The notes under the pieces: model-generated
The model's database searches: none
What the model saw: the letters and a program-made list of their open reading frames with translations, nothing else
Told to the model about the DNA's origin: nothing
Shown: piece after piece, positions 1 to 46,262 of the stretch
Layout of the letters: each line of letters starts with the position of its first letter
How positions within the stretch are numbered: the first letter of the stretch is position 1
Made by a program: the position numbers and the translations under genes
From: a virus
DNA length: 46,262 nucleotides
IMG/VR virus record: IMGVR_UViG_3300043788_000121
Span: 1 to 46,262 of that record
Strand: one strand, 5' to 3'

Positions 1-923
1 TGGATCAGGGAACCGCCGGCGCCGCGCGGCCCGGCGGTGGTGCGGGCAGACGGCCCGAACGGCGACGCGGGTTCCTCGTCGGCGACGTCTTCGCGCATCA
101 GCAGGGCGACGGTGTAGGCGATGACGGCCTGGAGGATGTCGCGGGGCATGCCGGTGATCCCGGTGCCGGCCAGGTGCCCGTAGACGGTGGTGCCGGCGAG
201 GGGGATGACGGCCGGCGCTGGCGGCCACGCCGGTGTGGCGGGCGCGTATGCGGCGGCGACGGTGACGGCTTCGTTCTGGCCCGGTGCGGGCTGCCCCGCG
301 GCGGGTGTGCCGAGGTCGTAGATGCGCAGGACGTCGCCGGGGAGTATCCCCGCCGGGTCGGTCACCGTGACCGAGCTCGCGCCGGCAGTGCAGGCGGCGG
401 AGAATGTGGTGTTCGGGTAGCCGGCCACATATGACCACTGCACGAACGTGTTCGCGCCGCTCACGATGGCGGGACCGAACTGCAGGATCGTGCCGGAGAA
501 CGATGCCTGCGCGCCGCCGGGCACGAACGACACCTCCCGGCCGTCCTCGATCCACATCGTCGGGTCCGGCAGCGAGTCGGCGTACATGCACGACGGGTCC
601 CGGCCATAGGAGAGCGCGGTGATGGCCCGGACGGGGATGTCGTACGGCACGATCGACAGCCGGCCGCCGCCGCCGGCGCGGGCGCGGCGGTTCTCGTTCT
701 GCACCCAGTGGGCGTCCAGCCGCATGCCCTCGCAGATCGAGCAGCACCATTGCGACGCGGTCAGGATCACGTCGGCCAGCTGCTCCGTCTGCACCGCGGC
801 CACGCCGCCGGGCACCAGGTTGTCGATGTCCAGCCACGTCGGGTAGGCAGCGAACCCGGCCGGGGTCAGGTACGGCACCGCGAGCTGCGCGGCGGTGGGC
901 TGGACGAGGACGGGGATGGTCAC
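1..923 (-). CDS. Head-tail connector protein (5' part; gene crosses the circle junction)
   Basis: A GTG start at 923-921 overlaps the upstream stop (GTGA). The frame stays open to the left edge for 307 codons. After closing the circle at the 26-bp repeat it reads 16 more codons and stops at 46186, giving about 323 residues. The N-terminal half has the helical, Trp/Cys-bearing look of gp6-like connectors (a DVILTASQWCC segment, then a region ending YDIPVRAITALSYG). A beta-rich insert follows, and the C-terminal helix (DILQAVIAYTVALLMRED) is typical of actinophage connectors. Its place just after the capsid cluster and before the neck genes fits a capsid-tail adaptor. Family assignment is from position and pattern. 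Confidence 0.72.
   Translation of the reverse strand, partial: MTIPVLVQPTAAQLAVPYLTPAGFAAYPTWLDIDNLVPGGVAAVQTEQLADVILTASQWCCSICEGMRLDAHWVQNENRRARAGGGGRLSIVPYDIPVRAITALSYGRDPSCMYADSLPDPTMWIEDGREVSFVPGGAQASFSGTILQFGPAIVSGANTFVQWSYVAGYPNTTFSAACTAGASSVTVTDPAGILPGDVLRIYDLGTPAAGQPAPGQNEAVTVAAAYAPATPAWPPAPAVIPLAGTTVYGHLAGTGITGMPRDILQAVIAYTVALLMREDVADEEPASPFGPSARTTAGPRGAGGSLI
3..28. repeat. Terminal direct repeat, left copy (circle closure)
   Basis: These 26 bases are identical to the last 26 bases of the window. The base before the repeat differs (g at 2, t at 46236). The same connector reading frame passes through both copies, so the repeat is best read as the overlap left when a circular or circularly permuted genome was assembled. 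A true short terminal repeat is possible but less likely because it would lie inside a gene. Confidence 0.85.
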
Positions 924-1096
924 AGCAGGTGCCGCCTGACATGCCGGACGATCTCACGGCGGGCGATCTTCCCGAACCTGCTCTTCGGGCAGGAATGCGG
1001 CGACGACGCCTTGCTGCTGCTCTTCGTCTTCCCGCCGCCGCTGGAACGGCTGTTCTTGCTGGAGGACGAGGACCGGGACGACGCGGACTGGCACAC
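920..1096 (-). CDS. Small basic Ser/Lys-rich protein, unknown
   Basis: A GTG start at 1096 lies 3 bases after the upstream stop, and the end overlaps the connector start by 4 bases. The 58-residue product begins with a Ser-rich low-complexity stretch containing GGGKTKSSSK and ends in a basic helix (FGKIARREIVRHVRRHLL). It has no recognised domain. Similar tiny basic proteins sit between capsid and connector genes in many actinophages; a structural or DNA-contacting role is a guess. Confidence 0.55.
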   Translation of the reverse strand: MCQSASSRSSSSSKNSRSSGGGKTKSSSKASSPHSCPKSRFGKIARREIVRHVRRHLL

Positions 1097-1098
1097 GG

Positions 1099-1338
1099 CT
1101 AGTCCTCCTTGTGGCGGGCGCAGCGGCCGTCCGGCCCCGCCATCCCGTTGCACGCCGACCCGCCTCTGGTGGTGCCGGTGCAGCCGTTCGCCCCGGCCGG
1201 GCGCGGGCCGTCTCCGCCGCTCCCGGAGACGGGCGCGGGCGTGCCGGGGACACTGACCCCTGCCTGCCGCACCGGCACCACGTGCTCCCCCGGATACGGC
1301 CTGGCCGCCGCCGGGATGACGATGAGCCGCCCGGTCAC
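1099..1338 (-). CDS. Small protein with C-terminal Cys/His motif (DUF5763-like)
   Basis: I chose the GTG at 1338 because it makes a GTGA overlap with the upstream gene; an earlier start at 1362 would overlap further. The product is 79 residues. The C-terminus has the pattern C-x3-TR-x-G-x2-C-x8-GRC-x2-H, a short putative metal-binding motif seen in many phage and actinobacterial proteins (I recall it as DUF5763). The N-terminal part is Pro/Gly-rich. It is co-transcribed with capsid and connector genes. Function unknown. Confidence 0.6.
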   Translation of the reverse strand: MTGRLIVIPAAARPYPGEHVVPVRQAGVSVPGTPAPVSGSGGDGPRPAGANGCTGTTRGGSACNGMAGPDGRCARHKED

Positions 1339-1595
1339 TCGCGCTCGCAGACCCCGCCGCACCGGCTGCAGGACCGGGTAAACGACCCGAATCCGCAGCC
1401 GGTGCAGCGGTAGCCGATCGCCTGCCGGGTGGTCCCGGCTTCTGATGCGATCGCGCCGCCGATCTTCACGGCCTGCCGGGCGTCGGCGGGGGACATGTCG
1501 AAGCTGCCGCCCCGCTCGTAGTCCCGGGCGTAGTAGCGGCGCCCGGACGGCCCGTCGACCTCACGGCAGCCCGCCGCGATGAGGACCCTTGGCAT
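1335..1595 (-). CDS. Small head-cluster protein with C-terminal zinc ribbon
   Basis: 86 residues with an ATG start at 1595. The centre (DMSPADARQAVKIGGAIAS) is a helix-forming segment, and the C-terminus carries C-x2-C and a second C-x2-C pair (YRCTGCGF, CSRCGG), a likely zinc ribbon. It lies between the capsid gene and the connectors, overlaps the next gene by 4 bases and is probably translated with them. Small zinc-ribbon proteins at this place are common in actinophages; the role is not known to me. Confidence 0.7.
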   Translation of the reverse strand: MPRVLIAAGCREVDGPSGRRYYARDYERGGSFDMSPADARQAVKIGGAIASEAGTTRQAIGYRCTGCGFGSFTRSCSRCGGVCERE

Positions 1596-1606
1596 GCGCT
1601 CTCCTG

Positions 1607-1741
1607 TCAGGTCACCGTCTGCTGGGTTGCGCCGCCGTTGCCCTGCACCGACACGCCGGCCTCAGTGCGGATCACCATCCCCGTCGGGCTGCTGGTCGTC
1701 TTCACCGCAGCCGGTACCGAGATGCCGCGGACACGGGTCAC
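1607..1741 (-). CDS. 44-residue protein after the major capsid gene
   Basis: A GTG at 1741 overlaps the capsid stop (GTGA). The product reads VTRVRGISVPAAV, then a short polar stretch to a stop at 1607. Codon third positions are G/C-rich in this frame. It contains no motif that I recognise. The placement directly after the capsid gene suggests a small structural or accessory protein, possibly a decoration peptide, but nothing in the sequence proves this. Confidence 0.55.
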   Translation of the reverse strand: MTRVRGISVPAAVKTTSSPTGMVIRTEAGVSVQGNGGATQQTVT

Positions 1742-3660
1742 GGAAGCAGCCCGACCAGCGCACCGGACCAGGCCGGGGCGTAGAACACGAGCGTCCCGAA
1801 CTGGTAGGTCGAGGCGTCGTAGGTGAACTGGATCTGCGGCCACATCTGGTACAGGTAGTCCTGGACGTTCTTCGCGACGATCGTGTTGGTGATCTCGCTG
1901 TCGGGGAACGGCAGCGTCTTCGTCCAGATGATCGATGAGCCGACCGGCATGTAGGGGTGGACGTCGAAGTCCACCATGTCGCCGGTGACCTGGTTGGCGA
2001 TGCCGTTGACGATCGCGCCGACTTCCATGCCGCTGGCGGCCTCGGACGTCGGCATCATGATCCGGTAGGCGGTCGACCCGCCGGCGGCGGTGCGGACGAA
2101 CGATCCCATTGCCGAGCGGACCGCGCCGTCGACGTAGACGACCTGCGGGCGGGCCAGGAGCTTCTGCCCGTAGGCGGTGCCCTGGTTCCACGGCCACGAC
2201 GGCGCACCGGACTGCATGCCGTAGTTGCCGGGTTCGGTCGACGCCCCGTACATCACCGCGAACGCGGTCTGCCACGGGCCGTCGCCCTGCGGGGTGGGGG
2301 CGACACCGCCGATCAGCGTCTTCCCGCCGATCGAGTTCAGTGTGGTCGTGGACGAGCCGGTCGCCACGTAGGTACCGACGTAACCGGACACGGACGGGTT
2401 GGTGAGGACCGTCAGCAGCCCGTCGTAGCCGTTGGGATTGGCGGTCGAGTCGGTGGTGTTGTACGGGATGGCCACCGACGACGACGAGTAGGCGGTCAGC
2501 TGCCAGGTGGGGTACCCGGCCGGCACGAAGGCCTGGAAGAAGAAGTTCCCGGTCGCCGCGGTGAAGGCGTACAGGTTCCAGCCGGTGGCACCGGCGGGCA
2601 GCGCCGGGAAGGTGTAGTTCAGCACCCCGGTCCCGGTGATCGCCGTGGTGGTGATGATGTTCGACGGGGCGGACTCGCCGCCGGAGCCGACCGCGGTGAC
2701 GAACACGGAGTAGGTGGCTGCGGGGATGCTGCCGCCGGTGGACGCGGACGTTGCGGCCAGCCCGGCCGGGGCGGAGACCGGCCCGGTGTAGCCGAGCGCG
2801 GTGACGCCGCGGCCGTACAGCATCGCCCGCTCTTCCCCGGACTTGTGCGCCCACAGCAGCGCGGTCGCGGACAGCTGCCGGATGTCCTGGTAGCCCTGCG
2901 CGATGTAGTAGCTCTTTGTCGAGACCACGTCGGACAGGGACAGTTCGGTGTAGGCGATGTTGTGCGCATCCGAGGCGTAGGTGATCTTCTGGCCGCGGCG
3001 GAGCTGCAGGCCGCCCGTGCTCGCGCCGCCGGCCGACGCGTACCCGCCGAAGTTCGGCAGGTTGGCGGTCGACTGGCTGGAGGGGTATTCCGACGCCATG
3101 AACGGCAGCAGGTCCGGCACTCCGCCGACACCCGAGTTCGTCCACCCCAGGATCCGCCGGTACTGCAGGGCGGAGCCGATGCCGTTGTTCTCCCGCGGCA
3201 TCGCGTTCAGGATCGGGGTTTCCCGCGGGATCAGCAGCTTCGCCGGCCCCTCGAGGTCGATCGGGGCGAGCTGCGCTTCGAACGGCGCACCGGTCAGCGA
3301 CCCGCCGAACGGGTACCCGGTGCCGGGGAAACCAGCGTCCCAGTCCTTGGCCAGCGACTCCTTCATCGCCTCCAGCTGCCCCGACATCTGGGCGAGCAGC
3401 CCGGGGTCGAGGGACTTGGTCAGCTGGTCGAGGGCCGCCAGGTCAGCGTCACGCTTGGACGCGTAGTCCTTCGGCGGGCGGACGCCCTTGAGGATCGGGC
3501 CGGTGCCGGGCCAGTAGTCACGGCCCTCGTCCTGCCGTCCGATCGACTTGGACAGTTCCTCGAGGTAGCCCTCGAACGCGGCGGTCTGGCCTGCGTGCGT
3601 CGCGTACTCGGGGATGACGCTGCCGCGGGTGCCGCCGAAAAGATCCTGCTTGGTGGGCAT
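1738..3660 (-). CDS. Major capsid protein (HK97-like) with an Ig/Fn3-like insert
   Basis: 640 residues with an ATG start at 3660. The N-terminal 130 residues are helical and charged (EELSKSIGRQDEGRD, LEAMKESLAKDWDAGF), like a delta or scaffold region. The fold typical of capsid proteins begins near residue 140 (LLIPRETPILNAMPREN) and runs through the E-loop and spine-helix regions (SDVVSTKSYYIAQGYQDIRQL, near 243-263). Residues about 293-400 (APAGLAATSA, ATYSVFVTAVGSGGESAPSN, GWNLYAF) read as an Ig/Fn3 beta-sandwich set inside the capsid fold, likely exposed on the shell. The C-terminus resumes a P-domain-like pattern. Next to scaffold, protease and portal genes. Confidence 0.85.
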   Translation of the reverse strand: MPTKQDLFGGTRGSVIPEYATHAGQTAAFEGYLEELSKSIGRQDEGRDYWPGTGPILKGVRPPKDYASKRDADLAALDQLTKSLDPGLLAQMSGQLEAMKESLAKDWDAGFPGTGYPFGGSLTGAPFEAQLAPIDLEGPAKLLIPRETPILNAMPRENNGIGSALQYRRILGWTNSGVGGVPDLLPFMASEYPSSQSTANLPNFGGYASAGGASTGGLQLRRGQKITYASDAHNIAYTELSLSDVVSTKSYYIAQGYQDIRQLSATALLWAHKSGEERAMLYGRGVTALGYTGPVSAPAGLAATSASTGGSIPAATYSVFVTAVGSGGESAPSNIITTTAITGTGVLNYTFPALPAGATGWNLYAFTAATGNFFFQAFVPAGYPTWQLTAYSSSSVAIPYNTTDSTANPNGYDGLLTVLTNPSVSGYVGTYVATGSSTTTLNSIGGKTLIGGVAPTPQGDGPWQTAFAVMYGASTEPGNYGMQSGAPSWPWNQGTAYGQKLLARPQVVYVDGAVRSAMGSFVRTAAGGSTAYRIMMPTSEAASGMEVGAIVNGIANQVTGDMVDFDVHPYMPVGSSIIWTKTLPFPDSEITNTIVAKNVQDYLYQMWPQIQFTYDASTYQFGTLVFYAPAWSGALVGLLP

Positions 3661-3705
3661 AGCCGGTCACTCCAGGAGGTTCAGGTGCCCGGCCGGGCCC
3701 GGTAC

Positions 3706-4983
3706 TCAGGCCGTCGTGGTGGTGGCCTTTTCCTCAAGCTCGCGGGCAAGCTGCCGGTAACTGGCACGGTCAGCGGGGTCGGTGGCTGCTTCAGCCTTGG
3801 CCCGCATGAGCTGTGCCTTGGCGGCGGTGTCGTCGTGCGCTGGCCGGGTGGGCTGCATGGGCACGCCGGACACTGGTCCGCCTTGTCTCGGTAGCGCGAG
3901 CACCTTCGCCAGCTCGGCCCGCAGAGAGTCAATCTCTGCCTTCTGGGTCGCGAGGGCCTTCGTGACAGCGTCTTCCTGCGTCACAGTATCCACAGTCGTT
4001 ACCTCCGTAGCAACGCTCTTGGAAGCGGATGCGTCGGTGTCGTCGTCGTCCAGCGGGTTGGTGACGCCGAGCTCGCGGGCCCGGCGGGCGATGAGCTTGC
4101 GGGCGGCCTGCCAGTTGCCGTGCTTGCTGCGGGCGAGGATCGCGGCGCGGCGGAGCGCGTCGGCGTCGGGGATCGGGTAGGAGCCGTCCGGCAGTGCATG
4201 GCCGCCGGTCGCGTACTTCTTCCGCTCGGCGGTGGAGAACGTCCGCGAGTCCTTGACCAGGCCGGCGGCGTCGTACACCCAGGCGGACTGGGCGACCGGT
4301 TCCATCTCGTGGGACCGCCAGCAGGACAGCAGGTCCGCGGCGTCGGATAGCAGCGCGACGTCGCAGGTTTCGCCGAACTTGCCGGCGGCGATCTCCTGGG
4401 CTTCGTTCTCGATGGCCTGGGCGAGGAGGTGCATCATCTGGTCGGCGAGCTTGATGTCGGGGGCCTGGTCGATTTTGCCGTCCACGACGGCTTTCTTCGC
4501 CGCGGCGAGGGACTGTGCCACGTCGGAGATGTCGTCGAACGGTGACCGGGTACCGGATCCGGCGACGTCGGCGCCGGCGTGGTTGTGGGTGCCGTGGTCG
4601 TTGTCGCCGTGGTGGTCGTGCATATGCATGTGGAGGCCGTCGCCGTTGGGGTCTTCGCCGTTGCCGGCGGGGTGCTCGTGCATGTGCCGCCCGGTCCAGG
4701 GCTGGTGGCCGGGTTCGGCGGTGCCGGAGTCGTCGTCGGGCCGGCCGGTGTTCTCGGGTGAGTGGGATGGCGGGGCGACCTGGGTGGCTGGCTGCTCGGC
4801 GCCGGCGTGGCCGCGGTGCGTGTCTGCGGCGACACCGGCGGCGGCGTCTTTCGCGACGCCTTTCATGATCAGGTGGGGGAAGCCGTTCGCGGCGGACTTC
4901 ACCCCGGACACTTTCTGCGCGTCGATGACCTCGAACTCGGTGAGCTCCAGTTCCGGAGCCTCAGTGGCCGCTGCGGACATCAT
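3706..4983 (-). CDS. Capsid scaffold-like protein, His-rich, DUF6582-like
   Basis: 425 residues, start at the ATG pair at 4983 behind an AGGGAG site. The N-terminus (ELTEFEVIDAQKVSGVKSAA) resembles segments that follow XkdF-type protease domains. Residues about 95-140 form a striking His/Asp/Gly-rich stretch (HMHEHPAG, HMHMHDHHGDNDHGTHNH). The middle has a conserved-looking segment (RKKYATGGHALPDGSYPIPD, then an AILARSKHGNWQAARKLIARRARELG helix) that I recall from DUF6582-type phage proteins. The C-terminal 120 residues are predicted coiled coil. Its position just before the capsid gene supports a scaffold role; the protease proper is probably the gene at 8513. Confidence 0.7.
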   Translation of the reverse strand: MMSAAATEAPELELTEFEVIDAQKVSGVKSAANGFPHLIMKGVAKDAAAGVAADTHRGHAGAEQPATQVAPPSHSPENTGRPDDDSGTAEPGHQPWTGRHMHEHPAGNGEDPNGDGLHMHMHDHHGDNDHGTHNHAGADVAGSGTRSPFDDISDVAQSLAAAKKAVVDGKIDQAPDIKLADQMMHLLAQAIENEAQEIAAGKFGETCDVALLSDAADLLSCWRSHEMEPVAQSAWVYDAAGLVKDSRTFSTAERKKYATGGHALPDGSYPIPDADALRRAAILARSKHGNWQAARKLIARRARELGVTNPLDDDDTDASASKSVATEVTTVDTVTQEDAVTKALATQKAEIDSLRAELAKVLALPRQGGPVSGVPMQPTRPAHDDTAAKAQLMRAKAEAATDPADRASYRQLARELEEKATTTTA

Positions 4984-5134
4984 GTTCTCCCTGGTCTTCC
5001 GTCGGGTCTGAGTCTGGCACGGGCGCCAGCTCGGCTAGGCGTGCCGCCTGCGCGGCGATCAGCTTGTCTTTGAGACGCAGTTCGAGGGCCATCTCGCGGG
5101 CTTCGGCGAGGAGCTGCTCGACGCTGATGGTCAT
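4961..5134 (-). CDS. Small coiled-coil protein overlapping the scaffold start
   Basis: The ATG at 5134 overlaps the stop of the upstream fibre gene (ATGA). The 57-residue product begins MTISVEQLLAEAREMALELR and is mostly one charged helix (LRLKDKLIAAQAARLAELAP). Its last 23 bases overlap the scaffold gene start. Third-position G/C is high throughout. Small helical proteins beside scaffold genes can be assembly chaperones, but no family is recognised. Confidence 0.65.
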   Translation of the reverse strand: MTISVEQLLAEAREMALELRLKDKLIAAQAARLAELAPVPDSDPTEDQGEHDVRSGH

Positions 5135-6123
5135 GCGAGTTCCACGGCGCTGCCGGTGGCGGCCAGGGCGTACAGGTGACCGCCGGACGCGTACAGGACC
5201 ACCCCGCCGGCGGGGTTCGATGCCGGGGCTGTGGTGGCGTTGGTGATGCCGATCACGCCGCCGGCGCCGCCGCCGAACTGGGTGGATGTCCCGCCGACCT
5301 GAATGCCGGCGTCGGCGAACGCGGAGGCGCGCATGACGACGTTGCCGGAGTTGTTGACCTGGAACATGAGGCTGCCGCCGGAGTTTTTCAGGTCGATCAT
5401 GTCGGCGCCGGACGCGAGCGCGGTCATGGCCAGCCCGACCGTCGTGGTGTCTTTCTGCGCGATCTCCAGCATCCCGGCGGGGGTGTGACCGGAGGCGACG
5501 CCGATCCCGGCGATGCCGTTCCCGGTCCCGGTATTGCCTTTGACAACGAACCAGTCCTGCGCGCCGTACTGGACGCGGATGGCGTCACCGGCCGGGATCG
5601 TATCGGTGGTGGAGGTGATGAACAGCCCCTGCGCCGCGGTGCCGGCCGAGCCGCCGACAGTGGTCTGCAAGTCGACCGAGATAGCCGCGGCAGCAGAGTC
5701 GGAGGCGTTCGCGTACCCGTGGTGGGTGATCTTCACGGTGCCGTGCGCGGTTTCGGTGCCGGAGATTTCCACGGCGGAAAACGCCGGGTTGGCGGACACT
5801 GCGTTCAGTGCCGCCTGGGTCGCGCCGCCGGTACCGGCCAGGTTGACGGTCAGGCAGTGGTCGGTGGAGGAGTCCTGCTCGAGGTAGACCAGCTGCCCGG
5901 CATCCGAGGAGCCGACGACCGATAGCGGCGACGACGCCGACCCGGGTATCCCGGAGATGGTGACGCTGGCCGCGAACAAGGGGATCTCGCCGGTCGTGAC
6001 GGTGCCGCCGGTGCCGGGGGTGATGCCGACGAGGAGCGCGAGGATCGTGTCGACGTCGTTGAAGTCGGCCGGCGGGTCACCGGATCCGGGGGTGCGGTTG
6101 GCGGGGGGCAGTGGCTCGCTCAT
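5131..6123 (-). CDS. Fibre or decoration protein within the head cluster
   Basis: 330 residues with an ATG start at 6123. The N-terminus is short and polar (ADFNDVDTILALLVGITPG). The rest is Gly/Ala/Thr-rich beta-structure (SGIPGSASSPLSVVGSSDAG, GGSLMFQVNNSGNVVMRASA). The C-terminus (GVIGITNATTAPASNPAGG, VVLYASGGHLYALAATGSAV) matches the end pattern of many phage tail-fibre or hyaluronidase-like trimeric proteins. It lies between the decoration gene and the scaffold gene rather than with the tail genes, so a capsid-surface fibre or an adhesin is plausible. No catalytic domain is visible. Confidence 0.65.
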   Translation of the reverse strand: MSEPLPPANRTPGSGDPPADFNDVDTILALLVGITPGTGGTVTTGEIPLFAASVTISGIPGSASSPLSVVGSSDAGQLVYLEQDSSTDHCLTVNLAGTGGATQAALNAVSANPAFSAVEISGTETAHGTVKITHHGYANASDSAAAAISVDLQTTVGGSAGTAAQGLFITSTTDTIPAGDAIRVQYGAQDWFVVKGNTGTGNGIAGIGVASGHTPAGMLEIAQKDTTTVGLAMTALASGADMIDLKNSGGSLMFQVNNSGNVVMRASAFADAGIQVGGTSTQFGGGAGGVIGITNATTAPASNPAGGVVLYASGGHLYALAATGSAVELA

Positions 6124-7967
6124 GCCGGCTGCACCACGAAGTTGCCGTAGAGGCAGGTGAAGACCTCGCTGGCGGAGTCGATGACGTCGACCCGGTACCA
6201 GAGGGTGGACGGGGTGGCCAGGACGGCCGGGGGGACTACCCAGGTGATGGTGCCGCCGGCCGTGCTGGTGACGGTCAGCCCGGAACTGGTGGTGAACACC
6301 TCGGCGTCAGTGTCGGGGGTGAGCCGGGTGGCTTTCAGGTAGGCCTTCGGGGTGTAGCCGGTGAGGTTCAGCGGCTCGCCGTTATAGGTGATGGTCAGGT
6401 AGAAGTACGCGGTGTTGCTGACGATGACCGCGTCCGCGCCGCTGATGTCGGATTGCAGTGCCATGGCGCCTCCGCCGGTGTAAACGCTGCCGTAGACGTA
6501 CTGGTAGAGGGATCCGGCACCAGGCGTGATGCTGCCAGAGTAACTGCCGGGAGTGATGGTGCCCGCGTAGCTGATGGTGGTGACGGTGCCGCCGAGCAGG
6601 GATCCTTCGAGTGGCCCGGCGGGCGAGATGTACAGCAGCGACGGGTACGGGCTGCCGCTGCTGCCGCCTTTGCGGCCGGGCCTGCCGCGGACCAGTGTGC
6701 CGGGCCCGGGGATGACACCGTGGTAGGGGACGGCGCTGACCGGGACCGGGCCGCTGCCGGCCGTGCTGCCGCGCTTGCCGGGCTTCCCGCGGACGGACGC
6801 GCCGGTGCTGGCGGGCAGCCGCCCGGGCCGGGTGAGCGGCGGTGGTGACCCGGCGGTGGTGCCTTTCCTGGCCTTCCGGCCGGTGATGCTCTTCCCCGCC
6901 GCCGGCGCGGGCACCGTGACGGTGACGGCCGCGGCGACGGGTACGGGCTTGCTGCCCTGCGCGCTGCCCGTCTTCCCCCGGCGGCCGGTAACGGTGCGGC
7001 CGGACGGAACCGGGGGCACATCCTCCAGCCGGGTGAGCGGCGGTGTGCTGCCCTGTGCGCTGCCCTTACGGCCTGCCCGGCCCCGGACGCTCGCGCCCGC
7101 CGCCGGGAGCTTCCCGGCCGGCCTGACAGCCGGCAGGGATGATCCCTGCACGGTGCCTTTCCGTCCGCGGCGGCCGGTGACGGTCGCGCCCGCCAGCACC
7201 GGCGGCACGTCCCCGGGGCGGGTGAGCGGGGTGCCGGAACCTGCGGTCGTGCCTTTGCGGCCGGATCTGCCGCGGACCAGTGCGCCGGCCGCCGCCGCCG
7301 GGGCGGATGCGGCAGCGGAGCCGGGGACGATCGCCGCGCACGCGCCGATCCAGACACCCGAGTTCTGCGCATGCGAGTACGTGAACGTGCCAGTCGCAGC
7401 CGACACCTGGTATCCGGCTGAGGCGTTGCCGTTCCCGGCGATGGTCTGCGACGTCCACGGTGCCGACGGCAGGCCGGTCACGGAGTTCTGCGAGCCCAGC
7501 ATGCCGATGATGAACTCGGCTGCCGTCCCGGTCGTCCCGGTCGCGCTCGACGTCGCGGTCGTGCCGGTGGTGTTGCTGTCGGTCGCCGGGTTCGGTGTCG
7601 CCGGGTCGGGCGACGGCGACGTGCCGAGCCCGGCGACCTCGTAGAACAGGAGCCCGAAGTTGCCGTTGGTGTTGGCGTTGGTGACGGTGACCTGCACCGT
7701 CCTGGCGCCGCCAGCGCAGCCGGCCAGCATCCAGCACGACGAGTAGATCGTCTCCGACCCGGAGAACCCGGACTGCACTGACCAGAGTTGCGTCCAGGCA
7801 CCCGACGTCGACCCGTTGAACTCCGGGTCAGACGACGAGATCGTCACATTGGCGGTCGCCTCAGCGGCAACCACCAGGAACAGCGTGTTACCGGCAGTGA
7901 CGTTGCTGGCGAAGCTGCCCGAGAACGCCGACGCGCCGCTGCCCGACTGGACGACGGAGATCGTCAC
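6120..7967 (-). CDS. Large repeat-bearing adhesin with C-terminal BppU-like domain
   Basis: 615 residues. Residues 1-225 form a secreted-style beta-sandwich (ISVVQSGSGASAFSGSFASN, TLFLVVAAEA) with a counterpart at the start of the tail protein at 37001-40249. Residues about 231-452 contain seven copies of a roughly 31-residue unit built on (V/I)xGRxGRKGxxxGS followed by a Pro-rich linker. Residues about 505-615 (LQSDISGADAVIVSNTAYFY, LTGYTPKAYLKATRL) resemble the N-terminal domain of BppU baseplate proteins. Overlaps the next fibre gene by 4 bases. Likely virion-surface and host- or sugar-binding. The location among head genes is unusual. Confidence 0.65.
   Translation of the reverse strand: MTISVVQSGSGASAFSGSFASNVTAGNTLFLVVAAEATANVTISSSDPEFNGSTSGAWTQLWSVQSGFSGSETIYSSCWMLAGCAGGARTVQVTVTNANTNGNFGLLFYEVAGLGTSPSPDPATPNPATDSNTTGTTATSSATGTTGTAAEFIIGMLGSQNSVTGLPSAPWTSQTIAGNGNASAGYQVSAATGTFTYSHAQNSGVWIGACAAIVPGSAAASAPAAAAGALVRGRSGRKGTTAGSGTPLTRPGDVPPVLAGATVTGRRGRKGTVQGSSLPAVRPAGKLPAAGASVRGRAGRKGSAQGSTPPLTRLEDVPPVPSGRTVTGRRGKTGSAQGSKPVPVAAAVTVTVPAPAAGKSITGRKARKGTTAGSPPPLTRPGRLPASTGASVRGKPGKRGSTAGSGPVPVSAVPYHGVIPGPGTLVRGRPGRKGGSSGSPYPSLLYISPAGPLEGSLLGGTVTTISYAGTITPGSYSGSITPGAGSLYQYVYGSVYTGGGAMALQSDISGADAVIVSNTAYFYLTITYNGEPLNLTGYTPKAYLKATRLTPDTDAEVFTTSSGLTVTSTAGGTITWVVPPAVLATPSTLWYRVDVIDSASEVFTCLYGNFVVQPA
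6612..7277 (-). repeat. Coding repeats: seven units of about 31 residues
   Basis: Within the gene at 6120-7967, seven imperfect units each start with a basic Gly core (GRSGRKG, GRRGRKG, GRAGRKG, GRRGKTG, GRKARKG, GKPGKRG, GRPGRKG) followed by GS and a Pro-rich spacer (PLTRPGDVPP and variants). The copies differ enough to be old or selected rather than a recent expansion. They would give a flexible, strongly basic stalk. Confidence 0.8.
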
Positions 7968-8006
7968 AGGTCACCCCGCCTTCCGGAAGAGGCAGGCAGG
8001 GAGGTT

Positions 8007-8507
8007 TTACTCGGTGAAGGTGACGGTGATCCGCGCCGCCAGGCCCGATCCCGCACCCGACGCGGTGGTGAAGTAGAAGCAGGTCAGCGACGACGCGGCC
8101 AGCGGGATTTCCAGGCCCGTGTTCTCGTAGGCGTCTTCCGCCCACGCCCCGGCCGACAGGGCGATGGTGTTCTGCCACGACTCGGTGGTCTGCGTCAGCC
8201 CCGTGATCGCCGTCGACCCGGAGGAGAACACGGTGTTGGCGGTCAGGACGGTGCCGGCGATCTGCTTCGGGGTGATCGCGGCGCCGCCGGCCTTGGTGCC
8301 GGTGACGGTGGACAGCTGGAACAGGATCGAGTTGTTTGTCGACGGGGACGCTGACTGGCTGGATGTGGCTTCGACTTGCACCTTGATCCGGCAGATCACC
8401 AGGTCGTTCGTGGTCGTGGGGGCGATGTAGAACGCGGGGACAGGCGACGTGCCGCTGGTGGCGATCAGCCCGGAGTCGGCGGTGTAGGTACGGTTCAGGA
8501 CTGACAT
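8007..8507 (-). CDS. Small beta-rich virion protein, probable head decoration
   Basis: 166 residues with an ATG start at 8507. The sequence is Ser/Thr/Ala-rich with alternating hydrophobic strands (FYIAPTTTNDLVICRIKVQV, SSLTCFYFTTASGAGSG, ARITVTFTE) and no charged helices, as in capsid decoration or small fibre proteins. It follows the protease gene and precedes the repeat-bearing adhesin. No enzyme motif. The assignment to the capsid surface rests on position only. Confidence 0.6.
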   Translation of the reverse strand: MSVLNRTYTADSGLIATSGTSPVPAFYIAPTTTNDLVICRIKVQVEATSSQSASPSTNNSILFQLSTVTGTKAGGAAITPKQIAGTVLTANTVFSSGSTAITGLTQTTESWQNTIALSAGAWAEDAYENTGLEIPLAASSLTCFYFTTASGAGSGLAARITVTFTE

Positions 8508-8512
8508 GGGAC

Positions 8513-9040
8513 TTAGCTCCTCAGGTTCGCTACTGCTTCGGGTGATGGCTTGCGGCGTTTCGCGCCGCCCTCGACGGACACGCCGCCGATACGGCCGGCC
8601 TTGATGTCAGCCCACGCGTCCGGTGCCCACACGAACCCGCCGAGCCAGTCCCCCGCCTTCACCACCACTTCGGAGCCGTCAGCGGCCTTGATCGTCCAGT
8701 CCGGGCCCCGGTAAATGTAGGACTCGACCACCTCAGCGGCACCGTCGGGGATGCCCTCGCCGGTGAACGCCGTGTGATAGGTGCCGACCTGCCGGTAGTT
8801 CCGCATGTAGTTCCAGGCGGCGTCCTCGACGACAGCCTTGGATGCGAAGTCACGGTGACCGTCCAGGGCTGTCGCAATGTCGGCTTTATCAGCGGGGTAG
8901 ATGACGTTCAGGGTGTAGCGGCGCTCGTCCTCGGACTTGATGACGGTGGCGGAGATGTGCTCCCCGTCCCACGTGGTTTTCGCTGCGGGCTGCTGGTCGT
9001 CCTGGCCGTCGTCGACGACGGTCGTGGTGGTCACCTTCAC
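8513..9040 (-). CDS. Capsid maturation protease, XkdF-like
   Basis: 175 residues with an ATG start at 9040. The core matches the XkdF family of putative phage serine proteases: a His-bearing strand after a helix (NYMRNYRQVGTYHTAFTGE), then AAEVVESYIYRGPDW, a VKAGDWLGGFVW strand, and the closing WADIKAGRIGGVSVEGGAKR. The H-x-n-ES and Gly-rich Ser (GGVSVEGG) elements are candidate catalytic residues. The product would cleave scaffold or capsid N-termini during prohead maturation. It overlaps the preceding membrane-protein gene by 4 bases. The family's usual place is between portal/MuF and capsid, as here. Confidence 0.8.
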   Translation of the reverse strand: MKVTTTTVVDDGQDDQQPAAKTTWDGEHISATVIKSEDERRYTLNVIYPADKADIATALDGHRDFASKAVVEDAAWNYMRNYRQVGTYHTAFTGEGIPDGAAEVVESYIYRGPDWTIKAADGSEVVVKAGDWLGGFVWAPDAWADIKAGRIGGVSVEGGAKRRKPSPEAVANLRS

Positions 9041-9606
9041 TTGTCCTTCGCCGCCTTCAGGGTCACGCCCGGGCTGACCGGCACCGGCCTGCCCGCGGCG
9101 ACGATGCGGCCGGGCAGCTGGTCGACCGCGTCGAGGACGGTGCGGATGCCGCCCTCGGTTTTCTCGTTCATCCGGTCCATCAGGATCTCGGTGTCCTCGA
9201 ACTGTTTCGCTGCCCTGGCGTCAGCAGCGGCGTTCTGGACGTTCTGCCCGACCATCAGTCCTGGCAGGAGCACCAGCTGCAGGCCGGTGGAGAACAGCCA
9301 TGTGGTGAGGAGCTCGAAACCGAACCCGAGGACGAACGCCGGCAGGATGTGTTTCAGGCTGACCATGCCCATCGCGTACAGCACTGACGGGAGGACCGTC
9401 AGTGACAGCAGGCAGAACACCCAGAAACACGTCATGGTGCCGACGTTGTTCACGAGGATGAGAGCGAACCGCTTGTTGAATTTCTGGTAGCGGGAGTCGC
9501 CGTCTTCCGGCTTCAGGTGGTCGCGGGTGCGCAGGTGCACGGCCAGGCCGTGCCTGGTGTGCCCGAAATGCGGTTTGGTGGTCATCGGTTTCCTCTCAGC
9601 GCTCAT
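9037..9606 (-). CDS. Membrane protein in the head operon (DUF1003-like)
   Basis: 189 residues. Two or three membrane segments lie at about 47-75 (FALILVNNVGTMTCFWVFCL) and 85-115 (ILPAFVLGFGFELLTTWLFS), followed by a cytosolic helix (QNVQNAAADARAAKQFEDTE) like the tail of DUF1003 proteins. The start ATG overlaps the MuF-like stop. A membrane protein inside the capsid gene cluster is not structural in the usual sense. Exclusion of other phages or a role in DNA entry are options; neither is shown by the sequence. Confidence 0.7.
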   Translation of the reverse strand: MSAERKPMTTKPHFGHTRHGLAVHLRTRDHLKPEDGDSRYQKFNKRFALILVNNVGTMTCFWVFCLLSLTVLPSVLYAMGMVSLKHILPAFVLGFGFELLTTWLFSTGLQLVLLPGLMVGQNVQNAAADARAAKQFEDTEILMDRMNEKTEGGIRTVLDAVDQLPGRIVAAGRPVPVSPGVTLKAAKDK

Positions 9607-10352
9607 GCGGCCACGCTGGCCAGGACAGGCAGTTCAGCGCACCGGCAGCGGGGGTGCAGCAGCGCCATCGGCGCCGTGCCGACCGGATGCGGGCCGGCCG
9701 CCGCGGCGGCCCGGCAGATCTCGCATACCCGGTCGTCATGCGCGGTGGAGATCTCCACTTCGGTGACGCCCTCAGCGGCGTACGCGGTCCGCGCGGCCTC
9801 CGCCTGGGCACGGCCGATCTCCGCCTGCGCGACCAGCTCCGCCCGTTCCGGGTTGTCCAGGATCTCTTCGAGCCGCGCCGCGAGGCCGGCGACTGACAGG
9901 ACCGGCCGGAATTCCTCGCCGGGTTCCCGTGGCGGCTGCCCGGTGATATCGCTGGCGAGGGTGGCTTCGAGCAGTTCCGCGATTTCCTCGATGCGGGTCC
10001 CGGCGATCGACCGGATCACGATGCCTTCCGCGTCGAGCAGCTGCCGGAGACCGGGTCCGGCGATCAGCTCCGCGGCCGCGTAGTCACCTGGCGTCCACCC
10101 GCCCCAGTCCGCAGTGCCGTCCGCCAGGACGGCCTGTGCGGCCTGCTGGCCCAGCACCCACCCTTCCGTCCACGCCTGCGGCAGAATCCGTTCCAGCGCC
10201 GCCACGAGCGCGTCCAGGGCCCGCTTCAGGAACGCGGCCAGCGCCGGGCCGGCCGCTTTCACCGTGCCGGGATGCAGGGCCCGCCACGTCTCCGCGAGTT
10301 TCCTGGTGTCGATGGCCGCCGCGAGTTCCTCCCGGATCCGTTCCGAGTACAC
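9603..10352 (-). CDS. Minor head protein, SPP1 gp7 / MuF-like
   Basis: 249 residues with a GTG start at 10352 directly after the portal stop. The long N-terminal helical region (LAAFLKRALDALVAALERIL) is followed by the MuF core: ARTAYAAEGVTEVEISTAHD, then D-RVCEICR and LLHPRCRC with paired cysteines and a His, a typical metal-binding end of MuF proteins. It is a portal-associated protein needed for head morphogenesis or DNA delivery. Portal, MuF, protease, scaffold and capsid follow the usual order, with the membrane protein inserted. Confidence 0.85.
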   Translation of the reverse strand: MYSERIREELAAAIDTRKLAETWRALHPGTVKAAGPALAAFLKRALDALVAALERILPQAWTEGWVLGQQAAQAVLADGTADWGGWTPGDYAAAELIAGPGLRQLLDAEGIVIRSIAGTRIEEIAELLEATLASDITGQPPREPGEEFRPVLSVAGLAARLEEILDNPERAELVAQAEIGRAQAEAARTAYAAEGVTEVEISTAHDDRVCEICRAAAAAGPHPVGTAPMALLHPRCRCAELPVLASVAA

Positions 10353-10354
10353 GG

Positions 10355-12310
10355 CTACCAGCTCCCGGTCCCGCTGCCAGCCAGGCCAGTCCCGGCTGCT
10401 GCCAGGGCTTTTGGGTCGTCCTCACCGGCCTTGAACAGGACCCGCGGGTCGTCGGCCAGCTCGGGCACGAGTACTTTCGCCAGCCCGGCGGTCAGCACCT
10501 CGCATTCGAACAGCCGGCCGCGCGTGCCTTTGCGGGCCCACGACTTCAAAGCGGCGGCCTCGGCTTTCGCGGCCGGCTTGCCGTCCTGGTCTTTCGGCTG
10601 CGGCTGCCCCTGCTGCTGCTGGCCTTGTGCCGGCACGGGTGCCTCACCGGGCAGCGGCGGGCCGCCCGGCGTGCCCGGCTTCACCGTCGCCGGCTGGATC
10701 AGCGTCCCCGCCGGCGCCACCTTCGACGCGCCGTCCAGGGCGACGATGCCGCGGTCCGACATGAGCATCGCCATGTCCGCCTCAGCGAACGGGAACGCCG
10801 GCAGGCCGCGGCGGGCACGGTCCTCGTTCAGTGTCATCCGCCCCGACTGGACCTGGTTCTGCGCCACCGCGTCCGCGGCCGCCTCATCCTCCGACTCAAG
10901 GCCGAGGATCTGCACGCACAGTTCCGGCGGCATTGCCAGGTGCCGGCGGGCCAGCCGGGTCGCGATCCGGCCCACCCATCCGGCGTCAGGGATGCGGGTG
11001 ATGCGGTTCAGCACATCCTCTTCACCTTCATGGAACGACGCGCCCAGGGAACCGACCTCGGGGAAACCCAGCTCGGTCGCGGTCATGCCGAAGTCACCGG
11101 CGACCAGCTTGATCAGGAACATGTCATAGTCGGGGCGGTACTGTTCCGGCACCGTCGCCGCCTGGACCGGGTCGACACCGGGCGGCATCAGCTCCCACCG
11201 CTGCCGGGCCTGGGTGTTGCCGGCCAGGTGGTCGTTCAGTGCCCGGTTCCACGCTTCCCACTGCTGCACCGACCAGTCCGTTGCCCCGTCAACCTTCAGG
11301 TAGGAGGACGGCATGACACCTTCGGTGTACTCGGCGAGGATCCAGCCCATCCGCCGCATCCACACGATCCCGTCGAGCAGCGCGATCTCCGTCGCCGACA
11401 TGCCGTACGGCGACTGGTCCCGGTAGATGGTCCGCTCATACAGCAGCTCATCCGAGGACAGGCCGGAGATGACAGGCTGCCCGTCGGCGCCCGTCAGGGG
11501 CTTGCCCTGCGGGTCCAGTTCGGGTGTGGCGGTCCATTCGCCGCGCGGGTAGCCGTACAGGATCTGCTGGTACGCCGGATAGGGGGGCAGCGGACGGCCG
11601 CCGTACTCATCGAGGAGCGGCTTGATGGTGCACCCGGCGATGACCTCCAGGGCGAACAGTTCCCCGCCCAGGGTGAGCCTCGGGTAGACAACCGTCGCGT
11701 CATATTTGAGCCGGTTCTCCATCAGCGCACTGGTCCACAGCCGCCAGTCCAGGCCGTTCTTCCGGTCCGGCACCTCCAGCCAGCCGGAGATGCGGGCGAT
11801 CTCAGCGGTGTACTTCTTCCGGATCGCCGACTCGACATCGGATTTTGACTGGCCGGTGACCGCGGTTTCCCTGGCGACTGCTTTCGGGTCGACGGCGACA
11901 GCGAAGTCGAGGGAGCAGATGCCTTTGCGGCGTTCGATGCACTTGCGGAACAGGGGCGTGTCCGCGGCTTCCTGAAGGATCCGCCACGGCACGTAGGGTG
12001 CCGTGCTGAGGTTGATGTTCGTGCTGATCGGCAGTTCGAACAGCCGCGGGTCGGGGCGCCCGGTGCGCTGGCGGGGGACGTTGACCGGGTTGGTGCGGAG
12101 CGGGTCGCCGGGCCCGAACGGCAGCTGCGACCAGGCGGGGTCGCGGGGCATCGGGGTGGCGCGGGCGGCCTGCTGGGAGGCTTGCATGAACACGGACAGC
12201 TGGTCGCCGGTCAGGGTGACGCTGGCGCCGCGGCCGCCGGGCTGACCAGGTGCGGGGCGTGCCTTGACAGCGGGGCCGCGGTGCCGGTTACGGGCAGAGC
12301 GGCGCGACAC
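10355..12310 (-). CDS. Portal protein
   Basis: 651 residues with a GTG start at 12310. The dodecameric portal forms the DNA channel at one capsid vertex. Recognisable parts are the N-terminal entry (PYVPWRILQEAADTPLFRKC), the helix pair in the stem (GIVWMRRMGWILAEYTEG), the wing (GDFGMTATELGFPEVGSLGA) and a C-terminal Gln/Pro-rich tail (about residues 555-600). The length is at the upper end for HK97-type portals because of this tail. It sits directly downstream of a small Cys-motif protein and the terminase genes. Confidence 0.9.
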   Translation of the reverse strand: MSRRSARNRHRGPAVKARPAPGQPGGRGASVTLTGDQLSVFMQASQQAARATPMPRDPAWSQLPFGPGDPLRTNPVNVPRQRTGRPDPRLFELPISTNINLSTAPYVPWRILQEAADTPLFRKCIERRKGICSLDFAVAVDPKAVARETAVTGQSKSDVESAIRKKYTAEIARISGWLEVPDRKNGLDWRLWTSALMENRLKYDATVVYPRLTLGGELFALEVIAGCTIKPLLDEYGGRPLPPYPAYQQILYGYPRGEWTATPELDPQGKPLTGADGQPVISGLSSDELLYERTIYRDQSPYGMSATEIALLDGIVWMRRMGWILAEYTEGVMPSSYLKVDGATDWSVQQWEAWNRALNDHLAGNTQARQRWELMPPGVDPVQAATVPEQYRPDYDMFLIKLVAGDFGMTATELGFPEVGSLGASFHEGEEDVLNRITRIPDAGWVGRIATRLARRHLAMPPELCVQILGLESEDEAAADAVAQNQVQSGRMTLNEDRARRGLPAFPFAEADMAMLMSDRGIVALDGASKVAPAGTLIQPATVKPGTPGGPPLPGEAPVPAQGQQQQGQPQPKDQDGKPAAKAEAAALKSWARKGTRGRLFECEVLTAGLAKVLVPELADDPRVLFKAGEDDPKALAAAGTGLAGSGTGSW

Positions 12311-12313
12311 GGC

Positions 12314-12811
12314 TCACTGCCGGCCAGTGTGCAGGATGGCCGCGCCAGAGCCTGTCACCAGCCCGGTCGGCCGCGGGCTGTCTTCCGGCAGCTGAATGTG
12401 GTCGAAGCACACCGGCAGCTCAGCGACACCCACGATCCTCGGCTGGCCGTCCGGGCCGATCGCGGACTGCGCGGACGGCATCAGCGTGACCGCCTGCGCG
12501 ACGTTGGGTGGCTCGGGCAGCACCGGCTGCTCTTCGCCGGCCTGGACAGCGTTCTGGCAGGCGATCTCGTGGGCGCGGATGGCCTGCTTCGCCGCGACGA
12601 TGCACATCTGGCAGGACGGCTGCCATGGCATGCGGGGCAGCAGCTGGGCCAGCATGTTCGCCAGCTGGACCGCGACGGTACGGCCCACGACCTCGGCGAA
12701 TGCCTGCCCGTTCACCTCAGCGGACGGCGGGGTGGCTGCGGCGATGGCGCGGCGCACGGCCTGACCCCCGGCGGCGGCCTTCATGTGACCGTTGCTGCTG
12801 GTGTTGGACAC
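12314..12811 (-). CDS. Small protein between terminase and portal, unknown
   Basis: 165 residues. A GTG start at 12811 lies behind a perfect AGGAGG site, the strongest ribosome site in this region, as expected for the first gene after an intergenic gap. A central C-x2-C (WQPSCQMCIVAAKQAIRAHE) with a helix suggests a small metal-binding or redox fold. The C-terminus is extended (PVCFDHIQLPEDSPRP). Genes like this often precede portals in actinophages. No function is assigned. Confidence 0.75.
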   Translation of the reverse strand: MSNTSSNGHMKAAAGGQAVRRAIAAATPPSAEVNGQAFAEVVGRTVAVQLANMLAQLLPRMPWQPSCQMCIVAAKQAIRAHEIACQNAVQAGEEQPVLPEPPNVAQAVTLMPSAQSAIGPDGQPRIVGVAELPVCFDHIQLPEDSPRPTGLVTGSGAAILHTGRQ

Positions 12812-12822
12812 ACGGCCTCCTG

Positions 12823-12893
12823 GCTGTTACAAGCCGGATGGTACGGCTGTTGCAGCCAGGATGCCACAGCCGTCACTGGCGTGGCGTAACAGC
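12823..12893. promoter_or_regulatory. Large two-tier dyad between TerL and the portal cluster
   Basis: Two inverted repeats share exactly the same centre (12858): an outer pair GCTGTTAC/GTAACAGC at 12823-12830 and 12886-12893, and an inner pair ACGGCTGT/ACAGCCGT at 12843-12850 and 12866-12873. The inner loop has further pairing (GCA/TGC and CC/GG). The site occupies the only sizeable gap inside the late region, just upstream of the strong ribosome site at 12811. It could be an attenuator, a protein operator or a packaging signal. Confidence 0.55.
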
Positions 12894-12922
12894 GGTTAGG
12901 CGCTACCCGTCCGCGCGTGGTC

Positions 12923-14455
12923 TCATGCCCTCAGCTTCCCGCTTGTCAGCGCCGAGAAAAAATCGCTGGTCGAATTCCGCGGCACATAGAAGGCCAGCAG
13001 CAACGCCTCCGCCTCATCCGGTGACCCGCCCGTCCGCTCCCGGATGTCATCCTTCGGCTCGATCTGAATCCGGCCCTTCACATCCTCGAGGTAGCGGGGC
13101 TGGAGCAGCTGCGCTGTCGTTGTCTCCGCGGCTTCCATCCGCGACAGGTCCCATTCACGTTTCTGCGACCCGACCCGGCCGATCATCCACCACAACTCGG
13201 CGCGCTTGTTGATGAACTTCACCGGGTCAGTGGCCTGCTCGGCGACGTTCACCGCGTGGATCACGGCCTGGTGGTCGCCGCGGCGGCCCATGTTGCGGAG
13301 CTCGCCGACAACGTTGAACCCGACGCCGATCGAGTCGACCTTCACTGCGGTGGCGCTGGTTTCGCGGATGCAGCGGAGGATCAGCGGCGCGATTTCCTCG
13401 GGCCGGTCGGACCGCAGTTTCCATTGCCGGCCGGCGCGGATACCGCAGCGTTCCCGGATGACGGTCCAGTCGCCGCCGCCGCCGACGTCGACACCGAGTT
13501 CCACGGGTGACAGGAGCGAGCCGGGCTGGACGTCGGGGAACTGGCAGGCCAGCAGATCCGCCACCGACACGACCTGGCGGGGATGGTCGGACGGGAATTC
13601 CGCCAGCACTTTCGAAATGTACTTGTAGTCATCGGTGCCCCACTCGTCAGCACGGTCCTGCGCCCATGCCGGTGTCACCAGCGCGCCGGCGACCTCGCGG
13701 GGAACGTCGCCGCCTTCGTCGGTGAAGTTCGGCGAGTCGAACACGGAGATCTTGTGCTTTGCCCAGCCGGGATGCTCGGGGCGGCAGACACGGGCGAAAT
13801 GGGAGCCGGGATTGTCGGGGTTGCCGATCGCCAGGATCCGGCAGTTGTCCGTGGTGGTGACGGTCTCGACGGCGTTCCACAGCCACTCGGGCACGCCGGA
13901 CGCTTCGTCGAGGATGACCAGGACACCGCCGATGCGGTGGTAGCCCTGGAACGTGGCCGGGTCGAAGTCGGAGCCGCGGGCATTGTCGGGTGGCTTGCGG
14001 CCGATGCCGACCTGCCTGCCGTTGATCTTCCACTCGTCCGTGGCCAGCGCGTTCCCGGCGAGTTGCAGCCTGCGGTGCAGCGCGCGGATTTCTTCCCACA
14101 AGATGCCGTGGACCTGGTCGTAGGTCGGTGCGGTGGTGATCACCATCGAGTCGGGGTGGGTGTCCACCCACCAGCCGGCGAGCACGGCCGCGGTGAACGA
14201 CTTCCCGACAGCGTGGCCGGCGCGGACGACGGTGCGCTTGTTGCGTTCTACCGATTCGGCGATGCGGCGCTGCGCCGACCACAGGTATACGCCGCGTGCC
14301 GTGGCCCAGCCGACCGGGTCACGTGGCTGCCGGGCGCTCTTGGCCTGCTTCAGTGTCTCCAGCAGCGCCTGGCGCTCGGCCAGGTTCCATGTCTCCCATC
14401 CCGCCGGCAGCTGCAAGTTCGGCGGCGAGCTGGCGGATGGCCTGGTCGGTGGCAT
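12923..14455 (-). CDS. terL: Terminase large subunit
   Basis: 510 residues. This is the ATP-driven DNA packaging motor and nuclease. Walker A is RAGHAVGKS at about 78-86, Walker B is VLVILDEA at 178-185, and a coupling TTDNCRILAIGNP follows. The RNase H-like nuclease domain begins at LGVDVGGGGDW (Asp near 323), with VKVDSIGVG near 370 and SPDEAEALLLAF near 484 giving the further acidic residues. The 5' end overlaps TerS by 137 bases; the N-terminal residues (LPAGWETWNLAERQALLETL) look genuine, so the overlap is probably real. It is followed by the dyad at 12823-12893. Confidence 0.93.
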   Translation of the reverse strand: MPPTRPSASSPPNLQLPAGWETWNLAERQALLETLKQAKSARQPRDPVGWATARGVYLWSAQRRIAESVERNKRTVVRAGHAVGKSFTAAVLAGWWVDTHPDSMVITTAPTYDQVHGILWEEIRALHRRLQLAGNALATDEWKINGRQVGIGRKPPDNARGSDFDPATFQGYHRIGGVLVILDEASGVPEWLWNAVETVTTTDNCRILAIGNPDNPGSHFARVCRPEHPGWAKHKISVFDSPNFTDEGGDVPREVAGALVTPAWAQDRADEWGTDDYKYISKVLAEFPSDHPRQVVSVADLLACQFPDVQPGSLLSPVELGVDVGGGGDWTVIRERCGIRAGRQWKLRSDRPEEIAPLILRCIRETSATAVKVDSIGVGFNVVGELRNMGRRGDHQAVIHAVNVAEQATDPVKFINKRAELWWMIGRVGSQKREWDLSRMEAAETTTAQLLQPRYLEDVKGRIQIEPKDDIRERTGGSPDEAEALLLAFYVPRNSTSDFFSALTSGKLRA

Positions 14456-14873
14456 CGGACACCTCCACGCGGGCGGGCGCGTCCATTCCCAGCAGGGTGG
14501 CGCGGCGGTGCGCGATCCGCACGAGCCGGTCCACGGCGTTCAGGACGGGCGCGTCGTCCTCCACGACCTGGCCGTCCTCGTCGCGGACGATCTTTCCGTG
14601 CTGGACGGTGATGTGGCGGGTGCGGAGGACTTTCCAGCAGGCATGCTCGAGCTGGTCGAGTTTGGCGAGTTCCCGGTCGCGGGCGAGGTGGGCTTGCTCG
14701 GCCTGGTCGCGGGCGTACTGCTGGAGGCCGCGCATGTAGTCGATCTTGACGACGGACAGGGTGACGCCGAGCTGCCTGGCGATCTCGGCGTAGGGGACCT
14801 GCTCGGTTCGGAGGGCGAGCACGCGGGCGCGGCGTGCTGCGACGGCGGCGCTGCGCTGGAATCGGGGGCTCAC
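14319..14873 (-). CDS. terS: Terminase small subunit
   Basis: 184 residues with a GTG start at 14873. An N-terminal helix-turn-helix (VPYAEIARQLGVTLSVVKID) would recognise the packaging site. A central coiled coil (ARDQAEQAHLARDRELAKLD) would mediate ring assembly. The C-terminal 45 residues, which lie in the overlap with TerL, are Gly/Ala-rich and poorly structured. Directly upstream of TerL, the usual order. The assignment is from HTH plus position. Confidence 0.8.
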   Translation of the reverse strand: MSPRFQRSAAVAARRARVLALRTEQVPYAEIARQLGVTLSVVKIDYMRGLQQYARDQAEQAHLARDRELAKLDQLEHACWKVLRTRHITVQHGKIVRDEDGQVVEDDAPVLNAVDRLVRIAHRRATLLGMDAPARVEVSDATDQAIRQLAAELAAAGGMGDMEPGRAPGAAGDTEAGQERPAAT

Positions 14874-14883
14874 GGGCTCATGG

Positions 14884-15180
14884 TTACACGAGTTGAGTTA
14901 CATCGTTAGGTGGCGGCGCTATCGCGGCGCTCGCTGGCGCGTCAGCTTTCTCGCGGGCCAGGTCGGCAAGGCTGGTGTGCCCGAGGTCGTCCATCTCGGC
15001 GGCGAAGGATCGCAGCGCCTCGGACCAGCCTGAGTGGTAGGTGCAGGACGAGTGGCCGCCCGCGCGGCAGCCCGGATCGTCGCCCTTACCGAGCCAGTGC
15101 GTGGCGACGGTGTCCGGCGGGTAGCGGGAGCGGAGCCAGTCGCCTACCGGTGTCAGGCTGCTCATCGGCTGGTCAGTCAT
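14884..15180 (-). CDS. Small protein upstream of terminase, unknown
   Basis: 98 residues. The ATG at 15180 overlaps the end of the preceding gene. It has Cys and His residues in the middle (DPGCRAGGHSSCTYHSGWSE), possibly a metal site, and a helical C-terminal half (SLADLAREKADAPASAA). It ends 10 bases before TerS, so it marks the border between the small accessory genes and the packaging genes. No family recognised. Confidence 0.65.
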   Translation of the reverse strand: MTDQPMSSLTPVGDWLRSRYPPDTVATHWLGKGDDPGCRAGGHSSCTYHSGWSEALRSFAAEMDDLGHTSLADLAREKADAPASAAIAPPPNDVTQLV

Positions 15181-15401
15181 CGGGCTCTCCGATCGGGCCG
15201 GCGCGGGTCAGAGACAGCATGTCTTCGCTGTCGAAGCTGTCGATCCGCCAGCGACCGGGCATCTCCGGGCCGTGGTCGTTGGCAAACGGCGCTATCCGGG
15301 CGTGGTACGCGCATTCGTGCATGTGGCCGCTCAGCCTGCATTCGATTGAGTGCTCGGTTGTCCAGCGTGGTGGACTGGCCGTAAGTGTCGGTAGCCATCA
15401 C
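15177..15401 (-). CDS. Small Cys/His protein, reading frame uncertain
   Basis: The ATG at 15398 overlaps the upstream stop (TGATG) and gives a frame ending at 15177 whose first 13 codons look coding. After that, third-position G/C favours the other frame, which is the upstream gene's frame and ends at 15173. That frame reads WTTEHSIECRLSGHMHECAY, HARIAPFANDHGPEMPGRWR, then FDSEDMLSLTRAGPIGEPDD, a much more natural protein with a possible C/H zinc site. It has no start codon before the ATG at 15322. A +1 frameshift near codon 13 or a sequence error would join them. Confidence 0.5.
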   Translation of the reverse strand: MMATDTYGQSTTLDNRALNRMQAERPHARMRVPRPDSAVCQRPRPGDARSLADRQLRQRRHAVSDPRRPDRRAR

Positions 15402-15589
15402 TCACCGCCGTCCGTGGTGCGAGCCTCCTGGCGCTTGCACTCGCGGCGCCATTCGTAGACCCGCAGCATGTGGGTCGTCGTGGTCTTCTGCGACCGCCAG
15501 CTCGTGCACGGATGGCCAGGGTTCGTCTGGCAGTACTCACAGGTGACTGCGACTGCCTGGCGTCGCTCGTACGCGGTTGCGCTGGCCAT
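15398..15589 (-). CDS. Small zinc-finger protein
   Basis: 63 residues from the ATG at 15589, which overlaps the upstream stop (TGATG). The C-x2-C-x5-PC core (TCEYCQTNPGHPCTSWRSQK) followed by THMLRVYEWRRECK is a short metal-binding pattern common in actinophage accessory genes. It would bind one zinc and perhaps nucleic acid. Part of the run of small Cys/His genes at 14.9-16.1 kb. Confidence 0.7.
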   Translation of the reverse strand: MASATAYERRQAVAVTCEYCQTNPGHPCTSWRSQKTTTTHMLRVYEWRRECKRQEARTTDGGE

Positions 15590-15792
15590 CACTCTGCTCG
15601 TGTGGACTGGCGACCATGAGCCGGTACCTGTGTGGTAGCCAGCGGAGTGCCAGCTCGCGTTCTGCGCCGTTGCGGGTGACGATCAGGCAGCACCTGAAGC
15701 AGAACCGGGCAATCCTGCCGCCGTCGCGAGCGCATGACCAGGGGCGCCCGGTGATGCGTTCGCGCTTCGGGTGTGGGTTCGGGTGTGGTCAT
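15589..15792 (-). CDS. Small Cys-rich protein, reading frame uncertain
   Basis: The ATG at 15792 overlaps the upstream stop (ATGA) and gives a 67-residue Arg-rich frame whose own stop overlaps the next start. Codon use however favours the other frame almost from the beginning. That frame is the upstream gene's frame after its TGA and ends at 15537. It reads PHPNPHPKRERITGRPWSCA, RFCFRCCLIVTRNGAERELA and LRWLPHRYRLMVASPHEQ, with a clustered FCFRCC motif. No ATG/GTG/TTG starts it. Either a frameshift at the very start, stop readthrough or a base error. Confidence 0.45.
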   Translation of the reverse strand: MTTPEPTPEARTHHRAPLVMRSRRRQDCPVLLQVLPDRHPQRRRTRAGTPLATTQVPAHGRQSTRAE

Positions 15793-16070
15793 GGCTGGTC
15801 TCCGTTCATGTCAGGACTGGCAGCGGGTTCATTCATGTCGCAGGTCACGAACGCTGGCTGACGGCGCTCACACCGCACACACGATGCCGCGCCGGGGAAC
15901 GGCTCACGGATACGGCCGGTCCAGGCATAGTCACCGTGGGCGAGCAGCCGGACACCGTCCCGGACGGCACCGGCCCAGTGAGTCAGATGCCCGCCGGCGA
16001 GCCGGACCGGCTCACCCCGGACACGGACCACATTGCTGATCACAGGCGGCCGGATGGTTGTCGTGTTCAC
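15789..16070 (-). CDS. Small protein with Cys motif, unknown
   Basis: 93 residues with a GTG start at 16070. The first half is beta-like (VVRVRGEPVRLAGGHLTHWA), the second half holds CVRCERRQPAFVTC, a possible zinc knuckle. The C-terminus contains a duplicated short motif (DMNEP and PDMNGD) that recurs at the end of the protein at 17678 (SPDVNGD), suggesting a shared tail or recent duplication. Function unknown. Confidence 0.6.
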   Translation of the reverse strand: MNTTTIRPPVISNVVRVRGEPVRLAGGHLTHWAGAVRDGVRLLAHGDYAWTGRIREPFPGAASCVRCERRQPAFVTCDMNEPAASPDMNGDQP

Positions 16071-16127
16071 GTGCTGGCCGCGGGAGTCGGACCCGCGCTT
16101 AGAACCGTCGCCAGCTGTCCATTGCTG

Positions 16128-16550
16128 CTAGTCGGCGATAAGGCGTTCCTCATCGGCCTGCTCACGCTGACGCCTGGCGATGTAAGTGCCGGGCCCGAAT
16201 GCCTGCAAGCCGTGCTCCGCATCACCTGACAGAGCAGACACCGGGGTTCCGTCACCGTGCGCCAGGTAGCCGACTTCGCCGGGCGGGACGGTGATCGTGC
16301 CGATGGTCTGGCGTCCTTCCGGGACAGCGTCGTACAGGATGCGGCCGAGGAGGAGGTGGACGTGACCGCCGTTGCCGCGGACCAGGTCCGCGCCGTCTGC
16401 GGGCAGAGGGGTGATGGCGTCCTGGACCTGGCCGTCTGCGGGGATGAGGAGGACGTCGCCTTGCGGCACTGGCACTCCGGTGAGGACGGGGATCTCAGCG
16501 TCGGCGGCGAGGGTGTCGAGGACCGCGTCAGCGGTCATAACCTGCGACAT
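16128..16550 (-). CDS. Partner of the DUF6745-like gene (small beta-rich protein)
   Basis: I chose the ATG at 16550 because an AAAGGAAA site lies just upstream. The 140-residue product contains VPQGDVLLIPADG, LVRGNGGHVHLLLG, a YLAHG segment and a closing FGPGTYIARRQREQADEERL. This pattern matches short actinobacterial proteins I recall with a QGDVLL start and a GHxH centre, often found beside DUF6745 genes. It follows such a gene here by 17 bases. Biochemical role unknown. Confidence 0.7.
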   Translation of the reverse strand: MSQVMTADAVLDTLAADAEIPVLTGVPVPQGDVLLIPADGQVQDAITPLPADGADLVRGNGGHVHLLLGRILYDAVPEGRQTIGTITVPPGEVGYLAHGDGTPVSALSGDAEHGLQAFGPGTYIARRQREQADEERLIAD

Positions 16551-16567
16551 GAATGTGATTTCCTTTC

Positions 16568-17674
16568 TCAGGTACGTCGCGTGATCTGCGCGTACATCTC
16601 TGGTGTGACCCGGACCGGGTGGGACGGGTCGTCGTAACCCCACGCCGCGGCGGCGAGGGGAGTCTCGATGTTCTTCGGGACGGTCAGTCCGAAGCGGCGG
16701 CGCGAGCCGTCCATCTCAGGTGTGCCGTTCCATGCGAGCAGCAACCGGACCGGGGTGCCCCACAGCCGCTCGGGCACGTCGTACAGCTCGATCTCCAGGC
16801 CAGGGTTTCCCGGGTCTGGTTCGGCTGCCACGCGATCCAGCTTTGCCTGCCGGGTAAAAACGTCCCAGCCGAGGGATTCGATGGCGCAGCGGCGGATCTC
16901 GACGTTTTCCTCGGCGCCGATCGCGGTGATGTCAGGCCGTTCGATAACCCAGGCGGGTACTGGCCGGCCGTGCCAGGCGTAGAACCCCCAGCTGTCCGGG
17001 TATCCGAGTGCCATGCCTGTAGCTGAGTGGAAGCGGCCGAGCGGGTCACGGTGCAGTGCGGACGGCCGCCCGGACAGGATGACAGCGCCGCGGAGCGGTA
17101 TCCACCAGCCGAGCTCACGGACCGCGGCCTCCAGCGCGTCGAGTTTCGGTTCGGGTCTGAGCCCGGCGATGGGCAGTGCGCAGTGGTAGAACGCGAGCCA
17201 GTAGGCGTCACGCCACGGGTACAGCGAGTAGTTCCAGATCCAGCTGGATGCCTGGTCCCCGAGCTGGCCCCGGAGCTGGCCCCCGAGCTGGTCCCCGAGC
17301 TGGCCCCGGAGCTGGCCCCCGAGCTGGTCCCAGAGCTGGCCCCCGAGCTGGCCCCAGAGCTGGCCCCGGAGCTGGCCCCGGAGCTGGCCCCGGAGCTGGT
17401 CCCCGAGCTGGTCCCCGAGCTGGATGTTCTTCGGCTTGGTCGTGAACAGTCCAGTTAGGACGGTCGCGGCGTAGATGCAGCCGAGCGGTGAGTCCATCCA
17501 GATGGTGAGCGGCGGGAACGGCAGGGAGTGCGCCTCGTAGAGGCGGCGGACGGCAGTCTCGGCTGCTGGCCGGCTGACAGGTGCGGTGGACAGTGCGGTG
17601 GTCATCCACTGGTCGCGGACGGTGGTGATGGTGTCGAGCTGGCTGCGGGTGAGGGTGCCCGCGTATGCGGTCAC
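16568..17674 (-). CDS. DUF6745-like protein with 14 tetrapeptide repeats
   Basis: 368 residues. Residues 1-85 are helical (DTITTVRDQWMTTALSTAPV; PLGCIYAATVLTGLF). Residues 86-141 are fourteen xxQL units (GDQL, RGQL, WGQL, GGQL). The C-terminal part has the HRDPLGRFHSATGMALGYPD segment near 208-227 and GFYAWHGRPVPAWVIERPD, which resemble the conserved core of the uncharacterised family I recall as DUF6745. Relatives in actinobacterial genomes often carry similar low-complexity repeats in the same place. The gene pairs with 16128-16550. It lies in the early region between replication genes and small zinc proteins. Function unknown. Confidence 0.7.
   Translation of the reverse strand: MTAYAGTLTRSQLDTITTVRDQWMTTALSTAPVSRPAAETAVRRLYEAHSLPFPPLTIWMDSPLGCIYAATVLTGLFTTKPKNIQLGDQLGDQLRGQLRGQLRGQLWGQLGGQLWDQLGGQLRGQLGDQLGGQLRGQLGDQASSWIWNYSLYPWRDAYWLAFYHCALPIAGLRPEPKLDALEAAVRELGWWIPLRGAVILSGRPSALHRDPLGRFHSATGMALGYPDSWGFYAWHGRPVPAWVIERPDITAIGAEENVEIRRCAIESLGWDVFTRQAKLDRVAAEPDPGNPGLEIELYDVPERLWGTPVRLLLAWNGTPEMDGSRRRFGLTVPKNIETPLAAAAWGYDDPSHPVRVTPEMYAQITRRT
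17261..17428. repeat. 12-bp minisatellite, 14 copies in frame
   Basis: The plus-strand heptamer GAGCTGG starts every 12 bases from 17261 to 17417, 14 times without a break, with the unit GAGCTGGYCCCN and few variants. Because 12 is divisible by 3, copy-number changes keep the frame. The encoded units are xxQL with x mainly G, R, D or W. Confidence 0.95.
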
Positions 17675-17677
17675 GGC

Positions 17678-17930
17678 TTAGTCTCCGTTCACGTCAGGAC
17701 TAGCAGCGGCGGAGTCAGGCAGGTCGAAGCCGTAGCCGGTGAAGATCTCGCGCGCCCACCGCCTGGTCCTTTCCAGTTCGGCCGTGAGCGTCTTCGGGAC
17801 GATCACGCCGCGCATGTTCTCGGGCGCGGTCAAGGCGTTCTTCGAGTGCCAGGATGCGGCGGCGCAGCCGCTGGACATCGTGCACGTGATCGCGTTCGGT
17901 CTGGGGTGTGGTTCCGGGTCCGGTGGTCAC
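17678..17930 (-). CDS. Small coiled-coil protein, reading frame uncertain
   Basis: A GTG at 17930 behind CCAGGAGA overlaps the upstream stop (GTGA) and gives a frame with a convincing N-terminus (HVHDVQRLRRRILALEERLD). From about codon 33 a different frame takes over in codon quality and reads MRGVIVPKTLTAELERTRRW, AREIFTGYGFDLPDS and ends SPDVNGD at 17678. That frame can also start at the ATG at 17878 but lacks a ribosome site there. A +1 shift near the rare CTT codon of CGC-CTT-GAC would join both halves. Confidence 0.5.
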
Positions 17931-18367
17931 GGTGTCTCCTGGGCGATGCGGGCGTCGAGTTCAGCGATCTGCTGGTGACGTGGCTTGTCAGCGACCGGCG
18001 GTGCAGCTGGGCCGGCTGGCAGGAGTTCCCTGCGGCCGTGCCGGGCGAAGATGGCGTCGATCTGCTCGCGGACTGGCCTGGCGTCGTGGAGCTGCTGCCT
18101 GCGGCGGGCAGGCTCGATGATTTCCTCGCGCCGCTCGATTTCACGCTGACCATTCCGTATGCGCTTGACCTCGGCGATTATCTCGGACGTGTCAACGAAT
18201 ACCTGTCTGCGCTTGATGGAGATTACGGCCGTCCGGCACTCATCGAACGTGTAGCCCTGACCTGCGAGTATGTCGGCCCACACGTTGGGTGTGTATTTGT
18301 CGAATCGTTGCTGGGGACAGGCGTGGGCGACGTATTCGCAGAGGGTGATGACTTCTTCGCGTGTCAT
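17927..18367 (-). CDS. Replisome accessory / helicase-loader-like protein
   Basis: 146 residues with an ATG start at 18367. The N-terminal helical segment (TREEVITLCEYVAHACPQQR, FDKYTPNVWADILAGQGYTF, DECRTAVISIKRRQVFVDTS) has the pattern of small phage proteins that load or regulate the replicative helicase, often annotated next to replisome organisers. The C-terminal half is charged and flexible (IRNGQREIERREEIIEPARR). Together with the next gene upstream it is the replication module. No helicase or primase is encoded, so the phage presumably recruits the host DnaB. Confidence 0.6.
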   Translation of the reverse strand: MTREEVITLCEYVAHACPQQRFDKYTPNVWADILAGQGYTFDECRTAVISIKRRQVFVDTSEIIAEVKRIRNGQREIERREEIIEPARRRQQLHDARPVREQIDAIFARHGRRELLPAGPAAPPVADKPRHQQIAELDARIAQETP

Positions 18368-19176
18368 TCAAGTTCTCCTGCGGGAATGGATGTGCGGCCG
18401 TTTTCGCGTGCTCTGGCGTCGGCGAAGAGTTCTTCGCGGCCAGGCTGGCGGAGGTGGCGGCCGCGGGGTGCGGGTTGCTGTTCGGCGGCGCGGCGCATCC
18501 AGTTGCGCCAGGTGGCGGGCCAGTCGAGCTTGGTGGCGTCGCGGCCGGCTTTGGCGTGCCAGTAGTCGCGGAAGCGCTCGGTTTCGAGCCTGCCGTCGAC
18601 GTGGGGCGTGTTCTGGCGCGCCCAGGCGACCATGTCGGGCGTTACGTCGAAGTCGCCGGGCAGTCGGCAGGCGCGTTTTCGCGGGGGGGGCGAACCCGGA
18701 GGGTTCGGGGGGTTGTTGTTCTTATTCTTACTCTCTATAGGTGCGGACAGTCCTGCGGACATGTCACGTGACATGTCGCTGACCTGCGGGTTCTCATGCT
18801 CCGCTAGGTCGTTGCAACTGTTAACGGTGTCACGTGACACTGTGCTAGCGCGCTCGCGCTCGCGTCGTTTACGGTCTCGGTCGGCTGAGCGACGCGCGCT
18901 GAGAGCTTCGAGCTCCGACTGCCAGTCCTGCCAGCGGGTGATCTTGTAACCACCCCTGACCGGACTCCACAGGCCGCAAGCAACGAGAGCTTCAACGCAT
19001 GTCTCATACCGGCGTCGACGGCACAGCGCGGGCAGCATCCCTGACGGGATGAACCCGTGTGACTCCTGGTCGCCTGAGTAGGCGAGGGCGCGAGTGAACA
19101 TGACCTCAGTGGCGTCGTCGAATCCGGCGATGGCCACGTCGAGGTAGTAGCGGGCCGAAAGCTTGACCCAGTCCAC
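18364..19176 (-). CDS. Replisome organiser / replication initiator-like protein
   Basis: 270 residues with a GTG start at 19176. The N-terminal 90 residues (DWVKLSARYYLDVAIAGFDD, HGFIPSGMLPALCRRRRYET, GGYKITRWQDWQSELEALSA) form a winged-helix-like domain as in phage initiators. A basic linker follows (RSADRDRKRRERERAS). An Asn/Pro-rich stretch (KNKNNNPPNPPGSPPPRKRA) separates it from a C-terminal DnaT/organiser-like domain (TERFRDYWHAKAGRDATKLD, WPATWRNWMRRAAE). It probably binds the phage origin and hands over host helicase with the overlapping gene downstream. The Asn-rich linker has notably A-rich codons compared with its neighbours. Confidence 0.7.
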   Translation of the reverse strand: MDWVKLSARYYLDVAIAGFDDATEVMFTRALAYSGDQESHGFIPSGMLPALCRRRRYETCVEALVACGLWSPVRGGYKITRWQDWQSELEALSARRSADRDRKRRERERASTVSRDTVNSCNDLAEHENPQVSDMSRDMSAGLSAPIESKNKNNNPPNPPGSPPPRKRACRLPGDFDVTPDMVAWARQNTPHVDGRLETERFRDYWHAKAGRDATKLDWPATWRNWMRRAAEQQPAPRGRHLRQPGREELFADARARENGRTSIPAGELE

Positions 19177-19316
19177 TCACCGTTCTCCATCTCCTTGTTG
19201 CTGACAGGCACGTGCTTCCTGCGTCCTGGCGGCCGATCTGCGAGCGCACCGCCAGGTCCCTGCTAGGTGAGTTCGTCGATCTTGCTGGTTTCTGCTGTCA
19301 TCTGGTTTCCTTGCTC
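19177..19316. other. Gap before the replication initiator
   Basis: This 140-base gap lies upstream of the initiator start. It contains a 12-codon leftward ORF (MTAETSKIDELT, 19266-19304 region) behind an AAGGAAA site, and an AAGGAGATGGAG stretch close to the GTG at 19176 that can serve as ribosome site. A leader peptide or a promoter for the replication genes is possible. I see no clear hairpin or iterons. Confidence 0.35.
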
Positions 19317-19694
19317 CTATCTCGGTGTTGCGCGGTAACCGGCAGTCGGTGCCTGCCGGGGCTTACGGCGCCGCTTGCCTGCGTTGTGCACGGCCTGGCC
19401 GCGGCGGTACTCGTCGAGGAACGTGACGACGGCGGCCGCGGCCTGCTTCGCGGCGGGGGACGGCGGCCGGCATTGCGGGTGCGACGCCCAGTGGTGGAGG
19501 TGCCGGTGCTCTGCGGGCTGGAGTTGGTCGCCTGGGATGAGGGTGCGGGCGTGCCAGTCACCGTGGACGTCGCGGCTCACGCCGATGTCGCCTTCGTCGC
19601 TCGGCCAGTAATCGAGCAGCTGCTTCTTGCCGGCTCTGGTGACGGCCCAGATGATCCTGGTACCGCAGCCGGGGCACGCACGGAACGTTGTCAC
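19317..19694 (-). CDS. Zinc-binding accessory protein of the recombination region
   Basis: 125 residues from the GTG at 19694, placed two bases after the annealase stop. The N-terminus holds a C-x2-C knuckle (FRACPGCGTRIIWAVTRAGK), followed by a beta-rich stretch and a His/Cys cluster (HRHLHHWASHPQC) that can complete a metal site. The C-terminus is a basic helix (AAAVVTFLDEYRRGQ, then NAGKRRRKPRQ). Similar proteins with a GKKQLLDYWPSDEG-type middle are frequent in actinophage and actinobacterial mobile DNA. Role unknown. Confidence 0.7.
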   Translation of the reverse strand: MTTFRACPGCGTRIIWAVTRAGKKQLLDYWPSDEGDIGVSRDVHGDWHARTLIPGDQLQPAEHRHLHHWASHPQCRPPSPAAKQAAAAVVTFLDEYRRGQAVHNAGKRRRKPRQAPTAGYRATPR

Positions 19695-19696
19695 GG

Positions 19697-20668
19697 CTAC
19701 TCGCCGGCCTCCGGGTGGACTTTGCGGTACTGCTCCCAGATGGCGGTCCGTGCCTCGCTGACGTCGCCGCCAGCGGTCTTCAGGAAGTCCGCGAGGGGTC
19801 CGGCAACGTTTTTGACCTGCGTCGTGCTGGCGGTCCATTCAGAGCCGCCTGCAAGCCATCCGATGACGGTTTCCTGTTCGGTTTCGTCGAGCTGGAGCTG
19901 TTCGAACAGGGCGGTGAGCTTGTCGAGTGCCGGCTTGCCGGCGTGGCCGCGGTGCGGCGCGTCAGCGGCTTCCTGTTTCGCTCCCTCATTTGAGGACGTT
20001 TCCGCAGGTGCTGACGGTTCGCCGATGATGTCGGCAGCGGTGACGCGCTCAGAGCGAACCTGGACGGTCTCCGGCGGCGGCATCTCGTCCTCGACGTACA
20101 GGCCTCCGAGGTCGTGCGGGAACGCGCGCCGGAGCGCGTACGCCTCGGCGCACTTCTCGATCATGTGGTCGGGCTGGGTGCGCCACTGGCTGACGGGCTT
20201 GCCGTCCTTCATGGCCATGTACGAGGCGGTGCGCAGCACGGCGGGGAACCTGCGGCCGTCCTTGATGACGACGACACGGCAGGCTGCGGGCGGCTCGTCG
20301 CGCAGCCACACCTTGTGCTCGCGGCCGTCGGCGTCGTACCAGATGGTGTCCTCGTATTCGACGCTGATGCCGAGGCGGCGGGCGGCCCGGTCACGGATGA
20401 CGCGGAAGCCGTCGATGCCAATCTGAATGGTCTGCTTGGTCACCCACTGCTCGCCCTGCTTCTCGCGCCTGGCGATCATGTAGATCTGGCGGGAGAACGG
20501 GTCAAGGCCGGTTTTCTGGCAGTAGTGCATGAACACGGCGAGGTCGCCGTTGCCGGCGTCCTTGATGCCGAGGACGGCCAGGGCGGCACGCTGCTTGTCG
20601 GTCCAGAAGTCCTGGCCGGGCCGGATGGCCAGCGCGGCGCCGGGCACGGCAATGTCAGTTGTAGTCAT
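19697..20668 (-). CDS. Single-strand annealing protein, RecT/Bet family
   Basis: 323 residues with an ATG start at 20668. The core carries the usual Bet pattern: LAVFMHYCQKTGLDPFSRQI, YMIARREKQG, then TIQIGIDGFRVIRDRAARRL, a VWLRDEPPAACRVVVIKDGR strand, and QPDHMIEKCAEAYALRRAFP with HDLGGLYVEDEM. The C-terminal 100 residues are variable. It anneals complementary single strands made by the partner nuclease encoded just upstream, with which it overlaps by 14 bases. This supports replication, circularisation or recombination of the phage genome. Confidence 0.92.
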   Translation of the reverse strand: MTTTDIAVPGAALAIRPGQDFWTDKQRAALAVLGIKDAGNGDLAVFMHYCQKTGLDPFSRQIYMIARREKQGEQWVTKQTIQIGIDGFRVIRDRAARRLGISVEYEDTIWYDADGREHKVWLRDEPPAACRVVVIKDGRRFPAVLRTASYMAMKDGKPVSQWRTQPDHMIEKCAEAYALRRAFPHDLGGLYVEDEMPPPETVQVRSERVTAADIIGEPSAPAETSSNEGAKQEAADAPHRGHAGKPALDKLTALFEQLQLDETEQETVIGWLAGGSEWTASTTQVKNVAGPLADFLKTAGGDVSEARTAIWEQYRKVHPEAGE

Positions 20669-21509
20669 AGGTCAGCTCCTGTGCCTTTGCCCACGCGGGC
20701 AGGCTGATTGAGTGGATGTCTTCGGGGTAGCCGGGCCACGTGCCCGTGGCCGCGCACGACGCGTACAGGTCGATGGCGTCGCGCATCAGGTTCCGGCCGG
20801 CCCGCATCGCCTCCTGGTCCGGCTGGCACACCGACACCAGGTACGGCGGTTCCTTTTCCTGGGCGATGAACAGGAACGGGGCGTCAACGCCGGTGATCTG
20901 GTAGTACAGGTGCGCGTACCAGGCGGCTTGTATGTGATAACCGTAGTTCGCCATTGATTTCGCGAACGCTTTCGGCTCAGCGCAGCTCGTCGTCTTGTAG
21001 TCGAAGATCACGGGCCGCATCGCGGAGTGCGGGTCGGGCATCCAGTCGAGCCGTGACCGCAGCCACACCCCGGATGCCTCGTCCTGCATGAACAGGGACT
21101 GCTCGGGTTTGCCGCCGCGTGCGGGGTCGAGCGCGGCAGCAGCGAGCGGGTGCGCCCGCAGTGCAAAGGCCATTGCCTGGACCTGGGTGTAGTCCTTTTT
21201 GAGGACGGGGACCATCCGGGCCGCGCGGGCTTCCTCGCGCTCTTCCCTCGCCCCTTTGGTCCGCCAGTCGTCGTAGTCCATGACGGCCAGGTCGGCGCCG
21301 GCGCCGAGCACCAGGCGGTGGGCGGCCGTGCCGAAGTCGAAGGCGTCTTTGCGGACGGGGTGTTCCTGCTGCCACCGGAACCTGGCGGGGCAGTCGAGGA
21401 GTGCCTTCGCCCCGGACGCGGACAGGCTGCCGCCGGGCACGGGATCGGCGTGGTAGATGTCTTCGGCCAGGCCGGAGTAGATGCCGGGTTCGGTGATGAC
21501 GGGGCTCAT
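20655..21509 (-). CDS. RecE-like PD-(D/E)XK exonuclease
   Basis: 284 residues with an ATG start at 21509. The sequence begins as RecE C-terminal-type nucleases do (PGIYSGLAEDIYHADPVPGG, SLSASGAKALLDCPARFRWQ), with His64 in FGTAAHRLVLG. The catalytic part is SRLDWMPD (Asp155) and VIFDYKTT (Asp170, Lys172), followed by YGYHIQAAWYAHLYYQI, the QxxxY motif of this nuclease fold. It resects double-stranded ends to give 3' tails for the annealase. The nuclease-annealase pair is a complete phage recombination system. Confidence 0.9.
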   Translation of the reverse strand: MSPVITEPGIYSGLAEDIYHADPVPGGSLSASGAKALLDCPARFRWQQEHPVRKDAFDFGTAAHRLVLGAGADLAVMDYDDWRTKGAREEREEARAARMVPVLKKDYTQVQAMAFALRAHPLAAAALDPARGGKPEQSLFMQDEASGVWLRSRLDWMPDPHSAMRPVIFDYKTTSCAEPKAFAKSMANYGYHIQAAWYAHLYYQITGVDAPFLFIAQEKEPPYLVSVCQPDQEAMRAGRNLMRDAIDLYASCAATGTWPGYPEDIHSISLPAWAKAQELTYDYN

Positions 21510-21775
21510 GTGGCTGCTCCCGTCTTGGCGCGTTTGAGTGCGGCGACGCGGACCCGGGAGAGTGCGTCTTCGAGCTCGGCGCGGTGGATGGCGGCCTGGG
21601 CATGGTCGGCGGCGTTGCGGCGGGCGGTGGCGGTGGCGTACCGGTCGGCGGCTTTGAGGATGGCGTCGATGAATGCGGTGTCGACGGGTTTGCGGTGGGT
21701 GTGCTCGGGTGGCCGGTAGCCGGCGCGGGTGAGGGCAGCCCAGGCGGCGGCCTCGAATTCGGCGCGTCCGGTCAT
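21506..21775 (-). CDS. Small helical protein, unknown
   Basis: 89 residues from the ATG at 21775, which overlaps the upstream stop. It is almost wholly helical and basic at the end (FIDAILKAADRYATATARRN, AADHAQAAIHRAELEDALSR, VRVAALKRAKTGAAT). It overlaps the nuclease start by 4 bases and is thus translationally coupled to it. A nucleic-acid or partner-binding role for the recombination pair is conceivable, without direct evidence. Confidence 0.65.
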   Translation of the reverse strand: MTGRAEFEAAAWAALTRAGYRPPEHTHRKPVDTAFIDAILKAADRYATATARRNAADHAQAAIHRAELEDALSRVRVAALKRAKTGAAT

Positions 21776-22068
21776 GGGCGTCGCACCGGCCATTGCTCGG
21801 TGACTGGCATGTCGAGGCCCGGCATGGGCAGGCCGTCGTAGATTTCGGTCAGCAGCTGCTCGCTGATCCGCTGTTCCGCTGCCTCCATCCCGGCTGGATC
21901 CGGCAGCCGCGGATGGCAGTAGCAGCGCGGTCCGGCGCAGCGGCGGATACGGCGCCGGAGCCGGGTCCGGCGGACATCACCGGTGATCATGATGGCGGCG
22001 CCGGTGAGGATCCAGGCGCAGACCAGCAGGTAGGTGAGGCCGGCGGTGTCGTTAATGATCCTGGACAC
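21772..22068 (-). CDS. Small membrane protein
   Basis: 98 residues with a GTG start at 22068. One membrane helix near residues 11-30 (TYLLVCAWILTGAAIMITGD) is followed by a strongly basic segment with Cys/His residues (RCAGPRCYCHPRLPD) and a soluble tail (ISEQLLTEIYDGLPMPGLD). Topology is probably N-out, C-in. It overlaps both neighbours. No family recognised. Confidence 0.6.
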   Translation of the reverse strand: MSRIINDTAGLTYLLVCAWILTGAAIMITGDVRRTRLRRRIRRCAGPRCYCHPRLPDPAGMEAAEQRISEQLLTEIYDGLPMPGLDMPVTEQWPVRRP

Positions 22069-22165
22069 GGGTTCTCCGGTGGTGTTCGGCCTGGTCGTGG
22101 ATGGTGAGGATGGTGGTGAGCTGGCTGCGGTAGGAGGGGAACAGCCAGGCGAGCAGGCGTTTCAT
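22052..22165 (-). CDS. 37-residue peptide after the ParB-like gene
   Basis: The ATG at 22165 overlaps the ParB-like stop (ATGA), and the end overlaps the next gene by 17 bases. The product begins MKRLLAWLFPSYRSQLTTIL and continues with a polar tail rich in His and Arg. The amphipathic N-terminus may contact the membrane. High third-position G/C and coupling on both sides support that it is translated. Confidence 0.5.
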   Translation of the reverse strand: MKRLLAWLFPSYRSQLTTILTIHDQAEHHRRTRVQDH

Positions 22166-23076
22166 GCTGGGGCTCTCTTCAGGTCGCGTTTGTAGCGTTC
22201 GATGGTTCTGGGGGTGACGCCGAGCTGCGCGGCGGCCTGGCGGGCGGTGATGTGCGCGCCGTCCGGGTGCGCGGAGGTTCCGGTCAGGAAGTGTGCCCCG
22301 GTGATCTGCTGGATCCGTTCTTGCCGTGCGGTGGGCGCCGTGGTGTCCTCGGGTAGCTGCTCGCCGCGTTCGCTGGCGCGGATGACGTACTCCCAGCATT
22401 CCCCGCAGGCCACGTTGCCGCCGGCGCTCTTGTCGCGGCCGTACATGACCGTGGTCGCGGACGTGTGACCGGCGAGCTGGCAGCGGATCCGGGCCTTGCC
22501 GGCAAGCGGGTGCTTGCGGGAGAAGTGATCAGTTCGCGGTTTCACCACGGCACGGCCGGCGGGTCCGCCGCGCTGCTGCTTCCGTGTCGCCCGGACCGCT
22601 TTCACCGCGGTGCCGACAGGGACCTGGCCTTGCCGGACCCGTTCAAGGCTGGCCGCGTCGAGGTCGAGCAGCGACAGGAAGTACGACACGGTCGACACGG
22701 ACAGGCCGATGGCCCGTGAGATGCCGGTGGCGGTCATGCCGCGGCGGCGGAGTTTACCCATCGCCTCGGCTTTCTCGACCGGGCCGAGGTCGGCGCGCTG
22801 GCAGTTTTCGATCAGCATGATCTCGATGGCTTTCGCCCCGGCCGCCGGGCGGACGATGACCGGGACGGTCCGCAGCCCGGCCGCGCAGGCGCCGAGGAAA
22901 CGGCGGTGGCCGGCGAGGATCAGGAACGTGCCCGGTTCGGCGGGGTTGGGCTGGACGATCAGCGGCTGGAGGATGCCGTGGGCGCGGATGCTCGCGGCCA
23001 TCTCCTCGATGCCGCCGGCCGATTCGCGGACGTTGGCGGGGTGCTCGCGCAGCTTGCCGGTTTCGACGTCAGGCAT
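22162..23076 (-). CDS. ParB-like protein with an added HTH, no ParA partner
   Basis: 304 residues with an ATG start at 23076. The N-terminal ParB/Sulfiredoxin domain has GILQPLIVQPN, FLILAGHRRFLGACAAGLRT (GHRR box at 56-59) and IMLIENCQRADLGPVEKAEA. A central HTH follows (MTATGISRAIGLSVSTVSYF). The C-terminal half adds a C-G-x-C cluster (GGNVACGECWEYVIRASERG) and a second HTH at the end (ITARQAAAQLGVTPRTIERY). No ParA ATPase is encoded. It may act as a CTP-dependent DNA clamp, a regulator of early genes or a helper of replication rather than a partition protein. Confidence 0.82.
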   Translation of the reverse strand: MPDVETGKLREHPANVRESAGGIEEMAASIRAHGILQPLIVQPNPAEPGTFLILAGHRRFLGACAAGLRTVPVIVRPAAGAKAIEIMLIENCQRADLGPVEKAEAMGKLRRRGMTATGISRAIGLSVSTVSYFLSLLDLDAASLERVRQGQVPVGTAVKAVRATRKQQRGGPAGRAVVKPRTDHFSRKHPLAGKARIRCQLAGHTSATTVMYGRDKSAGGNVACGECWEYVIRASERGEQLPEDTTAPTARQERIQQITGAHFLTGTSAHPDGAHITARQAAAQLGVTPRTIERYKRDLKRAPA

Positions 23077-23578
23077 CCGGGTGGCTCCCGAAGATGGCGG
23101 CGATACAGGCGTCCACGGTCGGGTAACCCAGCTGGGCTACCACGATCGGATGCAACGGCTTCACCGGCCGGCCGAGAGGAACCCGCAGCCGGGCGGCACG
23201 ATGGGTGAGCAGCGACCGGATAGCCGTGGTGCCCGCGGTGGTCCCTGGCCTGCTGCCGGCCGTGGTGCCCGTGGTGACAGGGATGGTCGCTGCCGGGATG
23301 GGCGGCAGGCCGGGGATGTCTGCGAAGGTGCCCGGTTCACTGCCGGGCTGGTCGAGGAACGCCGGGGCTGGTTTGGCCGGGGTGGTGAGGGCGTGCCGCG
23401 GCTGCCATCTCTGCCTGGTGTAGGGGATGGTGATGGGGCCGCGGTAGCCGGGATGCGGGGGACGGCCGGATTCGGCCCACTGGTCGGTCCGGATCCACCA
23501 GATGATGATTCCGGCAGCGGTCAGGAGCCCGGTGGCGCCGGTGATGAGGGCGATGGGGAAGATGTCGGCGAGGTTCAC
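23069..23578 (-). CDS. Membrane-anchored protein, unknown
   Basis: 169 residues from the GTG at 23578, which overlaps the upstream stop (GTGA). A membrane helix spans about residues 8-28 (PIALITGATGLLTAAGIIIW). A Pro/Thr-rich region follows (IPAATIPVTTGTTAGSRPGT) and the C-terminus looks folded (VAQLGYPTVDACIAAIFGSH). The linked upstream gene codes a secreted hydrolase-like protein, so both may act at the cell surface. No domain recognised. Confidence 0.55.
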   Translation of the reverse strand: MNLADIFPIALITGATGLLTAAGIIIWWIRTDQWAESGRPPHPGYRGPITIPYTRQRWQPRHALTTPAKPAPAFLDQPGSEPGTFADIPGLPPIPAATIPVTTGTTAGSRPGTTAGTTAIRSLLTHRAARLRVPLGRPVKPLHPIVVAQLGYPTVDACIAAIFGSHPDA

Positions 23579-24462
23579 CGGGCACCGCCTCCTGGCGGCA
23601 GGACAACCGCGTAATAATGCACCGACATGGCGTCCCGGAGGTTTTTGCCGCCGGACCAGATTTCGGAGCCGTAACCGATCTGGCCAAGCCACGCCCGCTT
23701 CGGCAGCCAGCCGGTGGTGATGGCGTGGCGGACGAATCCGGGCAGGTCAACGGTGACGGTGCGGCTGGTGTTCGCGGCGGCCTCAAACCAGATCAGCGGC
23801 CATGACCGGGTGATCCACCGGCCGTTCATCAGATAGGTCTGGGTGGTGATCCACGGGTCGTACCACCAGTCCCGGCCGCCGATCCGGATCAGGTGGCCGA
23901 TGCGGCGGGGCTGCCCGGACTGCCGGGTGATGATGACGATCTCGTAGGCGCCGTGACCGGTTGTGCTGCTTGTGTTCCACAGCCAGGAGTCGACGTCGGA
24001 TGTCCACTGGCCGGGTGCGTGGCCGGAAGATTCGACGCGTAGTGACAGCGGGCCGAGGCTGGTGGCTTTGAGGGGGAGGAAAGACCAGGGGTCGGCGGCG
24101 TTGTAGTTCTGGCCGACGTACACCTTGGGGTAGGCGACGACTTTGCCGCCGTCGGGGCGGGCGTTGTCCATGATCTGGAAACTGCGGTCGGTGCGGCCGG
24201 TGAGGCAGTACTGGCCCTGGTAGCCGTCGAAGACGTCGTTGTCGAGGCGGTAGCCGGGCGGGGTTGTGTCCGCGAGGAGAGCGCGGGGGCGGCAGGTCCG
24301 CCACCGGAACACGACCGGCGCCTGCCGGGCAGCGTGGCGGGTGGCGGGGGTGGCGTGGACGGCGGGTGCGGCAGAGACGGCGAGGATGGCGGCGCTGCCG
24401 GTCAGGACCAGTATGGTGATGAGCCGCCGGTGCTGGCGGGGGTGACGGTGACGGCCGGTCAT
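23575..24462 (-). CDS. Secreted GH12-like glycoside hydrolase
   Basis: 295 residues. A basic N-terminus and hydrophobic helix (RRLITILVLTGSAAILAVSA) ending in APAVHATPA form a signal peptide. The mature part follows the beta-jelly-roll pattern of family GH12 endoglucanases: GGKVVAYPKVYVGQNY matches the xxSYPxIxxG strand, GAYEIVIITR carries Glu174 at the place of the nucleophile (E-(I/L)-M-I-W motif), and IGYGSEIWSGG has Glu267 at the place of the acid/base (GxE-xFxG motif). Trp-rich strands (GGRDWWYDPWI) fit a glycan cleft. It sits in the early operon, not with lysis or tail genes. Family call is by motif reading only. Confidence 0.65.
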   Translation of the reverse strand: MTGRHRHPRQHRRLITILVLTGSAAILAVSAAPAVHATPATRHAARQAPVVFRWRTCRPRALLADTTPPGYRLDNDVFDGYQGQYCLTGRTDRSFQIMDNARPDGGKVVAYPKVYVGQNYNAADPWSFLPLKATSLGPLSLRVESSGHAPGQWTSDVDSWLWNTSSTTGHGAYEIVIITRQSGQPRRIGHLIRIGGRDWWYDPWITTQTYLMNGRWITRSWPLIWFEAAANTSRTVTVDLPGFVRHAITTGWLPKRAWLGQIGYGSEIWSGGKNLRDAMSVHYYAVVLPPGGGAR

Positions 24463-24704
24463 GCTGTCACCAGCCGTTCCAGCTCATCGAGCATGTGTTC
24501 GGCGAAGGCGATCGCGAAGGTGTAGTCGGCGGGGGTTTCGTCAGCGATGCCGGCCCACTCCCCGGCGGGGACGTGCGCCCGGATCCAGGCGCGGAACACC
24601 GGCCATGTTTCCGGCTGGATGACGAACCGGGCTGCGCAGCAGACCGCGGCGAGCGAGTCGGCGGCGGCTGCGGCTTCCAGGGGGCGCAGGTCTGACGCGC
24701 TCAT
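24459..24704 (-). CDS. Small helical protein, unknown
   Basis: 81 residues from the ATG at 24704, overlapping the upstream stop. Helices dominate (EAAAAADSLAAVCCAARFVI; FAIAFAEHMLDELERLV), with a Trp-rich middle (ETWPVFRAWIRAHVPAGEWA). Overlaps the secreted hydrolase gene by 4 bases. No motif recognised; it is one of a run of short early genes. Confidence 0.6.
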   Translation of the reverse strand: MSASDLRPLEAAAAADSLAAVCCAARFVIQPETWPVFRAWIRAHVPAGEWAGIADETPADYTFAIAFAEHMLDELERLVTA

Positions 24705-24832
24705 GACCGGGACTCCGGCTTCTTCCGCAGCGAGAACGTGAGGTTGCCGGACCGGGCCGCCGCGAACGCCAGCAGCGCCAGCAGCAGGAAGAAGGTCAGG
24801 ACGGCGATGAGAGCCGCCAGCGACGCGGCCAT
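24701..24832 (-). CDS. 43-residue single-pass membrane peptide
   Basis: The ATG at 24832 overlaps the upstream stop (TGATG), and its own stop overlaps the next start. The product has one long hydrophobic helix (LAALIAVLTFFLLLALLAFA) and a short basic tail (LRKKPESRS). It is translationally coupled to both neighbours. Small early membrane peptides may modify host physiology or exclusion; nothing specific is visible. Confidence 0.6.
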   Translation of the reverse strand: MAASLAALIAVLTFFLLLALLAFAAARSGNLTFSLRKKPESRS

Positions 24833-25113
24833 CAGGAGCACCTCTCGCTCTTGTAGATAACCTCGGTCAGCCGCGGGTTTGCCGCCTGCTCCACTGGATC
24901 AGGCACAGGCGCCTGCGACGCGGCACTAACCCGCGCGGAGTGACGGGCACGCTCCCGCTCGTCCATGAAGTCCAGTGCGGACGACAGGACTTCGACCTGG
25001 CCCTCAAATCCGCCAGGAAGCATCGGGCTGCGCGCGGCGAAAAGCTTAGCGTCGGCCAGAGTCTTGATCAGGTACTCGCGCAGCGCGCGCCAGTCCTGCT
25101 CGACGCCGCTCAT
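24832..25113 (-). CDS. Small helical early protein
   Basis: 93 residues from the ATG at 25113, which overlaps the upstream stop (ATGA). Helical, with charged segments (DWRALREYLIKTLADAKLFA; VEVLSSALDFMDERERARHS). No known motif. Part of the coupled chain 24459-25603. Confidence 0.6.
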   Translation of the reverse strand: MSGVEQDWRALREYLIKTLADAKLFAARSPMLPGGFEGQVEVLSSALDFMDERERARHSARVSAASQAPVPDPVEQAANPRLTEVIYKSERCS

Positions 25114-25415
25114 GACCGGGCCGTCTTCACTGCGGCCGCGTGGAACCGGGCCGCCAGCTCCGTGAACGCCGCCGCGATCTCCAGCGCACGCTCGCCAGAC
25201 AGGCACCGGACCTCAACCGGGCCCAGGTCCACCACCCCGATCGGGTCACGGTCGTCGTAGGTCCAGAACCGGACGTGGCAGCCGGTGACATCCGCGGAGA
25301 GGCACACCGACGCGGGCTCCAGGACAGGTCGCGGCTGACCGCCCGGCTCTGACGGGATGTAGCCCGCGATCGTGCCGGGCTGGTCTTCGGCCAGGCGTGC
25401 CAGCGGGGCGGTCAC
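25110..25415 (-). CDS. Small early protein, unknown
   Basis: 101 residues with a GTG start at 25415 overlapping the BldC-like stop (GTGA). The middle is beta-like (SADVTGCHVRFWTYDDRDPI, GVVDLGPVEVRCLSGERALE) and the C-terminus helical (IAAAFTELAARFHAAAVKTA). Similar short proteins with a strand-rich middle and a final helix occur in actinobacterial mobile elements. No function can be given. Confidence 0.6.
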   Translation of the reverse strand: MTAPLARLAEDQPGTIAGYIPSEPGGQPRPVLEPASVCLSADVTGCHVRFWTYDDRDPIGVVDLGPVEVRCLSGERALEIAAAFTELAARFHAAAVKTARS

Positions 25416-25603
25416 TTCGCGCCGCCGTTCAGCAGTGCCCGGACATCAGACTCCCGGAACCGGCAGTGACCGCCGGGGGTCCTGACCGCCGCAAGCTTCT
25501 TTTCCGCCGCCCAGCGCGTCACGGTCCGGGAACCAACCCGGAATATCTCCGCCACCTCCGCGGCTGTGAGCAGCTGCTCGCAGCCGACTGGTTTTCTGTT
25601 CAC
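25412..25603 (-). CDS. BldC-like MerR-family DNA-binding protein
   Basis: 63 residues from a GTG at 25603 with AAAGGAGC about nine bases upstream. The sequence LLTAAEVAEIFRVGSRTVTR, WAAEKKLAAVRTPGGHCRFR and ESDVRALLNGG follows the Streptomyces developmental regulator BldC almost residue for residue in the recognition parts (RTVTRWA, RTxGGHxRxRE). BldC is about 68 residues and consists only of the winged helix. It is known to bind direct repeats head-to-tail as multimers. Phage excisionases have the same fold. Second gene of the leftward early unit; likely regulator and/or recombination directionality factor. Confidence 0.85.
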   Translation of the reverse strand: MNRKPVGCEQLLTAAEVAEIFRVGSRTVTRWAAEKKLAAVRTPGGHCRFRESDVRALLNGGAK

Positions 25604-25641
25604 CGGGGTGTGCTCCTTTACAGTTGTGAGTGGTGTGCTCC

Positions 25642-25670
25642 GGGCCGTCTCCGTCGCAGGGAGGCGGCCC
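25642..25670. terminator. GC-rich hairpin between the first two early genes
   Basis: An 11-bp stem (25642-25652 with 25660-25670, one G-U pair) closes a 7-base loop. It lies between the stop of the first leftward gene (25678) and the BldC-like start (25603), without a T-tract on the exit side. It could act as an attenuator that limits transcription into the early operon, or as an RNA stability element. Confidence 0.5.
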
Positions 25671-25677
25671 AGTGCTT

Positions 25678-25914
25678 TTACGGGATGGTGGTGCGGCCTG
25701 CCTCGCGGGCGCGCTGGAGGAACCTGCCGACCTCGGCGGCCTCGACCTTGACGTTGCGCTTCTTGCCCTGCGCGCCCTTGCGGGACGGGAAGACGAGGAC
25801 TTCGATCTCGCCGGTGTCGATGAGCGCCCAGGCCATCCGGTAGGAGATGCCGGCCCGCAGGGCGAACTCGCGGACGCTGATAGGCGCCTCGGTGGTGGTC
25901 TCTGCTGCTGTCAT
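25678..25914 (-). CDS. Excisionase/Cro-like HTH protein, first leftward gene
   Basis: The best start is the ATG at 25914 (78 residues); an ATG at 25926 in the same frame is also possible. Neither has a clear ribosome site, so a leaderless message is conceivable. The sequence ISVREFALRAGISYRMAWAL and IDTGEIEVLVFPSRKGAQGK reads as a MerR/excisionase-type winged helix, followed by a helical end (VEAAEVGRFLQRAREAGR). GTGCAC motifs at 25928 and 25937 lie directly before the start. As first gene facing the repressor it fits a Cro- or Xis-like role. Confidence 0.65.
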   Translation of the reverse strand: MTAAETTTEAPISVREFALRAGISYRMAWALIDTGEIEVLVFPSRKGAQGKKRNVKVEAAEVGRFLQRAREAGRTTIP

Positions 25915-25927
25915 GCGGCCCACCATA

Positions 25928-25942
25928 GTGCACAGCGTGCAC
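25928..25942. promoter_or_regulatory. GTGCAC pair at 9-bp spacing before the leftward genes
   Basis: Two GTGCAC hexamers start at 25928 and 25937. The 14 bases 25928-25941 recur exactly at 26018-26031. The pair touches the start of the first leftward gene, so a bound protein would block its promoter or initiation. Candidate operator; binder unknown. Confidence 0.65.
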
Positions 25943-26017
25943 AGTGGCTAGCCAGTTGGCGCAGAAATGCCGGCGAGTTCCCTGCTGCTGGACATCCCCG
26001 GAGAGCATGCGTAGGCT

Positions 26018-26041
26018 GTGCACAGCGTGCAGACTGTGCAC
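26018..26041. promoter_or_regulatory. GTGCAN triplet at 9-bp spacing before the rightward genes
   Basis: GTGCAC, GTGCAG and GTGCAC start at 26018, 26027 and 26036, a strict 9-bp period. The array ends 24 bases before the repressor start at 26066. With the pair at 25928 it frames the divergent control region. The interval between both arrays (25945-26017) shows no gene. Confidence 0.7.
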
Positions 26042-26065
26042 GTGAATCGAGGTTAGGAACCGGAC

Positions 26066-26518
26066 ATGACGGCAAGCCCGCAGCCGCCACTACCGCCCGC
26101 GCCGCCCGAGTCCCAGCTCATCGCCGCCAGGCGCAAAGCGATGGACCCGCCGCCCTCCTACCGGAAGGCAGCGAAAGCGGCCGGCATCTCGCCAGAGCGG
26201 TGGCGGCAGATCGAGACCGGCATCGCCCGCGTAGCCCGGGGCACCGACGTTCCCGTCAGCGGCGTTCCCGCCGACACCATCGCCCGCATGGCGCACGCTG
26301 TCGGCGCCACCCCGGCCGAGCTCGAATCCTGCGGCCGTGCTGACGCCGCCGCCGAGCTGCGCCAGATCATCGCCGCCGAGCCGGCCTCGGACGCTGACGT
26401 CCTGGCCGACATCCTCAAGCGCGTCGCCGCCCTCGAGGAGCACTTCGGGCGGCCTCCCAAAAGACTGAGCTTCGAGCAGGAAGAAGAATCCCGTGACCGG
26501 AAGACGCGCGCTGTCTAG
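26066..26518 (+). CDS. XRE-type HTH protein, putative immunity repressor
   Basis: 150 residues with an ATG start behind AGGA. A Pro-rich N-terminus leads into an HTH (SQLIAARRKAMDPPPSYRKA, AKAAGISPERWRQIETGIAR) and VPADTIARMAHAVGATPAEL, the typical helix 4-5 region of XRE proteins. The C-terminal half is helical and acidic (DVLADILKRVAALEEHFGRP), probably for dimerisation; no LexA-like protease domain is present. First gene of the rightward lysogeny block, divergent from the Xis-like gene, which is the classical switch layout. Confidence 0.72.
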   Translation: MTASPQPPLPPAPPESQLIAARRKAMDPPPSYRKAAKAAGISPERWRQIETGIARVARGTDVPVSGVPADTIARMAHAVGATPAELESCGRADAAAELRQIIAAEPASDADVLADILKRVAALEEHFGRPPKRLSFEQEEESRDRKTRAV

Positions 26519-26786
26519 CCTGCGCCAGTGGGGTCCCGAGCTGGTCTGCGGCGGCCTCTGCCTGATCCTGGCCGGCACCCGCCAGCCAGCGGGCGCCGGC
26601 GCTGTCGCGCTCGTCCTCGGCATCGGCTGGTGGATGGGGCACCGCCACCGGACGCTGCCGCTGCACCGGCAGGTCCGCGAGATCTGGGAGACCACCCGGC
26701 GCATCGAGGACAGGGGCCTCGGCGAGGAGGGCCCGGGGGATGCTGCCGGGCCGCTGGCCCGCGTGCTGCCGATGCGCCGCCGCTAA
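26493..26786 (+). CDS. Small membrane protein between repressor and integrase
   Basis: 97 residues from a GTG at 26493 with GCAGGAAGAAG upstream, overlapping the repressor end by 26 bases. Two short hydrophobic helices (GPELVCGGLCLILAGT; GAGAVALVLGIGWWMG) are followed by a cytosolic charged tail (HRQVREIWETTRRIEDRGLG). Position in the lysogenic operon suggests expression in the prophage state, for example as an exclusion protein. Family not recognised. Confidence 0.6.
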   Translation: MTGRRALSSLRQWGPELVCGGLCLILAGTRQPAGAGAVALVLGIGWWMGHRHRTLPLHRQVREIWETTRRIEDRGLGEEGPGDAAGPLARVLPMRRR

Positions 26787-26802
26787 GGCGCACACTGAAG
26801 AC

Positions 26803-27966
26803 ATGGGCAAGGTAAACCGGCGCCAGCACGGCGAGGGTTCGGTCTATCAGCGCAAGGACGGCCGCTGGGTCGCTGCCGAGGACCTGGGCGTGCGCGGCGG
26901 GAAGCGGGACCGGCGGTATTTCTACGGTGCGACCGCCGATGAGGCCATGAAGAAGCGCGAGCGGTTCCGGGACCGGCGCAAGGACGGGTTCACCCTCCCG
27001 AAGGGGCGGCAGCCCTATGTCAGCGAGTGGCTGCTGCACTGGTTTCACACCACGTGCAAGCGCGAGGTCGAGGAGACGACCTGGCAGGGGTACAAGTCCA
27101 AGGTTGAGCTCTGGACCGCGCCGTTCTTCGAGCGGGTGCTGCTGGCGGAGCTGACCGAGGAGGACATCGAGGACTGGCATGCGTGGATGGAGGGTCAGGT
27201 CAGCGGGAAGACGGGCCGGCCGCTGTCGCCCTCGACGATCGGGCAGACGCACCGCATCCTGTCGGAGTGCGTCAGGCTGGCTGTCGCACGCGGCCGGACC
27301 CCGCGGAACCCGGTGTCGAACGTGACGCCTCCCCCGGCGGCCCTGCCGGATCTGGAGCCGCCGACTGCGGCGGAGGTGAGGCGGATCATGGCCCGCTGCC
27401 GGACGTGGCCGACTGGCGCCCGGTGGGTGCTGGGCATTACGACGGGGCTGCGGCAGGGGGAGATTCTCGGCCTGGAGTGGCCGCAGGTGAAGCTGGACGG
27501 TGACCGGCCGTCGGTGAGCGTGCTGCGGTCGGCGGCGCGGGTGAGCGGCAAGGGCCGCGTGGTGAAGGCGCCGAAGTCACGGTCGTCCAGGCGCTCGGTC
27601 CCGCTCTCGGTCGAGGCTGTCGCCGCGCTCAGGGCATTCCGGGACGGGCAGAAGGTCCGCGTCATCGGCGGGAAGGGTGATGTGCTGTTCCGCGGTTCCC
27701 GGCTGGGCCGGCCGCTGCACCCGCGGGTGGATTACGCGGACTGGCATGCGCTGCTCGATGATCTCGGCATCCCGCATTACCGGCCGCATGACATCCGGCA
27801 CGGGTACGCGACGATGCTGCTGGAGGAGGGCGTGGACCCGCGGGTGGTGCAGGCACTGCTGGGGCACAGCACGGGCGTGCTTCTGACGCGGTATCAGCAT
27901 GTGCGGGAGAACATGCATGATCAGGCGGCCAGCGCGATCAGCCGGGCGGTGTCCGGCGATGCGTGA
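26803..27966 (+). CDS. int: Tyrosine integrase
   Basis: 387 residues from the ATG at 26803; an upstream in-frame start at 26740 would overlap the previous gene and has no support. The N-terminal arm-binding region (GEGSVYQRKDGRWVAAEDLG) and the core-binding SAM-like region (YVSEWLLHWFHTTCKREVEE) precede the catalytic domain with Arg217 (GLRQGE), Lys258, His329-x2-Arg332 (RPHDIRHGYAT), His355 (LLGHS) and Tyr364 (TRYQHV). All six catalytic positions are intact. It lies directly beside attP, so it should integrate the phage at a host tRNA-Lys gene. Preceded by repressor and a membrane-protein gene. Confidence 0.95.
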   Translation: MGKVNRRQHGEGSVYQRKDGRWVAAEDLGVRGGKRDRRYFYGATADEAMKKRERFRDRRKDGFTLPKGRQPYVSEWLLHWFHTTCKREVEETTWQGYKSKVELWTAPFFERVLLAELTEEDIEDWHAWMEGQVSGKTGRPLSPSTIGQTHRILSECVRLAVARGRTPRNPVSNVTPPPAALPDLEPPTAAEVRRIMARCRTWPTGARWVLGITTGLRQGEILGLEWPQVKLDGDRPSVSVLRSAARVSGKGRVVKAPKSRSSRRSVPLSVEAVAALRAFRDGQKVRVIGGKGDVLFRGSRLGRPLHPRVDYADWHALLDDLGIPHYRPHDIRHGYATMLLEEGVDPRVVQALLGHSTGVLLTRYQHVRENMHDQAASAISRAVSGDA

Positions 27967-27986
27967 CAGCCATCCTGACAGCCTAG
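27964..27986. repeat. Putative integrase arm-type site, left arm
   Basis: TGACAGCC occurs at 27964-27971 and again at 27976-27983 (12-bp step). The 23-base block matches that at 28173-28195 at 21 positions and has the same orientation. The two blocks lie on opposite sides of the tRNA-like core, as arm-type integrase sites do. Confidence 0.7.
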
Positions 27987-28008
27987 GCTGTACAACGTGG
28001 CGCCGGTA

Positions 28009-28065
28009 GTGCACACTGTGCATGGTAAACGGGTCCTGAGCAGCCTGACTGTGCAGGCCGTGCAC
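28009..28065. promoter_or_regulatory. Two GTGCAN pairs at 9-bp spacing inside attP
   Basis: GTGCAC/GTGCAT start at 28009 and 28018, and GTGCAG/GTGCAC at 28051 and 28060, both with the 9-bp period seen in the switch region. They lie between the left arm repeats and the core. This is where excisionase sites lie in many attP regions. Confidence 0.65.
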
Positions 28066-28083
28066 ACGGGACGCTCGCAGGCT

Positions 28084-28133
28084 ACGGACTTTTAATCCGT
28101 GGGTTCTGGGTTCGAGCCCCAGGCGCCCCACCA
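28084..28133 (+). other. attP core: 3' half of a tRNA-Lys(UUU) gene
   Basis: The 50 bases form the 3' part of a tRNA: anticodon stem ACGGA/TCCGT with 7-base loop CTTTTAA (anticodon TTT at 28091-28093), a 5-base variable loop, T-arm CTGGG-TTCGAGC-CCCAG, the 3' acceptor strand GCGCCCC, discriminator A and encoded CCA. No matching 5' acceptor strand or D-arm lies upstream, so this is not a complete tRNA. It is a copy of the host gene end that restores the host tRNA after integration. Directly downstream of the integrase. Confidence 0.9.
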
Positions 28134-28172
28134 GCGGAAACAGGCCCAGGGCGCATCTTAGCGATCATGGCC

Positions 28173-28195
28173 TGACAGCCACGCTGACAGCCTAG
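28173..28195. repeat. Putative integrase arm-type site, right arm
   Basis: TGACAGCC at 28173-28180 and 28185-28192, the same 12-bp step and orientation as the block at 27964-27986. It ends 13 bases before the immunity gene start, so integrase binding here might also affect that gene. Confidence 0.7.
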
Positions 28196-28207
28196 AAGGG
28201 TTTTCTC

Positions 28208-28435
28208 ATGAACGCGCTAGGACCGCTGCTGCTCGTCGCGGCAGCCTGCTCCGCCTACTTCGCGCCGCTCCTGACGGCCTGCATCCGGGGCGTCCCGCAC
28301 AGCGGATCCGTGATCGTGATCAACGTGTTCCTCGGCTGGACCGTCATCGGCTGGGTCATCGCCATGGCGATGGCATGCCGCTCCGTCCCGCGCCGGCACG
28401 ACTACGGCAGCGGCCCGTCGGGGTGGCCGCGCTAG
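28208..28435 (+). CDS. Superinfection immunity membrane protein (Imm-like)
   Basis: 75 residues with an ATG start behind GAAGGG. Two membrane helices (LGPLLLVAAACSAYFAPLLT and VFLGWTVIGWVIAMAMA) flank a short loop with PHSGSVIVINVFLGWTVIGW, the signature of the T4 Imm-type superinfection immunity family (N-x3-GWT-x2-GW). Such proteins sit in the inner membrane and block DNA entry of related phages. It is rightward, directly beyond attP, so in the prophage it would lie near one att end and probably be expressed from a separate promoter. Confidence 0.82.
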   Translation: MNALGPLLLVAAACSAYFAPLLTACIRGVPHSGSVIVINVFLGWTVIGWVIAMAMACRSVPRRHDYGSGPSGWPR

Positions 28436-28608
28436 CTCGCCGGCCGGGATAACGCGCGCTGCACCAGGAGCCGGACGCCGCGCGTCACGGCCTCGCTTTC
28501 CTCCCGGCGCGCTCGTTCCTCCAGTGCCTCGGTCACGGCGCGCACGGAACGAGCCCACGCAAGCCGGGCCTGCCGGAGATCAGCGTCAGTAGGCGTGCGA
28601 GCGGTCAT
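28432..28608 (-). CDS. Small helical protein, leftward, tail-to-tail with Imm
   Basis: 58 residues from an ATG at 28608 with a GGGGGA stretch upstream. The sequence is one amphipathic helix (DADLRQARLAWARSVRAVTE, ALEERARREESEAVTRGVRL). Its stop overlaps the Imm stop by 4 bases from the other strand. Codon use fits a real gene, and it may form a unit with the GntR gene upstream. Function unknown. Confidence 0.5.
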   Translation of the reverse strand: MTARTPTDADLRQARLAWARSVRAVTEALEERARREESEAVTRGVRLLVQRALSRPAS

Positions 28609-28673
28609 AGGGAGTCCCCCGTGTCGCGAGTGGTAACTGGTACGACGCTGACCAGGCTAATCAGGATTACCGC

Positions 28674-28904
28674 TCAGCCGCAGACGATGTTGCCCTTGCC
28701 CCACGCTGTCTGGATGAGGCCCCGGCCGCGCAGTTCCTTCATTGCCCGCCGGATCGTCCCGTAGGACACTTGGTATTCATCCGCCAGATCTGGTTCAGAC
28801 CTTAGACGGTCACCTGGCAGCAGCTCGCCGCTGCTGATCTTCGCGGCGATGCTCTCGGCCACGCGCATGTACTCCAGCGGAACGCGGCCCGACCCCTCGC
28901 TCAT
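28674..28904 (-). CDS. GntR-family regulator (KorSA-like)
   Basis: 76 residues from the ATG at 28904. The product is only the winged helix: EYMRVAESIAAKISSGELLP, GDRLRSEPDLADEYQVSYGT, IRRAMKELRGRGLIQTAWGK. There is no ligand domain. Short GntR repressors of this type control transfer genes on actinomycete plasmids and integrative elements (Kor proteins). It is divergent from the transfer-like block and faces the repeat array at 28929-28984, a probable autoregulated operator. Confidence 0.8.
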   Translation of the reverse strand: MSEGSGRVPLEYMRVAESIAAKISSGELLPGDRLRSEPDLADEYQVSYGTIRRAMKELRGRGLIQTAWGKGNIVCG

Positions 28905-28928
28905 GCCGTCACGGTAAAGGACTCCTGC

Positions 28929-28984
28929 AGCTCTGTACACAATCGGAAGCTACAGGAGCTTGAACAGCTACATAAGCTGTGTAC
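28929..28984. promoter_or_regulatory. AGCT direct repeats (9-bp period) inside a GTACACA/TGTGTAC dyad
   Basis: AGCT starts at 28948, 28957, 28966 and 28975, an exact 9-bp period over four copies; a further AGCT lies at 28929. An inverted pair GTACACA (28935-28941) and TGTGTAC (28978-28984) encloses the array. The element fills the divergent gap between the GntR gene and the transfer-like block. The dyad would suit GntR, the head-to-tail repeats a BldC/Xis-type binder. Confidence 0.65.
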
Positions 28985-28994
28985 GCTCGGATTC

Positions 28995-29186
28995 GTGGAT
29001 GACATCGAATTCGCCCAGCTGCGCCACCGACTGCTCGCCAAGCTCGCCGAGGCCGTCCAGGTCAACGAAGAGCTCGTGATCCTGGAACGCCAGGTCCAGG
29101 CCGAGGAAGAGCGCCGCTCCGCCGGCGACACCAACGTCCGCGAGTTCCGGCCGCGGCCGTCCGGCACCGCCCCGGAGGACGAGTGA
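28995..29186 (+). CDS. Small coiled-coil protein, first gene of the transfer-like block
   Basis: 63 residues with a GTG start 10 bases after the operator dyad, so a leaderless message is possible. It is a single charged helix (QLRHRLLAKLAEAVQVNEEL; VILERQVQAEEERR) with a polar tail. It overlaps the DUF2637 gene by 4 bases. Similar short proteins head such modules in actinomycete elements. Confidence 0.65.
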   Translation: MDDIEFAQLRHRLLAKLAEAVQVNEELVILERQVQAEEERRSAGDTNVREFRPRPSGTAPEDE

Positions 29187-29764
29187 GCCATTCACGGGCC
29201 CGGCGGCGGACAGCGGTTGCGGCGCTGGCACTGCTGTCGGCGATCACCGGCTACATCAGTTACCTGCACGGGTTCGAGGTCGCCATCCTCGTCCACAATC
29301 CGCGGGCGGTGGCGTACTGGCTGCCGCTAGTGCCGGATCTGATGATCGTGACGTCGTCGATGACGTTGCTGGAAGCGCGGGCGTCGGCCGGGGTGCGGCC
29401 GTTCACGTCGATGACGGCGCTGGTGGCGGGGATCGGGTGGACGGTGGCGCAGAACGTGGCGGCCGGTCTGCATGATTCTCCTGGTAACGCGCTGATTTCG
29501 GCGGGGGTGCCGCTGGCGTTCGTGCTGACGTTTGAGTCGTTGCTGTCGCAGTTCCGTCAGGCGCGCGAGGGAAAGGCGGATATTAACTGTCCGCCGGACG
29601 ACGCCGGGCCGGTGGACGTGGCGGGCACGATGCGGCAGCTGGTGGAGTTCTACGGCTCCCAGCGGGCCGCGTCGGATGAGCTGCGGATTCCTCGTGACCA
29701 TCTCCGCAAGCTGATCGCGGTCCCGGCCGGGGCGGCGATGAACGGGGACGGTCCCCATGTGTGA
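29183..29764 (+). CDS. DUF2637 membrane protein (plasmid/AICE type)
   Basis: 193 residues. Four membrane helices (AVAALALLSAITGYISYLHG; YWLPLVPDLMIVTSSMTLLE; SMTALVAGIGWTVAQNVAAG; LISAGVPLAFVLTFESLLSQ) match the DUF2637 pattern, frequent on Streptomyces plasmids and integrative conjugative elements, where it lies near FtsK-type transfer genes. The cytosolic C-terminus has an HTH-like segment (GSQRAASDELRIPRDHLRKL). Role not known; a helper for transfer or spread is inferred from context. Confidence 0.82.
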   Translation: MSHSRARRRTAVAALALLSAITGYISYLHGFEVAILVHNPRAVAYWLPLVPDLMIVTSSMTLLEARASAGVRPFTSMTALVAGIGWTVAQNVAAGLHDSPGNALISAGVPLAFVLTFESLLSQFRQAREGKADINCPPDDAGPVDVAGTMRQLVEFYGSQRAASDELRIPRDHLRKLIAVPAGAAMNGDGPHV

Positions 29765-29891
29765 GCGGTGGCGGGCGTGGCGTATTTACCGGCGGCTGGT
29801 GCGTGAGCATCTGGATGCCGGGTGGCGGCTGAGCGAGTTCACGGTGGCGGAGTTCCGGGACCGGGCACGCCGGGAGGCCAGGCGTGGCTGA
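29757..29891 (+). CDS. 44-residue basic protein
   Basis: The ATG at 29757 overlaps the DUF2637 end by 8 bases, and the end overlaps the HNH gene by 8 bases. The product is Arg/Trp-rich and helical (CERWRAWRIYRRLVREHLDA, EFTVAEFRDRARREARRG). Likely a nucleic-acid or partner-binding peptide; nothing more can be said. Confidence 0.55.
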   Translation: MCERWRAWRIYRRLVREHLDAGWRLSEFTVAEFRDRARREARRG

Positions 29892-30294
29892 GCGGATCAG
29901 GTGGCGGAAGGTCCGGCGGGCCGGGCATTGCCGGGTGGCCAGCCACGGCGGCCGGGTGCGGTCAGTCGACCGGACGCTGACCGATGGCCGGCAGTGCGGC
30001 GGCCAGGAGCTGGCCCGGTACCGCGACGGCGACGGCTACTGGCACGTCACCATCAACGGCGAGCCGGTCGCCGTGGCCAGCATCGTGCTCGAGGCATTCG
30101 ACCGGCCGCGGCCGTACGGACTGGAGGCCTGCCACGGTTCTCTCGGCCAGGACTGCAACTGTGCCGCGAACCTCCGCTGGGATACCCACCTGGAGAACGA
30201 ACGGGACAAGAGACGAGCGGAAAGAGGAAGCAGGGCGGCAGGTGGGACTTGTCAGTTCTGCATTGGGACAGCTGAGACGTGTGAGGTGCAGTGA
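29884..30294 (+). CDS. HNH endonuclease-like protein
   Basis: 136 residues with a GTG start. The N-terminal strands (GGRVRSVDRTLTDGRQCGGQ; GYWHVTINGEPVAVASIVLE) resemble the NUMOD4/AP2-like part of HNH homing-type enzymes. The core LEACHGSLGQDCNCAANLRW and DTHLENERDKRR matches HNH_3 proteins (H...N...NLRW-x-T-x2-EN-x-DK). The C-terminus adds C-x2-C (CQFCIGTAETC). In transfer modules such nucleases may nick DNA, but a selfish homing role is also possible. Confidence 0.75.
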   Translation: MAERIRWRKVRRAGHCRVASHGGRVRSVDRTLTDGRQCGGQELARYRDGDGYWHVTINGEPVAVASIVLEAFDRPRPYGLEACHGSLGQDCNCAANLRWDTHLENERDKRRAERGSRAAGGTCQFCIGTAETCEVQ

Positions 30295-31988
30295 TAGCTG
30301 TCCTCGCTGTCGCAGCTGTCCTGGCCGGGCTGGGACTCTTCCGTGAGGTCCGGTCGCGGCTGAGACGGCATGGCTGGCACCGGATCGGCTACAGGTGGCT
30401 GACGGGCAAGCCGTGGCACGGGCAGGTGATCGATCCGGCGGTGTGGCGGTGGCCGGGCCGGTGGTTCTGGCGGATGTCGCAGCCCAGGCGGGCCGGAGTC
30501 CGGCTCGCTGTGACAGCGGCCAGCGGGGGGTCTGTAGCCCTATGGCTATACACCCCCTATGTCGCTGACCTGGTTTTCCTGTCTATCAGCTTGCTGGTTA
30601 GCGGGCTGTGCGTCTGGCTGTGCGTCCGGCAGCTCCTGCCGCATCACCGCAAGTGGGTCCGGCCGCTCCACGGCGCGCTCATCGAACGGCACGGGCTGCT
30701 GCGGCCGCCGCAGATCGACCGTGACCGCTCCCGCGTGGTGCAGCCGCTGCCGCGGGCGTGGGCCGGCGACGCGAAGGAACGCGCCGCGATCGTCGAGGTC
30801 ATCGTGGCCAAGACCGGCATCCCCGCGCCGGAAGCCAGGTGGCGGCTTGCCGGGCCGGCGCCGCGGCTGGAGCTGACGACCGGCGCGTCCGTCCCGGCGA
30901 CCGTCCGGCTCGCTGACGTGCGCCGGGCCATTGACGCGGCGAAACCGGACGAGCTGATCTGGGGTCTCGGCCGTGACGGGCCGGTGAAGTCGTCGCTGGC
31001 CAGCGACTCGCCTCACCTGGGGCTGTCGATGGGATCCGGTGCGGGGAAGTCGGTCACGATCCGCGCGATCCTCGCCCAGATGCTGCACCACGGCGCGATC
31101 GCGCTGGTCATCGACTACAAGCAGATCAGCCAGCACTGGGCACGTGACCTGCCGAACGTGTCGATTGTCCGGCACCCGCAGGAGATCCACGCCGCGCTGA
31201 TGTGGCTGGGCCGGGAGATCAGCCGCCGTAACGAGGTCGCGTTCTATGGTGCCGACCTTGAGGGCAACGTCCATTCGGTGGTCGGGCCGCGGCTGATCAT
31301 CGCCGGTGAGGAACTGAACGCGGCGATGAAGGCGCTGCGGATCTACTGGCGGCAGCTCCGCGACGAGGACAAGTCCCTGCCGGTCCGGCCGCCGTCGCTG
31401 GATTCGCTGGACCTGGTGAACCTGATGGGCCGGCAGGTGCTGATGAACATGCTGTATGTCGGGCAGCGGCTGTCGAACAAGGCGTCCGGCGGTGACGGTG
31501 ATGTGCGTGAGTCGATCGGCGTGATCGCGCTCGGCCGGTACAAGGCGTCGACGTGGAAGATGCTCGCCGAGGATCATCCGATGCCGCCGTCGACGCGGAA
31601 GCCGGGCCGGTTCCAGGTCGTCGCCGATGACGTGACCGAGGTCCAGGGCATCAAGATCACTGCGGTTGAGGCGCGTGAGCTGGCGTTGTCGGGGACGGTG
31701 TCGCTGCTGCCGCCGGGCATGCCGGGTGCACCGCGTGTCGCAGCTGGGACCGGACTAGCTATTTCCGGGACTGAGCAGGGGTTTGTCGCAGAGACATCGC
31801 CTGTTGTCTCAGTGCCGTCCGGCCGTGTGACGTTGTCGGAGGCGGTTGAGGAGGGGGTTGTGAGGCGGTCTTTGCATGCGGTGCGGAAGGCGTCGCAGCG
31901 TGATCCGGGGTTCCCGCGGCCGCGGGGGCTGCGGGGTACGGCACGTGAGTATGACCGGGTGGACCTGATGACGTGGGACGAGTCATGA
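30291..31988 (+). CDS. FtsK/SpoIIIE (TraB-like) DNA translocase
   Basis: 565 residues. The N-terminal 120 residues contain one or two membrane helices (GSVALWLYTPYVADLVFLSI, SLLVSGLCVWLCVRQLL). The motor domain has Walker A SMGSGAGKS at about 246-254, VIDYKQISQHW near 273-283 and the Walker B region LIIAGEELNA near 334-343. The C-terminus is a winged-helix-like segment (GRVTLSEAVEEGVVRRSLHA) that could recognise DNA repeats, as in TraB of Streptomyces plasmids, which moves double-stranded DNA between hyphae. It lacks the FtsK length. A clt-type repeat cluster was not found. Confidence 0.88.
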   Translation: MIAVLAVAAVLAGLGLFREVRSRLRRHGWHRIGYRWLTGKPWHGQVIDPAVWRWPGRWFWRMSQPRRAGVRLAVTAASGGSVALWLYTPYVADLVFLSISLLVSGLCVWLCVRQLLPHHRKWVRPLHGALIERHGLLRPPQIDRDRSRVVQPLPRAWAGDAKERAAIVEVIVAKTGIPAPEARWRLAGPAPRLELTTGASVPATVRLADVRRAIDAAKPDELIWGLGRDGPVKSSLASDSPHLGLSMGSGAGKSVTIRAILAQMLHHGAIALVIDYKQISQHWARDLPNVSIVRHPQEIHAALMWLGREISRRNEVAFYGADLEGNVHSVVGPRLIIAGEELNAAMKALRIYWRQLRDEDKSLPVRPPSLDSLDLVNLMGRQVLMNMLYVGQRLSNKASGGDGDVRESIGVIALGRYKASTWKMLAEDHPMPPSTRKPGRFQVVADDVTEVQGIKITAVEARELALSGTVSLLPPGMPGAPRVAAGTGLAISGTEQGFVAETSPVVSVPSGRVTLSEAVEEGVVRRSLHAVRKASQRDPGFPRPRGLRGTAREYDRVDLMTWDES

Positions 31989-32182
31989 GTGACCTGATCC
32001 CGGTCCTGATTGTCGTGGTGCCGGTGGCGGGCTGGCTGGCGGATGCGTGGCTGCGTCCGTGGCTGCCGTGCAGCTGCCAGGGCCGTAAGTGCGCGCGCTG
32101 CCGGTGGGCGGGCAAGCGGCCGAAGATGCTCGCTCGCGTGGTGCGGCGGGCTCATCTGAGAGATGAAGGGTGGCTGAAATGA
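31985..32182 (+). CDS. Small membrane protein after the translocase (Spd-like)
   Basis: 65 residues with an ATG overlapping the translocase stop. An N-terminal membrane helix (LIPVLIVVVPVAGWLADAWL) is followed by a Cys-rich basic tail (WLPCSCQGRKCARCRWAGKR). Short membrane proteins after traB genes are often spread (Spd) proteins in Streptomyces plasmids; this assignment is by position only. Confidence 0.65.
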   Translation: MSDLIPVLIVVVPVAGWLADAWLRPWLPCSCQGRKCARCRWAGKRPKMLARVVRRAHLRDEGWLK

Positions 32183-32289
32183 GGAAGCGATTCAGGCGGG
32201 GTTCGCCGAACAGTCAGTGCGGGTGCTGCGGCTGCCGCAAGTGGCTGTGCTCATGCAAGTGCTGCTGCGGGAAGGGCAAGCGGCGGTGA
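32179..32289 (+). CDS. 36-residue Cys-rich microprotein
   Basis: The ATG at 32179 overlaps the upstream stop (ATGA) and the stop overlaps the next GTG. Nine of 36 residues are Cys (CGCCGC, then CSCKCCC), the rest mostly Lys/Arg/Gly. The pattern is like metallothionein or a zinc/iron-binding peptide. Similar clusters of Cys appear in the preceding protein's tail. No family recognised; too short for most gene callers. Confidence 0.6.
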   Translation: MRKRFRRGSPNSQCGCCGCRKWLCSCKCCCGKGKRR

Positions 32290-32384
32290 GAACGATGTCG
32301 GGCCGCGACTGGCTGACCGACCCGTCCGAGATACGCCGCCGGAAGATCTCCAAAGCCAGCTATGACAAGCGGGGGGCCAATTAG
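32286..32384 (+). CDS. 32-residue basic peptide
   Basis: A GTG at 32286 overlaps the upstream stop (GTGA); an ATG at 32295 is an alternative. The product contains SGRDWLTDPSEIRRRKISKA and ends at a TAG that overlaps the next GTG. Its place in a chain of overlapping genes supports translation. Unknown. Confidence 0.5.
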   Translation: MRTMSGRDWLTDPSEIRRRKISKASYDKRGAN

Positions 32385-32791
32385 TGGAGCGGTTCAAATT
32401 CGCGCTGAAGGTCGCGGGGGCGTTCGGGCTGGTGCCGCCGGGCGGCATCCTGGCGGTCGAGACGGTGAACTCACGGTCGCTGACCGGCATCGCCGATCAT
32501 GCGGGGCTCGTGGTGCGGGTCGCGGTCGCGGTCGTGTACAGCCTGGTGCTGGTGGCCCTGACGGTCCTGGCGTTGCTGTGGCGGAAGCACCGGCGCGTTG
32601 AGACGTGGCGGCCCGCCCGGCCCGTGAAACCCCCCGTGCCGGCGCTGCCGAAGGCACGGTTGCGGCTGCAGCTGGAACCACCGGAACTGCCCGGGCGGAT
32701 GGCGATGATCGAGGCCGACGCCCGCCGCCGGCATAAGGCAGGCCGGTACGTGGTGGCCGGCCAGATCGTGAAAGACGACGACGGGTCGTGA
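32384..32791 (+). CDS. Membrane protein of the transfer-like block
   Basis: 135 residues with a GTG start in TAGTG. One strong membrane helix (AVAVVYSLVLVALTVLALLW) and possibly a weaker first one (ALKVAGAFGLVPPGGILAVE), then a Pro/Arg-rich cytosolic tail (RPARPVKPPVPALPKARLRL). Could be a further Spd-like protein. No domain recognised. Confidence 0.6.
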   Translation: MERFKFALKVAGAFGLVPPGGILAVETVNSRSLTGIADHAGLVVRVAVAVVYSLVLVALTVLALLWRKHRRVETWRPARPVKPPVPALPKARLRLQLEPPELPGRMAMIEADARRRHKAGRYVVAGQIVKDDDGS

Positions 32792-32925
32792 GCCGGAAAC
32801 GCCGGTTTTATTCGCTGCTGGGTCATGCGAAGTGGCTGGTCCGGTTCGGCCGGTACCGTGAGGCGCGGATGGTGCTGGCCAGCGCGCAGGACGAACTGGA
32901 CCGCATCGAGGAAACCGGCCGCTAG
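32788..32925 (+). CDS. 45-residue helical protein, last of the block
   Basis: A GTG at 32788 overlaps the upstream stop. The product reads FYSLLGHAKWLVRFGRYREA, RMVLASAQDELDRIEETGR, helical and basic. Its stop overlaps the end of the leftward GntR gene by 4 bases, so two transcripts meet here without an intergenic terminator. Unknown function. Confidence 0.55.
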   Translation: MSRKRRFYSLLGHAKWLVRFGRYREARMVLASAQDELDRIEETGR

Positions 32926-33173
32926 CCCGGTTTCCATCCGGGCCGGGGCGTGACGTACATGCCCCGGCCCATCACTGTCCGGATCCTGCCCTCACCGCGA
33001 AGCACGTCCAGGGCCTGCTCTACCACCCCCTGCGACACGCCCAGCTCCTGCCGCAGCGACACTTTCGACGGGATGGGCCGGTCGGCCGCGTACTCCCCCG
33101 ATTCGATCCGGTCCCGGATCCACCCGGCGACCTGCACGTACAGCGGCACCGGGCCCTCAAAGTCGATGCTCAT
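32922..33173 (-). CDS. Second GntR-family regulator
   Basis: 83 residues from the ATG at 33173. Only the winged helix is present (PLYVQVAGWIRDRIESGEYA, RPIPSKVSLRQELGVSQGVV, EQALDVLRGEGRIRTVMGRG). It differs clearly from the GntR protein at 28674, so the two flank the transfer-like block with separate specificities. It faces three GTACC motifs at 33188-33263, a likely operator. Confidence 0.8.
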   Translation of the reverse strand: MSIDFEGPVPLYVQVAGWIRDRIESGEYAADRPIPSKVSLRQELGVSQGVVEQALDVLRGEGRIRTVMGRGMYVTPRPGWKPG

Positions 33174-33187
33174 ACCCCCGCAACCTA

Positions 33188-33263
33188 GGTACCGGCAGGT
33201 AACTGTCACCTCCCGGATACACCCCCGTGCACTATCTAGTACCCGGGGGCGCACAGAGGTACC
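33188..33263. promoter_or_regulatory. Three GTACC motifs between divergent genes
   Basis: GGTACC at 33188 and 33258 and AGTACC at 33238 lie in the 99-base gap between the GntR gene and the rightward gene at 33273. The last copy is 10 bases before that start. GGTACC is itself palindromic. Candidate operator for the adjacent GntR protein; no clear promoter boxes can be assigned. Confidence 0.5.
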
Positions 33264-33272
33264 CTGCGCGAT

Positions 33273-33521
33273 ATGGACCCCCTGCAGCGCGAAAAACGCG
33301 TAAACGAACTAGCCGATGAACTAGACCGCCGCGCCGCCGAACTCATCGTCCGCGCCGGCGACGTCATCGCCGCGATCGACCTGGACGCGAAGATCGAAGC
33401 GGCCGACCTCATGAACAGCACCAGCGCACGGGCACGGGAAACATGGCTGACACTCCTGTCGGTGCGGATCCGGGCGGTGCGCGAGCCAGCGGATCCCTTC
33501 TACGAGATGTCGTCGACGTGA
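33273..33521 (+). CDS. Small helical protein under GntR control, unknown
   Basis: 82 residues with an ATG start. Almost entirely helical (REKRVNELADELDRRAAELI, VRAGDVIAAIDLDAKIEAAD, RARETWLTLLSVRIRAVREP). It is the last rightward gene and stands alone between the GTACC operator region and the two-way terminator. Its isolated expression suggests a separate role, for example a lysogenic or antitoxin-like function, but no motif supports this. Confidence 0.65.
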   Translation: MDPLQREKRVNELADELDRRAAELIVRAGDVIAAIDLDAKIEAADLMNSTSARARETWLTLLSVRIRAVREPADPFYEMSST

Positions 33522-33540
33522 TGCGCTAGGGGAAGGGAAA

Positions 33541-33592
33541 CGGGACGACCCGGCGGCTGTGAGCCCGAAGCTCTGGCCGCCGGGTCGTTCCG
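33541..33592. terminator. Bidirectional terminator between converging units
   Basis: A perfect 13-bp inverted repeat (33545-33557 with 33576-33588) extends to 17 pairs with one G-U (33541-33592) around an 18-base loop. It lies between the last rightward gene (stop 33521) and the last gene of the late leftward unit (stop 33628). T-tracts are absent, as usual in high-GC actinomycetes. It should stop transcription from both sides. Confidence 0.88.
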
Positions 33593-33627
33593 CGCCCGGA
33601 CCCCGCATCACTGAGGCAGACGGCAGC

Positions 33628-34302
33628 TTACCGCCAGCTCGCCCCGCCGTCAGCGGACAGCACCTTCCGTGACGTCCCGCCCGGCAGCACCACCACAATC
33701 CCCTCCAGCTCGCGCACCGGCCCGGGTTCGGGTGCCTCACCGTCACGGATCTCCTTCGCCAGCTCCACGATCCGGGTCCGCTGCCCGGCACGCACCGGCC
33801 CCGGGCAATCCGGATGGTCACCCCACGCCACCCCGCCCATCGAATGAATGCCGAGGCCCTGCACATCCACTGAATCCGTCACCCGGAGCTCGAACCCGGC
33901 GAAACGGCTGAGCAGCTCGAGGAGCTGCGCCCCGGCAGTGATCTGAGCGTCGGTCAGGGGGTTGGCAGGGTCCTGGTTGTCGGCCATCTCGATCGAATAC
34001 CAGGCCGGGTTCCCGGCCGCCTCGGCCCACGCCATCCAGTCTTTGCCGACCGGGCCGAACTGGTGGATGCCGCCGTCCTGGTCGATGCCGAAGAACGCCG
34101 ACGCCTCCGACGCCGGGTCGTTGAACCAGGAGATCGTGCCGGGCAGGTTCCCGGCCATGGTGTGCAGGACGACGCCGGTCATGGCGCCGGACCCGCCGGG
34201 GGTTCCGTTCGCGCACGGCCACGGGTCGTTGTAAGTGATCGACGCGGCACCGGAAACGCGACCCGATCCGGTGTCTGCTTCCAGGCGTCCTGGTGTGCTC
34301 AT
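33628..34302 (-). CDS. Endolysin: N-acetylmuramoyl-L-alanine amidase
   Basis: 224 residues with an ATG start at 34302 overlapping the upstream stop. Amidase_2/PGRP fold: GVVLHTMAG (His47), FFGIDQDGGIHQFGPVGKDW, WYSIEMADN, and GIHSMGGVAWGDHPDCPG (His153, Cys166), which supply the zinc ligands. The C-terminal 50 residues (REL-EGIVVVLPGGTSRKVLSA) form a small extra domain, perhaps wall-binding. No signal peptide, so export needs a holin, for which candidates lie directly upstream. It cuts the bond between MurNAc and L-Ala and is the last late gene. Confidence 0.88.
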   Translation of the reverse strand: MSTPGRLEADTGSGRVSGAASITYNDPWPCANGTPGGSGAMTGVVLHTMAGNLPGTISWFNDPASEASAFFGIDQDGGIHQFGPVGKDWMAWAEAAGNPAWYSIEMADNQDPANPLTDAQITAGAQLLELLSRFAGFELRVTDSVDVQGLGIHSMGGVAWGDHPDCPGPVRAGQRTRIVELAKEIRDGEAPEPGPVRELEGIVVVLPGGTSRKVLSADGGASWR

Positions 34303-34643
34303 GCGGCGCTGGCCACGTTCGGGTCGACCGGGGTCTCACCCTCGGCCGGGGGTGCCGTGGCGGCGGCCTGAGCGTCCGCCACAGCCTGCTGCGCGGCCTG
34401 CTGCTTCTTCGTTTCCTCCTCGGCGGCGAGTCCCTCCAGCTTCTGGATGACGTCGACGACCATCGCCTTGTAGGAGGCCGGGAGGACGGTGCTGATCGCG
34501 GCCTGGACCAGCGGGTCGGATTCGATTTTCCCGGCCACGGCGGCGATCGCCGGGATCCGCTCGGCCAGCTGCAGTTCAGCGGACTTCGCGAACGACTCCA
34601 GGTGCTCCCTGATGCCGGCCAGGTCTTCGGACAATGTGCTCAT
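34299..34643 (-). CDS. Helical lysis-cassette protein
   Basis: 114 residues with an ATG start at 34643. Coiled-coil-like N-terminus (LSEDLAGIREHLESFAKSAE), a middle with a mildly hydrophobic part (PLVQAAISTVLPASYKAMVV) and an Ala/Gln-rich tail (ETKKQQAAQQAVADAQAAAT). No membrane helix. Between a membrane protein and endolysin, so a lysis accessory or a chaperone is possible. Confidence 0.6.
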   Translation of the reverse strand: MSTLSEDLAGIREHLESFAKSAELQLAERIPAIAAVAGKIESDPLVQAAISTVLPASYKAMVVDVIQKLEGLAAEEETKKQQAAQQAVADAQAAATAPPAEGETPVDPNVASAA

Positions 34644-35011
34644 CTGCTTCCTGCTTTCCTGATTGCGTTGCAGTCCAGGTCGGGACCGATCTGGGCGAGG
34701 ATCGCGTGGTTGCGCTGGTCATAGGCGCGGCTCGGGTTCTTGACCGCGTTGCCGGGCGGTGGCTGGTTCGCGGCGAGACTCCCGAAGGTGCGGCAGAGCT
34801 TCCGCTCGATCACCAGCCCGGCCTGGCGCTGCTCTGCCTGCTGCCGGGCCTGTGAGTGGAAGAGCGCCACGCCGAGGACGAGGAACAGGGCGAAGTTCAG
34901 GAGGAACAGGTAGATGATGGCGCGGCGCTGCCCGGCCGGCATGCCCTGCTCGCCCTTGTCGCCTTTCGCGCCCCGCTCGCCTCTGGGCAGCCGTTCCATG
35001 TCCTCATTCAC
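34640..35011 (-). CDS. Membrane protein with collagen-like stretch, holin candidate
   Basis: 123 residues from the GTG at 35011. A short Gly-x-y stretch (GERGAKGDKGEQG) is followed by one membrane helix (IIYLFLLNFALFLVLGVALF) and an extracytoplasmic helical part with two Cys (ERKLCRTFGS; GPDLDCNAIRK). The architecture fits a single-pass holin, antiholin or spanin-like component. It overlaps the preceding candidate by 8 bases. Confidence 0.6.
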   Translation of the reverse strand: MNEDMERLPRGERGAKGDKGEQGMPAGQRRAIIYLFLLNFALFLVLGVALFHSQARQQAEQRQAGLVIERKLCRTFGSLAANQPPPGNAVKNPSRAYDQRNHAILAQIGPDLDCNAIRKAGSR

Positions 35012-35282
35012 CGGGCTCCTCCCTGGATGGCAGTGGCGACGGCGGCGGCCCACCCGAGACCGATGACGGTGAGGACGACTCGGCTCCAGATCCGCCCGCG
35101 GAAGAAGGCAGCAGGGCCTTGATGTGATCCCACGTGGACGGCACGGTGAGCGCCAGGCCGGTGCCGAGCAGCAGCCCGTTTGGTTTGGCGGAGAACGCCT
35201 GGAGCAGGATCACCGCGATGCCCGTGCCCGTCAGGCCCACGTCTTTGAGCAGCGGCCATGACGTCTTCCAACGCACATTCAC
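35004..35282 (-). CDS. Small membrane protein, holin candidate
   Basis: 92 residues from a GTG at 35282 with GAGAGGAA upstream. Two weak to moderate hydrophobic segments (DVGLTGTGIAVILLQAFSAK; GLLLGTGLALTVPSTWDHIK) and a Pro/Ser-rich charged tail. Typical size of an actinophage holin, and located in the lysis cassette. Which of the two candidates makes the pore cannot be decided from sequence. Confidence 0.6.
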   Translation of the reverse strand: MNVRWKTSWPLLKDVGLTGTGIAVILLQAFSAKPNGLLLGTGLALTVPSTWDHIKALLPSSAGGSGAESSSPSSVSGGPPPSPLPSREEPGE

Positions 35283-35298
35283 TTCCTCTCAGGCTCGG

Positions 35299-35859
35299 TC
35301 ATGTGCTGATCCACACGATTTCCATGGTGGGCAGTTCCCCGGCCTGCGACGGTGCCGTGGTCGCTGTCGCGGTCTCCAGGTAGAACTGGACGTAGTCGGT
35401 GGCGCCGGTGAGGGGGACGGGGCCGCCGCCGCAGGCACCGGAGGCGTGGCCGTCGACAGCCCAGCTGTCCGCGGTGGTGAGGTACTGGGAGCCGTTCAGG
35501 TAGATCAGCGGCGCGATGTTCGTGGTGGTGTTGCCGGGGCTGGTGGTGTAGCCGGTGAGGGTGATTTCATACCAGCCGTCGCAGCCTTGCGGGCACAGCC
35601 ACGAGTAGGCGGGCTGGGAGCCGGTGGCCGTGGCGGACCAGCCGGAGAACGGGTCTTCGAGGATGTCACCGGCGGTGGATCCTATCTGGACGAGGGTGGC
35701 GGTCGCGGCGGTCCAGTTCTGGGCGGCCTGGAGGGCGCCGCGGAACATGGTCTTGACGGTGCAGAACGACAGCGGCGTCTGGATCCAGCTGTCCATGTCC
35801 GCCGGGAGGGGGCCGTAGCCGGCGGTGAACTCGGGGACGGCGGGGACGGTGGCAGGCAT
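35299..35859 (-). CDS. Minor tail / adhesin protein
   Basis: 186 residues with an ATG start at 35859. The N-terminal 50 residues (FTAGYGPLPADMDSWIQTPL, SFCTVKTMFRGALQAAQNWT) have the pattern of actinophage tail-tip-associated proteins. The remainder is a jelly-roll-like beta domain (GWYEITLTGYTTSPGNTTTN; YVQFYLETATATTAPSQ). A domain of similar type is in the next protein. It may bind host-surface glycans. Confidence 0.62.
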   Translation of the reverse strand: MPATVPAVPEFTAGYGPLPADMDSWIQTPLSFCTVKTMFRGALQAAQNWTAATATLVQIGSTAGDILEDPFSGWSATATGSQPAYSWLCPQGCDGWYEITLTGYTTSPGNTTTNIAPLIYLNGSQYLTTADSWAVDGHASGACGGGPVPLTGATDYVQFYLETATATTAPSQAGELPTMEIVWIST

Positions 35860-35860
35860 G

Positions 35861-36997
35861 TCAGGCGCCTTCCCAGACGGCGATCATCCGGGTGGGGTTC
35901 TGTGCGGCGGATGAGTAGAGGACGCCGCCGGCGGATCCCTGGCAGCCCATGAGCTGGACGAAGTCGCCGGCGTTGAGGCGGAGGCGTTTGCAGACGGCTG
36001 CGCCGAGGGCGGGCGCGGAGCCGAGGAACGGCACCCAGACGGAGTCGCCCCACTGGGTGGTGCCGGAGTGGTTGACCTGCAGCCCGGCGCAGTAGCCGGT
36101 GGCGGACCCGGACTGGGCGGCGAGGCTGATCTGCCCGGCGATGGTGTACAGGCCGGCGACGGGGGCGGTGTAGCCGCCGGACGCGCCGGTGGTGTACCCG
36201 GAGTAGTTGTCGACGGTGACGGTGTTCAGGTCGATGACGGTCCCGGCGGGGAAGGTGGTCGACGGGAGGGTGACGGAGCTGCCCGAGTAGGTGGCTTTGC
36301 AGATCGGGGGGTAGAGGAGGAACTCGATGGCCTGGGAGATGCTGGTGTTCCCGAATGCCGACTGCACATAGGACGCCGGTGACGGCCACGCCGGGTTGGA
36401 TGGCACGGCGAGGCCGGTCGTGCCGGCGGTGGCGGCGACCCAGCGGACCGACACGTACGGGAGGGTGACGGCGGTCGCGGCCAGGGTGACGGCGGAGCCG
36501 GAGTTCTGCGAGCACCACGCCTGGAGGTAGTCGCCGGTGCCGAGGATGGCGCCGGTGGTGACCTGCTCGATCAGGTCCACGCATTCGGTGACGGGGTCGT
36601 GGCCGGACCCGCCGGCGTAGATCGGGCCGGAGGTGGCCGTGAACGTGGTGCCGCTGGTGGTGCCGCTGAACCCGCACTGGTACTCGGCTGCGGTGCTGCC
36701 GTTGGCCCAGGGGACGGCGAGACGGCACAGGTACCAGCCGGGGAGCTGGCAGTAGTAGGTTGCGGCGGCGGTCCCGGAGTTGGTGGAGTGCCCGTTCCAG
36801 GTGTCGGCGAGCTCGGCGTTCCAGCCGAGCGCGGTGTTTGCCCCGGAGGGGATCGACGGGGCGGAGGAGTCCTGGCCGCAGAACCAGGGGCGGCGGGTGA
36901 GCAGGGCGACGGCGTCGGCGACGGAGGCGCGGAGCAGCGGCGCGTACACGGGCGTGTTCGCCGTGAAGACGGGCGTCGACGGCAGTCCGGTGGTCAT
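35861..36997 (-). CDS. Minor tail protein with two beta-rich domains
   Basis: 378 residues with an ATG start at 36997. The N-terminus (VYAPLLRASVADAVALLTRR) resembles the attachment part of the next protein. Two beta-domains follow: one with GWYLCRLAVPWANGSTAAEY near 106-125, and a C-terminal C1q/TNF-like one (TAPVAGLYTIAGQISLAAQS, NHSGTTQWGDSVWVPFLGSA, RLRLNAGDFVQLMGCQGSAG). Such domains end many phage receptor-binding proteins. Placed between the large tail protein and lysis genes, the usual location of receptor-binding proteins. Confidence 0.68.
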   Translation of the reverse strand: MTTGLPSTPVFTANTPVYAPLLRASVADAVALLTRRPWFCGQDSSAPSIPSGANTALGWNAELADTWNGHSTNSGTAAATYYCQLPGWYLCRLAVPWANGSTAAEYQCGFSGTTSGTTFTATSGPIYAGGSGHDPVTECVDLIEQVTTGAILGTGDYLQAWCSQNSGSAVTLAATAVTLPYVSVRWVAATAGTTGLAVPSNPAWPSPASYVQSAFGNTSISQAIEFLLYPPICKATYSGSSVTLPSTTFPAGTVIDLNTVTVDNYSGYTTGASGGYTAPVAGLYTIAGQISLAAQSGSATGYCAGLQVNHSGTTQWGDSVWVPFLGSAPALGAAVCKRLRLNAGDFVQLMGCQGSAGGVLYSSAAQNPTRMIAVWEGA

Positions 36998-37000
36998 CGC

Positions 37001-40000
37001 TTACCAGGCCAGGACGTTCGAGCCGGTGAGCTGGCCGCGGACCGGGTCGTCCCAGGTGAGGGCGTTCTCCTCGGCGGAGAGGTCGACGAGGAGGTTGATG
37101 GTGGCCTTGGTGCCGTCCCGGGACCATTGCAGGGACCGGGTGGTCTGCGATACGCGGCCGGTCACGCTGATGATGGTGCCGGCGGGGGCGGTGACGGGGC
37201 GGATGTTGACGGTGACCATGTCGCCTTTGGCGGCGGTCATGAACAGCTGCCACGCGGCCGGGTTTGAGGCGGCGTCGATGGTGACGCCGGGGACCCGGTT
37301 GCCGGGGGCGGCGTTGACGGCGCCGATCCAGTTGGCGAGGTCGGTCAGGCCGGGCCCGGCGGTGAGCGCGGAGGTGAGGTCGTTCTCGAGGTAGCCGGTC
37401 ACCCAGTAGGACTGGTCGCCGTTCTGTTCCTGTGACTGGTAGTCGATGCCGCTGACCGGCGGTTGCGGGGTGACGACGTCGAGGTTGTCGAGCTGGGTGA
37501 GCTGGACGTCGTTGATGACGCGCTGCGGGTCCCAGGTGACGGTGAGGTCGCCGAGGTAGGGGATTTCGCCGGCGTAGCTGTTCTGGCCGATGACCCAGCG
37601 GATGGCCTGGTTCCAGACGTAGCCGCGGGCGAGGTAGAACAGTTCGCCGGGCGGGGACACGCCGAGCACGGCGGGGGCGTTGCTGGAGGCGATGTTCTGG
37701 ACGGACACGCCGGCGGCCTGGCCGCCGATGTCCTGGCAGGATGCGCACGGGGTGACCAGGGAGCCGGAGTCCTGGAGGATGACGCGGCGGCCGGGATAGT
37801 TGTTGCCGCCCTGCAGCAGCCGTTCGATGCGGGCGTCGGCGGAGTCGCCGGTCATGGCGGCGATGCCGGCCTGGTAGTGGGTCATGATCCGGGCCGGGGC
37901 GAGCAGCTGGCTGAACACGGCCAGGTGGCCCACGTAGCCGTTGAAGCATCCGGAGGCGGCGTCGCGGACGGACATCGGGGATCCGCAGTAGCCGTTGGCG
38001 GTGACGACCTGGAACCGGCCGGGCCGCTCGGCGGTGAACGTGCCGGCGGCGACCTGGATGCCGTTGACGTATGCCACGTAGGTGGTGCGGGTGATGGCGA
38101 GCGCGACGTGGGTGAGCGGGGAGGTGCCGGTCAGCCAGTTGATGCTGTTGTCCAGGACGTAGGAGTTGTTGTCCTCGTCGATGAGGTACAGGTACCCGGA
38201 TGTCGGCGCGAGGTAGAGGACAAGGAATTTGCTGCCGGTGGAGTGCTGGACGGACAGGATCCCGGAGTTGTAGTCGGTGGTGTTGTACGGGGAGATGACC
38301 TGGAAGAACACTTCCCACGTGATGCCGCTGGTGAGCTGCGGGAACGACCCGTCGATGCAGCACAGGGACCAGCCTTCGGGGTTGCCGGCGGCAAAGTTCA
38401 CCCCGGACAGGCCCCACATGCCGGCTTCGGTCTGCTCGCGGACGGAGGAGGTGAGGAGGTAGGTGCCCTGGGCGCCGAGGAGGGCGGTGGAGTTCGCGCC
38501 GAACGTTGCTGTCGAGCCGCCGGCGCCGTATTTGGATTCCTGGGAGAGCAGCGGGTTGCTGTTGCCTTTGGCGTAGTTGGATGCCTGCGCGCTGCCGGCG
38601 GCGTCGATGCACGGCCAGTAGGCGTAGGGGTTGTCGTTGAGGATTTCCTGGATGAGGATCGGCTGGAGGTTGCCCTGGCAGTAGGTCCAGGCGTCGGTGA
38701 GGGTGGCGGCGGTGGTGCCGCGGAGCAGGTCAGGGTCCCATGACTGGGGCCAGGACCGGATGTAGCCGGAGAACGGGACGCCGTAGGGGGTGACGGCCGG
38801 CGGTCCTTTCGGGTCCGGGGTCCAGGAGCCGAGGGTGGTGACGGTGGCGTTGTTCTCCCCGTTCCACGTCAGTCCCGGCGGGAATTGGAGGTAGCCGCCC
38901 GTGGTGCCGGGCTGGGTCGCCGACGCGTAGAACGTGGTCGCCGCGGGGGGTGTGCCGGCGGCGGCGATGATGAGGTCAGCCTGGGTTGCGGTGCCCGGCG
39001 CGGTGCCGGTCACGGTCACGGCCTGCGGGACGCCGGCCGCCGTGACCGATGTGACCGACGTGGAGATGACGGTGCCGCCGGAGGTTTTCCAGGCGATGGC
39101 CAGCGACATGCCGCCGGACCAGGGGACAGAGGAGCCGAGCCACGCGGATGCGGTGTAGGACTGGCCGGCGGTGACCGGCAGTGTGCTGCCGTAGCACTCG
39201 ATCTGCGGGGAGGCGGTGGTGCCGTTGCCGGTCCAGGAGACCTGCCAGGCGCCGCCCTGCCAGATCTGCCGGATCCGGAACGGCGTCCCTGACGCGATGC
39301 CGGCGAACGTGCCCGTCCCGGGGGCGATCAGCTCGGCGTCGGGGTTGTCGAATGTCATGACGCCCTGCCCGGCGGTGAGCTGGCCGAGGTTGTACTGGGC
39401 GCCCTGCACCAGGGAGTCGAGTTGCAGGGACCGGGCGGTGACGGGGGTCCAGGTGAGCTGGTCGGCGGGGGTGTGGGACTGGGCGCCGAGGGCGAGTTCG
39501 CAGACGGTGACCGGCCAGTCCGGCGACGCGTAGGCGGGAGGGGTGCCGGAGACCAGGACGCCGGCGATGACGCCGGACATGTCCTGGGTTGCTGTCGAGG
39601 ACCAGGTCGCTGAGGTGGATGCGGTGGTGACCTGGTAGGCGGCGTTGAGGACGATGTCGTCGGTGTGGTCGGTGCCGTTGGTCGCGGCGACCTGGCTCAG
39701 GGAGGTCCAGCCGGTGCCGGCGAGGGACACGGTGGCGGTCGACAGGTCCGACCCGCACGCGGTCAGGAGGATGGCCTGGGCGGAGGGTGCGGCCTGGGTG
39801 AGGGCTGACAGGGCCGTGGCCGAGTTCGCGAACGTCGCGGACACGCCGGTGAGGGTCTGCCACGGCAGCAGTCCTGCGACGTTCAGGACGATGCATGACA
39901 GGCCCAGGGATTCGGTGCCGGGGGTGAGTCCGGCGGGGGCGGCGAGAACATACCGGGCCGGGTAGGCGGCGGGGGCGGTCCAGATGGCGGTGCGGGTGAC

Positions 40001-40249
40001 CCCGCTGGCGGAGCTGGTGCCCGACGGTGCCCCGAGGGGGGTCCAGAAGTTGCGGAGGGTGTCGTCGCCGACGTGGACGGCGACGCCGGCGCTGGCGGTG
40101 TTCTGCCGCCAGGTGACGATCGCGATCATCCACTGCGCCGCGTTGTTCGAGACGGGAACCTGGAGGGACCGCCAGCCGGCGGGCGGCTGGGCGGACTGGT
40201 AGGGGACGGTCTGCGCGGCAGATCCGGCGATGGTGACGGTGACGGTCAT
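37001..40249 (-). CDS. Large tail-tip protein with LamG-like domain
   Basis: 1082 residues with an ATG start at 40249 overlapping the tape-measure stop. Residues 1-235 form a beta-sandwich (LQVPVSNNAAQWMIAIVTWR) like the start of the adhesin at 6120. Residues about 255-320 (VTARSLQLDSLVQGAQYNLG, QLTAGQGVMTFDNPDAELIA) look like a distal-tail or baseplate hub part. A carbohydrate-binding-like domain follows, then a LamG/ConA-like domain at about 640-810 (ITWEVFFQVISPYNTTDYNS; THVALAITRTTYVAYVNGIQ). The C-terminus (PVTAPAGTIISVTGRVSQTT) resembles Tal/hub ends. Likely combines Dit/Tal and adhesion tasks. Confidence 0.72.
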   Translation of the reverse strand: MTVTVTIAGSAAQTVPYQSAQPPAGWRSLQVPVSNNAAQWMIAIVTWRQNTASAGVAVHVGDDTLRNFWTPLGAPSGTSSASGVTRTAIWTAPAAYPARYVLAAPAGLTPGTESLGLSCIVLNVAGLLPWQTLTGVSATFANSATALSALTQAAPSAQAILLTACGSDLSTATVSLAGTGWTSLSQVAATNGTDHTDDIVLNAAYQVTTASTSATWSSTATQDMSGVIAGVLVSGTPPAYASPDWPVTVCELALGAQSHTPADQLTWTPVTARSLQLDSLVQGAQYNLGQLTAGQGVMTFDNPDAELIAPGTGTFAGIASGTPFRIRQIWQGGAWQVSWTGNGTTASPQIECYGSTLPVTAGQSYTASAWLGSSVPWSGGMSLAIAWKTSGGTVISTSVTSVTAAGVPQAVTVTGTAPGTATQADLIIAAAGTPPAATTFYASATQPGTTGGYLQFPPGLTWNGENNATVTTLGSWTPDPKGPPAVTPYGVPFSGYIRSWPQSWDPDLLRGTTAATLTDAWTYCQGNLQPILIQEILNDNPYAYWPCIDAAGSAQASNYAKGNSNPLLSQESKYGAGGSTATFGANSTALLGAQGTYLLTSSVREQTEAGMWGLSGVNFAAGNPEGWSLCCIDGSFPQLTSGITWEVFFQVISPYNTTDYNSGILSVQHSTGSKFLVLYLAPTSGYLYLIDEDNNSYVLDNSINWLTGTSPLTHVALAITRTTYVAYVNGIQVAAGTFTAERPGRFQVVTANGYCGSPMSVRDAASGCFNGYVGHLAVFSQLLAPARIMTHYQAGIAAMTGDSADARIERLLQGGNNYPGRRVILQDSGSLVTPCASCQDIGGQAAGVSVQNIASSNAPAVLGVSPPGELFYLARGYVWNQAIRWVIGQNSYAGEIPYLGDLTVTWDPQRVINDVQLTQLDNLDVVTPQPPVSGIDYQSQEQNGDQSYWVTGYLENDLTSALTAGPGLTDLANWIGAVNAAPGNRVPGVTIDAASNPAAWQLFMTAAKGDMVTVNIRPVTAPAGTIISVTGRVSQTTRSLQWSRDGTKATINLLVDLSAEENALTWDDPVRGQLTGSNVLAW

Positions 40250-42348
40250 CAGGACCGCCTGCCGGGGAGCACCAGCATGGACCCGGTGTTGCCGAGTGCG
40301 GCGGTGAGGACGGCGGCCTGGACGTGCCGCTGGAGGGCCTGCTCGTAGGCGGGGTGGGTCATGATGCCGGCGACGTCGACGGACACGTTGTGGTGGACGT
40401 TGACGGCGTTGACGGTACCGCCGCCTCCGCCGCCGGGGGCTGAGCTGGCGACGCCGAGCCAGTGCTCGACGTCGCCGCCGAGACCCGCGATTTTCCCGAC
40501 GATGCCCTCGACGGTGCCCACGATCGAGTTGAGGCCGGGGATCGAGTTCTCGATGCCGCCGATCAGCCCGCCGATCAGCTCGCGGCCGGCACTGACCAGC
40601 AGGTGACCCAGGTCTCCCAGTGCATGCAGGATGTCACCGGGGATGTCCCTGGTGAATGCGACAACTTTGGCCCAGCCGCCGTCCCAGTCCCCGATGACCC
40701 GCTCGAGCAGCCCGGACGTCCAGGCGATCAGCGACCGGCCCCCGGCCGCGGCGGTGCTGACGATGCCGCCCATGATCCGGCCCGCGGTCAGGAGCAGGTG
40801 TTCCCAGCCGTTGTCCCAGTCTTCCGCGATGTCATGGACCGCATCCTGGATTGAGCCGATAATGTCATGGTTTGCCTGGGTGACGGTGTGAACGATGTCG
40901 TCCCACCGCCGCCGGGCATCCCCGGCCATGATCGCGAGGGCGTTGTCGACGCCGTCCATCGCCCGGTTGAACGTCCCGAGGACATCCTCGGCGCCGTGGA
41001 TGATCCGGGTGATCCGGATCTGCCAGGCATCCCAGCCGTTCGCGTCGTCCCTGACCACGCGGGCGATGAAGTTGAACGTGCCGGAGATGAAGTCGAAGAA
41101 GATGTTGAGGGCGTGCGCGACGTCCTTCGATGACAGTGTCGTCATCAGCTTGCCGATGGAGATGAGGATCTTCCCGATGCCCTCGCCGATGGCTTCGGTG
41201 GCGGGGCCGATGTAGGTGTCGGCTTTCCGCAGCCAGTCCTGGAAGCCTTTCGACTGGACGAACCCGCCGAGTTTGCCCAGCAGGTCGTCCATGGCGCCGG
41301 CGAAGTCGCGGGCCTGCGGGAGCAGGGCGGGCATGAACTCGCCGAGATCCTTGAAGAACTGGGTGAACACGGCGATCGCGGACGGCGCGAACGCTTTCGC
41401 CAGGCCGTCCCATTCTTTCTTCAGCGGGCCGAGCTGGTCCTCGACTTTCCTGAATGACGGGATGGCGAGGAGCGCGAACGCGATCGCGCCGGCGCTGGCG
41501 GCGGCGAACCCGGAGATGACCGCGCCGATCTCGGTGATGATCGCGGTGACCGCGGGTGCGATCAGCCCGATCCCGGCGGCGAGCGCACCCCAGTACTGCG
41601 GGTTGACGGCCTGCGCGGCCAGGCCGGCGAGCCAGCCGGGCGGCGGGGCGTCGTTCCCGCCGAGGCCCGTCAGCTTCTCCAGGTCCTGGCCGATGTTCGC
41701 GCCCTTGATCAGGATGTCCAGGTCACGGAGCGAGTTGCGGTAGTCGTCGATGGCGCCGCGGCCGAGAACGAACGCCTCGTTGCCGTCGCGGGTCGCGTCT
41801 TCCAGGTCCCGTTCGGTGACCTCATAGGTTTTCGCGACGCCGTCGAGGTCGTCCATGGACAGGTGATAGGAGTCGATGCCGCGCTTGCCCAGCAGGAACT
41901 GGTCCCCGAGCTCGGCGTCCGAGAGCATGTCGCGGAGGTTTTTCAGCGTCCCGTACAGGTCGTCACCCGACCCGGACGTGCGGTCCAGTTCCTCCCGGAA
42001 CGCCTCCGCTTCCGCGGACGCGGCGGCTACCTCGCCGGCCCAGACGAAAAACGACTCCGTCTGGTCATGCAGCTCATGGTCGGTTTCGGCGAGCTCGTCA
42101 CGGACCGACTTCTCAGCCTCGGCGAATCCTTCGGCCGACCCGGACGCGTCATCCATTTCCCCGTCGAGAGCATCCAGGCTGTCGCCGGCGTCGCCGGCGG
42201 CGCCGGACAGTTCCCCGAGCTTGTCGACGGCATCTTTGACGGTGCCGGCGAACTCGGCGGTGTCGTCGCCGGCTTCCTGCATAGGGCGGACGTAGTCGGC
42301 GAAGTCGGCGATGAAACGCTGGGTTACCGGATCAAGTTCGTCGGACAC
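40249..42348 (-). CDS. Tape measure protein
   Basis: 699 residues with an ATG start at 42348. It sets tail length and is carried in the tail lumen. Long helical N-terminal region (DYVRPMQEAGDDTAEFAGTV, KDAVDKLGELSGAAGDAGDS), hydrophobic central segments at about 245-300 (GALAAGIGLIAPAVTAIITE, IGAVISGFAAASAGAIAFAL), further helices, and a Gly/Ile-rich end (LIGGLIGGIENSIPGLNSIV). By the usual rule of about 0.15 nm per residue the tail would be near 105 nm. It follows the frameshifted chaperones and a gp10-like gene. Confidence 0.88.
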   Translation of the reverse strand: MSDELDPVTQRFIADFADYVRPMQEAGDDTAEFAGTVKDAVDKLGELSGAAGDAGDSLDALDGEMDDASGSAEGFAEAEKSVRDELAETDHELHDQTESFFVWAGEVAAASAEAEAFREELDRTSGSGDDLYGTLKNLRDMLSDAELGDQFLLGKRGIDSYHLSMDDLDGVAKTYEVTERDLEDATRDGNEAFVLGRGAIDDYRNSLRDLDILIKGANIGQDLEKLTGLGGNDAPPPGWLAGLAAQAVNPQYWGALAAGIGLIAPAVTAIITEIGAVISGFAAASAGAIAFALLAIPSFRKVEDQLGPLKKEWDGLAKAFAPSAIAVFTQFFKDLGEFMPALLPQARDFAGAMDDLLGKLGGFVQSKGFQDWLRKADTYIGPATEAIGEGIGKILISIGKLMTTLSSKDVAHALNIFFDFISGTFNFIARVVRDDANGWDAWQIRITRIIHGAEDVLGTFNRAMDGVDNALAIMAGDARRRWDDIVHTVTQANHDIIGSIQDAVHDIAEDWDNGWEHLLLTAGRIMGGIVSTAAAGGRSLIAWTSGLLERVIGDWDGGWAKVVAFTRDIPGDILHALGDLGHLLVSAGRELIGGLIGGIENSIPGLNSIVGTVEGIVGKIAGLGGDVEHWLGVASSAPGGGGGGTVNAVNVHHNVSVDVAGIMTHPAYEQALQRHVQAAVLTAALGNTGSMLVLPGRRS

Positions 42349-42364
42349 GGTCAGTCACCCCCGT

Positions 42365-42940
42365 TCACGGCAGGAGCCTGTCAGCGGCCTGGACAGCGGC
42401 GTCATGGACGGCGTTGCGGGCTTCGGGTGACATCACCATGTACGGCCGCGGCGGCAGGACGACCTTGTGCTTGAAGTGGCGGACGCCGTCTTTTCCCGTC
42501 CAGGACAGGAACCCGAGACCCCCGGCCCGTTCCAGCGCCTCAGCCGCGCCCTCGTGGCCCATCTGGTCGGCGAACTTCAGCGCCGCGTAGGCCTTGGAGT
42601 GGGGGTCGAGGCGGCCTTCGCCGAGCATGTGCCGGGCCCAGATGACACCGCCCTGCTGCTGGATGCGGGCGTAGACGGTGTGCGGGGCGACGGATGATCC
42701 GGCGGCGTACTCGCGGATCTGGGTGCCGGGCTCGACGCGGACCGACCGGGCCAGTGTCCCCGTCACCCTGGCGGGCGGCGTGCCGGGCGGCGACGGGGAG
42801 TCGCCGCCCATCGACGCGACGACGATCCGCTGGAAGGCGTGACCCATCGCCGTGGCGGCGCGTTCCGGTGCCTGCTTCACCGCCACGTCACCGGCGAGGC
42901 GGTGCAGGTAGCCGGGCAGCTCCTCAACGGTGATGGCCAC
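42365..42940 (-). CDS. HK97 gp10-like / Mu gpG-like neck or tail protein
   Basis: 191 residues with an ATG start at 42940 that overlaps the chaperone fusion end. The pattern TGTLARSVRVEPGTQIREYA, VYARIQQQGGVIWA and VLPPRPYMVMSPEARNAVHD is that of tail-completion or head-tail joining proteins (HK97 gp10, Mu virion morphogenesis family). Such genes usually precede the tail tube; here it stands between the chaperones and the tape measure, so its role may be in tail assembly. Confidence 0.7.
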   Translation of the reverse strand: MAITVEELPGYLHRLAGDVAVKQAPERAATAMGHAFQRIVVASMGGDSPSPPGTPPARVTGTLARSVRVEPGTQIREYAAGSSVAPHTVYARIQQQGGVIWARHMLGEGRLDPHSKAYAALKFADQMGHEGAAEALERAGGLGFLSWTGKDGVRHFKHKVVLPPRPYMVMSPEARNAVHDAAVQAADRLLP

Positions 42941-43537
42941 GTTGCGCCTGCCTTGACCGGTCAGCGGCCGAGCGGTTCATCGCGGCATGGACCGGCCGCA
43001 GCCACGTGCCCACCTCCAGCGGCAGGTCCGAGCGTCCCATCCCTGCCTCCGGTGGCATCTGGTAGTCGATGATGTACAGGCACTGCTCCAGGCCGCGGAC
43101 GGTCAGGCCGGGCGGGAGCGGCCCTTTGCCGTCGTGGTCGAAGAACCATTTGAGGCGGTAGTAGTCGCCGACCGGCCGCCTTTTGGGTCTGGCTTGTGCT
43201 GGATCACGGCGAGGTAGGGGGCCAGGAGGGCGTCGAGTTCGTCGGCGTCGCCGATGGGAAGCTCGGAGAATGAGTCCTCGTTCTCGATGCCGCCGGCCCA
43301 GGACGGGACGGGGAGGTCGTAGGACCAGCCGGTGATGAGGCGGCACAGGAGTGCTTTGCGCTGGGCCCTGGGGACTTTCATGGAGAATTTGCGGTCGGTG
43401 AAGTCGGGCCGGCCGTCGGGTCCGAGGGTCACTTCGAAGTCGTAGAGGGGTGCTTCGTAGACTTCGCGGTCGCGGACTTTCAGGTCGGCGGCGGGGCGCA
43501 GGTCAACCCATGCGCCGCTGGATAGTTCGTGTCGCAT
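42924..43537 (-). CDS. Tail assembly chaperone fusion (gpGT-like, -1 frameshift product)
   Basis: Translation starts at the ATG at 43537, reads 119 codons to the slippery heptamer at 43181-43187, shifts by -1 and goes on for 85 codons to the stop at 42924, giving 204 residues. The shifted part (RRPVGDYYRLKWFFDHDGKG, LTVRGLEQCLYIIDYQMPPE, DLPLEVGTWLRPVHAAMNRS) is clearly coding and has no start codon of its own near its beginning. In lambda-like phages the fusion brings tape measure and tail tube protein together. Position between tail tube and tape measure is exact for this pair. Confidence 0.88.
43103..43537 (-). CDS. Tail assembly chaperone (gpG-like, unshifted product)
   Basis: 144 residues with an ATG start at 43537. 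The body (GAWVDLRPAADLKVRDREVY, FSMKVPRAQRKALLCRLITG, FSELPIGDADELDALLAPYL) matches small tail chaperones. Without frameshifting the ribosome continues for a Thr/Ser-rich stretch and stops at 43103. Lambda gpG is 140 residues, close to this size. It coats the tape measure during tail assembly and is not part of the virion. Confidence 0.85.
   Translation of the reverse strand: MRHELSSGAWVDLRPAADLKVRDREVYEAPLYDFEVTLGPDGRPDFTDRKFSMKVPRAQRKALLCRLITGWSYDLPVPSWAGGIENEDSFSELPIGDADELDALLAPYLAVIQHKPDPKGGRSATTTASNGSSTTTAKGRSRPA
43181..43187 (-). promoter_or_regulatory. Programmed -1 frameshift site (C CCA AAA)
   Basis: The minus strand reads CCCAAAA, an X-XXY-YYZ slippery heptamer, as GAC-CCA-AAA in the zero frame. 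Slipping back by one pairs both tRNAs with CCC-AAA and continues with AGG-CGG into the long -1 frame. The following sequence is very GC-rich and may form a stimulating structure; I could not define one with certainty. Confidence 0.9.
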
Positions 43538-43546
43538 TTTGCCCTC

Positions 43547-44842
43547 CTAGGCGGTGTAGGTGGGTACCGCGTTCTGGATTGTGATCTTGACGGCGCCTTT
43601 GCCTCCGGATGCGCCGGTGGTGGAGTTGCCCTGCGCGCCGGTGATGGCGGCGGCGGTGTGGATGGGCTTGATGGGGACGTCGTAGCCCCACAGGACGGAC
43701 CCGCCGTTGAGGTCGGCGGTGCGGTACTGGCCGAGGCCGATGTCGATCTGCAGCGACACGAGGGAGGCGCCGGTGAGGCCGTTGGCTGCGATCAGCTGGA
43801 TCTGCGGCTGGGTGTTGGCCAGCATCCCGGTGAGCGCCGATTCGTCGATCGCCGGCATGACGGAGAGCTTGCCGGTGTTCGGCTGCTTGCCGCGGGCGAT
43901 GATGTACGGCTGCTGGCTTCCCTGGAGGGTGTTGTAGGCCTTCAGCTCGCGGTCCATGGTGACGGACAACTCGCCGAAGTCCTTGAGGGGCGAACCGGAG
44001 ACGGTGCCGCCGACGCCGAGGTTCGCGTGCCAGCCCTGGTACGGGCTGACGCTGGACGCGCTGGTGATGCCGACGGCGGACGCGGCGGTGACACGGGCGG
44101 CGCAGACGCCCTTGCCGGTCCAGGTGATGAGTCCTTCGGCGTTGACGGTGAGGACGATCTCGGAGAAGCAGGCGTAGGCGTACTGGGCTGCGCTGTTGGC
44201 GGGCAGGCCGGTGCGGTGGGTGAATGTGCCGGTGGGGGGCTGCCCGGCGCCGTTGAGGGTGCCGGTTGAGCCGTTGAGGACGGAGAACACGTGCGTGTAC
44301 GGGGCGGTGGTGTTGGTGAACGGGGTGGCGGTGGCGTGGGCGAACCGGGTGCCGGGCGATGCCAGGACCACTGACGTGCTGGTGGATCCGGTTCCGACGG
44401 CGCACACTTCGCTGGCCGGGGGTGAGCCGGCGTCCTCGATCCACACGTACATCCCGGAGGTGAACGACGCGCCGCCGGACGCGACCGGCAGCGCGAGCGC
44501 CCCCGCGGCCACGCCGGCGTTGGTGGTGGACGCCGGCGACGCGGCGGTACCGGACGCGGTGTAGTCGCCGAGGAGGTTCCAGATGAAGTTCGGGATGGTG
44601 TCGCCGAAGAAGTTGCCGCCGCAGGTGAACCCGGCGATCAGCGGTCCCTGGTAGGAGCCGTACACGTCGCCCATGGCACCCTGGACCGATTCGTCGTCGA
44701 GCCACATCGGGGTGTCGGACGGCTGGAACTGCAGGTACGGGATCACCGATCCCACGGACGACGGGATGGTGCCCGGTGTCGCCTCGGGGACGTAGTAAAG
44801 CTCGGCTTCCTCTACGGGCTGGATGGTGGTCGGGGGTGCCAT
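43547..44842 (-). CDS. Major tail (tube) protein
   Basis: 431 residues with an ATG start at 44842. N-terminus AELYYVPEATPGTIPSSVGS and the strands GPLIAGFTCGGNFFGDTIPN, LKDFGELSVTMDRELKAYNT, QPYIIARGKQPNTGKLSVMP and LVSLQIDIGLGQYRTADLNG follow the tail tube fold of siphoviruses. The middle (about residues 95-225) looks like an inserted Ala/Ser/Thr-rich beta-domain, as common decoration of tube proteins. It is directly before the chaperones, the usual order. Confidence 0.85.
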   Translation of the reverse strand: MAPPTTIQPVEEAELYYVPEATPGTIPSSVGSVIPYLQFQPSDTPMWLDDESVQGAMGDVYGSYQGPLIAGFTCGGNFFGDTIPNFIWNLLGDYTASGTAASPASTTNAGVAAGALALPVASGGASFTSGMYVWIEDAGSPPASEVCAVGTGSTSTSVVLASPGTRFAHATATPFTNTTAPYTHVFSVLNGSTGTLNGAGQPPTGTFTHRTGLPANSAAQYAYACFSEIVLTVNAEGLITWTGKGVCAARVTAASAVGITSASSVSPYQGWHANLGVGGTVSGSPLKDFGELSVTMDRELKAYNTLQGSQQPYIIARGKQPNTGKLSVMPAIDESALTGMLANTQPQIQLIAANGLTGASLVSLQIDIGLGQYRTADLNGGSVLWGYDVPIKPIHTAAAITGAQGNSTTGASGGKGAVKITIQNAVPTYTA

Positions 44843-44845
44843 GGG

Positions 44846-45067
44846 TCAGCTCTCCGGGCTCGGGACGGTCGCGGCAGGGACGGTGGCGGCCGCAGGCGGC
44901 GGGGGCGGCGGCGCGGGCGGAGCTGCTTCCGGCTCATCGAGGGGCCGCCAGGCACCCCACGCCGGCGGGTCACCGAACTCGAGCTCGTCGCCGGGCCGCA
45001 CCAGGCGCAGCAGGCCGTTTTCCTGTACCTGCTCGGGGGCCTGGCCCTCGTACACGTATCTCGCCAT
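44846..45067 (-). CDS. Small neck/tail-cluster protein, Pro/Ala-rich end
   Basis: 73 residues from the ATG at 45067 behind GAGGAGG. N-terminal ARYVYEGQAPEQVQENGLLR and LVRPGDELEFGDPPAWGAWR make a small beta-fold seen in many actinophage neck genes. The C-terminus is a Pro/Ala-rich tail. It lies 3 bases before the tube gene. Function unknown. Confidence 0.68.
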   Translation of the reverse strand: MARYVYEGQAPEQVQENGLLRLVRPGDELEFGDPPAWGAWRPLDEPEAAPPAPPPPPPAAATVPAATVPSPES

Positions 45068-45077
45068 GCGTGCCTCC

Positions 45078-45668
45078 TCAGGCCATGACCACTGTCTGCG
45101 CGTCGAACGTGATGAAAACGCCGCCTTCGGCGCGGCCCCGGTCGCGCGCGACATCCCAGCCGGGCTCGCCGACCTGGATGCCCGCCGGGCGTTCGCCGGC
45201 TTCCTGGATGAGCCGGTTCCCGAAGTACGGCGGGTCGGGGTAGAGCAGGTTGCTGCTGGTGCCGAGAGTCCGGTCCGCGTAGAGGGTGAGCAGCCACTGG
45301 TCGATGAGGGTGTCGAGGAACGCCTCGGATGTCTCGACGTGCTGCTGCTCGGAGATGACCTCGAACGCGCACCGGATCCGGTAGGTGCGCTGGCGGTACC
45401 CGGACGTGGGGCCGCCGATGGCGATCCGGCCGATGGTGACGTCCTGGAGGTAGACCGACATGATGGCGCCCTGGTTCACTCCGGGTGCCTGCCCGGCGGT
45501 GAAGTAGGCGTCCGGCGGGCCGCCTTTGATCAGGTACGGGTAGGCGGTGCCGAGCCCGTAGACGGTGAGGGGTCCGCCCTGGTAGTAGATGCCCTGGTCG
45601 TCAACGCACTGGGCGCCGCCGAAGTAGGAGGCGACGGCCTGGCGGACGTTCTGCCGGTCGCCGGTCAC
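45078..45668 (-). CDS. Tail terminator / neck protein candidate
   Basis: 196 residues from a GTG at 45668 overlapping the upstream stop (GTGA). The opening helix (TGDRQNVRQAVASYFGGAQC), then strands MSVYLQDVTIGRIAIGGPTS, RQRTYRIRCAFEVISEQQHV, ETSEAFLDTLIDQWLLTLYA and GGVFITFDAQTVVM, fit tail-terminator-like proteins that cap the tail tube at the neck. Size and position between neck and tube genes agree. Confidence 0.65.
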   Translation of the reverse strand: MTGDRQNVRQAVASYFGGAQCVDDQGIYYQGGPLTVYGLGTAYPYLIKGGPPDAYFTAGQAPGVNQGAIMSVYLQDVTIGRIAIGGPTSGYRQRTYRIRCAFEVISEQQHVETSEAFLDTLIDQWLLTLYADRTLGTSSNLLYPDPPYFGNRLIQEAGERPAGIQVGEPGWDVARDRGRAEGGVFITFDAQTVVMA

Positions 45669-46186
45669 CAGGCCTCCTCGGCCAGCAGGCCCGGCCATGC
45701 GGCCGGATCGAACGGCTGTCCCCAGGAATGCCATCCGCCGGCCGGGTCGACGGTAATCGCGTGCGGCTGGCCGCCCGGCAGCCGGACACCGAGAATCGCG
45801 ATGTCGGCGGGCAGCTGCCAGCCGGTCAGGGCCAGGATGGCTTCCAGCGCGGCCACGATGGGCACAGGGCGCCGTTCGCTGCCGCCGGCGCATCGGTGGA
45901 GGGTCAGGACATCCTGATCGCTCAGGACCGGTCCTGACGCGATGCGCATGGCTTCGGCGACGGCGCGTGCCGAGCACACCGGCATCACATCATCCGGGGA
46001 CCAGGCGCGGGCCTTCTGCCGGTCGTAGGCCTTCACCTGCCGCAGGTACCGGGCATAGGCGGCGGCCGGCAGTTTCTTCTTCGCCTTCTTCGCCTTCACC
46101 GGGGCTTTCGCCGCCGGCCGCGGCGACGTGGCCCCCGGCACGTTCGTGTTGAGCTGCATCGGCGCGGGCTTCGCGCGGGCAGCCAT
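45665..46186 (-). CDS. Neck-cluster protein with papain-like features
   Basis: 173 residues from the ATG at 46186, which overlaps the connector stop by one base (TGATG); an upstream start at 46222 would lie inside the connector gene. A basic Lys/Ala/Pro N-terminus (APVKAKKAKKKLP) leads into PVCSARAVAEAMRIASGPVL (Cys71 at a helix start), LHRCAGGSERRPVPIVAALE, QPHAITVDPAGGWHSWGQPF (His142, then WHSWG). Cys at a helix start followed by His in a strand and a Trp-Ser-Trp-Gly turn recalls C1/C39-type cysteine peptidases. Whether it is an active peptidase or a structural neck protein is open. Confidence 0.6.
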   Translation of the reverse strand: MAARAKPAPMQLNTNVPGATSPRPAAKAPVKAKKAKKKLPAAAYARYLRQVKAYDRQKARAWSPDDVMPVCSARAVAEAMRIASGPVLSDQDVLTLHRCAGGSERRPVPIVAALEAILALTGWQLPADIAILGVRLPGGQPHAITVDPAGGWHSWGQPFDPAAWPGLLAEEAW

Positions 46187-46262
46187 CAGGACCGCCACAC
46201 GGGTGCGTACCGCTGCAGCCACCCGTACGCGTCGTTGATCAGGGAACCGCCGGCGCCGCGCG
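46186..46262 (-). CDS. Head-tail connector protein (3' end, continues from 1-923)
   Basis: Reading leftward from the repeat at 46262, the connector frame goes through Ser-Leu-Ile-Asn-Asp-Ala-Tyr-Gly-Trp and ends VWRS at a TGA (46188-46186). That stop overlaps the next ATG by one base. The short C-terminal Trp-rich end is typical. The first residues coded here duplicate those at 3-28. Confidence 0.8.
   Translation of the reverse strand, partial: RGAGGSLINDAYGWLQRYAPVWRS
46237..46262. repeat. Terminal direct repeat, right copy
   Basis: The last 26 bases are identical to 3-28. Removing one copy joins the ends into a circle of about 46,236 bp with an uninterrupted connector gene. Confidence 0.85.

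Follow-up and report, generated by a model that had tools for sequence, protein, structure and literature searches.

The locus raises the question of whether short direct repeats at its genetic switch and inside its attP are sites for one small DNA-binding protein that would serve both early expression and excision. We analysed one strand of IMGVR_UViG_3300043788_000121, positions 1–46,262, referred to here as the window (the whole 46,262 nt stretch). The first-pass annotation had described GTGCA and AGCT arrays with 9-bp steps and had proposed that a phage-encoded BldC homologue, or its neighbour at 25678, could couple switch, excision and transfer-gene expression. All nine GTGCA starts, each on the plus strand (25928, 25937, 26018, 26027, 26036, 28009, 28018, 28051 and 28060), and the four AGCT starts were found exactly where that annotation had placed them. 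The GTGCA units are arranged as follows.

S1: 25928–25942, plus strand; two GTGCA at a 9-bp step, just 5′ of the 82-aa gene heading the leftward operon.
S2: 26018–26041, plus strand; three GTGCA at a 9-bp step, the repressor-like gene starting 25–48 bp downstream.
X1: 28009–28023, plus strand; two GTGCA inside attP, with integrase arm sites on one side and the core on the other.
X2: 28051–28065, plus strand; two GTGCA inside attP, abutting the tRNA-like core.

In the switch, the arrays thus adjoin both start codons. Throughout the 46-kb window, the exact pattern GTGCA-N4-GTGCA occurred five times on the plus strand, every time in the switch or attP, compared with a mean of 0.11 and a maximum of 2 in dinucleotide-shuffled windows (n=300); one extra match on the minus strand was the same palindromic site read in reverse. 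Independently of any chosen word, identical 5-mers one step apart were scored at steps of 6–15 bp against 400 shuffles. The switch contained tandem 5-mers at step 9 only (6 observed vs 0.26 expected; 0/400 shuffles), and attP contained them at steps 9 and 12 (0/400 shuffles each), with a weak signal at step 7; the step-12 signal corresponded to integrase arm-type repeats. Any tandem 5-mer common to switch and attP at an equal step was found in just 1 of 2000 shuffled pairs. The occurrence of one word every 9 bases in both regions suggests that one small protein serves early expression and excision. The sixth base, directly following GTGCA, was C in six of the nine units, and the units look directional because deviations sit only on the 3′ side of GTGCA. 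Since GTGCAC is palindromic, GTGCAC-N3-GTGCAC doubles as an inverted repeat. A sigma-70 consensus promoter scan found none.

Analysis of attP and its surroundings added the following features.

26803–27966, plus strand; tyrosine integrase (PF00589 and PHROG 1 integrase).
27964–27983, plus strand; P-arm integrase-type sites, TGACAGCC twice (27964 and 27976) at a 12-bp step.
28068–28130, plus strand; attP core, tRNA-Lys(UUU)-like (Rfam tRNA, 39.1 bits; gathering threshold 29).
28173–28192, plus strand; P′-arm integrase-type sites, TGACAGCC twice (28173 and 28185) at a 12-bp step.

The TGACAGCC arm repeats flanking the core had been missed by the first-pass annotation. They define the attP order arm–X–core–arm, in which X1 and X2 lie between the P-arm repeats and the tRNA-like core, the place of the tandem sites of recombination directionality factors (RDFs) of the Xis/Cox/Apl type. 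Identical sites at att and in the early promoter region, with GTGCA-N4-GTGCA confined to these two places, are likewise the pattern of a protein that is both RDF and switch regulator; the RDFs Apl (PMC7498355) and RdfS (PMC11963761) act at att as well as at a promoter. No close relatives of the integrase were detected by single-sequence scans of viral contigs and GTDB genomes, and an exact search with the tRNA-core pattern matched no host genome.

The gene order is attP–int–repressor, switch, small winged-helix genes–lytic genes, with three regulatory genes of interest.

25412–25603, minus strand; 63-aa BldC-like winged-helix protein (NCBIfam HTH_BldC), the favoured candidate binder and RDF.
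25678–25926, minus strand; p82, an 82-aa divergent HTH_17-like protein, lytic operon gene 1 and rival candidate binder.
26066–26518, plus strand; 150-aa HTH protein, the probable immunity repressor (HTH_31, E 1.3e-5, just under the cut-off).

A palindrome, TGGCTAGCCA, is also present in the switch region at 25945–25954. The identification of the 63-aa protein as a BldC homologue held up: it scored 80.3 bits against NCBIfam HTH_BldC (NF033787; curated subfamily cut-off 77) and, judged by sequence, is a member of the BldC subfamily. Its scores against TIGR01764 excisionase (43.9 against 28.8) and HTH_17 (52.9 against 27) were also above the cut-offs, placing it in the excisionase domain family of small winged-helix proteins, as expected of Xis/Cox/Apl RDFs. 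Alignment with BldC (6AMA) gave E 5.7e-16, with Arg30, Lys36 and His46 retained; among the DNA-contact residues (PMC5859096 numbering), Arg30, His46 and Arg48 are kept, with the substitutions K26R and R47C. BldC occupies 9-bp direct repeats, AATTXXXX(C), head-to-tail and requires the AT-rich half of each 9-mer, the change of AATT to GGCC having abolished binding (PMC5859096). The GTGCA 9-mers have 0–2 A/T of 4 in this half. For the 63-aa protein, the two nearest viral homologues are encoded close to terminase rather than to int, and no array accompanies them.

We compared these arrays with those of other actinophages. The Gordonia phages Dogfish, Pipp and Bunker, which are related to one another, carry a BldC-like gene, gp34, gp40 and gp39 respectively, after the switch as the first lytic gene, and three (C)GACA at exact 9-bp steps within the switch; the linkers vary, and GACA-N5-GACA was found nowhere else in the fetched loci. 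Among 18 comparison switches, words of at least 4 bases repeated three times at steps of 7–13 bp were detected at step 9 only, and in these three phages only; most other phages with BldC-like genes had no 9-bp array at the switch. The four ATGCAC of the UmaThurman switch, considered as a supporting case, were dropped for having no 9-bp register. Neither Dogfish nor Pipp has an exact array copy near int (Pipp has one pair elsewhere), so that the evidence for joint switch/attP use comes from this phage. GTGCA-N4-GTGCA itself was found in 0 or 1 copy in each of six other actinophage genomes, never in the switch, and a search of viral contigs with the five-unit GTGCA pattern gave no related phage among the matches listed.

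Because three Gordonia phages pair a BldC-like switch gene with a 9-bp array, we favour the 63-aa protein as the likelier binder on sequence grounds, and p82 is retained as a candidate. With moderate confidence, we predict that a winged-helix switch regulator and RDF encoded in the lytic operon, most likely the BldC-like protein, occupies the nine GTGCA units head-to-tail. We infer binding, repression, bending and directionality to proceed in this way: with the lytic operon on, the protein would multimerize on S2 and S1, one monomer per 9 bp, repressing the repressor–integrase operon and, at higher dose, its own operon; at X1 and X2, it would also coat and bend the part of attP that separates the P-arm sites from the tRNA core, flipping the integrase from integration to excision.

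The same arrays could be bound by p82 as a Cox-like RDF and regulator, with the BldC-like protein acting elsewhere, e.g. in late or transfer-gene control, a reading that we regard as a real if doubtful possibility. The first lytic gene of P2 is cox, and p82 holds this Cox/Cro position, with S1 immediately 5′ of its start. p82 lies nearer to the switch than the BldC-like gene and may share its fold: it matched HTH_17 below the cut-off (E 0.0059 within this record), and its model showed an H-H-E-E-H layout. However, this model, built without an alignment, was poor (pLDDT 57); fold searches with such models gave nothing significant, P2 Cox (4LHF) ranking third for p82 with E 1.6, and hhalign against phage Xis proteins gave E 0.007 and a probability of 5%. 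No homologues of p82 were found by a single-sequence scan of viral contigs or by tblastn against phages and plasmids. The lack of the AT-rich half needed by BldC (PMC5859096) favours p82, whereas the 9-bp step, the documented spacing of BldC (10–11 bp for Apl), and the Gordonia trio, with its BldC-like gene as lytic gene 1, argue for the BldC-like protein. It is improbable that GTGCAC-N3-GTGCAC serves as an inverted-repeat site for the immunity repressor, the attP copies being repressor sites controlling int or excision. GTGCAC is self-complementary, S1 forms an inverted repeat without mismatch over its 15 bp, an operator is expected in the switch, and a GACA...TGTC inversion ends the array in Dogfish, Pipp and Bunker. 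Nevertheless, with three units in S2 dimer sites would overlap, the deviations always fall 3′ of GTGCA, the arm-site-to-core stretch of attP is RDF rather than repressor territory, and the TGGCTAGCCA palindrome could be the operator instead. That the attP units are extra integrase or accessory-protein sites, resembling the switch arrays by coincidence, is highly improbable: the arm sites are likewise tandem direct repeats, but of another word at a 12-bp step, and chance sharing of a tandem 5-mer was limited to the 1/2000 noted above.

The remaining alternative concerns the AGCT array, which would add to the main reading by bringing transfer, tied to excision, into the GTGCA regulon through the BldC-like protein.

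28674–28940, minus strand; GntR-type regulator (PF00392) adjoining the AGCT array.
28942–28986, plus strand; AGCT array at a 9-bp step, in the control region of the GntR/FtsK-like gene set.

The AGCT starts (28948, 28957, 28966 and 28975) keep an exact 9-bp step; a fifth AGCT, at 28929, does not fall into this register. Four copies of any 4-mer at steps of 7–13 bp arose in 0/5000 shuffles of the 90-bp AGCT region; two other such step-9 chains are present elsewhere in the window. The array region is the most AT-rich 60-mer of the window, its 9-mers (ATCGGAAGC, TACAGGAGC, TTGAACAGC, TACATAAGC and TGTGTACGC) are closer to the BldC motif AATTXXXX(C) (PMC5859096) than the GTGCA units are, and transfer, like excision, requires RdfS (PMC11963761). 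On the other hand, the array lies between the GntR gene and its probable targets together with an inverted pair, TGTACACA/TGTGTAC, and KorSA-like GntR proteins bind intergenic regions of this kind (PMC8584621), although the SCO3932 KorSA-like motif had no match at the array. We consider membership in the GTGCA regulon decidedly unlikely and assign the array, as an element in its own right, to the GntR/FtsK-like module. Of the proposed three-way coupling, the switch and excision are probably linked by one head-to-tail winged-helix protein, as far as sequence can tell, and the extension to the transfer promoter is unsupported, since the AGCT word differs from GTGCA and has a GntR gene of its own next to it. 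A true BldC-family protein, as opposed to just any excisionase sharing the fold, acting as actinophage switch regulator and excision factor by forming 9-bp filaments at both places on a word that is not AT-rich, and possibly timing the AGCT (conjugation-like) genes too, is rather unlikely.

The suggested capture of a developmental regulator would be nothing new, since BldC-like or ‘excise’ proteins are already common at actinophage switches. Most phage members of this group carry no annotation beyond HTH or ‘excise’. If our reading is true, a BldC-type RDF would have arrays that can be read from sequence, with a clear word and a fixed 9-bp register; actinophage sequence alone would then reveal RDFs, attP limits and switch operators, and the unusual head-to-tail DNA coating of BldC would be tied to phage excision.

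The dual switch/att arrangement is known from other phages, and a 9-base version of BldC type would be new. As with 186 Apl and P2 Cox, which perform both jobs, the order here is att–int–repressor, switch, candidate RDF, and putative direct-repeat sites lie at att and between the presumed early promoters; the differences are the step (10–11 bp for 186 Apl, 9 bp here) and the presence here of two candidate winged-helix genes, one of them BldC-type. Streptomyces BldC likewise uses 9-bp head-to-tail repeats, but its role is in development, whereas the protein described here is phage-encoded, carries K26R and R47C, faces sites that are not AT-rich, and would act in the switch and excision. RdfS of ICEMlSymR7A, a winged-helix RDF structurally like BldC, works at attP and its own promoter, with an extra N-terminal helix and no consensus motif, in contrast to the clear word and fixed register observed here. 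The actinophages with BldC-like or ‘excise’ proteins (Gordonia phages UmaThurman, Obliviate, Dogfish, Pipp and Bunker; Arthrobacter phages Popper and Andrew; M. abscessus prophages) share with this phage a small protein of BldC/TIGR01764 type that is encoded at the switch and faces the repressor. Unlike the 63-aa protein, however, those scanned score 31–59 bits, under the BldC cut-off, and their switches show other words or no 9-bp array.

Tandem GTGCA units were confirmed at 9-bp steps at both the lysis–lysogeny switch and attP, as the first-pass annotation had claimed, with all coordinates correct. Five copies of the spaced pair GTGCA-N4-GTGCA lie on the plus strand of the 46,262-bp record, at 25928 (S1, a two-unit switch array), 26018 and 26027 (S2, a three-unit switch array), 28009 and 28051 (X1 and X2, the attP pairs); the single minus-strand match is the 25928 site read as a palindrome. 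Dinucleotide shuffles gave a mean of 0.11 and a maximum of 2 copies (300 shuffles). With one mismatch allowed, 13 sites were found against 4.4 expected, just 3 of them outside the switch and attP. To avoid post-hoc choice of a word, identical 5-mers of any sequence were tallied for every step size between 6 and 15, across the switch (25927–26065) and attP (27967–28207). Step 9 alone scored in the switch (6 seen against 0.26 expected; 0/400 shuffles), and in attP steps 9 and 12 were each at 0/400, step 7 being weak (0.02). A tandem 5-mer common to a shuffled switch–attP pair at one same step, from 7 to 13, arose in 1 of 2000 trials.

The switch and attP comprise the following features.
25412–25603, leftward, BldC-like 63-aa gene, after p82
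25678–25926, leftward, p82 gene (82 aa)
26066–26518, rightward, repressor-like 150-aa HTH protein
Between the 150-aa HTH protein and the integrase, rightward, 97-aa protein
26803–27966, rightward, tyrosine integrase
27964 and 27976, P-side arm-type sites, TGACAGCC twice, 12 bp apart
28068–28130, tRNA-Lys(UUU)-like core segment of attP (Rfam tRNA, 39.1 bits)
28173 and 28185, P′-side arm-type sites, second TGACAGCC pair

S1 adjoins the p82 gene on its upstream side, and S2 lies 25–48 bp upstream of the repressor-like gene. Between the two arrays is a perfect 10-bp palindrome, TGGCTAGCCA (25945–25954), a candidate repressor operator. A long minus-strand block of recombination and structural genes lies 3′ of the BldC-like gene. 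attP, immediately downstream of int, runs in the order TGACAGCC pair, X1, X2, tRNA-Lys-like segment, second TGACAGCC pair, its two arm copies forming a 26-bp direct repeat (88%); the arm-type sites around the core (27964–28192) had gone unmentioned in the first-pass annotation. A superinfection-immunity protein (PF14373, 28208–28435) neighbours attP. Elsewhere, a 12-bp tandem repeat (17252–17430, about 14 copies around GAGCTGG) within a minus-strand ORF (16568–17674) codes a tetrapeptide-type repeat (GQLRGQLRGQLWGQL...) in one protein. The record ends (3–28 and 46237–46262) carry the same 26-nt sequence, GATCAGGGAACCGCCGGCGCCGCGCG, and at both of them an ORF continues past the end; the record is possibly circular or has terminal redundancy.

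The 63-aa protein is indeed a phage-encoded BldC homologue, scoring 80.3 against the NCBIfam BldC-subfamily cut-off of 77, and it also exceeds the excisionase-domain cut-off. Its nearest solved structure is BldC (6AMA, E 5.7e-16); this alignment shows BldC's Arg30 (which contacts the major groove), Lys36 and His46 conserved, with Arg in place of Lys26 and Cys in place of the wing residue Arg47. The p82 protein matched HTH_17 weakly (E 0.0059 when scored within this record, 0.086 library-wide) and gave a low-confidence model with a helix-helix-strand-strand-helix layout; no homologues were found by viral contig scan or by tblastn against phages and plasmids.

Relatives of the 63-aa protein are present in 35 phage records. 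The BldC-like gene opens the operon facing the repressor, or lies close to its start, in Gordonia phages UmaThurman, Obliviate, Dogfish, Schnabeltier, Pipp and Bunker, and likewise in Arthrobacter phages Popper and Zaheer and M. abscessus prophages, the opposite gene in Zaheer and Pipp bearing no repressor name. Some records label its product 'excise' or 'excisionase and transcriptional regulator'. Andrew and Renna12 have the gene in second position, as does the present phage, there behind a Cro-like HTH gene. Eighteen comparison switches were scanned for triple occurrences of a word four or more bases long, with steps of 7 to 13 allowed. Three arrays emerged, each with a step of 9: Dogfish (L138:4887–4909) and Pipp (L145:4904–4926) carry CGACA, and Bunker (L148:3953–3974) carries GACA. 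Each has three units at exact 9-bp steps followed by TTTCGTGTCG, with linkers varying among the phages. GACA-N5-GACA was found nowhere else in these 8–10 kb loci, and no array copy was found near their int genes. The three cases are not independent, because their BldC-like proteins are related (51–54% to that of Dogfish). Even so, the 9-bp array goes with the BldC-like gene, not with a p82-like gene. The UmaThurman switch (L136:4829–4937) carries four ATGCAC copies, of which three share a strand and the fourth is on the opposite one; they keep no 9-bp register and are possible repressor operators.

The reported AGCT units at the transfer-like promoter were likewise correctly placed at 9-bp steps, and four at this step are not a chance occurrence in their 90-bp region (0/5000 shuffles). 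No 60-mer of the window is richer in A/T than the one holding them. On one side of the array is a GntR-type gene, on the other a small gene with DUF2637 and FtsK-like genes beyond it. One possibility is a control region of the GntR (KorSA-like) type, comparable to that of AICEs (PMC8584621). The array could also be a target of the BldC-like protein, and its 9-mers (ATCGGAAGC, TACAGGAGC, TTGAACAGC, TACATAAGC and TGTGTACGC) are nearer to BldC's AATTXXXX(C) than the GTGCA units are. The earlier proposal of a BldC-like binder for all arrays is partly supported: one small protein, most likely the BldC-like one, probably serves the switch and attP, but an extension to AGCT, which has no word in common with GTGCA, is not supported; the AGCT array should be treated apart, as a separate element. 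The phage carries an AICE-like set (28674–33254) of two GntR-type regulators, a DUF2637 protein and an FtsK/SpoIIIE-like 565-aa protein, the last matched by tblastn in one phage-collection record only, Streptomyces phage Dagobah (30.5%).

On 9-bp direct repeats BldC assembles head-to-tail; it bends the DNA and requires an AT-rich half-unit (PMC5859096). The corresponding half of the GTGCA unit has 0–2 A/T of four, and this missing AT-rich half is the chief objection to the BldC-like protein as binder; that the Arg47-to-Cys wing change relaxes the need is a guess. A short filament of the BldC-like protein (or p82) on S2 and S1 would stop production of repressor and integrase and hold down that of the protein itself, and a filament on X1 and X2 would bend attP for excision.

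In a lambda-type attP the usual order is integrase arm sites, recombination directionality factor (RDF) sites, core and arm sites, and attP of this phage has the same order. The phage's gene order is identical to that of P2/186. Apl binds 10–11-bp repeats at att and between the early promoters, performing both jobs (PMC7498355), and the BldC-resembling RdfS likewise acts at attP and its own promoter (PMC11963761). The GTGCA arrangement is a fresh variation on this known dual RDF and switch-regulator layout, with a function that we infer from anatomy and comparison.

Follow-up and report, generated by a model that had tools for sequence, protein, structure and literature searches.

The window, a stretch of viral DNA of 46,262 nucleotides analysed over its full length, carried at the prophage end by attP a plasmid-related, GntR-controlled cassette for translocation of double-stranded DNA, which probably serves TraB-like spread or transfer without virions. 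This reading drew on the gene content, on the fold and intact Walker motifs of the motor, on plasmid kinship, on recurrence in unrelated backbones and on exchange of the motor. Phages and conjugative elements are usually viewed as distinct routes of gene flow, and a search of open-access papers turned up nothing comparable to the cassette as a whole.

The window held a temperate tailed phage of actinobacteria, with TerL, portal, tape measure, endolysin and integrase genes and a closed genome. A 26-bp repeat at both ends closed it into a circle, and the TerL and portal head genes ran on one strand over the end junction, followed by tail and lysis genes. Because of the end repeat and because this head-to-tail and lysis gene run spanned the junction, the phage was judged complete, as the preliminary description had held of the phage genes around the block. 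No major capsid gene was identified by name in the window. A phage-type replication initiator was encoded, and so was a ParB-like protein, alongside integrase and attP. The reported absence of a RepSA-type replication gene was borne out: tblastn searches with the Rep of pSVH1, the Prim-Pol/YfjI of NBC_00562 and p7's first gene, treated as its Rep, found no relative of RepSA, RepAM, plasmid Rep or Prim-Pol in the window (best match E 0.7).

The tyrosine integrase (26740-27966, + strand; PF00589 E 5e-22) was 51-52% identical to the integrases that adjoin this cassette in L023 and L025. The attP core (28080-28131, + strand) was by sequence the 3' half, CCA included, of a tRNA-Lys(TTT) gene, and was bracketed by integrase arm-type repeats to its left (27961-27986, with TGACAGCC twice) and right (28170-28195), 88% direct repeats of each other. 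The core was matched in 10 of 10 actinobacterial genomes, with tRNA-Lys(ttt) called by ARAGORN in the four checked; a host search with the core gave no match (≤2 mismatches) among 395 genomes of the class. An Imm-type superinfection immunity membrane protein followed (28208-28435, + strand; PF14373 E 1.5e-13). The cassette lay between attP and the lysis genes, with the endolysin (Amidase_2; 33631-34302, - strand; PF01510 E 2e-11) as its right-hand phage border. The cassette limits given earlier were corrected by extension leftward to attP and the Imm-type gene.

The genes of the operon came in the order small ORF, DUF2637 membrane protein, HNH protein, FtsK-fold translocase and short Cys-bearing membrane protein; a GntR gene diverged from the start of the operon and a second one faced it at its end. 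These components had been named in the preliminary description; profiles, hydropathy and an AlphaFold model confirmed the DUF2637, HNH, membrane-helix translocase and small Cys or membrane genes, and PF00392 matched both flanking regulators, GntR 1 (28674-28940, - strand; E 3e-14) and the convergent GntR 2 (32922-33254, - strand; E 6e-12). Separate operator-like motifs had also been claimed for the two. The claim stood for the divergent promoter gap between gntR1 and the operon (28947-28980), with inverted repeats AAGCTACAGGAGCTT (28947-28961) and ACAGCTACATAAGCTGT (28964-28980), but upstream of gntR2 only a weak inverted repeat, GCGCACAGAGGTACCCTGCGC, was present.

All operon genes were on the + strand. 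The first encoded 63 aa (28995-29186; open frame with coding bias) and was followed by DUF2637 in the SpdB position (29183-29764; PF10935 E 3e-9), a 44-aa ORF with a weak coding score (29757-29891) and, between DUF2637 and the translocase, the HNH protein (29884-30294; phrog_1492 E 5e-22), and L022-L025 likewise had an HNH gene immediately before the translocase. After the translocase (30291-31988) came a 69-aa protein with a single membrane helix by hydropathy and a Cys cluster, CSCQGRKCARC (31973-32182), corresponding to the zinc-ribbon protein that other phages encode after their translocase. A 55-aa ORF (32217-32384; coding bias), a 135-aa membrane protein (32384-32791; coding bias, hydrophobic segment 33-69) and a 45-aa ORF (32788-32925) completed the operon.

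The translocase was assigned to an FtsK/TcpA-fold, double-stranded DNA-translocating pRL2-11 family by family profile, AlphaFold model and tree. Walker A (MGSGAGKS) and Walker B (IIAGEE) were intact, and the catalytic residues were conserved in 24 homologues. The Pfam match to FtsK_SpoIIIE was weak (0.0044, below cut-off) and the match to its own family profile strong. The model (pLDDT 85) matched both TcpA and the motor of FtsK (E about 1e-15), the best PDB matches being the conjugation protein TcpA (8e-16) and FtsK motors. Hydropathy placed N-terminal membrane segments at residues 1-22 and 88-118. A conserved helical/beta domain at the C-terminus (about 512-564) was DNA-binding-like and may bind DNA. 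TcpA of pCW3, the best fold match, was a weak match in sequence. TcpA acts in concert with other conjugation proteins of pCW3; proteins of that kind were not noticed in the window.

In the tree the translocase fell within the plasmid pRL2-11 clade, separated 100/100 from classical TraB. The phylogeny that had been proposed as a check thus placed it in a clade that includes actinomycete plasmids, and not packaging or segregation proteins alone. Homologues over most of its length occurred on Streptomyces, Planobispora (pPR2) and Pseudonocardia plasmids, and the pRL2-11 family, also annotated as DUF87 (pPR2, NBC_00691, S. goshikiensis plasmids), was about 30-34% identical to it over most of the length and shared its C-terminal domain. 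The family members are plasmids with no virion genes annotated, and the phage clade differed in having HNH before the translocase. On pPR2 a small ORF, DUF2637, a second small ORF and the translocase followed one another, and the NBC_00691 plasmid had DUF2637, a small ORF and the translocase in this order, with a divergent GntR; both follow the pSVH1 plan (GntR, small ORFs, SpdB2, TraB). To our knowledge, no relative in the exact clade of the window translocase has been tested for transfer.

The window resembled pSVH1 in a GntR gene divergent from small ORFs and an FtsK-type motor, with DUF2637 where pSVH1 has a membrane Spd protein, and pIJ101 in a GntR gene divergent from tra. With TraB-type systems it shared the FtsK-type motor, Walker A and B, N-terminal membrane segments and a predicted C-terminal DNA-binding domain; unlike TraB/Spd of pSVH1 and pIJ101, its motor was in a separate clade, DUF2637 replaced SpdB2, no TRS array was present and the set was phage-borne. 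It resembled AICEs of the pSAM2 and pMR2 type in tRNA-gene integrase, FtsK-type Tra and GntR control, but lacked RepSA, RepAM and Prim-Pol and had phage genes for head, tail and lysis. The attribution to a plasmid and AICE gene set held for a conjugation-type double-stranded DNA translocase with plasmid kinship, and was not supported for a classical TraB or AICE Tra; an AICE-type rep was absent. Elements in which no more than two of Int, Tra and Rep occurred were left out of an AICE survey (PMC3218068), which by design passed over elements such as this one.

The DUF2637 model (pLDDT 78) had four long helices and a small C-terminal helix-turn-helix-like domain, the C-terminal part being of low confidence, and its fold search returned no PDB match. 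The protein had no Pfam match to SpdB2/SpdB, DUF2637 and SpdB2 being unlike by Pfam, and no match among INPHARED phages. On the small plasmid p7 of S. albidoflavus, DUF2637 was at the spdB position behind FtsK/TraB.

The FtsK-like motor and the ParB-like protein of the phage would also fit segregation, whereby the translocase draws trapped DNA, of phage or chromosome, across septa while sporulation septa form or in lytic growth, with no mating. Every compartment would thereby keep the prophage or get phage DNA, and in a mycelium plasmid spreading and stability are inseparable (PMC4170104). Both parts of this explanation were considered unlikely: host FtsK fell in a different clade, the partners were DUF2637 and a Cys protein under GntR control, and the closest kin belonged to conjugative-type plasmids.

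The cassette occurred in four more viral contigs at 47-57% identity, with the rest of the genes mostly unrelated; portal and capsid genes were present in two of these contigs and tape measure in one. Some IMG/VR records labelled viral may be integrative elements assigned wrongly, so counts were based on hallmark genes alone. A scan of viral contigs for close relatives with the single translocase protein as query found nothing; alignments did find relatives. The close translocase clade had matches in only 2 of 297 genomes. The sister phage G002 was colinear with the window from TerL to lysis, and at the same place carried GntR, DUF2637 and zinc-ribbon (Cys) protein genes around a different, pSVH1-TraB-like translocase, which grouped with pSVH1 TraB in the tree. 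G002 and the other phages with the same arrangement ruled out an assembly join of two molecules. Judged by sequence, the cassette is recurrent and not an oddity of one phage, and the exchange of motors between the window phage and G002 argues for selection on DNA translocation.

FtsK-type ATPases were also found in the Streptomyces phages Gilgamesh, Dagobah and Geonosis. A host-directed moron that excludes superinfection, takes over the host or assists replication, with no phage DNA moved out, was rather improbable, even with an Imm-type gene adjoining the cassette and an FtsK-like family placed by PHROG under moron/host takeover. The relative retained in Dagobah, 309 aa long, was ATPase-only, and no DUF2637 was found next to its gene; the Geonosis gene might serve replication according to one paper (PMC11536984). 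The cassette clade retained the N-terminal membrane part, the C-terminal domain and the partners, and G002 swapped the motor for a TraB-like one. Plasmid cargo of a selfish kind, taken up by the phage and left unused, would suit a cargo-prone prophage end adjoining attP but was very unlikely given intact frames, the conserved catalytic residues, recurrence across many phages next to int or to lysis/tail genes, and a motor swapped while partners were kept.

A CTAG-repeat array lay just behind the translocase stop in 21 of 83 TraB-like loci versus 6 of 1011 control stops (p 5e-20, the loci being related and not independent), at the position where pSVH1 has its TraB-recognition GACCCGGA repeats. 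At least 14 of the 20 viral records with the array had phage hallmarks, and it was present behind the G002 motor. A search for clt-like repeats gave no array in the window, with the pSVH1 positive control detected, and none common to pRL2-11-type relatives. An excess of CTAG in the window module (10 versus 2.6 expected; p 4e-4, uncorrected for 256 motifs tried) was set aside because it was mild and had no array arrangement. The missing clt-like array, the unlikeness of DUF2637 to SpdB2 and the unmatched DUF2637 fold spoke against a transfer device.

If the cassette is a transfer device, the translocase would form a membrane-anchored FtsK-type hexamer, with a predicted pore, at cross-walls or hyphal contact points. 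Its partners in pumping would be DUF2637, a membrane protein that has a DNA-binding-like tail and stands where SpdB would be, and the small zinc-ribbon and membrane proteins. The cargo would be double-stranded phage DNA, as the excised circle or as prophage with flanking chromosome, and transfer, at whatever stage it is timed, would carry it into the adjoining compartment or into a hypha in contact, so that spread would need no virions. From their genes, cassette phages may thus move through the mycelium without virus particles. A phage with its own double-stranded DNA transfer device could colonise the mycelium while lysogenic and could mobilise chromosomal DNA.

More tentatively, there might be a broad class of temperate actinophages that combine virions with built-in TraB-like double-stranded DNA transfer (motor, DUF2637, zinc-ribbon), carrying the prophage both within a mycelium and from one mycelium to another; one branch would have a CTAG-array transfer site of its own, and motors would be swapped between phages and plasmids. 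The TraB-like cassette type was also found on the phage-plasmid pPaSha2 (terminase, portal, capsid), deposited as a circular plasmid of P. alni Shahu, which is cultured and genetically tractable, so the question is testable. Micromonospora-type loci (L059-L073) also carried the translocase family, some near tail genes.

The window, a 46,262-bp IMG/VR record, is a temperate phage whose circle was closed by a 26-bp repeat (3-28 and 46237-46262), the left-end reading frame running on a short way past the junction. The minus-strand order was TerL (12926-14455), portal (10358-12310), head genes, junction, neck, tape measure (40252-42348), minor tail genes and endolysin (33631-34302); the major capsid gene was named by no profile library searched. 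At 18-23 kb were the genes for replication and recombination: a phage initiator and RecT-like, RecE-like and ParB-like genes. The tyrosine integrase (26740-27966) was followed by attP, its core being the 3' half of a tRNA-Lys(TTT) gene (28080-28131) enclosed by arm-type repeats (27961-27986 and 28170-28195). Because attP comes after the integrase, beside the cassette, the cassette lies at one end of the prophage form, adjoining the Imm-type immunity gene (28208-28435) and the attachment site. Near the replication initiator, a 12-bp unit (CTGGCCCCGGAG) recurred about 16 times within the DUF6745 gene (16568-17674), at 17216-17455. The repeats encode a recurring four-residue motif, xGQL, and may in addition serve as iterons.

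The cassette operon encoded, in order, a 63-aa protein, DUF2637, a 44-aa protein, HNH, the translocase (30291-31988), a 69-aa Cys/membrane protein, a 55-aa protein, a 135-aa membrane protein and a 45-aa protein. Both GntR genes were on the minus strand, the first (28674-28940) divergent from the operon, with two short inverted repeats in the gap, and the second (32922-33254) facing its end. GC content of the cassette was the same as in the rest of the phage. The DUF2637 gene (29183-29764) matched PHROG phrog_733. This family is labelled excisionase, probably a misnomer, and its profile picks up DUF2637 membrane proteins.

Pfam recognised a weak FtsK stretch in the translocase and nothing else, and phmmer matched it to TcpA of pCW3 (4e-4). 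With tblastn, relatives were found on 85 plasmids, mostly of Streptomyces (coverage of at least 80% in 15 of the 85). The best fold matches of the AlphaFold model (pLDDT 85) were TcpA and FtsK motors, and Walker A (MGSGAGKS, K253/S254 invariant) and Walker B (E340/E341) were conserved across 24 homologues. In an IQ-TREE phylogeny of 52 motors, the window protein and four viral motors formed one group (100/98) within the pRL2-11 family, to which the window motor belongs; this family was split from TraB, FtsK and EccC (100/100).

In pSVH1, GACCCGGA occurred four times directly behind traB. Of 83 loci in the TraB-like branch, 21 carried 4-7 CTAG tetramers no more than 150 bp from the motor stop; of 1011 control stops, 6 had two or more tetramers (Fisher p 5e-20, inflated because the loci are related). 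The usual form was GCTAGRCCTAGC repeated, then GCTAGC, 0-150 bp behind the translocase stop (L137, L143, L150, L152, L134 and L132, among other loci) in many viral records from actinobacteria, and a small zinc-ribbon protein (CxxCxGxG...CxxC) often came after the motor. Among 20 array-bearing viral records searched, 14 had a TerL, tape-measure or capsid gene, the sister phage G002 among them. The array, of which no description was found in the open-access papers searched, is a candidate clt but may instead act in regulation or replication. A search of the window's branch found no clt-like array.

The preliminary description had likened the translocase to TraB and the gene set to that of Streptomyces plasmids and AICEs. 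Judged by clade and by clt-like repeats, the cassette is not a classical TraB system, though it seems to work in a similar way. Nor is the window an AICE; the survey of these elements required Int, Tra and Rep and classed the remainder as remnants or prophages (PMC3218068). An assembly join, which the preliminary description listed as a refuting outcome, was excluded by G002 (IMGVR_UViG_3300037258_000357), with the same backbone, place and partners.

G002 shared its gene order with the window from RecE/RecT to the lysis genes, TerL, portal and tail genes included (about 26-78% identity), and had an integrase-like frame at the opposite contig end. Its cassette, in the corresponding position, consisted of GntR, a 69-aa protein, DUF2637, a 61-aa protein, a 687-aa motor and a 77-aa membrane CxxC protein. 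This motor fell outside the window's subfamily, was about 50% identical to the pPaSha2 and NBC_00562 plasmid motors, and matched pSVH1 TraB (5e-18), with which the tree grouped it (99/90). Backbone, place and partners being the same and the motor different, DNA translocation is therefore likely what selection keeps; motor exchange is hard to explain unless selection acts on it.

pPaSha2 (CP052773.1, L131) was deposited as a circular 41.9-kb plasmid of cultured Pseudonocardia alni Shahu. This element is the genome of a phage and carries a DUF2637-FtsK cassette. Its annotation lists terminase, portal, prohead protease, capsid and holin, with integrase, DUF2637 and FtsK, in this order, adjoining the holin. 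Backbone matches to the window were confined to RecE/RecT. The paper on P. alni Shahu describes gene tools without naming the element.

Translocases 47-57% identical to the window's were found in four further viral contigs (L022, L023, L024 and L025), all with HNH preceding the translocase and a divergent GntR, and three of the four with DUF2637 by profile search. Integrases of L023 and L025 were 51-52% identical to the window's; L022 (51,327 bp, 117-bp terminal repeat) had at this position a 525-aa recombinase-like gene whose sequence resembles that of a serine integrase. Portal and capsid genes were present in L022 and L024 and a tape measure in L025; no phage hallmark was found in L023, a 15-kb fragment. 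Compared with the window, the structural genes of these contigs gave weak tape-measure matches and a few other weak single-gene matches, and otherwise no similarity. Across 28 viral records with pRL2-11-type motors, DUF2637 was present in 18 and TerL of one family in 15. L022 had a tandem pair of HNH genes upstream of the translocase (8912-9851), the other phages a single one.

In pSVH1 and pIJ101, hexameric TraB acts at clt in dsDNA transfer, and Spd proteins, including the DNA-binding membrane protein SpdB2, serve spread across cross-walls (PMC4170104). The sequence shows gene content, fold, kinship and recurrence; the rest we infer by analogy with these plasmids. The motor would move phage dsDNA into an adjacent compartment or hypha, GntR control would silence the cassette at other times, and the nearby Imm protein would guard the new lysogen. 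A phage-plasmid study (PMC10879196) reports a different matter: P1-like elements that lost phage genes and then acquired a relaxase or oriT. FtsK-like phage genes had been noted in Geonosis (PMC11536984) and also in Gilgamesh; no account of the whole cassette was found in the open-access papers searched.

One 57-kb viral record (G012; L031 and L086) had both pRL2-11-type and TraB-like translocases, the latter with DUF2637, GntR and a zinc-ribbon protein, and may be a prophage adjoining an AICE. Translocases from Micromonospora, Actinoplanes and Dactylosporangium (L059-L073) formed a well supported Micromonosporaceae group within the motor family, some adjoining DUF2637 and some near tail genes. 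Streptomyces phage Dagobah (L002, 2547-3476) had an unannotated ATPase-only relative of 309 aa, without the N-terminal membrane part or C-terminal domain; L046 had a close relative.
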